Position numbers and translations under genes: made by a program. The notes below the pieces were generated by a model. The model saw only the letters and a list, made by a program, of their open reading frames with translations, did not search any database and was not told the DNA's origin. 32,747 nucleotides of DNA from an uncultured Rhodospira sp. (GTDB lineage: Bacteria; Pseudomonadota; Alphaproteobacteria; Rhodospirillales; Rhodospirillaceae), in assembly GCF_937138205.1 (NCBI RefSeq), contig NZ_CAKZOT010000041.1, positions 1-32,747 on the forward strand, given 5' to 3'. Positions 1 to 32,747 of this stretch are shown here, in pieces; the stretch's first letter is position 1, and the number at the start of each line of letters is the position of its first letter.

Positions 1-29
1 CCGGCGTGGTGGCCAACATCATCGAGTAG
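1..29 (+). CDS. tuf: Elongation factor Tu, C-terminal end (partial)
   Basis: Only the last eight codons and the TAG stop are in the window. They read GVVANIIE, which matches the invariant C-terminus of bacterial EF-Tu, the GTPase that delivers aminoacyl-tRNA to the ribosome. Position before rpsJ is the usual str-to-S10 order (rpsL, rpsG, fusA, tuf, rpsJ). The call rests on a short peptide plus synteny. Confidence 0.85.
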
Positions 30-426
30 GGAGGGGCGCGCGCCGCGCCGGGCGGACCTGCGGGTCCCATGGTCCGATGCGGATGACACGAGGATGGGAA
101 CGGCCGGCTGCTGGTTTTGCGCGTCCGGTCCCATCCTTGCCCCAAGACCGGCCGTGATCCGACCCCAGGTCGGGTGGTCCGGTGGTAGCAGTTCCGGACG
201 GCGGACCCCACGCCGCGCCGGGTTTGGTCAGAGCACCGAAAGAAACAGGACCCGTTCTTTTTTCTTTTCGTGTTCTTCTTGAAGCGTTCGGCGAACCCCC
301 GGGGGGTCACGGGAAGGCGCCGGACAGACAGGGGCCGGACGTTCGCCGGTTCCGCCGGTGCCGCTGTGCGGGCCGGTTCGAAGGCGTCATTGCACTGGAT
401 CAGACTTGGGTCGGACCATAACCATG
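30..426 (+). promoter_or_regulatory. tuf-rpsJ spacer / S10 leader with nested inverted repeats
   Basis: This 397-base gap has no convincing gene. It holds several inverted repeats. AGGATGGG (91-98) pairs with CCCATCCT (130-137). ACGGCCGG (100-107) pairs with CCGGCCGT (148-155). CCGACC (159-164) and GGTCGG (168-173) form a tight hairpin. The first two pairs cross each other, so they would form a pseudoknot or exclude one another. A pyrimidine-rich tract lies at about 255-280. I found no clear -35/-10 pair. A structured leader for S10-cluster control is plausible but is inference. Confidence 0.4.
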
Positions 427-735
<309 letters not shown>

Positions 736-960
736 GCGCGGGCACGTCCCGTCGCGGTGGGGTGTTCGCCGGTCGGCAACCCGTGGGGTCCGGTCGGGGT
801 CGCCCCATGGCTCTCCCGTCGGTCCGTTCCGCGCGGGCGACGGCGCGAGACACTCCCGCGACATGACGCGACACGACATGACGCGACGCGAAACGGTCCC
901 CCGTGAATCGCCAAGATCCACCTCCGGCAGGGGATGGATCCAGGATTGAGGAAGAAGACA
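736..960 (+). other. rpsJ-rplC spacer with 15-bp tandem duplication
   Basis: This 225-base spacer is long for an otherwise tight cluster and has no plausible gene. At 861-890 it carries two adjacent 15-base copies, ACATGACGCGACACG and ACATGACGCGACGCG, differing at one base. A purine-rich Shine-Dalgarno run lies just before rplC (about 948-958). Confidence 0.5.
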
Positions 961-1767
961 ATGCGTTCCGGTCTGATAGCCCAGAAAGTCGGGATGACCC
1001 GGCTGTTCGACGCCGAGGGCGTGCACGTGCCGGTCACCGTGCTGCGGGTCGAGGACTGCCACGTGGTGGCCAACCGCACCCGCGATAAGGACGGGTATGT
1101 GGCGGTGCAGCTCGGCGCCGGCCGCGCCAAGGTGAAGAACACCTCCAAGGCCATGCGCGGCCACTTCGCCAAGGCCCGGGTCGAACCGAAGAAGCACCTG
1201 GTCGAGTTCCGCGTCTCCGACGACTGCCTGGTGCCGCCGGGTACCGAGCTGTCGGCGGGACACTTCGTGGCCGGCCAGTATGTCGACGTGGTCGGCACCA
1301 GCATCGGCAAGGGCTTCGCTGGCGCCATGAAGCGGCACAACTTCCGCGGCCTGGAGATGACGCACGGCGTGTCCATCAACCACCGCTCGCTGGGCTCCAC
1401 CGGCCAGTGCCAGGACCCCGGCAAGGTGTTCAAGGGCAAGAAGATGGCCGGCCACATGGGCTTCGAGCGGGTGACCGTGCAGAGCCTGGAGGTGGTGACC
1501 GTCGACGAGGATCGCGGCTTGGTCATGGTGCGCGGCGCGGTGCCTGGGGCCAAGGGCGGCTGGGTCGAGATTTCCGACGCCCTGAAGAAGGCGCTGCCGG
1601 ACGGCGTGCCCACGCCGGCCGGCATCAAGGCCGAGGCGGCGCCGGAAGAAACAGCCGTCGAGGATGCGCCCGTCGAGGACGCGCCCGCCGAGGATGCGCC
1701 CGCCGAGGATGCGCCCGCCGAGGATGCACAGGTGAGCGACGGCGACGACGCCGGCAAGGAGAGCTGA
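961..1767 (+). CDS. rplC: 50S ribosomal protein L3 with acidic repeat tail
   Basis: L3 is an early 50S assembly protein whose loop reaches toward the peptidyl transferase centre. The start at 961 gives [16 protein letters not shown], the family N-terminus, after a GAGGAAGAAG ribosome binding site. The core contains the conserved segments [28 protein letters not shown] and GKKMAGHMG. From about residue 225 the protein continues into a low-complexity acidic tail built on Glu-Asp-Ala-Pro units. Total length is 268 residues against about 209 in E. coli. Alphaproteobacterial L3 often has an Ala/Glu-rich tail, but the perfect repeat here is striking. Confidence 0.97.
1657..1731 (+). repeat. Five 15-bp tandem units in the rplC tail
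   Basis: Five consecutive 15-base units, with consensus GCCGAGGATGCGCCC, encode (V/A)EDAP-type pentapeptides at residues 233-257 of L3. Units 3 and 4 are identical, unit 2 differs by a silent GAC/GAT change and a Val codon, and the last unit drifts to Ala-Gln. This is a short tandem repeat that can change copy number without breaking the frame. Confidence 0.9.
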
Positions 1768-1772
1768 GGGTC

Positions 1773-2393
1773 ATGAAGCACGACGTCATCACGCTGGACA
1801 ATCAGCCGGCCGGCAGCGTCGACCTCGACGAAGCCGTCTTCGGCGTGCCGGTGCGCCGCGATATCCTGTATCGCGTGGTGCGCTGGCAACTGGCCAAGCG
1901 CCAGGCCGGCACCCACAAGACCAAGGGCATCAGCGAAATCAGCGGCACGACGGCCAAACCCTTCAAGCAGAAGGGCACGGGCCGCGCCCGCCAGGGTTCG
2001 CGCCGGGCCACCCAGTGGCGCGGCGGCCAGACGGTGTTCGGTCCGGTGGTGCGCTCGCACGCGCATGACCTGCCCAAGAAGGTGCGAGCCCTGGGGCTGA
2101 AGACGGCGCTGTCGGCCAAGCTGGCGGACAACAAGCTGGTGGTGCTGGACGCCGCCACCTCCGAGACCGGCAAGACCAAGGATTTGGCCGCGCGGCTGGC
2201 CGCTCTGGGCTGGAGCAGCGCTTTGGTGATCGACGGTCCGGAGCCGAACGAGAACTTCTCGCGCGCCGCGCGCAACATCGTTGGCATCGACGTGCTGCCG
2301 CAGCAGGGCGCCAACGTGCACGACATCCTGCGCCGCGACACCCTGGTCCTGACCAAGGACGCGCTGACCCATCTGCAGGAGCGCCTGAAATGA
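1773..2393 (+). CDS. rplD: 50S ribosomal protein L4
   Basis: L4 lines the peptide exit tunnel of the 50S subunit; in E. coli it also represses the S10 operon. The start at 1773 gives [10 protein letters not shown] and 206 residues, the family length (E. coli 201). The tunnel-loop signature is visible as [15 protein letters not shown] followed by [10 protein letters not shown]. It starts 5 nt after rplC, and its TGA overlaps the rplW start (ATGA), so translation is probably coupled. Confidence 0.97.
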
Positions 2394-2704
2394 GCAAGGC
2401 GGCGACAACCATCGACAAGGCGCGGATGTACGACATCATCCGCGCGCCGGTGATCACCGAAAAGGCGACCATGGGCGCGGAGTTCAATCAGGTCACCTTC
2501 AAGGTGCCGCTGGATGCCACCAAGCCGGAGATCAAGCAGGCGATCGAGGGCGTGTTCGACGTCAAGGTCACGGCGGTGAACACCCTGATCCAGAAGGGCA
2601 AGGTGAAGCGCTTCCGGGGCACGATCGGCAAGCGGTCGGACGTCAAGAAGGCGATCGTGACGCTGGCCGAGGGCCATTCCATCGACATCGGCGTGGGAGT
2701 CTGA
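2390..2704 (+). CDS. rplW: 50S ribosomal protein L23
   Basis: L23 lies at the tunnel exit and is the docking site for trigger factor and SRP. The 104-residue product contains the family segments [12 protein letters not shown] and [20 protein letters not shown], then [14 protein letters not shown]. The ATG overlaps the rplD stop by 4 nt. Length is normal for alphaproteobacteria. Confidence 0.97.
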
Positions 2705-2708
2705 TCCG

Positions 2709-3545
2709 ATGGCGCTGAAACAGTTCAATCCGGTCACCCCGGGAATGCGCAACCTGGTCCTGGTGGACCGCAGCGAGTTGCACAAGGGCAAGCCGGTCAA
2801 GGGCCTGACCGAGGGTCTGACGAAGTCGGGCGGGCGCAACAACCAGGGGCGCACGACCGCCTGGAACCGGGGTGGCGGCCACAAACGGCGCTACCGTATG
2901 GTCGACTTCAAGCGGCGCAAGGTTGGCGTACCGGCGACCGTCGAGCGGTTGGAATACGATCCGAACCGCACGGCCTTCATCGCCCTGATCCGCTACGCCG
3001 ACGACGAGCTGGCCTACATCCTGGCGCCGCAGCGTCTGGCGGTGGGCGATACGGTGATCTCCGACACCCAGGCCGACATCAAGCCGGGCAACGCCATGCC
3101 GCTGCGGTCCATGCCGGTGGGCACCATTGTCCACAACGTCGAGCTGAAGGCCGGCAAGGGGGGGCAGATGGCGCGCTCCGCCGGCTGCTACGCCCAGTTG
3201 ATCGGCAAGGACCAGGGCTACGCTCAGCTGCGCCTGTCGTCGGGTGAACTGCGGCTGGTGCGGGGCGAGTGCATGGCCACCGTCGGCGCCGTGTCCAACC
3301 CGGACAACACCAACCAGAAGCTCGGCAAGGCCGGCCGCAAGCGCTGGATGGGCAAGCGTCCGCATGTGCGCGGCGTCGTCATGAACCCGGTCGATCACCC
3401 GCACGGCGGCGGCGAGGGCCGCACCTCGGGTGGCCGTCATCCGGTGACTCCGTGGGGCAAGCCGACCAAGGGCAAGCGGACCCGCAACAACAAGCAGACG
3501 GATCGGCTGATCATGCGCAGCCGCCATCAGGCGAAGAAGAAGTAA
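2709..3545 (+). CDS. rplB: 50S ribosomal protein L2
   Basis: L2 is a primary 23S rRNA-binding protein needed for subunit association and close to the peptidyl transferase centre. The 278-residue product has the expected length. The conserved [13 protein letters not shown] motif starts at residue 225 and includes His230, equivalent to the essential His of E. coli L2. The basic C-terminus ([12 protein letters not shown]) is typical. It starts 4 nt after rplW and is followed closely by rpsS. Confidence 0.98.
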
Positions 3546-3557
3546 AGGAGGCCGCTC

Positions 3558-3836
3558 GTGACACGTTCCGTTTGGAAAGGTCCGTTTGTCGACGGCTACC
3601 TTCTCAAGAAGGCCGAGGCGGCCCGCGCCTCGACCCGCAACGAGGTGATCAAAACCTGGTCGCGCCGCTCGACCATCCTGCCGCAGTTCGTTGGCCTCAC
3701 GTTCGGGGTCTACAACGGGCAGAAGTTCGTGCCGGTGCTGGTGACCGAAAACATGGTGGGGCATAAACTCGGCGAGTTCTCGCCGACCCGCACCTATTAC
3801 GGACACGCCGCCGATAAGAAGGCGAAAAGGAAGTAA
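3558..3836 (+). CDS. rpsS: 30S ribosomal protein S19
   Basis: S19 is a 30S head protein near the A site, partnered with S13. The 92-residue product begins [16 protein letters not shown] with a GTG start after a near-perfect AAAGGAGG binding site. It contains [22 protein letters not shown] and the C-terminal KLGEFSPTR, both family hallmarks. Length is as expected. Confidence 0.97.
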
Positions 3837-3838
3837 CC

Positions 3839-4219
3839 ATGGGCAAGATATCCGCCGCGCGTCGTCTTGACGACACAGAGGCCCAGGCGGTCTCGCACAT
3901 GATCCGCACCAGCCCGCGCAAGCTGAACCTGGTGGCCGCGTCTATTCGCGGAATGCCAGTCGATCGCGCGCTGGCGGAGTTGTCCTTCTCGAAGCGCCGC
4001 ATCGCCGTCGAGGTCAAGAAGGTTTTGGAATCGGCCATCGCCAATGCCGAGAACAACCACGATCTCGACGTCGATCAGTTGGTCGTCAAGGAGGCCTTCG
4101 TGGGCAAGGCGTTGGTCATGAAGCGCTGGCACGCGCGGGCGCGCGGCCGCGTGGGCAAGATCATCAAGCCGTGGGCGAACCTGACCATCGTGGTGCGTGA
4201 GCGCGAGGAGTTGGCATAA
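3839..4219 (+). CDS. rplV: 50S ribosomal protein L22
   Basis: L22 forms part of the exit-tunnel constriction with L4. The 126-residue protein has the conserved [16 protein letters not shown] segment, then [12 protein letters not shown] and the C-terminal beta-hairpin [15 protein letters not shown]. It starts 2 nt after rpsS and its TAA shares a base with the rpsC ATG. The slightly extended N-terminus relative to E. coli (110 aa) is usual for alphaproteobacteria. Confidence 0.97.
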
Positions 4220-4890
4220 TGGGACAGAAGGTCAATCCGGTCGGGCTGCGCCTGGGCATCAACCGCACCTGGGACTCGCGCTGGTATTCCGACCATGACT
4301 ACGCCTCGTTGCTGCACGAGGACCTGATGATCCGCAACTACCTCAAGAAGCGCCTGACGCAGGCCGGGGTGTCGCGCATCATCATCGAGCGGCCGGCCAA
4401 GAAGGCGCGCATCACCATCCACACGGCGCGTCCGGGCGTGGTGATCGGCAAGAAGGGCCAGGACATCGAGAAGCTGCGCCAGAAAATGCAGCAGATGACC
4501 GGCAACGAGGTGCACCTGAACATCGTCGAGATCCGCAAGCCGGAGCTGGATGCGCAGTTGGTCGCCGAGAACATCGCCCAGCAGCTGGAACGCCGCGTGG
4601 CGTTCCGCCGCGCCATGAAGCGCGCGGTGCAGAACGCCATGCGCCTGGGCGCGCTGGGCATCCGGATCAACTGTGGCGGCCGTCTGGGCGGCGCCGAGAT
4701 CGCGCGGACCGAGTGGTATCGCGAGGGCCGGGTGCCCCTGCATACGTTGCGCGCCGACGTCGACTACGGCACCGCGACCGGCAAGACGACCTACGGCAGC
4801 TGCGGCGTCAAGGTGTGGATCTTCAAGGGCGAGATCCTGGAGCACGACCCCATGGCCCAGGACAAGCGGCGCGGCGACACGCCGCGCTGA
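4219..4890 (+). CDS. rpsC: 30S ribosomal protein S3
   Basis: S3 binds mRNA at the 30S entry tunnel and contributes to helicase activity. The 223-residue product begins [19 protein letters not shown]-binding domain is shown by the GxxG loop in VVIGKKG (Gly77-Gly80). The C-terminal domain carries [20 protein letters not shown] and the expected [11 protein letters not shown]. Its start overlaps the rplV stop by 1 nt; rplP follows after 44 nt. Confidence 0.98.
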
Positions 4891-4934
4891 GGGCGGGGTG
4901 CCCGCCCGGTCTTGGGTTGAAGGAGCGATAGGAA

Positions 4935-5348
4935 ATGCTGAGTCCGAAACGAACAAAGTTTCGCAAGTTTCACAAGGGCCGCATCAAGGGCGAGGCCAAG
5001 GGCGGCACGGCGCTGAACTTCGGCGCCTACGGCCTGAAGTGCCTGGAGCCGGAGCGCATCACCGCGCGCCAGATCGAGGCCGCGCGCCGCTCCATCACGC
5101 GCTACATGAAGCGCCAGGGGCGGCTCTGGATCCGGATCTTCCCGGACGTGGCGGTGTCGAAGAAGCCGGCCGAGGTGCGCATGGGCTCCGGTAAGGGCTC
5201 GCCCGAGTACTGGGTGGCCAAGGTCAAGCCCGGCCGCATCATGTTCGAGCTGGACGGCGTCTCCGAGGAGGTCGCCCGTCGGGCGTTCGAGCTGGCCTCA
5301 GCCAAGCTGCCGGTGAAGACCAAGTTCGTCGCGCGGATCGGGGAGTAG
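4935..5348 (+). CDS. rplP: 50S ribosomal protein L16
   Basis: L16 contacts A- and P-site tRNA on the 50S subunit. The 137-residue protein begins [19 protein letters not shown] and contains [22 protein letters not shown], then [18 protein letters not shown], which are strongly conserved. Length equals the family norm. A purine-rich AAGGAGCGATAGGAA stretch before the ATG supplies the binding site. Confidence 0.98.
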
Positions 5349-5354
5349 GGAACC

Positions 5355-5579
5355 ATGGCCAAGGTCAAGGGAACGAGCGCCGAGGATTTGCGGCAGATGA
5401 GCCCGGATCAGCTTCGCGACAAGCTCGTCGAGTTGAAGAAGGAGCAGTTCAACCTGCGCTTTCAGGCCGCGTCGGGGCAACTGGCCGACACGGCTCATGT
5501 CCGCAAGGTGCGCCGTGACGTGGCGCGCATCAAGACCATCCAGGCCGCGAAGGCCCGCGCCGCCGGCGCCCAGGCGTAG
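5355..5579 (+). CDS. rpmC: 50S ribosomal protein L29
   Basis: L29 lies next to L23 at the tunnel exit. The 74-residue product has the typical two-helix pattern: [24 protein letters not shown] at residues 11-34, then [13 protein letters not shown]. It begins 6 nt after rplP and is followed by rpsQ after 14 nt, matching the standard order. A short Ala-rich C-terminus extends it slightly beyond the E. coli protein (63 aa). Confidence 0.97.
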
Positions 5580-5593
5580 GGAGACCAGGACAC

Positions 5594-5836
5594 ATGCCGA
5601 GGCGGATCCTTCAGGGTGTGGTCGTCAGCGACAAGAACGACAAGACCATCGTCGTCAAGGTCGAGCGTCGCTTCATGCACCCGGTCTACAAGAAGTTCAT
5701 CCGGCGATCGAAGAAGTTCGCCGCGCACGACGAAGCCAACCAGTGCAAGGTCGGCGACATCGTGCGGATTCGGGAATGCGCCCCCATTTCGCGGCGCAAG
5801 ACCTGGGAAGTCGTGCAAGACTCCCCCGTGGAATAG
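5594..5836 (+). CDS. rpsQ: 30S ribosomal protein S17
   Basis: S17 is a primary 16S rRNA-binding protein with an OB fold. The 80-residue product begins [18 protein letters not shown] and contains [15 protein letters not shown] and the conserved [16 protein letters not shown]. It is the last gene of the S10 cluster. The next gene, rplN, follows after 54 nt, the usual S10/spc boundary, but I see no clear promoter or terminator there. Confidence 0.97.
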
Positions 5837-5890
5837 GACGCGCCGCAAGGTGTGTAACCGTTTCGCGGACACTTTTAGGGAATACTGACC

Positions 5891-6259
5891 ATGATTCAGA
5901 TGCAGACCAACCTGGACGTCGCCGACAATTCCGGCGCCCGCCGGGTGATGTGCGTCAAGGTCCTGGGCGGATCGAAACGCATGACGGCAAGCGTGGGCGA
6001 CGTCATCGTGGTCTCGGTCAAGGAGGCCATTCCGCGCGGCCGCGTCAAGAAGGGCGACGTGCACCGCGCGGTCATCGTTCGCACGGCCAAGGAAATCCGG
6101 CGGCCGGACGGCTCGGCGATCCGCTTTGACAGCAACGCCGCCGTTCTGCTGAACAAGCAGAACGAGCCCATCGGCACGCGTATCTTTGGCCCGGTGACTC
6201 GCGAGCTGCGCGCGAAGAAGTTCATGAAGATCATTTCGCTCGCGCCGGAGGTGTTGTAA
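5891..6259 (+). CDS. rplN: 50S ribosomal protein L14
   Basis: L14 takes part in the bridge between 50S and 30S subunits and in RsfS binding. The 122-residue product has the exact family length and begins [21 protein letters not shown]. It also carries [23 protein letters not shown] and [11 protein letters not shown]. It opens the spc cluster, and its TAA shares one base with the rplX start. Confidence 0.98.
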
Positions 6260-6576
6260 TGGCCGCCAAGATCAAGAAGGGCGACAAGGTCGTGGTCATG
6301 TCCGGCCGCGACAAGGGGCGCCGCGGCGAAGTGCTGAAGGCGCTGCCGGCCGAGAGCCGGGTGATCGTGCAGGGTGTCAACATGGTCAAGCGCCACACGC
6401 GCCAGACCCAGACCAACCAGGGTGGCATCATCGAGAAGGAGGCGCCGATTCACGTCTCCAACGTGATGATCGAGGACCCGAAGGACTACGAACCGACCCG
6501 CGTCGGCTTCAAGGTGCTTGAGGATGGCCGCAAGGTGCGCTTCGCACGGCGCTCCGGCGAGGTCATTGATGTCTGA
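6259..6576 (+). CDS. rplX: 50S ribosomal protein L24
   Basis: L24 is an assembly initiator protein that binds 23S rRNA near the tunnel exit. The 105-residue product carries the KOW motif near the N-terminus ([20 protein letters not shown]), then [11 protein letters not shown] and [16 protein letters not shown]. Translation is likely coupled with rplN through a 1-nt overlap (TAATG). rplE starts 10 nt downstream. Confidence 0.97.
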
Positions 6577-6586
6577 GGAGGCGACG

Positions 6587-7129
6587 ATGACCGCACGGCT
6601 GAAAGAGCATTACGACACCGTGGTTCGCGAGGCGTTGACGAGCAAGCACGGCTACAAGAATCGGTTCGAGGTGCCGCGCCTCGACAAGATCGTCATCAAC
6701 ATGGGCGTCGGCGAGGCCTCGCAGGACCGCAAGCTGATCGAGGGCGCGGTCAAGGACCTGACGGCGATCGCCGGCCAGAAGCCGATCATCACCCGCGCCA
6801 AAAAGTCGATCGCCCAGTTCAAGGTGCGCGACGGCATGGTCGTGGGCTGCAAGGTGACGCTGCGGCGCGAGCGCATGTACGAGTTCCTGGACCGCCTGGT
6901 CAACATCGCGCTGCCGCGCGTGCGTGACTTCCGTGGGATTCCGGCGAACGGCTTCGACGGGGCCGGGAACTACAACATGGGCCTGAAGGAACAGATCGTC
7001 TTTCCCGAGATCAACTACGATCAAGTGGACAAGATGCGGGGCATGAACATCACGATCTGCACCACGGCCAAGACGAACGACGAGGCACGAACCCTTCTGG
7101 AAGGGTTCAACATGCCCTTCCAGAAATAG
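6587..7129 (+). CDS. rplE: 50S ribosomal protein L5
   Basis: L5 binds 5S rRNA and contacts P-site tRNA. The start at 6587 follows a GAGGAGGCGACG binding site and gives [17 protein letters not shown], the expected N-terminus, with 180 residues. Conserved segments are [33 protein letters not shown] and [22 protein letters not shown] (residues near 140-165). Length matches the family (179). Confidence 0.97.
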
Positions 7130-7148
7130 GCGCTTGGAGACGAATACC

Positions 7149-7454
7149 ATGGCGAAAGTAAGTGCCGTCGAGCGCAACAAGAAGCGCGAGCGCATGGTCA
7201 AGGCCAAGGCCGCCAAGCGCGCGGAGTTGAAGGCCATCATCAAGAACCAGGAGGCCTCGCCCGAGGACCGGTTCGAGGCGGTCATGAAGCTGTCAAAGCT
7301 GCCGCGCAACTCGTCGAAGGTGCGCATCAAGAACCGCTGTGAACTGACCGGGCGGCCGCATTCGGTCTACCGCAAGTTCCGTCTGGGCCGTGTCATGCTG
7401 CGGGATCTGGCCTCGCAGGGGCAGATTCCCGGCATGGTCAAGTCGAGTTGGTGA
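7149..7454 (+). CDS. rpsN: 30S ribosomal protein S14 (zinc-independent type)
   Basis: S14 is a 30S head protein. The start at 7149 gives [16 protein letters not shown] and 101 residues, the long form typical of proteobacteria. The C-terminal half reads [20 protein letters not shown] and ends GMVKSSW. It lacks the CxxC pairs of the short zinc-binding S14, so it is the C-minus type. An in-frame ATG at 7134 would add five atypical residues and is less likely. Confidence 0.97.
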
Positions 7455-7466
7455 GGAAGGTGGCCC

Positions 7467-7865
7467 ATGGCTCTGAGTGATCCTTTGGGTGACATGCTCA
7501 CCCGCATCCGCAACGGACAGCAGGCGCGCAAGGCGACAGTGAACGCCCCGGCCTCGAAGCTGCGGGAAAATGTGCTGGACGTGCTCCAGCGCGAGGGCTT
7601 CATCCGCGGCTATTCGCGGGCGAACGTCCGCAAGGGCGTGGACGAACTGGTGGTCGAGCTGAAGTACCACGAGGGCTCGCCGGCGATCCGCACGATCGCC
7701 CGGGTCTCGCGGCCCGGCCGGCGCGTCTATTCGAAAATCAAGGACCTGCCCAAGGTCTACAACGGCCTGGGGATTTCCATCCTCTCCACGCCGCGCGGCG
7801 TCATGAGTGATGCCGAGGCGCGCGCGGCGAACGTGGGTGGCGAAGTCCTCTGCAAAGTGTTTTAG
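7467..7865 (+). CDS. rpsH: 30S ribosomal protein S8
   Basis: S8 binds the central domain of 16S rRNA and in E. coli represses the spc operon. The 132-residue product begins [18 protein letters not shown] and ends with the signature [16 protein letters not shown] followed by GGEVLCKVF. Length is normal. It lies 12 nt after rpsN, with GAGGAAGGTGG as binding site. Confidence 0.98.
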
Positions 7866-7882
7866 GCGAGGGGGACGAACCC

Positions 7883-8416
7883 ATGTCACGTGTCGGAAAA
7901 TATCCCGTCGCCGTACCGAAGGGCGTGACCGTGACGGTCACGAACAACGTGGTGACGGCCAAGGGCAAGCTTGGCGAGATGACCTATCGCTGCTCGGACG
8001 AGGTGGAAACCACGCTCGAGGACGACCGGATCGTCGTCAAGCCCAAGAGCGACCACAAGCAGTCCCGTATGCACTGGGGCACCACCCGGGCACAGATCAA
8101 CAATGTGCTCAAGGGTGTCGGCGAGGGCTTTACCAAAAAGCTCGAACTGGTCGGTGTCGGCTACAAGGCCCAGGTGCAGGGCAAGAACGTGGTTCTGTCG
8201 CTGGGCTACAGCCACGACATCATCTATCCGATCCCGGACGATTTGAAGATCGTCGCGCCGGCGCCCACCCAGGTGGAGATCTCCGGGGCCTCGAAGCAGC
8301 GGGTCGGCCAGGTTGCCTCGGAGTTGCGCGGCTTCCGTCCGCCGGAGCCCTACAAGGGCAAGGGCGTGAAGTACGCGGACGAGCGCATCCTGCGCAAGGA
8401 AGGCAAGAAGAAGTAA
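7883..8416 (+). CDS. rplF: 50S ribosomal protein L6
   Basis: L6 lies near the GTPase-associated centre of the 50S subunit. The 177-residue product has the expected length and begins [15 protein letters not shown]. Conserved segments include [31 protein letters not shown] and the C-terminal [16 protein letters not shown]. It follows rpsH by 17 nt and precedes rplR by 16 nt. Confidence 0.98.
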
Positions 8417-8432
8417 GGCGGGGATACGGGTT

Positions 8433-8795
8433 ATGACGTCAGCGAAGAAGCTGTTCGAGCGTCGGCGCGGCCGGGTCCGCTACGCGCTCCGCAAGAAGGC
8501 CCGGGGCCGTCCCCGTTTGTCGGTGTTCCGGTCCTCGAAGCATATCTATGCCCAGGTGATCGACGACATCGCCGGCCAGACCATCGCCGCCGCGTCCAGC
8601 GTTGAAAAGGACGTACGCGCCAGCCTGAAGACCGGGGCCGACAAGGCCGCGGCCGAGGCGGTGGGCAAGCTGCTGGCGGAACGGGCGGTGGCCAAGGGCG
8701 TGGGCTCGGTGGTCTTCGACCGCGGTGGCTATCTGTACCATGGCCGTGTCAAGGCCCTGGCGGATGCCGCCCGCGAAGGCGGCCTGCAGTTCTGA
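8433..8795 (+). CDS. rplR: 50S ribosomal protein L18
   Basis: L18 binds 5S rRNA with L5. The 120-residue product has the Arg/Lys-rich N-terminus ([20 protein letters not shown]), then [16 protein letters not shown] and [26 protein letters not shown], the C-terminal signature. Length is typical for alphaproteobacteria. Confidence 0.97.
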
Positions 8796-8827
8796 ACACC
8801 GAGGGTCGAGGGAAAGGTCAAAACGAT

Positions 8828-9514
8828 ATGGCACGCAATCCCAACGAACGGGGCGGTGGCGGAGACCGCGAACGCGGCGATCGCGACCGCGGGCGGCAGC
8901 GCGGTGGCGGAGACCGCGACCGTGATCGCCGCGAGGATCGCGACGACGAGTTCAAGGACAAACTGGTCCACATCAACCGCGTGGCCAAGGTGGTCAAGGG
9001 CGGCCGGCGCTTTGCGTTCGCGGCGCTGGTGGTGGTCGGCGACGGCAAGGGCCGCGTCGGCTTCGGCACCGGCAAGGCGCGTGAGGTGCCGGAGGCCATC
9101 CGCAAGGCCACCGATCAGGCCAAGCGCACCATGATCCGCGTGCCCCTGCGCGAGGGGCGCACGCTGCACCACGACATCAAGGGCCACTTTGGCGCTGGGC
9201 GCGTCACCCTGCGCGCCGCTCCGGCCGGCACCGGCATCATCGCCGGCGGGCCGATGCGCGCGGTGTTCGAAACCATGGGCGTGCAGGACGTGGTGGGCAA
9301 GTGCAACGGCACCACCAACCCGTACAACATGGTCAAGGCGACCTTCGACGCCCTGCGCAATTCGTACTCGCCGCGCCAGGTGGCGGCGCGCCGGGGCAAG
9401 AAGGTGGGCGACATCATCGGCCGTCGCGAGGGCGGGCCTTCGCCGGCCCAGGCCGCCGCCGCCGCGCAGGCGGCGGAGCCGGACGCGGCGTCCGCGGCCG
9501 CTGCTACGGAGTAA
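8828..9514 (+). CDS. rpsE: 30S ribosomal protein S5 with charged N-terminal extension
   Basis: S5 shapes the mRNA entry channel and decoding accuracy. The family core starts near residue 40 with [18 protein letters not shown], followed by [18 protein letters not shown] and [18 protein letters not shown]. Before the core is a low-complexity Arg/Gly/Asp-rich head of about 38 residues, and after it an Ala-rich tail, giving 228 residues against 167 in E. coli. Alphaproteobacterial S5 commonly has a charged head; here it arises partly by internal duplication. The start at 8828 follows GAGGGTCGAGGGAAAGG. Confidence 0.96.
8853..8919 (+). repeat. In-frame 19-bp direct repeat in the rpsE head
   Basis: The 19-base sequence GCGGTGGCGGAGACCGCGA occurs at 8853-8871 and again at 8901-8919. 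The offset of 48 bases equals 16 codons, so both copies are read in the same frame and encode Gly-Gly-Gly-Asp-Arg. This suggests the Arg/Gly/Asp-rich head of S5 grew by duplication. Confidence 0.85.
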
Positions 9515-9520
9515 GGAACG

Positions 9521-9727
9521 ATGGCCAACGAGACCGCCGCGCCCGCCGGTGCCCAGGTCCGGGTGACCCAGGTGCGCAGCCCCATCGGCCGCAAGGCCGA
9601 CCAGCGCGCCACCCTGATCGGGCTGGGCCTGAACAAGATGCACCGCTCGCGCGTTTTGGCGGACACACCGTCTGTGCGCGGCTTGATCCGCAAGGTCGAG
9701 CACCTGCTGAAGGTGGAGCCGGTCTGA
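9521..9727 (+). CDS. rpmD: 50S ribosomal protein L30
   Basis: L30 is a small 50S protein. The 68-residue product has the core [20 protein letters not shown] and [21 protein letters not shown], then [11 protein letters not shown]. An N-terminal Ala/Pro stretch of about ten residues precedes the core. It starts 6 nt after rpsE, in the standard order between rpsE and rplO. Confidence 0.96.
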
Positions 9728-9776
9728 TCGGACCGGCCCCATTCGCGCGACCGTTTGCGAGAGGGATTCTGCGACC

Positions 9777-10265
9777 ATGAAACTGAACGACCTGCGTGAC
9801 AATCCGGGCGCGACCAAGACGCGCAAGCGGATCGGTCGCGGCATCGGCTCCGGCACCGGCAAGACCTCTGGAAAGGGGCAGAAGGGGCAGAAGTCGCGCA
9901 CCGGTGTCTCCATCAAGGGCTTCGAGGGCGGCCAGATGCCGCTCTACCGGCGCCTGCCGAAGCGTGGCTTCACCAACGCCCGGTTCAAAAAGACGTTCTC
10001 CGAGGTCAACCTCGGCCGCCTCCAAAAAGCCATCGACGCCGGCAAACTGGACGCCAGCCAGCCGATCGACGAGGCCAAGCTGGTCGAGGCCGGTTTGGTT
10101 GGCCGGGTGCTGGACGGCGTGCGCCTCCTGGCCGATGGCGACTTGACCAGCGCCGTGACGATCACCGTCACCGGCGCGTCGGCCAAGGCGCGCGAGGTGG
10201 TCGAGGCGAAGGGCGGGACGGTGACCGTGACCGGCCTGACCGGTCCGGCCCCGGCGGAGGCGTAA
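9777..10265 (+). CDS. rplO: 50S ribosomal protein L15
   Basis: L15 is a late-assembly 50S protein. The 162-residue product begins [14 protein letters not shown] and has the Gly/Lys-rich segment [20 protein letters not shown] at residues 22-41, then [17 protein letters not shown], both diagnostic. The C-terminal half ([18 protein letters not shown]) is also conserved. secY follows after 170 nt. Confidence 0.97.
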
Positions 10266-10435
10266 TCCGGCGGCGGCGCGTCGTGTCGGGGGCCGGGGGT
10301 CCGGGTCCCGCCGGGGCTTGCGCCGCCGGCCCGAAGCGGGTGTAATCCCCGCCCTCACGCATCAGGCATGGACAGGGCGCGGGTCGGGCAGGGACCGGCG
10401 CAGGGTCGCGCCGCCCGCGGATTTGGGAGAAGAAC

Positions 10436-11878
10436 ATGGCGTCCGCCGCCGAACAACTCGCCGCCAATCTGAACTTTGGGGTCCTCGCGAAGGCCACCGA
10501 ACTGCAGAAGCGCATCTGGTTCACGCTGGGTGCGCTCATCGTTTATCGGCTGGGAACCTACATTCCGCTGCCCGGTATCGATCCGGCGGGGCTGGAGGCG
10601 TTCTTCGAGCAGCAGGGCGGCGGCATCCTCGGCATGTTCGACATGTTCGCCGGCGGCGCGTTGTCGCGCATGACCATTTTCGCGCTGAACATCATGCCGT
10701 ACATCTCGGCGTCCATCATCATGCAGTTGATGACGGCGATCAGTCCGAGCATGGAACAGCTCAAGAAGGAAGGCGAATCGGGGCGCAAGAAGATCAACCA
10801 ATACACGCGCTACCTGACAGTCTTCATCACCGCGTTGCAGGCCTATGGCGTGGCCATCGGCCTGGAAAGCGCCTCGTCCGGCGGCGTGGCGGCGGTCATC
10901 GACCCCGGGTGGTTCTTCCGCTTCACCACCGTGATCACCCTGGTGGGCGGCACGCTGTTCCTGATGTGGCTGGGCGAGCAGATCACGGCGCGCGGCGTCG
11001 GCAACGGGATCTCGCTGATCATCTTCGCGGGCATCGTGGCCAACCTGCCGTTGGCCCTGGCCAGTACCCTGGAACTGGGCCGCACGGGCGCCCTGTCGGC
11101 GGTGGTCATCGTCGGCCTGCTGGTGATGGCCGTGGCCGTGATCGCGTTCATCGTGTTCATCGAGCGGGCTCAGCGGCGCATCCTGGTGCAGTATCCAAAG
11201 CGCCAGCGCGGCAACAAGATGTTCGGCGGCGAGAGTTCGCACCTGCCGCTGAAGATCAACACGCCTGGCGTGATCCCGCCCATCTTCGCCAGCTCGCTGC
11301 TTCTGCTGCCCGTGACCATCGCCAACTTCGGCGGCGCGACCGGGGGCGGGGCGGCCGCCAACACCGCCGCCGCCGAGACGGACGCGGGCGGCGCGGCCGG
11401 CGAAGGCTGGATGGGCGTGCTCAATCAGGTCATGGAGACGGCCGGGTCCTTCGTGACGGATCTGCTGCCCCTGCTTGGCCACGGCCAGCCCCTGTACATG
11501 GCGCTCTACGCCGGCCTCATCATCTTCTTCGCGTTCTTCTACACGGCGGTCGTCTTCAATCCGGAGGATACCGCCGATAACCTGAAGAAGTACGGCGGCT
11601 TCGTGCCGGGCATCCGGCCGGGCAAGAACACGGCGGAGTACCTGGACTACGTGCTGACGCGGTTGACGGCGGTGGGGGCGTTGTACCTGGTGGCGATCTC
11701 CGTCATGCCTGAATATCTGATCGCCGAGGTGGGCGTGCCGTTCTACTTCGGCGGCACCAGCCTGCTGATCGTGGTGACCGTCACCATGGACACGGTGGCG
11801 CAGATCCAGAGTCACCTGTTGGCCCATCAGTACGAGGGCCTGATCAAGAAATCCAAGTTGAGAGGGAAACGGGGATGA
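10436..11878 (+). CDS. secY: Sec translocon channel subunit SecY
   Basis: SecY forms the protein-conducting channel of the inner membrane with SecE and SecG. The 480-residue product has about ten hydrophobic helices. Conserved parts are YRLGTYIPLPGID (residues 36-48), MPYISASIIMQL, the cytosolic loop IERAQRRILVQYPKRQ and NPEDTADNLKKYGGFVPGIRPG. It is about 35 residues longer than usual. The excess is mainly an Ala/Gly-rich insert at about residues 299-325, in the predicted periplasmic stretch before the helix that begins LYMALYAGL. The binding site is GGGAGAAGAAC. Its TGA overlaps the adk start (ATGA). Confidence 0.97.
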   Translation: MASAAEQLAANLNFGVLAKATELQKRIWFTLGALIVYRLGTYIPLPGIDPAGLEAFFEQQGGGILGMFDMFAGGALSRMTIFALNIMPYISASIIMQLMTAISPSMEQLKKEGESGRKKINQYTRYLTVFITALQAYGVAIGLESASSGGVAAVIDPGWFFRFTTVITLVGGTLFLMWLGEQITARGVGNGISLIIFAGIVANLPLALASTLELGRTGALSAVVIVGLLVMAVAVIAFIVFIERAQRRILVQYPKRQRGNKMFGGESSHLPLKINTPGVIPPIFASSLLLLPVTIANFGGATGGGAAANTAAAETDAGGAAGEGWMGVLNQVMETAGSFVTDLLPLLGHGQPLYMALYAGLIIFFAFFYTAVVFNPEDTADNLKKYGGFVPGIRPGKNTAEYLDYVLTRLTAVGALYLVAISVMPEYLIAEVGVPFYFGGTSLLIVVTVTMDTVAQIQSHLLAHQYEGLIKKSKLRGKRG

Positions 11879-12537
11879 GCGAGGCGCGTCGGATCGTCCT
11901 GTTGGGCCCGCCGGGCGGAGGCAAGGGGACCCAGGCGAAGCGGTTGGAGACCAAGCACGGGTGGTGTCAGCTCTCGACCGGAGACATCCTGCGCAAGGCC
12001 ATCGCCGACGGCACGCCCCTGGGCCAGCGTGTGAAGGCCATCCTTGATGCCGGCAAGCTGGTCTCCGACGACGAGATCATGGGGGTGATCGGCGAACGGC
12101 TGGAACAGCCCGATTGCGCCGCCAACGGTTTCATTCTGGATGGGGTGCCGCGCACGCTCGGTCAGGCCGAGGCGCTGGAACGCCTCCTGGCCGAGAAGGG
12201 CACGCCCCTGGACGCGGTCGTCGAGGTGCGGGTGCCGGACGAGATGCTGATGGAACGGATCACCGGCCGGTTCTTCTGTGCCGCGTGCAAGGCCAACTAC
12301 CACGACAGTTTCCACCGCCCGAAGGTGGAAGGCGTGTGCGATCATTGCGGCAGCACGGAGTTCATTCGCCGGTCAGACGACTCGCCAGAGACGGTCAAGG
12401 ATCGGCTCGCGTCCTACCACGAACAGACGGAACCGTTGCTTCCGTTTTACGAGGAACGCGGGCTCCTGAAGCTGGTCGACGGGACCCGGAGCATGGACGA
12501 GGTGACCGCCGAGATGGAGCGGGTCCTGGGTGTGTAG
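11875..12537 (+). CDS. adk: Adenylate kinase, zinc-LID type
   Basis: Adenylate kinase catalyses ATP + AMP = 2 ADP in the cytosol. The 220-residue product has the P-loop GPPGGGKGT at residues 11-19. The AMP-site motif reads DGVPRT at 89-94, with Val in place of the usual Phe. The long LID contains four cysteines (135, 138, 155, 158) as CxxC...CxxC, expected to bind structural zinc. The start overlaps the secY stop by 4 nt, giving coupled translation. Position after secY is standard. Confidence 0.97.
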   Translation: MSEARRIVLLGPPGGGKGTQAKRLETKHGWCQLSTGDILRKAIADGTPLGQRVKAILDAGKLVSDDEIMGVIGERLEQPDCAANGFILDGVPRTLGQAEALERLLAEKGTPLDAVVEVRVPDEMLMERITGRFFCAACKANYHDSFHRPKVEGVCDHCGSTEFIRRSDDSPETVKDRLASYHEQTEPLLPFYEERGLLKLVDGTRSMDEVTAEMERVLGV

Positions 12538-12580
12538 GTCGGGGCCTGTAGACTCGGGCGCGTCCGGCGTGACTCAGTGG

Positions 12581-12608
12581 TTGACAGGGGGCTTCGGCTT
12601 TCTATAAT
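12581..12608 (+). promoter_or_regulatory. Consensus sigma70 promoter for the alpha cluster
   Basis: A perfect -35 box TTGACA (12581-12586) and a perfect -10 box TATAAT (12603-12608) are separated by 16 bp. Transcription would start near 12615, leaving a leader of about 100 nt before rpsM. It lies 44 bp after adk in a non-coding gap, so rpsM-rpsK-rpoA-rplQ can be expressed independently of the upstream clusters. Consensus at all 12 hexamer bases is rare in GC-rich alphaproteobacteria. Confidence 0.85.
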
Positions 12609-12656
12609 GCGCGCCCTTGGCGGTTGCCGTTGCCCCGGGACAGTCTTTGTTGTTTT

Positions 12657-12683
12657 CGGCCCCACCATTGACGGGCGGGGCCG
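12657..12683 (+). promoter_or_regulatory. Leader hairpin before rpsM, possible attenuator
   Basis: CGGCCCC (12657-12663) is the exact reverse complement of GGGGCCG (12677-12683), with a 13-nt loop. The stem is followed by GGGCTTTCGTTTGTT. It lies between the promoter and rpsM, within the predicted leader. It could be a weak terminator acting on read-through from adk and on the new transcript, or a ribosomal-protein binding site. Which of these applies is inference. Confidence 0.45.
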
Positions 12684-12716
12684 GGCTTTCGTTTGTTGGA
12701 TTGAGGAGAGCGGACC

Positions 12717-13085
12717 TTGGCACGAATTGCGGGTGTGAATGTTCCGAGCGGAAAGCCCGTCGGCGTCGCGTTGACGTACATTTACGGGATCGGCCGCACC
12801 AAGGCCAGCCAGATTTGTACAAGCCTGGGGGTCGACTGGGGGCGTCGGGTCAACGATCTGGGCGAGGATGAGATCCAGCGCATCCGTGAGCTGATCGACA
12901 ACGACTACAAGGTCGAGGGCGACCTGCGGCGCGAGACGGCCATGAACATCAAGCGGTTGATGGACCTGGGCTGCTATCGCGGCCTGCGTCACCGCAAGGG
13001 GCTGCCGGTGCGGGGCCAGCGCACGCACACCAACGCGCGCACGCGTAAAGGCCCGGCCAAGCCGATCGCCGGCAAGAAGAAGTAG
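12717..13085 (+). CDS. rpsM: 30S ribosomal protein S13 (TTG start)
   Basis: S13 is a 30S head protein bridging to the 50S and touching P-site tRNA. The 122-residue product reads [20 protein letters not shown] after the initiator, then YGIGRTKA and the C-terminal [20 protein letters not shown], all diagnostic. The start codon is TTG at 12717, preceded by TTGAGGAGAGCGGACC. No in-frame ATG would keep the conserved N-terminus. First gene of the alpha cluster. Confidence 0.97.
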
Positions 13086-13269
13086 AAGTAAGAACCCGTC
13101 ATTGGGGGCGGCATCCGGGGCGGCTTCGCGGTCGGCTTGGACCGTCTGGCGGGCATTCGCGGTGGCCTTACTGGCGTCCGGCGGATGACGCGCCACGTGG
13201 CCAGCCCCCGCGTTTTTAGCACTCCCCATCGCACGTCGTTAGCGACGCATCCGAAGACAGGACAGGGTC

Positions 13270-13659
13270 ATGGCCAAACCAGCAGCGAGGCCGAAGCGCC
13301 GCGAACGGAAGAACATCACCTCCGGCATCGCGCACGTGAACGCCAGCTTCAACAACACCAAAGTCACCATCACGGACGTTCAGGGCAATGCCATTTCCTG
13401 GTCGTCGTCCGGCTCCCAGGGCTTCAAGGGGTCGCGCAAGTCGACGCCGTACGCCGCCCAGGTGGCCGCCGAGGATGCCGGCCGCAAGGCCCAGGAACAC
13501 GGCATGAAGACCCTTGAGGTCCAGGTCAAGGGGCCGGGATCGGGCCGCGAATCGGCCTTGCGCGCCCTGCAGGCCGTGGGCTTCACGGTGTCCGCCATTC
13601 GTGACGTGACGCCGATTCCGCACAACGGGTGCCGCCCGCGCAAGCGGCGTCGCGTCTAG
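13270..13659 (+). CDS. rpsK: 30S ribosomal protein S11
   Basis: S11 lines the mRNA path on the 30S platform. The 129-residue product contains [39 protein letters not shown] and the C-terminal [19 protein letters not shown]. Length matches the family. A 184-nt spacer separates it from rpsM, unusually wide; the spacer shows only a small CGTCG/CGACG hairpin (13234-13247) and no gene. Confidence 0.98.
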
Positions 13660-13880
13660 GCTTCGGACCACCGGGATCAGGGGCCGCGCGCCCGTCCGCG
13701 CGTGCCGGCCTTCGCGATGCGGGATCCCGCCGCAGGTCCGGCGCGGATCCCGTCCGATGTGCATTCGGGTCTCGGCCGTCCCGTGTCGCCCCGGAGAACG
13801 CCGCCCCGCCCCGCCGCCCCAAGGGTGTCCGCCGTCGCGCATCCGCCTTTGCCCGCTCACTCCGCTCGCAGGAAACCGCC

Positions 13881-14903
13881 ATGTCGTTGATCCAGAAAAA
13901 CTGGCAGGAGTTGATCAAGCCCAACAAGCTCAACGTCCAGCCGGGGGCCGATCCGCGCCGCCTCGCCACGGTCGTGGCCGAGCCGCTGGAACGCGGGTTC
14001 GGCATCACCCTGGGCAGCGCGTTGCGTCGCGTGCTCCTGTCCTCGCTGCAGGGGGCGGCCGTGACGGCCATCCAGATCGAGGGCGTGCTGCACGAGTTCT
14101 CGTCGATCCCCGGCGTGCGCGAGGACGTCACCGACGTCATCCTGAACATCAAGGCCATCGCCGTGCGGATGCAGGTCGAAGGCGCGCGCCGCATGTCCCT
14201 GAAGGCCACCGGCCCGGGGCCCGTCACCGCCGGCCAGATCGAGACCAGCGCCGACATCGACATCATGAACCCCGACCTGGTGATCTGCCACCTGGACGAG
14301 GGCGCCACCCTGACGATGGAACTGACGGTCAGCACCGGCAAGGGCTATGTGCCCGGGCCGATGAACCGGCCGGAGGACTCGCCGATCGGCCTGATTCCCA
14401 TCGACGCGATCTTCAGTCCGGTGCGCCGGGTCTCCTACAAGGTCGAGAACACCCGCGTCGGTCAGGTGACCGACTTCGACAAGCTGTCGATGCAGGTCGA
14501 GACCGACGGCTCCATCGCCCCCGACGACGCCGTGGCGCTGGCGGCGCGGATCCTTCAGGACCAGTTGCAGCTCTTCATCAACTTCGACGAGCCGCAGATG
14601 GCGCCGATGGAGCGCGAGGACGAGGATCTGCCGTTCAACAAGAACCTGTTGCGCAAGGTCGACGAGCTGGAACTGTCGGTGCGCTCGGCCAACTGCCTGA
14701 AGAACGACAACATCATCTACATCGGCGATCTGGTGCAGAAGACCGAGGCGGAGATGCTGCGGACCCCGAACTTCGGCCGCAAGTCGCTGAACGAGATCAA
14801 GGAGGTGCTCTCCCAGATGGGCCTGCACCTGGGCATGGAAATCCCCAACTGGCCGCCGGAGAACATCGAGGACCTGGCGAAGAAGCTGGAAGAGCCGTAC
14901 TGA
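13881..14903 (+). CDS. rpoA: RNA polymerase alpha subunit
   Basis: The alpha dimer scaffolds RNA polymerase assembly and its C-terminal domain contacts UP elements and activators. The start at 13881 gives [17 protein letters not shown] and 340 residues, the usual length. The N-terminal domain shows [22 protein letters not shown] reduced to its core ([12 protein letters not shown]), and [12 protein letters not shown]. The C-terminal domain shows [15 protein letters not shown] and [15 protein letters not shown] 221-nt spacer without visible gene precedes it. Confidence 0.98.
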
Positions 14904-15041
14904 TTTCAGGTTCGCTTTTAGGCCCACCCCGGGCCACCCCCGCCAAGTCATCGCGCCGCGCCGGTTCCCCTGGGCGGCGGGTGGTGGCGGGTCCCGTGAT
15001 CCGCTTCGCGCGCGAAGCCCAGACGTGAAAGGAGCCGCCCC

Positions 15042-15467
15042 ATGCGACACGGCATGGCGCACCGCAAGTTCAGCCGCACCAAGAGCCACCGCAAGGCGAT
15101 GTTCGCCAACATGGCCCTGTCGCTGCTCAAGCACGAGCAGATCACGACCACGCTGCCCAAGGCCAAGGAACTGCGGCCGGTGGCCGAAAAGCTCATCACG
15201 CTGGGCAAGCGCGGCGACCTGCACGCCCGCCGGCAGGCGTTTTCCGCCATCCGCGACGAGGCGGTGGTGGCCAAACTGTTCTCGACCCTGGCCGATCGCT
15301 ACAAGTCCCGCCCGGGCGGCTACACCCGCGTGCTGAAGGCCGGCTTCCGCTACGGCGACGCGGCCCCCATGGCGGTTATCGAACTGGTGGACCGTGATCC
15401 CGACGCCAAGGCGACCGACGCCGGCCCGACCTGGGAAAACCGCGGCCAGGACGACGACGAGGAGTGA
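15042..15467 (+). CDS. rplQ: 50S ribosomal protein L17
   Basis: L17 is a 50S protein near the tunnel exit. The 141-residue product begins [20 protein letters not shown] and contains [19 protein letters not shown] and [20 protein letters not shown]. The binding site is GAAAGGAG. An acidic tail ending DDDEE is typical of alphaproteobacterial L17. It is the last gene of the block and is followed by a strong terminator. Confidence 0.98.
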
Positions 15468-15531
15468 GACTCCAGCGCCGGTGCGGCACTGTTGCCGCGC
15501 CGGTGCCTCTGTGCGAGGAACCGAAACGAAG

Positions 15532-15567
15532 GGGCCGCCTTGGCGAGAGGCGGCCCTTTCTTTCTTG
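15532..15567 (+). terminator. Intrinsic terminator after rplQ
   Basis: A perfect 9-bp GC stem, GGGCCGCCT (15532-15540) and AGGCGGCCC (15548-15556), encloses a 7-nt loop and is followed directly by TTTCTTTCTT. This is a classical Rho-independent terminator 65 nt after the rplQ stop, ending the ribosomal protein block. Confidence 0.92.
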
Positions 15568-15943
15568 CGTCTGTCCCAAAAATAGGGGTCGAACGGCGGC
15601 ACCTATCGTTTCCCGAGCGGGCACCTCCACCATCTGGTGGAGGCAGCGTAGGGGCGCAGCCTGGGTCGTTTCGGTATCGAGCCTGCCAGGGTCCACCGAA
15701 AGGATGGTTTGCATAAAATCCACCCAAAGGCGGATTGAGGGCAGGGCGTGTCTCTGGTAGTTGTTGAATCTGAATACAGCCAAAGTTTCTGGGTGTGCGT
15801 CTGGCCAAACCGGCGACGGGCGCATCTCACCTGAATGGCCCGATGTGCGGCGGTGCGTTGGGACGGCGTTCGGAAGACGAGACGGGGTCCAATGCCGACG
15901 GTGGCAAGGTTGGGCCGTACGCATGAAAACGGGGAGCAGTAAC
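15568..15943. other. Non-coding stretch with a perfect inverted repeat
   Basis: I see no convincing gene in these 376 bases. The clearest signal is CCTCCACCA (15624-15632) and TGGTGGAGG (15635-15643), perfect inverted 9-mers almost abutting. As a hairpin it gives 8 bp with loop ATCT. No T-run follows on either strand. The base composition falls toward the downstream VPLPA gene. It probably holds that gene's promoter, but no clear -35/-10 pair could be picked. Confidence 0.45.
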
Positions 15944-16606
15944 ATGAAAACCATGGTGGGATTGATGGCCGGTGCGGCCATGCTTGCGGGCGCATCCGTT
16001 GCCAACGCGGCGATGATCGACTTGGGCGATGCCAGCTTCAGCGGGCTGCATGGGTTGGAATCGGGCAGTGTTATTCTTGGCGATGGCGTCACATTGACCG
16101 TTACAGCGAAGTCTTCTTGGGATTTTATTCCGGGTTGGGGTCCCGTTGAACCGACGATCGATCATACTTCTGAGGGGTTGGGGGTGCTCAACAACGCATG
16201 GGAGGACCCGCAGGTTGATGGAGAATGGTCCAACGATTCCTTGCTTTTCGAGTTCAGCCGGGCTGTGAATCTTATCAACGTATGGTTCACGGCGAATAAC
16301 GAAGAGTCGTGCTTCTGGTTTTTCTGCTCCGATGAGACGAACGACGATTGGAATATCTATGTGAATGACGTGCTTGTAGCGGTGGATGATCCCCAAAACC
16401 CGTTTCCGTTTGGTAACGATGGAATTGGTGCGATCCGTTTCGAAGCGTTGGCCGACGGCGCGAGCGACGACTGGCGCGTGAGTCAGATCGAGTACGAGGT
16501 GCCCGCCGTCCCCCTTCCCGCCGCCGTGTGGTTCATGCTGACGGCGCTGGGCGGCTTGGCGGGTAGCCGGTGGCTCAAGAAGGGCGCCAAGGCGGCCGCC
16601 GCCTGA
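15944..16606 (+). CDS. Secreted VPLPA-CTERM domain protein
   Basis: The 220-residue product has a signal peptide (MKTMVGLMAGAAMLAGASVANA, cut after Ala-Asn-Ala about residue 22), a mature acidic, aromatic region, and a C-terminal sorting signal. That signal starts VPLPAAVWFML, continues as a hydrophobic helix and ends in a Lys/Arg cluster, as in the VPLPA-CTERM family processed by exosortases. Two Cys near CFWFFC could form a disulfide. The start at 15944 has GGGGAG 7 nt upstream; an in-frame ATG at 15923 is possible. Codons are less GC-rich than neighbours: two 60-base lines counted by eye give 55% and 45%, which hints at transfer or recent acquisition. The mature function is unknown. No exosortase gene is in the window. 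Confidence 0.88.
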   Translation: MKTMVGLMAGAAMLAGASVANAAMIDLGDASFSGLHGLESGSVILGDGVTLTVTAKSSWDFIPGWGPVEPTIDHTSEGLGVLNNAWEDPQVDGEWSNDSLLFEFSRAVNLINVWFTANNEESCFWFFCSDETNDDWNIYVNDVLVAVDDPQNPFPFGNDGIGAIRFEALADGASDDWRVSQIEYEVPAVPLPAAVWFMLTALGGLAGSRWLKKGAKAAAA

Positions 16607-16657
16607 AGGCGGGGTTTCCTTCGAGGCCGTTGTCCACGATGAGTGCACGATGACCGA

Positions 16658-16687
16658 CGGGCGGGTCCGGGATGACGGATCCGCCCG
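16658..16687. terminator. Hairpin between convergent genes
   Basis: Arms CGGGCGGGTCC (16658-16668) and GGATCCGCCCG (16677-16687) pair over 11 bp with one G-U wobble around an 8-nt loop. The hairpin lies between the 3' ends of the VPLPA gene and the minus-strand Sel1 gene, where a bidirectional terminator is expected. It lacks a T-run, so the call is tentative. Confidence 0.45.
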
Positions 16688-16711
16688 GTGCGTGTCGCCC
16701 CTGCCAACGCG

Positions 16712-18808
16712 TCACTGTCGTCCCGACGGCTTGATCGGGATGCGCAGGCGGGGGCCGTCGGTACCACCCGACTCGCGACCGAACGGCCCCACCTCGCCGC
16801 GCTCCAGCCGCGCCAGCATGTCCGCCGCCTGGGCTACCCCATCCGCCCGCGCCTGCAGCAGCCACGCCCGCGCGGCGTCCGGGTCGGCCGGCGTGCCGCG
16901 TCCCTCGGCGACGAAGGCCCCGACCTTGTAGGCGGCCCAGGCGTTGCCCGCCCGCGCGCCCCGGTGATACAGCGCTAGCGCCCTGGCCTCGTCCTTCGGC
17001 ACACCCAGCCCGCGTTCGTACAGGCTGGCGATGGCGCCGGGGGCGGCATCCACGCCGTGGGCGGCGGCGCGCTGGTACCAGGCGAGCGCCACGGCCGGAT
17101 CGCCCGGCTGTCCCGCCGCGCCGCGCTCCGCCGCTTTGCCCGCCTCGTACAGCGCCCAGGTATGACCGCCCGCCGCCGCCGTGCGAAAATGGGCGAACGC
17201 TTGGCGCAGCGTGTCCGGCCCGGCTCGGTCCTCCGCCAGCAGCATCTTCCCCAGGGCGGTGTGCGCCTGGGCGACGCCACGCGCGGCGGCCTCGCGGTAC
17301 CAGTGCCAGGCCCGCGCCGGGTCCGGCGCCACCGGATCCGCGCCGCGCTCGTACAGCCGGCCCAGCTCCAACGCCGCCCAACCGTGCCCGGCCGCCGCCG
17401 CCGCGCGGAACAGCGCCACCGCCGCGACCGGGTCGGGCGGGCCGCCATGACCCCGCAGCACCATGCGGGCGAGGTCTTTGGTCGCCTGCGCCGCCGCCTT
17501 TCCCGAGCCGGTCGCCCGCACATGCTGTAACCAGGATCGCGCCGTGGCGTGATCGGCTGGCAGCACGCTCGGCAGACCGTCCCGCGCCAGCCGGGCCAGT
17601 TGCATCGCCGCCGGCGCGTGCGTGGCGGCCACCTCGCCGAGCAAGGACAGCGCCCGCCGCGCCGACGCCCCGTCGCCGCGCGCCAGCAGCAGGCGCGCGC
17701 CCTCGACCGCCGCGTGCGCGTGGCCGCGCGCGGCGGCCTCGACGAACCAGGCCAGCGCCTCGTCGGCGCGTCCCTGGTGCTCCAGCAGGCGCCCCATGTA
17801 GCGCGTGGCCTCGCCGTTGCCGGCCTCGGCGGCGGTGCGCAGATGGGCCACCGCCGCCGCCGGATCGGGCGCAACACCGTCCGCCCCCTCGGCCAGCAGC
17901 TTGCCCAGGGCGGTGTGGGCGGTGATGCGGCCGGCGTCGGCGGCGTCCTCCAGCAACCGGCGGGCGCGGCGGGGGTCGTGGGGCAGGGCGTCGTCGGCGT
18001 CCAGTAATGCCCGTGCTACCGTGACCTTGACGTGCGCCGGGGCCTCCGTTTCGATCCGCTCCAGCAGGGCCAGCCCGGCGGCCCGGTCGACCGGCCCGCC
18101 GTCGCCCAAGATCCGCATCCGCGCCAAGGGGAGCGCGGCGCGGTATTCGCCGGCCTCCATCGCCGCCGTCAGAAGATGGGTGGCCCGGCCCGGATCACGC
18201 GCCATGTGCCGCCCGTCGATCAGGGCTTCGCCCAGGCGGAACTGGGCCACCGGCTCGTCCTCGGCGACGGCCTGTTCGAGCAACGCCAAGCCCTCGGCGC
18301 GGGCACCCGCGTGGCCGTCCTCGGCGCGGTCGAGCAGTAGCGTCCCCAGGTCGGCGCGCGCCCGGCCAATGTCCGCCGCCACCGCCCGGCGCAGGAAGGG
18401 TTCGGCCGCCGCCGGGTCCTTGTCCAGGCCACCCCAGCCGTACAGCAGGCTCATGCCGACATAATGCGCCGCGGGGGCGAATCCGTCGGCCGCCGCCTGC
18501 CGCGCCAGGGCCAACGCTTTTTCCTGGTCGCGGGGACCGAGGGTGTCCGAGCCGTACAGGTGGGCGAGCTGGAATTGGGCCTTGGTGTGGCCGGCCGCCG
18601 CCGCTTGCGCCCAGGCCTCAAATGCCGCCTCGGGCTGGCCTTCGAGATTGCGCCGCGCGCCCTCGATGTAGCGGTGGTCTGCCAGTCCGCGCGCCAGGAA
18701 GCCATCGGCCGGGACGGCGCAGGCGGCCAACAGACCACACAGGGACAGTATGGTCCCGGGCAAGGCCCGAAAGCGCCACCAAGAATAGGGCAGGTTCCAT
18801 CCGCGCAT
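16712..18808 (-). CDS. Sel1-repeat lipoprotein
   Basis: The 698-residue product begins MRGWNLPYSWWRF, followed by a hydrophobic stretch and the lipobox Leu27-Ala-Ala-Cys30, so it is predicted to be a lipoprotein. The rest is a solenoid of about 16 Sel1-like repeats of roughly 36 residues. Each has the pattern small-Gly-x-x-x-Ala-x-x-x-Leu-Gly-x-Leu-(Tyr/Leu)-x-x-Gly, for example GHGWAALELGRLYERG and GVAQAHTALGKML. Sel1 arrays act as protein-protein scaffolds; some family members work in polysaccharide secretion (AlgK-type proteins), which would fit the divergent glycan cassette. The role is inferred from context only. An upstream in-frame ATG (18865) would put 19 residues before the signal and is less likely. 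Confidence 0.88.
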   Translation of the reverse strand: MRGWNLPYSWWRFRALPGTILSLCGLLAACAVPADGFLARGLADHRYIEGARRNLEGQPEAAFEAWAQAAAAGHTKAQFQLAHLYGSDTLGPRDQEKALALARQAAADGFAPAAHYVGMSLLYGWGGLDKDPAAAEPFLRRAVAADIGRARADLGTLLLDRAEDGHAGARAEGLALLEQAVAEDEPVAQFRLGEALIDGRHMARDPGRATHLLTAAMEAGEYRAALPLARMRILGDGGPVDRAAGLALLERIETEAPAHVKVTVARALLDADDALPHDPRRARRLLEDAADAGRITAHTALGKLLAEGADGVAPDPAAAVAHLRTAAEAGNGEATRYMGRLLEHQGRADEALAWFVEAAARGHAHAAVEGARLLLARGDGASARRALSLLGEVAATHAPAAMQLARLARDGLPSVLPADHATARSWLQHVRATGSGKAAAQATKDLARMVLRGHGGPPDPVAAVALFRAAAAAGHGWAALELGRLYERGADPVAPDPARAWHWYREAAARGVAQAHTALGKMLLAEDRAGPDTLRQAFAHFRTAAAGGHTWALYEAGKAAERGAAGQPGDPAVALAWYQRAAAHGVDAAPGAIASLYERGLGVPKDEARALALYHRGARAGNAWAAYKVGAFVAEGRGTPADPDAARAWLLQARADGVAQAADMLARLERGEVGPFGRESGGTDGPRLRIPIKPSGRQ

Positions 18809-18923
18809 GTCGATCGCCCACGAGAACCGCAACAATACTTGCATTGAATGTGTGCACTCAATCAAAATATCATGTATCGGGTGGGATGTGTCGAGGGCGG
18901 ATCACAGGGCAGGGGGGCATTCG
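18809..18923. promoter_or_regulatory. AT-rich divergent promoter region
   Basis: This spacer separates the minus-strand Sel1 lipoprotein and the + strand glycan cassette. It is clearly AT-rich between 18831 and 18880. A dyad ATTGA-N10-TCAAT sits at 18843-18862. On the + strand TTGAAT (18844-18849) and TATCAT (18868-18873) are 18 bp apart. On the minus strand TTGAGT and TATTGT read as a possible pair with 18-bp spacing, overlapping the same dyad. Overlapping divergent promoters under one regulator are plausible but unproven. Confidence 0.45.
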
Positions 18924-21900
18924 GTGGCGGTCGAACTGGCGCGGGCGCGGGACTCGGCGACCGCAGGATGCGCTCCGGCGGACCAGGAGGCGGCCCTGGT
19001 CGCCCGCCTGCCGCCGTCCTTGCGCGCGCCGATCTTTCTGCCGACCGACCGTCTTGATCCCGCCGAACGCGTGGCCGGGCTGCGCCGTGTCGTGGATGTA
19101 TACGAGGGCCGCTGGGCCGCCGAACACCGGCCGCGCCTCGCCGCCCTGCGCGACCGACACAGGGGTGAGCGGATTTTCGTGCTGGGCAACGGGCCGAGCC
19201 TGGGCCGCGTCGACCTCGACAGCCTCGCCGGACAGGTGACCATGGGGGTCAACGGCCTGTTCCTGGCCTTTCCGGAGACCCGGTTCCGCCCGACCTACTA
19301 CGTGGTTGAGGACCATCTGGTGGCCGAGGACCGCGCCGCCGACCTGAACGCCCTGCCGGCCGGCATCACACGGCTGTTTCCGCTCAATCTGGCTTATGTG
19401 CTGAACGAGGGGCCGGACGTGGTCTGGTTCGACCATCGGCCCCGGCCGGGGTATCCGGATCGCTTCGACGTCTCGCTGGACGCGCTGGCCTGTACGTACG
19501 CCGGCTGCACGGTGGCCTTCACCTGCATCCAGCTGGCGGTGTTCCTGGGCGCGCGCGAGATCGTTCTGCTGGGCATCGACCTGGATTACGCCATGCCGCC
19601 GGATGTCGAACGGACAGAGGGTGGCGGGCCGGGTGTGCTGGACATGGCCAGCGACGATCCGAACCACTTCCACCCGGACTACTTCGGCAAGGGCAAACGC
19701 TGGCACGACCCGCAGGTCGAGAACATGGGCCGGGCCTTCGCGGCGGCGCGGGACGTGCTGGGCGGGATGGGGGTCCGGCTGATCAATGCCACCCCCGGCG
19801 GGCGGCTGGATCTGGTGCCGCGCGTGCCGCTCGACCGGGTTCTGGCGAACGACACGGCGCCGGAACCGCGCCTGCTGGTGCTGGACCTGACGCCAATCGG
19901 TGGCCTGTCGGCCACCGGGCAGGTGAAGGCGGCCTTGATGGCGCCGTGGCGGGGCGGGCGCCTGCTGGCGATCACGCCGGACGCCGCGCCGGGGCGGTTT
20001 TCCGTGCATCACCCGGACGGCCGCATCGAACCGGATGTGGACGCCGCGACGGCGGCGGCGTGGGCGCGGTCCTTCGCGCCAGAGGCGGTTTACTACCGGC
20101 CGCAGCCGACGCGCGGTCACCTGCACCCGCTGGCGCTGGACCTGATCGAGGGACTGGGCCTGCCTCTGATCCTGCACCTGATGGACGACTGGCCGGCGTT
20201 GCTGGCCGGCACCGATCCGCTGGTGCATGGGGTCTGGCGGACGGACCTGGACTGGCTGGCGCGGCGGGCCGCCGTGCGCCTGGCCATCGGCGAATCCATG
20301 GCCACGGCATTCCGCGACCGCTACGGCGGCGGCGATTGGGAGCCCCTGGCCAACGGCATCGACCCGGCCGACTGGCCGGCGCGGGCCGTGCCACCGGGGG
20401 CCGGATGCCCGGAGCGGCCGTTCGACCTGCTGTACGCCGGCGCGCTGGCCGAGGACATGAACCGCGCCGCCGTGCGCGACGTGGCCGAGGCGGTGGACGC
20501 CGTCAACCGTGCCGCCGGGCGGTTGATCGTGCGGTTCGAACTGCGGGTGCTGCCACTCTGGCTGGCGCCGGCGCGGGCGCTGGCCTCCGGGCTGACGGGC
20601 GTTTCGGTGTGCGCGGCGGAGGGCGAGGACGCGGCCGCCTACCGCGCGCGGCTGCTGGCCGCCGACGGGCTGCTGATCGCCTATGCGTTCGACGAGCACA
20701 GCCGGCTCTACACGCGCCATTCCCTGGCCAACAAGCTGCCGGAGGTGCTGGCGGCGGGCGCGGCGGTGCTGGGCTATGGCCCGGCCGAGCAGGCAACGAT
20801 GGCCTGTCTGGCGCAGACGGGTGCGGCCCTGATGGTCACCGAGCGCGATCCGAACGCGGTGCGCGCGGCGGTGCAGCGCATGGCCACCGACCCGGGCCTG
20901 ATCGCGCGCCTGGGGGCGGCGGGGCGGGCGACGGCGCTCGACGCCTACACCCTGGCCCCGCGCCGGGACCGCTTGCGCGCGCTGGTACGGGGGGCGACGC
21001 GGGGCCGGCGGGTGCTGTCGGCTGATCACCCGCGCCTCGATGGTGCCCGGTTGGACGAGGCGGCGTTGATGCTGGCGCTGGCCCGCTTCCAGACCACGGC
21101 GCCGGGCCGGCTGGTCGACGTGGGCGCGCACCGGGGCGGGTTCCTTGGCCCCTTCGTGGAGGGTGGATGGTCCGTGCTGGCCGTCGAGCCGGAGCCCGCC
21201 AATCACGCGGCGCTGATGGCGCGGGTCAAGGATCAACCGCGCGTCACGGTCGAGGCGGTGGCCCTGTCCGACGCCCCTGCCGAGGCCGCGCCGCTGTTCA
21301 CCGCGCCCGAAAGCACCGGCGTCGCCACCCTGTCGCCCTTCCTCGACAGCCATCGGGAGACGGCGCGGGTGCCGGTCGACACCCTGACCGCCGTGCTTGA
21401 TCGCCACGGCGTGGGCGAGATGGAGGTGCTCAAGGTGGACGCCGAGGGCGGTGATCTGCGCGTGCTGCTGGGCCTGGACTGGGGGCGCTGGCGGCCCCGC
21501 CTGGTGATGGTCGAGTTCGAGAACCGCAAGACCCTGCGTCTGGGGTATTCGATGGGGGATCTGGTGGCGCTGCTGGAGGGGCGGGGCTACGTCGTCTTCG
21601 TCAGCGAGTGGCACCCCGTGGTGCGCTACGGGGCGCGGCACGACTGGCGCCGCCTGTTCGCCTGGCCGCCGCAGGACCACGAGCCACTGCCGGACGCCGA
21701 CGCCTGGGGCAATCTGATCGCGGTGCATCCGGAGGCCGGATTGCCCGACGACGATGCGCTGGCCGGCATGGTGCGGGCGGCCCTGACGCTCGATCCCCGG
21801 CCGGAGCCGGTGCAGGACACTGAACCGCTGCCAGCCCCCTCCCCGGATCCGGCGCCCAGGCCCGAGCCGGTCATGGCGCCGACCCCGATGCCGCCGCCTG

Positions 21901-23405
21901 ATCCGTGGTGGCGGCGGGGCGGGCGGCTCGCCGCCGAGATGGGCGCGGTCCTGGGCGGCTGGCGCGCGCCCCTCGCCCTGGGGTTGGTGGGCGCGGCGGC
22001 TGCCGGTCCCTGGCTGCCGACGCCGTGGGCGTCAGCGCTGGGCGCGGCGACGGTGGCGGGGACGCTCGGCTTCGTCGCCTATGGTCATGTACGGGCGCGG
22101 CGCCTGGATATGCTCGACCGTCATGCCCTGAAACGCGACCTGGAAGCCAAGCTGAAGCGCCATGTCGGCTGGGTGCGGGACGATCTGGCTGGGCTGGATG
22201 GCCGCCTCGACGCCCGCGCCGTCGCCCTGGAGACCCGGGTCTCGGCCGATCTGGCCGCCGACCGCCACGCCCGCGAGGCCGCCTTGACCCGGTGCCAGGA
22301 GCAGGTCCAAGCGGCCGTGATGGCGGCGCTAGGCGAGACCAATGATCGGCTCGGCACGGCTGAGGCGACCATCGCCACCCAAGACCAACGCCTTTCTGGC
22401 CTCGACGAAGCCACCCAACGCCAGGATCGGACCTTGCGGGGAATGGCGGAGGCCCTGGCCGGGCTGCGGGCCGACCTGTCGCGCGAGAACGCTGCCCGCG
22501 ATGCCGCGTGGCGCGAGGCCGTGACAGAGGCTGAACGGGCGGCGGCGCGCGGCGACCGCGACACGGTGGCCGCGCTGACTCGGGCCTTGGCCGAGGACCG
22601 CCAGCGCGCCGGTGCCGCGCTGGCGGCGTTGCGCGGGCAACTTGAGGCGGTGACGCCGGCGCGGTTCCAGCCCTTCTCGCGCGCTCTGTCCGAGACCGAT
22701 GTGGAGCGGCTGCGATCGGTGTGGCTGCCGGCGCTCGGGCTGCCCGACATGACGCCGCGCGCGCTCGGCTATCTGGCCGATCGCCTCGTGGAGGTCGAAC
22801 GCCGGGGCGGCGGTCGGCTGGCGTGCAGCCTGTCGGCGGCGCTGCTTCGGGCCTTGGCCGCGCGCGCCAGTCCAGGGCCGGACCCGCGGGCGGTCGAGGT
22901 GGGGGTGCTGTTCGGGCTCGGGCTGGCCACGCTGGCGGCGGGCGTGGAAGGGCAGGGCCGCCGACTCCGCCTGCTCGGTATTGATCCGCTGGACGGCGGC
23001 GGGTATGGCGCCGACGCCGACGGGGTCACGGGGGCGCGGGTGACGGCAGACCAGGTGTGGGCGACCCTGTACCGCGTTGGGGTGGCGCGCCGCGCCGTGA
23101 CCCTGATCCGCCGTGCGAGCCAGGATCCGCTGGCCGTGGAACGGGCGCGCGCCTGGGCCGGGCGCGAGGGTATTGGTCTGTTGGTGCTCGACGGGCGCCA
23201 CGACCGCGCGGGCCTGGAGGCCGACTGGCACCACTTTGCGCCGCTGCTGCGTCCGGGTGGGCTGGCGGTGGTCGACGATTGCGGCGCCGCCGCGTGGTCG
23301 GACGTGGCGCCCTTTGTCCTGGAGGTGGCGGCGCGCACGCCCGGATTCCGCCTGCTGGGCACGGACTGGGATATGGCGGTTCTGTGCCGCGAGGCGACGC
23401 CGTGA
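18924..23405 (+). CDS. Giant fusion: DUF115 - GT-B glycosyltransferase - FkbM methyltransferase - TM/coiled coil - methyltransferase-like domain
   Basis: A 1493-residue protein with at least five parts. Residues about 80-300: DUF115 (MptE-like), with GNGPSL at 88-93 and DDPNHFHPDYF at 244-254. About 315-695: a GT-B glycosyltransferase-like domain, with HLMDDWP and the late SLANKLPEVLAAGAAVLGYG motif. About 725-940: FkbM methyltransferase, with the SAM loop LVDVGAHRGG at 730 and LKVDAEGGD at 836-844. A Pro-rich linker (about 956-994) leads to two hydrophobic segments (about 1015-1060) and a coiled coil (to about 1250). The C-terminal domain (about 1320-1493) resembles Methyltransf_24, with AVEVG at 1323-1327, DGRHD at 1423-1427 and VVDDCG at 1450. 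A GTG start at 18924 after AGGGGGGC is preferred because the upstream frame is the divergent promoter; the exact start is uncertain. It overlaps the next gene by 4 nt. Predicted role: synthesis and methylation of a surface glycan at the membrane. Confidence 0.87.
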   Translation: MAVELARARDSATAGCAPADQEAALVARLPPSLRAPIFLPTDRLDPAERVAGLRRVVDVYEGRWAAEHRPRLAALRDRHRGERIFVLGNGPSLGRVDLDSLAGQVTMGVNGLFLAFPETRFRPTYYVVEDHLVAEDRAADLNALPAGITRLFPLNLAYVLNEGPDVVWFDHRPRPGYPDRFDVSLDALACTYAGCTVAFTCIQLAVFLGAREIVLLGIDLDYAMPPDVERTEGGGPGVLDMASDDPNHFHPDYFGKGKRWHDPQVENMGRAFAAARDVLGGMGVRLINATPGGRLDLVPRVPLDRVLANDTAPEPRLLVLDLTPIGGLSATGQVKAALMAPWRGGRLLAITPDAAPGRFSVHHPDGRIEPDVDAATAAAWARSFAPEAVYYRPQPTRGHLHPLALDLIEGLGLPLILHLMDDWPALLAGTDPLVHGVWRTDLDWLARRAAVRLAIGESMATAFRDRYGGGDWEPLANGIDPADWPARAVPPGAGCPERPFDLLYAGALAEDMNRAAVRDVAEAVDAVNRAAGRLIVRFELRVLPLWLAPARALASGLTGVSVCAAEGEDAAAYRARLLAADGLLIAYAFDEHSRLYTRHSLANKLPEVLAAGAAVLGYGPAEQATMACLAQTGAALMVTERDPNAVRAAVQRMATDPGLIARLGAAGRATALDAYTLAPRRDRLRALVRGATRGRRVLSADHPRLDGARLDEAALMLALARFQTTAPGRLVDVGAHRGGFLGPFVEGGWSVLAVEPEPANHAALMARVKDQPRVTVEAVALSDAPAEAAPLFTAPESTGVATLSPFLDSHRETARVPVDTLTAVLDRHGVGEMEVLKVDAEGGDLRVLLGLDWGRWRPRLVMVEFENRKTLRLGYSMGDLVALLEGRGYVVFVSEWHPVVRYGARHDWRRLFAWPPQDHEPLPDADAWGNLIAVHPEAGLPDDDALAGMVRAALTLDPRPEPVQDTEPLPAPSPDPAPRPEPVMAPTPMPPPDPWWRRGGRLAAEMGAVLGGWRAPLALGLVGAAAAGPWLPTPWASALGAATVAGTLGFVAYGHVRARRLDMLDRHALKRDLEAKLKRHVGWVRDDLAGLDGRLDARAVALETRVSADLAADRHAREAALTRCQEQVQAAVMAALGETNDRLGTAEATIATQDQRLSGLDEATQRQDRTLRGMAEALAGLRADLSRENAARDAAWREAVTEAERAAARGDRDTVAALTRALAEDRQRAGAALAALRGQLEAVTPARFQPFSRALSETDVERLRSVWLPALGLPDMTPRALGYLADRLVEVERRGGGRLACSLSAALLRALAARASPGPDPRAVEVGVLFGLGLATLAAGVEGQGRRLRLLGIDPLDGGGYGADADGVTGARVTADQVWATLYRVGVARRAVTLIRRASQDPLAVERARAWAGREGIGLLVLDGRHDRAGLEADWHHFAPLLRPGGLAVVDDCGAAAWSDVAPFVLEVAARTPGFRLLGTDWDMAVLCREATP

Positions 23406-24262
23406 GCCGCCCCGTGGAAGCCATCGGGCCGGGCGGGCGGCGGCTGGCGGTGATCCTGCCGTCGCTGCTGTGCAACTACGATTGCCCGTATTGCCGCATC
23501 AAGGCCAAGCGGCGCCAACCGGGCGAGCGGCCCTTGTCGGCGTGGCAACAGGCTCTGATCGGGATCGGGGCGCCGCTGGTGCATGTCGCGGGCGGCGAAC
23601 CCACGGTGTTGAAGGGCTTCGCCGACTTCGTGCTGGGCTATCCGGCGCCCTTGCGCATGACCACCAACCTGTGGCGTCCGCCGGAGGACTGGCCGCCCGG
23701 ATTTTGGGAGCGGTTCGAGTACGTCACCCTGTCGTTTCATCCGGATTCTGCCGAGTTCGAGGCGTTCGCCGCGCGGGCCGCCACGCTGGCGGCGCTGTTC
23801 GATCGGCGCGCGGCGCTGCGGCCGCGCCTGACCTGCACCATTGTCGCCGATCCGCGCTGGATCGACTCCCTGCCCGGCTGGATCGCGCGGCTGCGGGTGC
23901 TGGGGCTGGAGGCGCGCGGGCAGTACCTGAACCGGCCGGTGGGCGATCCGGCGCCGGTCTATTCTGACGCCGATCTGGCCCGGCTGCGGGCGCTCGGCCT
24001 TCCCATGAGCAGTGATCAGGCGGGGCAGGAAGCACACGAGGACCGCCCCCGGCTGTGCGACGCGGGCATGGCCTATTGCCATATCGACCCCACCGGCGCC
24101 GCGCGGCGCTGCTCGCGCGACCGCCTGTCGCTGGGCAATCTGTTCGACGGCACGTTCGCGTGGCTGGACGGCGAGCGCCGCTGCGACACCGCCTGCACCG
24201 AGGCCTGCGACCGCACGTTCGCCCGGTTTCGGCCGCTGGCGGACGGGGAGGCCGTGGCATGA
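23402..24262 (+). CDS. Radical SAM protein with auxiliary cysteine cluster
   Basis: The 286-residue product has the radical SAM motif CNYDCPYC (Cys24, Cys28, Cys31), which binds the 4Fe-4S cluster that cleaves S-adenosylmethionine. VAGGEPTV (about residues 60-68) is the usual GGEP motif. The C-terminal part has six more cysteines (219, 226, 237, 261, 265, 269; the last three as CxxxCxxxC) in a SPASM/twitch-like pattern, suggesting a second iron-sulfur cluster. The GTG start overlaps the upstream stop by 4 nt. Between glycosyltransferases it could modify a sugar, lipid carrier or peptide; the substrate is unknown. It could also be a maturase for a peptide not seen here. Confidence 0.88.
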   Translation: MSRPVEAIGPGGRRLAVILPSLLCNYDCPYCRIKAKRRQPGERPLSAWQQALIGIGAPLVHVAGGEPTVLKGFADFVLGYPAPLRMTTNLWRPPEDWPPGFWERFEYVTLSFHPDSAEFEAFAARAATLAALFDRRAALRPRLTCTIVADPRWIDSLPGWIARLRVLGLEARGQYLNRPVGDPAPVYSDADLARLRALGLPMSSDQAGQEAHEDRPRLCDAGMAYCHIDPTGAARRCSRDRLSLGNLFDGTFAWLDGERRCDTACTEACDRTFARFRPLADGEAVA

Positions 24263-25275
24263 CGGCGGCGCCGTGGGTGCGGGTGGTGATCGTGACCATG
24301 AACGAGGGGCCGCTGCTGGGCCAGTGCCTGACGGCGCTGTTGGCCCAGACCGATCCGGCGTTCGAGGCTGTGGTGGTGGCCAATGGCAGTGATCCGGCGG
24401 TGCTGGACCCAGAGCTGCCGGACGATGCGCGCGTGCATGTGGTGCGGTTGCCGGACAACGTGGGCTATTCCCTGGCCAACAACCTTGGCGCCGACCATGA
24501 TACGGGGGGACCGGTGCCGCCGTTCGTGGCCACCCTCAACCCGGATGCGTTTCCGGCGCCGCACTGGCTGGCGGCGCTGCGCGCGGCGGCGGACCGGCAT
24601 CCCGGCGCGGCGGCCTTTGCCAGCCTGCAACGCGACGCCGCCGACCCGGGCCAGTGCGACGGCCTGGGCGATGAGATGGCGCCGGTCTGCCTGGTGTGGC
24701 GCGGTGGCATCTGGGGCCGCGTGCCGCCGGTCGAGCGGTTGGTGGAAGGTGAGTGCTTCTCCGCCTGCGCCGCCGCCGCGCTGTACCGGCGGGCCGCCTG
24801 GGACGCCGTCGGCGGCTTCGATGGCCGGTTCTTCTGTTACCTGGACGATACAGACTTGGCGTATCGGCTGCGCCTGCGCGGCGGGGCGGTGGTGTTCGTG
24901 CCCACGGCCCAGGTGCGCCATGTGGGCTCGGCCACCAACGGCGTGGATAGCGACTTCATCCGCTACCACACCAGCCGCAACCGCGTGTGGCTGTATGTCA
25001 AGAACACGCCGGGCGTGCTGGTCTGGCTGCTGCTGCCGGCGTTCGTGGCTGTGGTGGGGCTGTTGCTGGCGCGGGCGGCGTGGCGGGGCCGGCTGGCGAT
25101 TGATGCGGAAGGCGTGCGGGACGGCCTGCGCGGGCTGCCGCTGGCGTGGCGCCAGCGACGGGCGATCCAGGCCGCGCGCGCGGTGCCCTGGTGGACCGTG
25201 GCGCGGGCCATGACCTGGGATCCGCGCCGGTTCCTGCGCCGGGCGGCGCGGCGCGGGCGGGTGCGGGCGCCATGA
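24259..25275 (+). CDS. Glycosyltransferase family 2, membrane-associated
   Basis: The 338-residue product has a GT-A fold: VRVVIVTMNEGPLLGQCL at the N-terminus, VVVANGSD, then NPDAFP (residues 94-99), the metal/nucleotide-sugar site. Asp-rich LDDTD at 195-199 in the segment GGFDGRFFCYLDDTDLAYRL is the acceptor/base motif. This arrangement matches rhamnosyltransferase-like (WcaE/RfbF) GT2 enzymes. A hydrophobic helix at about 252-275 anchors it to the membrane. It transfers a sugar from a nucleotide donor; sugar identity is unknown. ATGA overlaps link it to both neighbours. Confidence 0.93.
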   Translation: MTAAPWVRVVIVTMNEGPLLGQCLTALLAQTDPAFEAVVVANGSDPAVLDPELPDDARVHVVRLPDNVGYSLANNLGADHDTGGPVPPFVATLNPDAFPAPHWLAALRAAADRHPGAAAFASLQRDAADPGQCDGLGDEMAPVCLVWRGGIWGRVPPVERLVEGECFSACAAAALYRRAAWDAVGGFDGRFFCYLDDTDLAYRLRLRGGAVVFVPTAQVRHVGSATNGVDSDFIRYHTSRNRVWLYVKNTPGVLVWLLLPAFVAVVGLLLARAAWRGRLAIDAEGVRDGLRGLPLAWRQRRAIQAARAVPWWTVARAMTWDPRRFLRRAARRGRVRAP

Positions 25276-28076
25276 CGCGGGTGGCGGTGGTCGGCGAGGA
25301 TGTCACGCACCGCCCGGGCGACGCGCGGGACTGGTGCTTGCGGCTGCCGGCCTGCGACCGGCTGGAGGCGCCGGGCGGGGCGCGGTCTCTGACCGCCTCC
25401 GTGCTGTGGGCGGCGTGGCGCGCGAGGGTTGGCGTCGTGGCGGTGCGCGACGCGGGCGGGACATGGCGCACGGCATCGCCGGGACGGCTGCTGCTGAAGC
25501 GTCTGGGCCGGCGGGCACGGGGGAGCCTGCCCGGCGCGGCGGCGCGGGCGTGGCGCCGGGTGCTGCGGACGGACCTGCCGGTCCTGGGCCGGGCCGAGGG
25601 GCCTGTGGTGATGGTGGTCCCGTCGCTGGCCGCGAACGGCGCCGAGCGCCAGATGCTCGCTCTGGTGTCGGGGCTGGTGGCGCGCGGCTGGCCGGTGCGG
25701 GTGCTGGCCAAGCATCTGCACGACCGCCCGGGCGCGGCCGACCTGCTGCCGGCGTTGGAGCGTCTGGGCGTCCTGGTGACTGTGTGGACCGATCCGCCAC
25801 CGGCCGACACCCCGGATATGGCACGCATGGAGCGCGCGGCCTCGGGACTGCCGGATGCCCTCGCTGGGGACCTGCTGGCGGTGGCCGGCTGGCTGGCGGT
25901 GCTGAAGCCGCGCGCGGTTCACGCATGGCTGGACACGGCGGCGGTCACCGCCGGCGCGGCGGCGGCGGTGCTGGGGGTGCCGCGCGTGGTGGTGGGGCTG
26001 CGCAATCTGGCGCCTGATCACCTGGGGCACCCGTTGGCGCGCGCGCTGCGCCCGGGGCTGGCGGTGCTGGCGCGGCATCCGGCGGTGACGGTGACCGCCA
26101 ACGCGCGGGCCGTGGCGGACGATCACGTTCGCTGGGCCGGGATCGCGGCGCCGGTGGTCGTCCCGAACGGGGTCGGGCTTGCGAAGACACGGGCGCGCGC
26201 CGACCGTTCGGCGCTCGTGCTCGGGGTGTTCCGGCTGGTGACGCACAAGCGGCCTGGCCTGTGGCTCGACGTGGCCGGGCGGGTTCGCGCGGCGCGGCCG
26301 GACGCGCGGTTTCGCCTGCTCGGGGACGGGCCGATGCGTGACGGCCTGCGGGCTCGCGCGGCGGCGTTGGGCGTGGACATGCCGGGGCGTGTGGATGACG
26401 TCGCGCCGCACCTCGCCGAGGCCGCCGTCCTGCTGCATGTCTCCGCCGCCGAGGGCCTGCCCAACGCCGTGCTTGAGGCGCAGGCCGCTGGCGTGCCGGT
26501 GGTGGCGGCCGCGGCCGGCGGACTGGCCGAGGCGCTGGCCGGGGCGCCCGTCGATTCGCCCACGGTCGAGGCGTTGGCGGCGCGGGTGCTGGCGGTGCTC
26601 GACGATCCGGCCGCGCGGGAGCGCCTGGCGGACGAGGGACGGGCACACGCGGCGCGCTTTTCCATGCCGGCGATGGTGGCGCGGTATGAACGGCTGTACG
26701 AGGCGCCGCCGACTCCGGCGCCTGACCGGCACCCCCTGACCGCCCGCCTGCTCCCGGCGGGACTGGCGCGGAGCCTGGGGACGCTGGCCCGCCTTGCACG
26801 CCTTGGCGAAGGGCGGGAGATCGCGCGGCGTTTGGGGGTGCTGGTGGGCGGACCGGCTTCTTCCCGTGCGCCGTCATTGCGAGGAGCGCAGCGACGAAGC
26901 AATCCAGGCGCGGTGGATTGTGCCAATCGCCCTGGATTGCTTCGCCTTCGGCTCGCAATGACGGATCGTTTGGGGCGAGGTGATTTGTCTCTCCGCCTCG
27001 TCTGCATCGGCGAGGCGCTGGCCCGGGACGGCGCGCCGCTGAGTCTGCTGGAGTTGGCGCGGGGCCTTGTCGCCCGGGGAAAGGCCATCCCGGCGCTGGC
27101 GGTGTCGTTTCACGACGGGCCGTTGCGGGCGGACTGGCAGGCGGCGGGCTGGCCGTTGCGGGTGGTCGATCCCGGCCGGCCGCTGGTGGCGCGCCACCTG
27201 GACCGGCACGCGGCGCGGCTGGCGGAGGCCGTGACCGAGGTTGGGGCCGACGTTGTCCTGGTCAACGGCTTGCGGGCGTTCGCGGGGGTGGAGGCGGCGA
27301 CACGGGCCGGGCGGCCCTGCGTCTGGGTGATCCGCGAGCCGGGGCCGGAGGCTCTGGCCGATCTGTCCGCCGTCCTGCAAGAGCGGGCGCTGGCGGCTTT
27401 CGGGTTGGCCCACCGCGTGGTGTTCGTCTCGCGGGCGACGGCGGACGCCTGGACCGCCTGGGCGCCGCCCGATCGCTCGGTGGTGATCGCCAATGCTCTT
27501 CCCCAGGCCGCGCCGGTGGTAGCGCAGCGCGATCCGGAAACAACCACACTCCTCGCCGCCGGGGCGCTGTGTCCGCGCAAGGGGCCGCTCGACCTGATCG
27601 CCGCGCTGCCGCTGTTGCCGGATGACATGCAGGCGCGGCTGCGGGTGTGCTGGGCGGGGCGGGACGTGGACGGCTACGCGGCCGTCGTTCGCCGGGCCAT
27701 CGGGAGCCTGCCGGAGCCACTGCGGTCCCGCGTGGACCTACTGGGAGAGGTGGCCGACATGGCGCCCCTGTGGGCGGCGGCCGACATCGCCGTCTGCCCC
27801 AGCCATGCCGAGGCCGCGCCGCGTGTTGTGCTGGAGGCGCGCCGCGCCGGCCTGCCCCTGGTGGCGACGGCGGTGGGTGGTATTCCGGAACAGGCGGCGC
27901 ACTGGCCCGACACGTGGCTGGTGCCGCCGGGCGATCCGCCGGCCCTGGCACGGGCGTTGGCGGGGGCGTGGCGGGCCGGGCCTGCGCCCGGGCCGGCGAG
28001 CGATATCGCTGACCGGCACGAGGCGATGCTGGCGGCTTACGCCGAGACCCTGGCCACTGTGGTGAGGGATCCATGA
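25272..28076 (+). CDS. Tandem GT-B glycosyltransferase (two GT4-like domains)
   Basis: A 934-residue protein made of two GT-B glycosyltransferases. The first spans about residues 113-480, with VVPSLAANGAERQ at its start, FRLVTHKRPGLWL and the Glu394-x7-Glu402 retaining-GT4 motif (AEGLPNAVLEA). The second spans about 575-931, with VCIGEALARDGAPLSLLELA, GALCPRKGPLDLI and Glu847-x7-Glu855 (AEAAPRVVLEA). Residues 1-110 are a less conserved N-terminal region. The domains are joined by a linker encoded in part by a palindromic repeat (26871-26964), so the fusion may be secondary; an ATG at 26958 inside the repeat could start a separate second enzyme. 4-nt overlaps occur at both ends. Each half probably adds a sugar to the same growing glycan. 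Confidence 0.92.
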   Translation: MTRVAVVGEDVTHRPGDARDWCLRLPACDRLEAPGGARSLTASVLWAAWRARVGVVAVRDAGGTWRTASPGRLLLKRLGRRARGSLPGAAARAWRRVLRTDLPVLGRAEGPVVMVVPSLAANGAERQMLALVSGLVARGWPVRVLAKHLHDRPGAADLLPALERLGVLVTVWTDPPPADTPDMARMERAASGLPDALAGDLLAVAGWLAVLKPRAVHAWLDTAAVTAGAAAAVLGVPRVVVGLRNLAPDHLGHPLARALRPGLAVLARHPAVTVTANARAVADDHVRWAGIAAPVVVPNGVGLAKTRARADRSALVLGVFRLVTHKRPGLWLDVAGRVRAARPDARFRLLGDGPMRDGLRARAAALGVDMPGRVDDVAPHLAEAAVLLHVSAAEGLPNAVLEAQAAGVPVVAAAAGGLAEALAGAPVDSPTVEALAARVLAVLDDPAARERLADEGRAHAARFSMPAMVARYERLYEAPPTPAPDRHPLTARLLPAGLARSLGTLARLARLGEGREIARRLGVLVGGPASSRAPSLRGAQRRSNPGAVDCANRPGLLRLRLAMTDRLGRGDLSLRLVCIGEALARDGAPLSLLELARGLVARGKAIPALAVSFHDGPLRADWQAAGWPLRVVDPGRPLVARHLDRHAARLAEAVTEVGADVVLVNGLRAFAGVEAATRAGRPCVWVIREPGPEALADLSAVLQERALAAFGLAHRVVFVSRATADAWTAWAPPDRSVVIANALPQAAPVVAQRDPETTTLLAAGALCPRKGPLDLIAALPLLPDDMQARLRVCWAGRDVDGYAAVVRRAIGSLPEPLRSRVDLLGEVADMAPLWAAADIAVCPSHAEAAPRVVLEARRAGLPLVATAVGGIPEQAAHWPDTWLVPPGDPPALARALAGAWRAGPAPGPASDIADRHEAMLAAYAETLATVVRDP
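26871..26964. repeat. Palindromic intergenic-type repeat lying inside a coding sequence
   Basis: A 94-base nearly palindromic element. The outer arms CCGTCATTGCGAG (26871-26883) and CTCGCAATGACGG (26952-26964) are perfect over 13 bp. The inner arms CGAAGCAATCCAGG (26895-26908) and CCTGGATTGCTTCG (26931-26944) are perfect over 14 bp. A small GATTG/CAATC stem closes the tip. The CGTCATTGCGAG...GAAGCAATCC core matches a dispersed bacterial repeat I recognise from many genomes, which normally lies between genes. Here it is read through as part of the tandem glycosyltransferase. Confidence 0.9.
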
Positions 28077-28444
28077 AACGCGCGGCTCTGGTGGTGCTGT
28101 TCTTATCGTTGACTGCCCTGGCCGGCGCGCGGCTGGGGCTGGCGGTGTTCGTGCCGCCGCCCGCCGACCGGGCCGAAGCCCTGTATGTCACGGCGATCCG
28201 CGACCATCGCCCCGCCCTGCTGCACGACGCGGCGGCGGCGTGGAAGGATGCTCTGGCGTGGTCCCCGGCCGATCCGTTCGCCTGGAGCGGCCTCGCCTGG
28301 ACCGAGGCGGCGCGCGGGGCGCCGGCGCCCTATGTGGATCGGCTCATGGGCCGAGCGGCGGCCCTGGGGCCGCACGTGCCGGAGATCGCGCGGGCGCGGG
28401 CGCTGTGGGAGTCCCGCCGGCGCCCAGCAGAACCAGCACCGTGA
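28073..28444 (+). CDS. Small membrane-anchored TPR-like protein
   Basis: The 123-residue product starts MKRAALVVLFLSLTALAGA, a single N-terminal membrane or signal segment, then a helical region with TPR-like features (ALLHDAAAAWKDALAWSPAD, PFAWSGLAWTEAARG). Its ATG overlaps the upstream stop by 4 nt. The final 101 bases overlap, antisense, the 3' end of the O-antigen-ligase gene. TPR-like partners often accompany O-antigen ligase/Wzy-type proteins, so it may be such a partner; that is inference. No defined family was recognised. Confidence 0.8.
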   Translation: MKRAALVVLFLSLTALAGARLGLAVFVPPPADRAEALYVTAIRDHRPALLHDAAAAWKDALAWSPADPFAWSGLAWTEAARGAPAPYVDRLMGRAAALGPHVPEIARARALWESRRRPAEPAP

Positions 28445-29663
28445 CCGCCAGCGCCGGCGTCTGCATGGAAAAGTCCAGCAGGCCGTGCAGCCCGGCCATG
28501 AGTCCGGCCGCCGCCGCCAGCCGGGCCAGGGGATCGCCGTCGCGGCGGGCATGGCGCGCGGCCTCCGCGACCAGCAGGACAAATGCGCCCATCAGGGCCA
28601 GCGCCGCCGGGATGCCCAGCTCGGCCATCAGTTCCAGCGGAACCGAATGGGCCTGGAAGACCAGGGTGTCGGTCAGGCTGGTGTCGCGGACGTGTTTATA
28701 GACCACCGGATAACTGCCCAGGCCGTGGCCCGTCCAGGGCGCCGCGCTGATGGCCTCCAGCGTCACCCGGTAGATGTCCCAGCGCAGGTCTCCCAGCACG
28801 AATTGGGGATCCAGGCGGGCGAAGAACCGGCCCTGTCCCGCCAGGACCAGGGCCACCGGCGCCAGCACCACGGCCACCGCGCCGGCGCCCAGGGCGCGCC
28901 AGGGCAGGGGGCCGGGCCGCAGCAGCACGAGCACCGCGAGGCCCGCGCCGACGCTCGCCAATCCCCAGCGGGACTCGGTGAGCACCGCCGCCAGCAGGCC
29001 GACTCCGGCGAGGACGCGCCACATCCACTTGGCGTGGGTCCGCGTCGCGGTCTCTGCCGCCAGCATCGCCGCCGCCACGCCGACCCCGGCATAGACGCAA
29101 TAGGCATTGCGATTGACGAAGGTGGCCGTGGTGACGTCCTGGTAGATCCACTTGTCCCACCACCAGATGGTGTAGGAGCCCGTGGATTGGACGATGAGCG
29201 CGTAGACGGCCAAAGCGCCGGTGATCAGTGCCAGGGCCTGCACCACCCTGTGGCGGGCGTGCTGCCCGGCCAACACCGCCGCGCCGAGCCACGCCGCCGC
29301 GCCGTATCCGGCCAGCCGAAGGGCGGCCTCGGCCGTCGCGCCCGGTGTGATCGACAGCGAGCCCCACGCCGGGTGTCCGGTCAGGGCGCGGATCCCCTCC
29401 CAGTGCGGCAGCGCCACACCGAATCCGGGCGCCGCCTGCACCAAACTCCAGCCCAGCGCGCCACCGAACAGCGCCAAGGCAGTGGCCCGGGCGGGAGTCC
29501 ATCGGACGGAGTCTCGCTGCCACGCCGCCAGCGCCGCGACCGCGAACAGCAGCAGCGACAACAGCGCGCTCGACCCCGGCCGGTTGCTGGCCAGGGGCAG
29601 GGGTGCCCACGCTAGCACCGCGATCAGCGCCGCAAGCGGTGTAAGACGAAACGGGATGGACAT
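28344..29663 (-). CDS. O-antigen ligase / Wzy-like polymerase family membrane protein
   Basis: The 439-residue product has about 10-12 hydrophobic helices. It carries the family segment FVNRNAYCVYAGVG (near residue 190), then a periplasmic-loop-like region with GHGLGSYPVVY and AHSVPLELMAELGIPAAL, as in the Wzy_C/O-antigen ligase family. Members transfer undecaprenyl-linked glycan onto lipid A-core or protein, or polymerise repeat units. The strong binding site expected before ATG 29663 is not seen. The C-terminus is a Pro/Ala-rich tail whose codons overlap the opposite gene. Placement beside the glycosyltransferases suggests it acts on their product. Ligase and polymerase cannot be told apart here. 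Confidence 0.9.
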   Translation of the reverse strand: MSIPFRLTPLAALIAVLAWAPLPLASNRPGSSALLSLLLFAVAALAAWQRDSVRWTPARATALALFGGALGWSLVQAAPGFGVALPHWEGIRALTGHPAWGSLSITPGATAEAALRLAGYGAAAWLGAAVLAGQHARHRVVQALALITGALAVYALIVQSTGSYTIWWWDKWIYQDVTTATFVNRNAYCVYAGVGVAAAMLAAETATRTHAKWMWRVLAGVGLLAAVLTESRWGLASVGAGLAVLVLLRPGPLPWRALGAGAVAVVLAPVALVLAGQGRFFARLDPQFVLGDLRWDIYRVTLEAISAAPWTGHGLGSYPVVYKHVRDTSLTDTLVFQAHSVPLELMAELGIPAALALMGAFVLLVAEAARHARRDGDPLARLAAAAGLMAGLHGLLDFSMQTPALAVTVLVLLGAGGTPTAPAPARSPARAAPGPPLGP

Positions 29664-29822
29664 GCGGCCGGCGGCCCGACAAAAAGCGTGTGTCGACTCG
29701 GATGGGACACGCGTTTACCGCGCCCACACGTTGGCGTAAAGTCATGAGAGGGCTAACGGGTGCGTGGGGGTCCGGGCGCACCCCGGCGTCATACGGGTCA
29801 GCGCGGAGGGGAGTCACAGGGC
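29664..29822. promoter_or_regulatory. Divergent spacer with TTTAC/GTAAA dyad
   Basis: This 159-base spacer separates the minus-strand O-antigen-ligase gene and the + strand secreted-protein gene. It holds a dyad TTTAC (29714-29718) and GTAAA (29736-29740), and a smaller GTGTC/GACAC pair just before it. A GCGGAGGGGAG binding site serves the + strand gene. Promoters must lie here for one or both genes, but no clear hexamers were found. Confidence 0.35.
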
Positions 29823-30776
29823 ATGAGCCGTCGTCTTGCAGGGGGGCGCGTCGCCGGGCGGATCGTTGTGGGCCTCGCCCTTGTGGCGGGGCTCGGGCTG
29901 GCAGGCGTGGCCCGGGGCGGTGATGGCGCGACGTTTTCCGAGGTGCTGGGCGCGCTTACGGCGCGGCTGGCGCCGGGGCAGGCGGTGATGACGGCGCCGC
30001 CCGACGCGCTGCGGGCGGCGGCGCGGTCGCTGGCGCTGGAGCGCGCCGGGCGCGATGGCACGAGCCTGTCCATGATGGGCACGGTGGCGCAGGCGTCGCG
30101 GCCGGACGCGGCGGGTCGGCACGCCGTTGTCGAGGGGACGCGCTCGGCCCTCAACGAGCTGGTGGGGGCGGGACAGCTGGACCCTGCTCGCCGGGATGCG
30201 CTGATGGCGGCGGTCGCCGGCGCGGCGGGGGTTCAGGCCCGGGCAGCGACACCAGGGGCGGCCCAAGCCTTGCCAGGTCTGGATCCATTGCCTCGGGCCG
30301 CGCCCTCGGTGCCGGCCGTGACGCGAGAACTGCCGCCGCCGGCGGTGCCGACGATGCCCGGGCCGGCCGAAACGATGCCTCCCGCGGGCATGGCAGGGGG
30401 TCAGCCGTCACCGTATCCGGCGCCGCCGGGCTATGCGCCGCCGTATGCCATGCCGGCGCCCGGTGTGCCGCAGGGTCAGGCGCAGTATGGACCGGCGCCG
30501 GAGCAAGGGTGGGGGCAGGGGCAGGCCGCGCCCCCCAACACAGCGCCGCCGTATGCGGCGCCGGGCGTGCCACCAGGGGGCTATGCCGCGCCGTCGGCTC
30601 CGGCCCCATCCTACCCGGCCCCATCCTATCCGGCGCCGTCCTATCCCGGCACGTCGTATCCCGCGCCGGGGCAGGGGACGCTGGCTGCCCCGGCCACCCG
30701 CGTCGACCCATCCATCATGGACCTGCCGCCCGGTGCCACGCGCCCGGCGCCGGAAACGGCGGCCAGCGGGTTCTAA
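29823..30776 (+). CDS. Secreted Pro/Ala-rich protein of unknown function
   Basis: The 317-residue product has an N-terminal signal segment (basic SRRLAGGRVAGR then a hydrophobic core, likely cut near Ala-Arg-Gly about residue 30). An Ala-rich helical part follows (about 35-140), with ALTARLAPGQAVM and repeated Ala/Arg helices. The C-terminal half is low-complexity Pro/Ala/Tyr/Gly, including a tandem SYPAP motif near residues 260-280. The start at 29823 has GGAGGGGAG upstream. No family was recognised. It may be an extracytoplasmic protein that spans or binds the cell envelope; this is a guess from composition. Confidence 0.75.
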   Translation: MSRRLAGGRVAGRIVVGLALVAGLGLAGVARGGDGATFSEVLGALTARLAPGQAVMTAPPDALRAAARSLALERAGRDGTSLSMMGTVAQASRPDAAGRHAVVEGTRSALNELVGAGQLDPARRDALMAAVAGAAGVQARAATPGAAQALPGLDPLPRAAPSVPAVTRELPPPAVPTMPGPAETMPPAGMAGGQPSPYPAPPGYAPPYAMPAPGVPQGQAQYGPAPEQGWGQGQAAPPNTAPPYAAPGVPPGGYAAPSAPAPSYPAPSYPAPSYPGTSYPAPGQGTLAAPATRVDPSIMDLPPGATRPAPETAASGF

Positions 30777-30872
30777 GGCTGGGCGCTGGCGTGTCCTGCC
30801 GAAATCGCCTCTGGCCGAGGCGGAAGGCGGTGCCGTATGACTCGGGTCCCCGGCCCGCCACGGAGACCCGGA

Positions 30873-32567
30873 ATGCCCGACCGTCAAGACCGCCTCGCCA
30901 TCACCCTGGCCCAGATCAATCCCACCGTCGGCGACATCGCCGGCAACGCCGACCGCGTGCGTGCCGTGCGCGACCGGGCGGCGCAAGACGGCGCCGACCT
31001 GGTGGTGTTCCCGGAACTGGTCATCAGCGGCTATCCGCCCGAGGATCTGGTCTACCGCAATGCCTTTCTCGACACCGTGCAGGCGGCCGTGCTGGCGCTG
31101 GCGGGGGAGACCCGCGACGGGGGGCCGGCGCTCCTGGTGGGGGCGCCGTGGCGCTTCACCGACCTTGACGACGGCCGCCGCAAGCTGGGCAACGCCGCGT
31201 TGCTGCTGGACGGCGGCGAGATTCACTTCCTGGGCTTCAAGCACCTGCTGCCGAACTATGGCGTGTTCGACGAAGTGCGCGTGTTCTCGCGCGGGCCGTT
31301 GCCCGACGTGGTGACGCTGCGCGGCGCTCGTCTGGGGATCATGGTGTGCGAGGACATGTGGGGGCCGCAGGTGGCACGCCATCTGGCGGCCGCCGGCGCT
31401 GAGATGCTGATCGTGCTGAACGGGTCACCGTACGAGGTGGACAAGCACGATCAGCGCCTTCAAGTCGCCCGCCCGCGCGTCGCGGAAACAGGGCTGCCGC
31501 TGATCTATGTGAACCAGGTCGGCGGTCAGGACGAACTGGTGTTCGAGGGCGAGTCCTTCATCGTCGGCGCCGACGGTGCGCTGGTCGGCCGCCTGCCGTC
31601 ATGGTCCGAGGCCGTCGTCACCACCACCTGGACCCGGCCGCACGGGGCCGGCGCCGTCTGGGCCTGTGCTGATGCGCCGACCGCACCGCAGCCCTGCCAG
31701 GACGAGGCCGTCTACCGGGCCATGGTCACCGGCCTGCACGACTATGTGGACAAGAACGGCTTTCCGGGCGTGATCCTGGGTCTGTCGGGCGGCATCGACA
31801 GCGCCCTGTCGGCGGCGGTGGCGGTGGACGCCCTGGGGCCGGAGCGGGTGTGGTGCGTGATGATGCCGTCGCCCCACACCTCCGCCGAGAGCCTGGAGGA
31901 CGCCGAGGCCGTCGCCCGCCTGTTGGGCGTGCGTTACGACTCGGTCCACATCGGCCCGGCGATGGGCGCCTTCGACCAGATGCTGGGCGGCCTGTTCGAC
32001 GGCCGCGCGCCGGACGTCACGGAAGAGAACATCCAATCGCGCGTGCGCGGCCTGACGCTGATGGCGCTGTCCAACAAGTTCGGCCCCATGGTGCTGTCCA
32101 CCGGCAACAAGAGCGAGATGAGCGTCGGCTATGCCACGCTTTACGGTGACATGTGCGGCGGCTATTCGGTGCTGAAGGATGTCTACAAGACCACGGTCAC
32201 CCGGGTCAGCCACTGGCGCAACGGCCATGGTCGGCCCTCGGGGATGCGGGGGCCGGATGGCGCGGTGATGCCGGAGCGGGTGATCACCAAGGCGCCGACG
32301 GCCGAACTGCGCCCCGACCAGAAAGACGAGGACAGCCTGCCGCCGTATCCGGTGCTCGACCGGATTCTGAACGGCCTGATCGAGGGCGAGCACGGCGTCG
32401 CCGAGATGATCGAGGCCGGCCACGACGCCGAGACGGTGCGCACGGTCTGGCGCCTGCTGAACGGCGCCGAGTACAAGCGCCGGCAGGCGCCGCCGGGGGT
32501 CAAGATCACCCTGCGCGCGTTTGGTCGCGACCGGCGCTATCCGATCACGCACCGGTTCCGGGATTGA
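30873..32567 (+). CDS. nadE: Glutamine-dependent NAD+ synthetase
   Basis: The enzyme makes NAD+ from deamido-NAD+, ATP and glutamine. The 564-residue product has an N-terminal nitrilase-type glutaminase with the triad Glu48 (FPELVISGYPPEDL), Lys123 (FKHLLPNYGVF) and Cys159 (MVCEDMW). The C-terminal synthetase has the ATP-pyrophosphatase loop SGGIDS at 305-310, then STGNKSEMSVGYATLYGD. Length fits the two-domain bacterial form. An in-frame ATG at 30837 adds 12 atypical residues; 30873 has GGAGACCCGGA upstream and matches usual N-termini. A CGCCTC/GAGGCG hairpin (30806-30822) covers the site before 30837. Confidence 0.96.
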   Translation: MPDRQDRLAITLAQINPTVGDIAGNADRVRAVRDRAAQDGADLVVFPELVISGYPPEDLVYRNAFLDTVQAAVLALAGETRDGGPALLVGAPWRFTDLDDGRRKLGNAALLLDGGEIHFLGFKHLLPNYGVFDEVRVFSRGPLPDVVTLRGARLGIMVCEDMWGPQVARHLAAAGAEMLIVLNGSPYEVDKHDQRLQVARPRVAETGLPLIYVNQVGGQDELVFEGESFIVGADGALVGRLPSWSEAVVTTTWTRPHGAGAVWACADAPTAPQPCQDEAVYRAMVTGLHDYVDKNGFPGVILGLSGGIDSALSAAVAVDALGPERVWCVMMPSPHTSAESLEDAEAVARLLGVRYDSVHIGPAMGAFDQMLGGLFDGRAPDVTEENIQSRVRGLTLMALSNKFGPMVLSTGNKSEMSVGYATLYGDMCGGYSVLKDVYKTTVTRVSHWRNGHGRPSGMRGPDGAVMPERVITKAPTAELRPDQKDEDSLPPYPVLDRILNGLIEGEHGVAEMIEAGHDAETVRTVWRLLNGAEYKRRQAPPGVKITLRAFGRDRRYPITHRFRD

Positions 32568-32600
32568 TTCGGAACCGCGGGGCGCCGAAGGACTGCCCCG

Positions 32601-32747
32601 TCAGGCGCGCAGTTCGCGGCCCGGCGTGGGCTCGTCTGTCTGGCCGGAGGGTGAGACCGCCGCCGTCAGGAACTCCAGGATCCGGCGCCGGACGGTATCA
32701 TTGGGCAGGCGGTTGAAGACGGCCATCAGCTTCAGGGCTTCGCTGCT
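32601..32747 (-). CDS. C-terminal fragment, possible small HTH-type regulator (partial)
   Basis: Reading the minus strand into the window edge gives 48 residues and a TGA. The fragment begins SSEALKLMAVFNRLPNDTVR and ends PTPGRELRA. The pattern of a helix ALKLMAVFNRL then RRRILEFLTAAV resembles the tails of XRE-type regulators common in Rhodospirillales. Only the C-terminus is present, so the DNA-binding part is not seen. It is convergent with nadE, 33 bp away. Gene reality is likely from the codon bias; the function is tentative. Confidence 0.55.
   Translation of the reverse strand, partial: SSEALKLMAVFNRLPNDTVRRRILEFLTAAVSPSGQTDEPTPGRELRA

Follow-up and report, generated by a model that had tools for sequence, protein, structure and literature searches.

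A putative chain-length ruler and terminator of glycan assembly, built as one multimodule protein, in Rhodospira and its relatives

In a window of 32,747 nucleotides from an uncultured Rhodospira sp. (the whole stretch of DNA analysed here), a single gene encodes a protein that joins a DUF115 domain, a GT-B glycosyltransferase domain, an FkbM methyltransferase, a membrane hairpin with a long coiled coil and, at its tip, a Methyltransf_24 (MT24) domain. The reading that we favour, with modest confidence, is that this protein would act as a ruler of chain length and as terminator in glycan assembly that depends on an ABC transporter, in the manner of WbdD or WbbB, with its polarity reversed and polymerase-side modules fused into the same chain. 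The argument draws on the order and conservation of the modules, a swapped tip enzyme, the association of its type with a domain of the exporter ATPase Wzt, and a change of coiled-coil length in pairs of heptads. A first-pass annotation had already described five parts in one frame, and all five were recognised again, the DUF115 and glycosyltransferase parts scoring below threshold in the window protein and being supported through homologues and structure prediction, respectively.

One reading frame, its modules and its neighbours

The frame is intact in the ORF listing of the window, and the GTG at 18924 taken as start in the first-pass annotation is as plausible as the ATG at 18807, a purine-rich aggggg lying 5' of the GTG. 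Frame length is weak evidence of coding, since at 70% GC the window abounds in long spurious frames, among them an antisense ORF of 952 aa opposite the fusion gene. Judged instead by base composition (third-position GC tracks the fusion frame from about 19.2 to 23.4 kb), Pfam matches and conservation, the frame is to be taken as truly coding. The full-length fusion was present in all six genomes of the genus examined, the five others (Rhodospira trueperi, Roseospira navarrensis, R. visakhapatnamensis, R. marina and a Rhodospira MAG) carrying it at 67–79% identity. This excludes a sequencing fusion or assembly artefact, which had been named at first pass as the finding that would undo the protein, and a single frame joining the five parts can be upheld. 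Outside the genus, none of 54 relatives had the full-length protein, 16 gave partial matches and 38 none. The same module order, with extra N-terminal modules, was found in Hyphomonas, Henriciella, another Hyphomonad and the cyanobacterium CCP2, and Hellea also carries the chain, the start of which is cut off by the contig end. Homologues with the same order, proposed as a check at first pass, thus exist within and beyond the genus, and the source genome is not alone in having this architecture.

Features of the fusion gene and its neighbours, with positions in the window
Feature	Position	Strand	Remarks
Multimodule glycan-assembly protein (putative function)	18807..23405	+	ORF, Pfam, homologues; 1532 aa from ATG or 1493 aa from GTG
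DUF115 / MptE-like domain	19107..19862	+	residues ~101-352; GNGPSL at 127, DDPNHFHPDYFG at 283; distant profile similarity to GT42 sialyltransferases
GT-B (GT4-like) glycosyltransferase domain	19863..21011	+	residues ~353-735; sub-threshold by Pfam, structure prediction
FkbM methyltransferase domain	21024..21701	+	residues ~740-965; motifs DVGAHRG, VEPEP, KVDAEGGD
Predicted membrane hairpin, two hydrophobic segments	21948..22091	+	residues ~1048-1095
Long helix / coiled coil, proposed ruler	22095..22652	+	residues ~1097-1282
Conserved linking motif (FSRAL...W...L) and Methyltransf_24 domain, proposed terminator	22674..23402	+	residues ~1290-1532
Radical SAM protein	23402..24262	+	GTG start overlaps fusion stop (GTGA); kept in 5/5 relatives
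Family 2 glycosyltransferase (GT2)	24259..25275	+	ATG overlaps radical SAM stop by 4 bases; kept in 5/5 relatives
Tandem double GT4 glycosyltransferase	25272..28076	+	934 aa; start overlaps GT2 stop by 4 bases; kept in 5/5 relatives
O-antigen ligase/polymerase-type membrane protein (Wzy_C, PF04932)	28344..29663	-	kept in 5/5 relatives

The FkbM domain was the clearest of the N-terminal modules (PF05050 at residues 771–929, E 7e-17, 62.5 bits against a cut-off of 22.7, with DVGAHRG at 771). In the window protein the match to MptE-like/DUF115 (PF01973) reached 26.3 bits, below the cut-off of 34.6, and that to Glyco_trans_1_2 reached 20.4 bits, below 25. DUF115 exceeded the Pfam cut-off in all five homologues scanned (40–112 bits), and 28 columns were invariant across the 36 rows of its alignment (A3; the alignments cover part of the fetched relatives, with 49 rows in A1). 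An AlphaFold model of residues 60–965 had a mean pLDDT of 90.2, and its best Foldseek matches were GT4 enzymes, namely BshA (2e-11) and the methylmannose polysaccharide mannosyltransferase 7qsg (4e-11), so that the GT-B identity of residues ~353–735, sub-threshold by Pfam, is supported by structure prediction.

A profile of the 36 DUF115 rows matched the GT42 sialyltransferase Cst-II (7e-5), an archaeal-type hydroxymethyl-dihydropterin pyrophosphokinase (1e-3) and 5mu5 (1e-3), which we take to be a Maf protein. Given this mixture, the domain is probably, not certainly, a glycosyltransferase. Its likeness to DUF115/MptE-like proteins, Maf and Cst-II consists in the GNGPSL region as aligned by profile, and the relation is remote. 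The matches to Cst-II and 5mu5 would also suit glycosylation of a protein such as flagellin, DUF115 acting as a Maf/GT42-like nonulosonic acid transferase and the rest of the chain modifying a short protein-linked glycan. We consider this improbable: no flagellar gene was recognised among the scanned neighbours (a MotX match of the Sel1 protein, 62 of 330 bits, is an effect of the Sel1 repeats), and a Wzt-type ATPase was matched in 26 of 79 related loci (E 1e-12 in the fetched stretch).

The modules also occur apart. DUF115 and GT-FkbM are adjacent separate genes in Niveispirillum, and in an alphaproteobacterial MAG (L064) four neighbouring genes encode GT-FkbM, GT4, TM-coiled coil-MT24 and DUF115. 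In a planctomycete MAG (L075), TM-coiled coil-MT24 lies directly 3' of a Wzt-type gene. A Nitrospirae locus (L050) encodes GT-FkbM-TM-coiled coil (short)-DUF115, followed by a separate coiled coil-MT24 gene. The constant part in further Hyphomonads is FkbM-hairpin-coiled coil, to which other modules are added; DUF115-like matches persist in L150–L155, and GT-B is absent from L151–L155. Some chains (L041, L156, L159, L172) reach no further than the hairpin or a short stretch of coiled coil. Relatives are rare, matching at E 1e-30 in six of 385 genomes of the host's class, among which the full N-terminal part was seen in the source genome (G000) only, one genome (G340) having it split over two genes, another (G440) having GT-FkbM-hairpin and the other three having single domains. 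The Hyphomonas family gave matches in 11 of 105 genomes and the class of L040 in two of 369. With the FkbM query, six of 292 cyanobacterial genomes matched: four through short frames that stand alone and two through large proteins, one of which (in G816) is without hairpin and coiled coil.

The fusion gene is the first of a run of four genes joined by 4-base stop/start overlaps and continuing with the radical SAM, GT2 and double GT4 genes. A Sel1-repeat gene diverges upstream of the run and the Wzy_C gene is convergent downstream, adjoining the operon in all six genus genomes. These genomes hold 3–6 Wzy_C genes each, a count that does not tell a ligase from a polymerase, and the flippase family PF13440 (1–3 matches per genome) was of no help in assigning a pathway role to Wzy_C; a Wzy-dependent route thus retains some likelihood. 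An ORF at 28185–29612 (+) was rejected as a gene of its own, being antisense to the Wzy_C gene. A phage origin of the window's left half was also rejected, since a PHROGs search of 10 selected frames yielded a single weak match, to an exonuclease, and the gene for ribosomal protein L17 lies between these frames and the fusion. No exporter or flippase family was found among the subset of window proteins scanned. Both this result and the constant Wzy_C neighbour would suit glycan decoration without any ruler, with both methyltransferases acting on internal repeat residues, the coiled coil serving to oligomerise or space them, and the neighbouring Wzy_C protein polymerising; FkbM enzymes do often act as decorators. 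Three kinds of evidence speak against decoration: a length change confined to the coiled coil, an exchangeable distal enzyme and nearby exporter genes outside the genus.

Membrane hairpin, coiled coil and tip enzyme

The membrane segment noted at first pass is again predicted, but by hydropathy as a two-helix hairpin rather than a single helix. It is weakly hydrophobic in the window protein (KD 1.36 and 1.29) and more strongly so in the 10 other full-length proteins measured; two hydrophobic segments (KD of at least 1.2) precede the coiled coil in all 11, membrane association being a matter of prediction. Given the positive residues on either side of the hairpin, both flanks are probably cytosolic. 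Heptad periodicity of the following helix exceeded that of shuffled sequences in all 11 full-length proteins (at most three of 300 shuffles as high).

A model of residues 960–1532 (mean pLDDT 71.1) shows a low-confidence linker, short helices, the long helix and then the methyltransferase. The long helix (~1072–1282) was modelled as a monomer at low confidence (pLDDT 46–78) and the tip methyltransferase mostly above 85; the structure prediction proposed at first pass has therefore yielded confident folds for the N-terminal part and the tip, and a low-confidence helix between them. In this model the candidate terminator sits at the distal end of the long coiled coil.

The tip domain matches Methyltransf_24 (PF13578) at residues 1363–1492 (E 1e-10, 42.7 bits against a cut-off of 26.3), and E405, D434, D503, H506, D531 and D532 are invariant in 14 of 14 rows (numbering of alignment A2; adding 959 gives the residue). 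Its nearest fold by Foldseek is MeT1 (6g7d/6g80, E 3e-11), which presumably acts in methylmannose polysaccharide synthesis. Further fold matches were mixed, many being sugar O-methyltransferases (MycE, MycF, CalS11, SpnH, NovP) and others enzymes such as the tRNA enzyme TrmR. The likeness to MeT1 and to TylF/MycF-type sugar O-methyltransferases thus lies in the fold, and these enzymes are free-standing, unlike the fused tip domain. The C-terminal methyltransferase is the probable terminator, a role for which the first-pass annotation had not picked it out.

From hairpin to tip, the chain measures 153–259 residues in 15 MT24-type proteins and 98–269 in three with a sulfotransferase tip. The close relatives L152 and L153 have coiled coils of 153 and 248 residues, a difference of 95, with 49% identity over the aligned part, and their flanking enzymes align without gaps (FkbM 79% and methyltransferase 90% identical). 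The coiled coil of L153 holds a 42-bp repeat in 7.1 copies, and 42 bp correspond to 14 residues, or two heptads. A similar pattern is seen within the genus of the source: between L033 and L035 the FkbM domains are 82% identical and the methyltransferases 82% with one gapped column, and the coiled coils are 71% identical with 56 gapped columns. A large length change limited to the coiled coil speaks against the decoration scheme and fits a ruler; a mere spacer could also show it.

In the same distal position, the tip is MT24 in 15 proteins (the window protein, L031–L038, L042, L045 and L150–L153) and a sulfotransferase (PF00685, above cut-off) in three (L040, L154 and L155). The MT24 tip was found in alphaproteobacteria and the cyanobacterium, and the sulfotransferase tip also in a gammaproteobacterium. 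The FkbM domain of L155 is 57–63% identical to those of four MT24-type Hyphomonads and 51% to that of the sulfotransferase-type L040, whereas L155 and L040 share 57% identity in their sulfotransferases; the tip enzyme has therefore probably been exchanged at least once. L154 shows a weak contrast, with an FkbM domain 59% identical to L155, 55–57% to MT24 types and 52% to L040. The FkbM domains gave a tree of poor resolution (11 of 24 inner branches open). Placing the three sulfotransferase rows on it takes three changes, and 0% of the 200 bootstrap trees unite them, but a single origin of the three tips would still be compatible with the starred branches.

Exporter genes and the proposed mechanism

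In 22 of the 26 loci with a Wzt-type ATPase, the match to the Wzt of L038, which has 456 residues, continues past residue 360 and so enters its C-terminal part. A Wzt-type gene lies nearby in 10 of the 12 non-genus loci with an MT24 module: in six of the first eight (L036 being without and L045 a 7-kb contig) and in all four later MT24-type Hyphomonads, which also have Wzm and a GDP-mannose dehydratase. The Wzm proteins scanned from L038, L042, L050, L151, L152 and L153 exceed the ABC2_membrane cut-off.

The type of tip enzyme goes with the C-terminal domain of Wzt. Searching anywhere in the genome (PF14524, E 1e-3), we found Wzt_C in 17 of 17 MT24-type genomes and none of three sulfotransferase-type genomes (Fisher 0.0009, kinship ignored). 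It also occurs in two of five further genomes where no MT24 module was seen in the locus (17/17 against 2/8, Fisher 1.6e-4, kinship ignored). Within the Hyphomonads the contrast is 7/7 against 0/3, the three being two of the sulfotransferase type and one without tip enzyme (Fisher 0.008, kinship ignored). In these counts some genomes are incomplete MAGs and that of L075 is left out; most Hyphomonad Wzt_C matches lie below the Pfam cut-off, several key ones at 21–28 bits. For G000–G005, G060 and G064 the domain was counted genome-wide, nearness to the fusion not being part of the count. Wzm/Wzt genes are also present near the fusion genes of the sulfotransferase-type L154 and L155, but the Wzt frames there (254 and 292 aa) match the ATPase part only, with no Wzt_C match.

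Exporter genes close to most non-genus MT24 modules, and a distal enzyme that is swapped on a constant base with its type following the Wzt C-domain, argue against decoration without a ruler, which we regard as rather unlikely. Another notion is that DUF115, and not MT24, is the terminator, the coiled coil spacing it from the polymerase. The Nitrospirae chain, where DUF115 follows the hairpin and short coiled coil and MT24 is encoded separately, would agree with such a role, as would the persistence of DUF115-like matches in L150–L155 and, going by part of PMC11231755, the fact that known Kdo terminators are glycosyltransferases. DUF115 nevertheless sits on the base side of the hairpin in the window protein, and what follows the Wzt C-domain is the distal enzyme; we give this notion a slightly smaller chance even than protein glycosylation.

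Across the genus the fusion locus has no exporter gene, and candidates lie elsewhere. On contig 91 of the source genome, unlinked to the fusion, a wzt-like gene follows a membrane-protein gene. Its product is 36–39% identical to Hyphomonad Wzt proteins over near full length, and its C-domain (Wzt_C 26.4 bits, cut-off 30.4) was found in all six genus genomes and in none of the 54 others. Fusion and C-domain being both confined to the genus, they count as one lineage and not as six events. The presumed Wzm upstream had no Pfam match (against a Wzm-like frame of L046 it matched at 26%), and a GT4 gene about 1.8 kb from the wzt candidate and, further off, an MGH1-like glycoside hydrolase gene lie in its vicinity; its pairing with the fusion protein is therefore a guess, and the candidate may serve another glycan. 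The strongest Wzt_C protein of the source genome is a different Wzt, on contig 31.

In the ruler-and-terminator mechanism that we propose, the DUF115 and GT-B modules, together with the GT2 and double-GT4 gene products, would lengthen a lipid-linked glycan on the cytoplasmic side of the inner membrane. The hairpin would anchor the base, and the helix of ~190 residues (~28 nm if fully helical) would reach into the cytosol. Once the chain spans the length of the helix, the MT24 domain at the tip would O-methylate its non-reducing end and growth would stop, the capped chain then being recognised by the C-terminal domain of the Wzt ATPase and exported. The FkbM domain might, at a guess, methylate within the chain or its acceptor. 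The membrane-tethered assembly line with a coiled-coil ruler imagined at first pass thus gains comparative support from the exporter genes near most non-genus relatives, the swappable tip covarying with the Wzt C-domain and the two-heptad length change, but in the genus itself the exporter candidate lies outside the locus.

Relation to known ruler systems

The measuring of sugar chains by bacteria is best understood in a handful of enterobacterial systems. A family in which no sequence kinship to WbdD was detected, and which combines polymerase-side modules, anchor, ruler and cap enzyme in one chain, would show that the ruler-terminator solution has been built more than once. More tentatively, the relatives may make up a new modular class, with variable N-terminal glycosyltransferases, FkbM, hairpin, a heptad-repeat ruler and a cap enzyme that has changed between O-methylation and sulfation in step with the domain by which the exporter reads the cap, which would amount to a sulfate type of termination; we hold this to be doubtful. 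If true, it would offer a natural experiment on ruler length besides that type of chain termination. Natural pairs make these ideas testable: L152 and L153 for length, and methyltransferase against sulfotransferase tips for cap chemistry.

A literature search gave no paper on a fusion of DUF115, FkbM and glycosyltransferase or of FkbM, coiled coil and glycosyltransferase, and none on a fusion architecture in the DUF115 / PF01973 literature as judged by titles and abstract starts. Among the matches listed for the ruler, terminator and sulfotransferase literature, no title dealt with this architecture or with sulfate caps; the survey of Mann, Kimber and Whitfield 2019 (Glycobiology) lies outside that search and may list such proteins. 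Among PDB sequences at E 0.01, a profile of the C-terminal part found three, MeT1, MycE and GldL, and no match to WbdD or WbbB. The terminator domain having shown no kinship to WbdD in this test, we do not file the protein as a WbdD member by descent; it would work like WbdD and WbbB by analogy.

In the published systems, as far as described in the parts of the sources used here, the terminator sits at the distal end of the coiled coil, away from the polymerase (PMC11231755), and a carbohydrate-binding module of the exporter's Wzt reads the cap (PMC11231755, PMC3482155). WbdD of E. coli O9a/O8 likewise has a methyl-type cap enzyme on a membrane coiled coil and a cap read by the Wzt-linked module (part of PMC3482155), but it carries no fused polymerase, and the kinase of O9a WbdD has no counterpart in the fusion. 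Closest in construction are WbbB (Klebsiella O12) and ORF6 (Klebsiella O7), which, by the same portion of PMC11231755, also carry their terminator and glycosyltransferases on a single polypeptide with a long coiled coil and work with an ABC exporter. Compared with their description there, the fusion has reversed polarity, with glycosyltransferases N-terminal and the proposed terminator C-terminal; it has a mid-chain membrane hairpin and extra FkbM and DUF115 modules, and Methyltransf_24 takes the place of the Kdo transferase or methyltransferase-kinase. Its predicted geometry would thus match that of the published ruler systems, with the direction of the chain reversed.

Genes flanking the fusion gene

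The radical SAM gene overlaps the fusion gene and, as read directly from the sequence, its product appears to end in SPASM-like cysteines. A radical SAM/SPASM gene is also present in the cyanobacterial locus. On the other side, a gene for a Sel1-repeat protein, kept in all five genus relatives, diverges from the fusion gene. A candidate VPLPA-CTERM (exosortase-type) surface protein is encoded downstream of ribosomal protein L17.

Coordinates of the features discussed
Feature	Stretch	Position (strand)
Candidate VPLPA-CTERM protein	Window	15761-16606
Sel1-repeat protein	Window	16712-18865 (-)
Radical SAM gene	Window	23402-24262
Radical SAM/SPASM gene	L036 (cyanobacterium)	12000-13052
wzt-like gene	L118 (G000, contig 91)	7716-9823
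Second DUF115 gene	L120 (G000, contig 66)	8787-9515
Permuted arrangement	L050 (Nitrospirae)	8922-13645
42-bp tandem repeat	L153 (Hyphomonad)	9042-9341
Stand-alone protein	L150 (Hyphomonad)	12848-13630
FkbM-hairpin-coiled coil-sulfotransferase protein	L154 (Hyphomonad)	4321-8988
FkbM-hairpin-coiled coil-sulfotransferase protein	L155 (Hyphomonad)	5653-11457

Unlinked genes of the same genome

Elsewhere in G000, unlinked to the fusion gene, there is a wzt-like gene of a type that, among the 60 genomes, is restricted to the genus. It is preceded by a presumed wzm and followed, on the opposite strand, by GT4 and MGH1-like glycoside hydrolase genes. The second DUF115 gene of G000 (a 318-aa frame) is 42% identical to the fused domain.

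Module order and sulfotransferase-type relatives

In the Nitrospirae locus the hairpin is followed by a short coiled coil and then by DUF115, and the coiled coil-MT24 part is a separate gene. The tandem repeat, equal to two heptads, falls within coiled-coil coding sequence. The L150 stand-alone protein, encoded between the fusion gene and wzt, is a 35% relative of the sulfotransferase domain of the gammaproteobacterial L040; a Pfam scan of it gave no matches at 0.01. Short Wzt and Wzm genes occur in the stretches of both sulfotransferase-type proteins, and the glycans of these two loci are possibly sulfate-capped.
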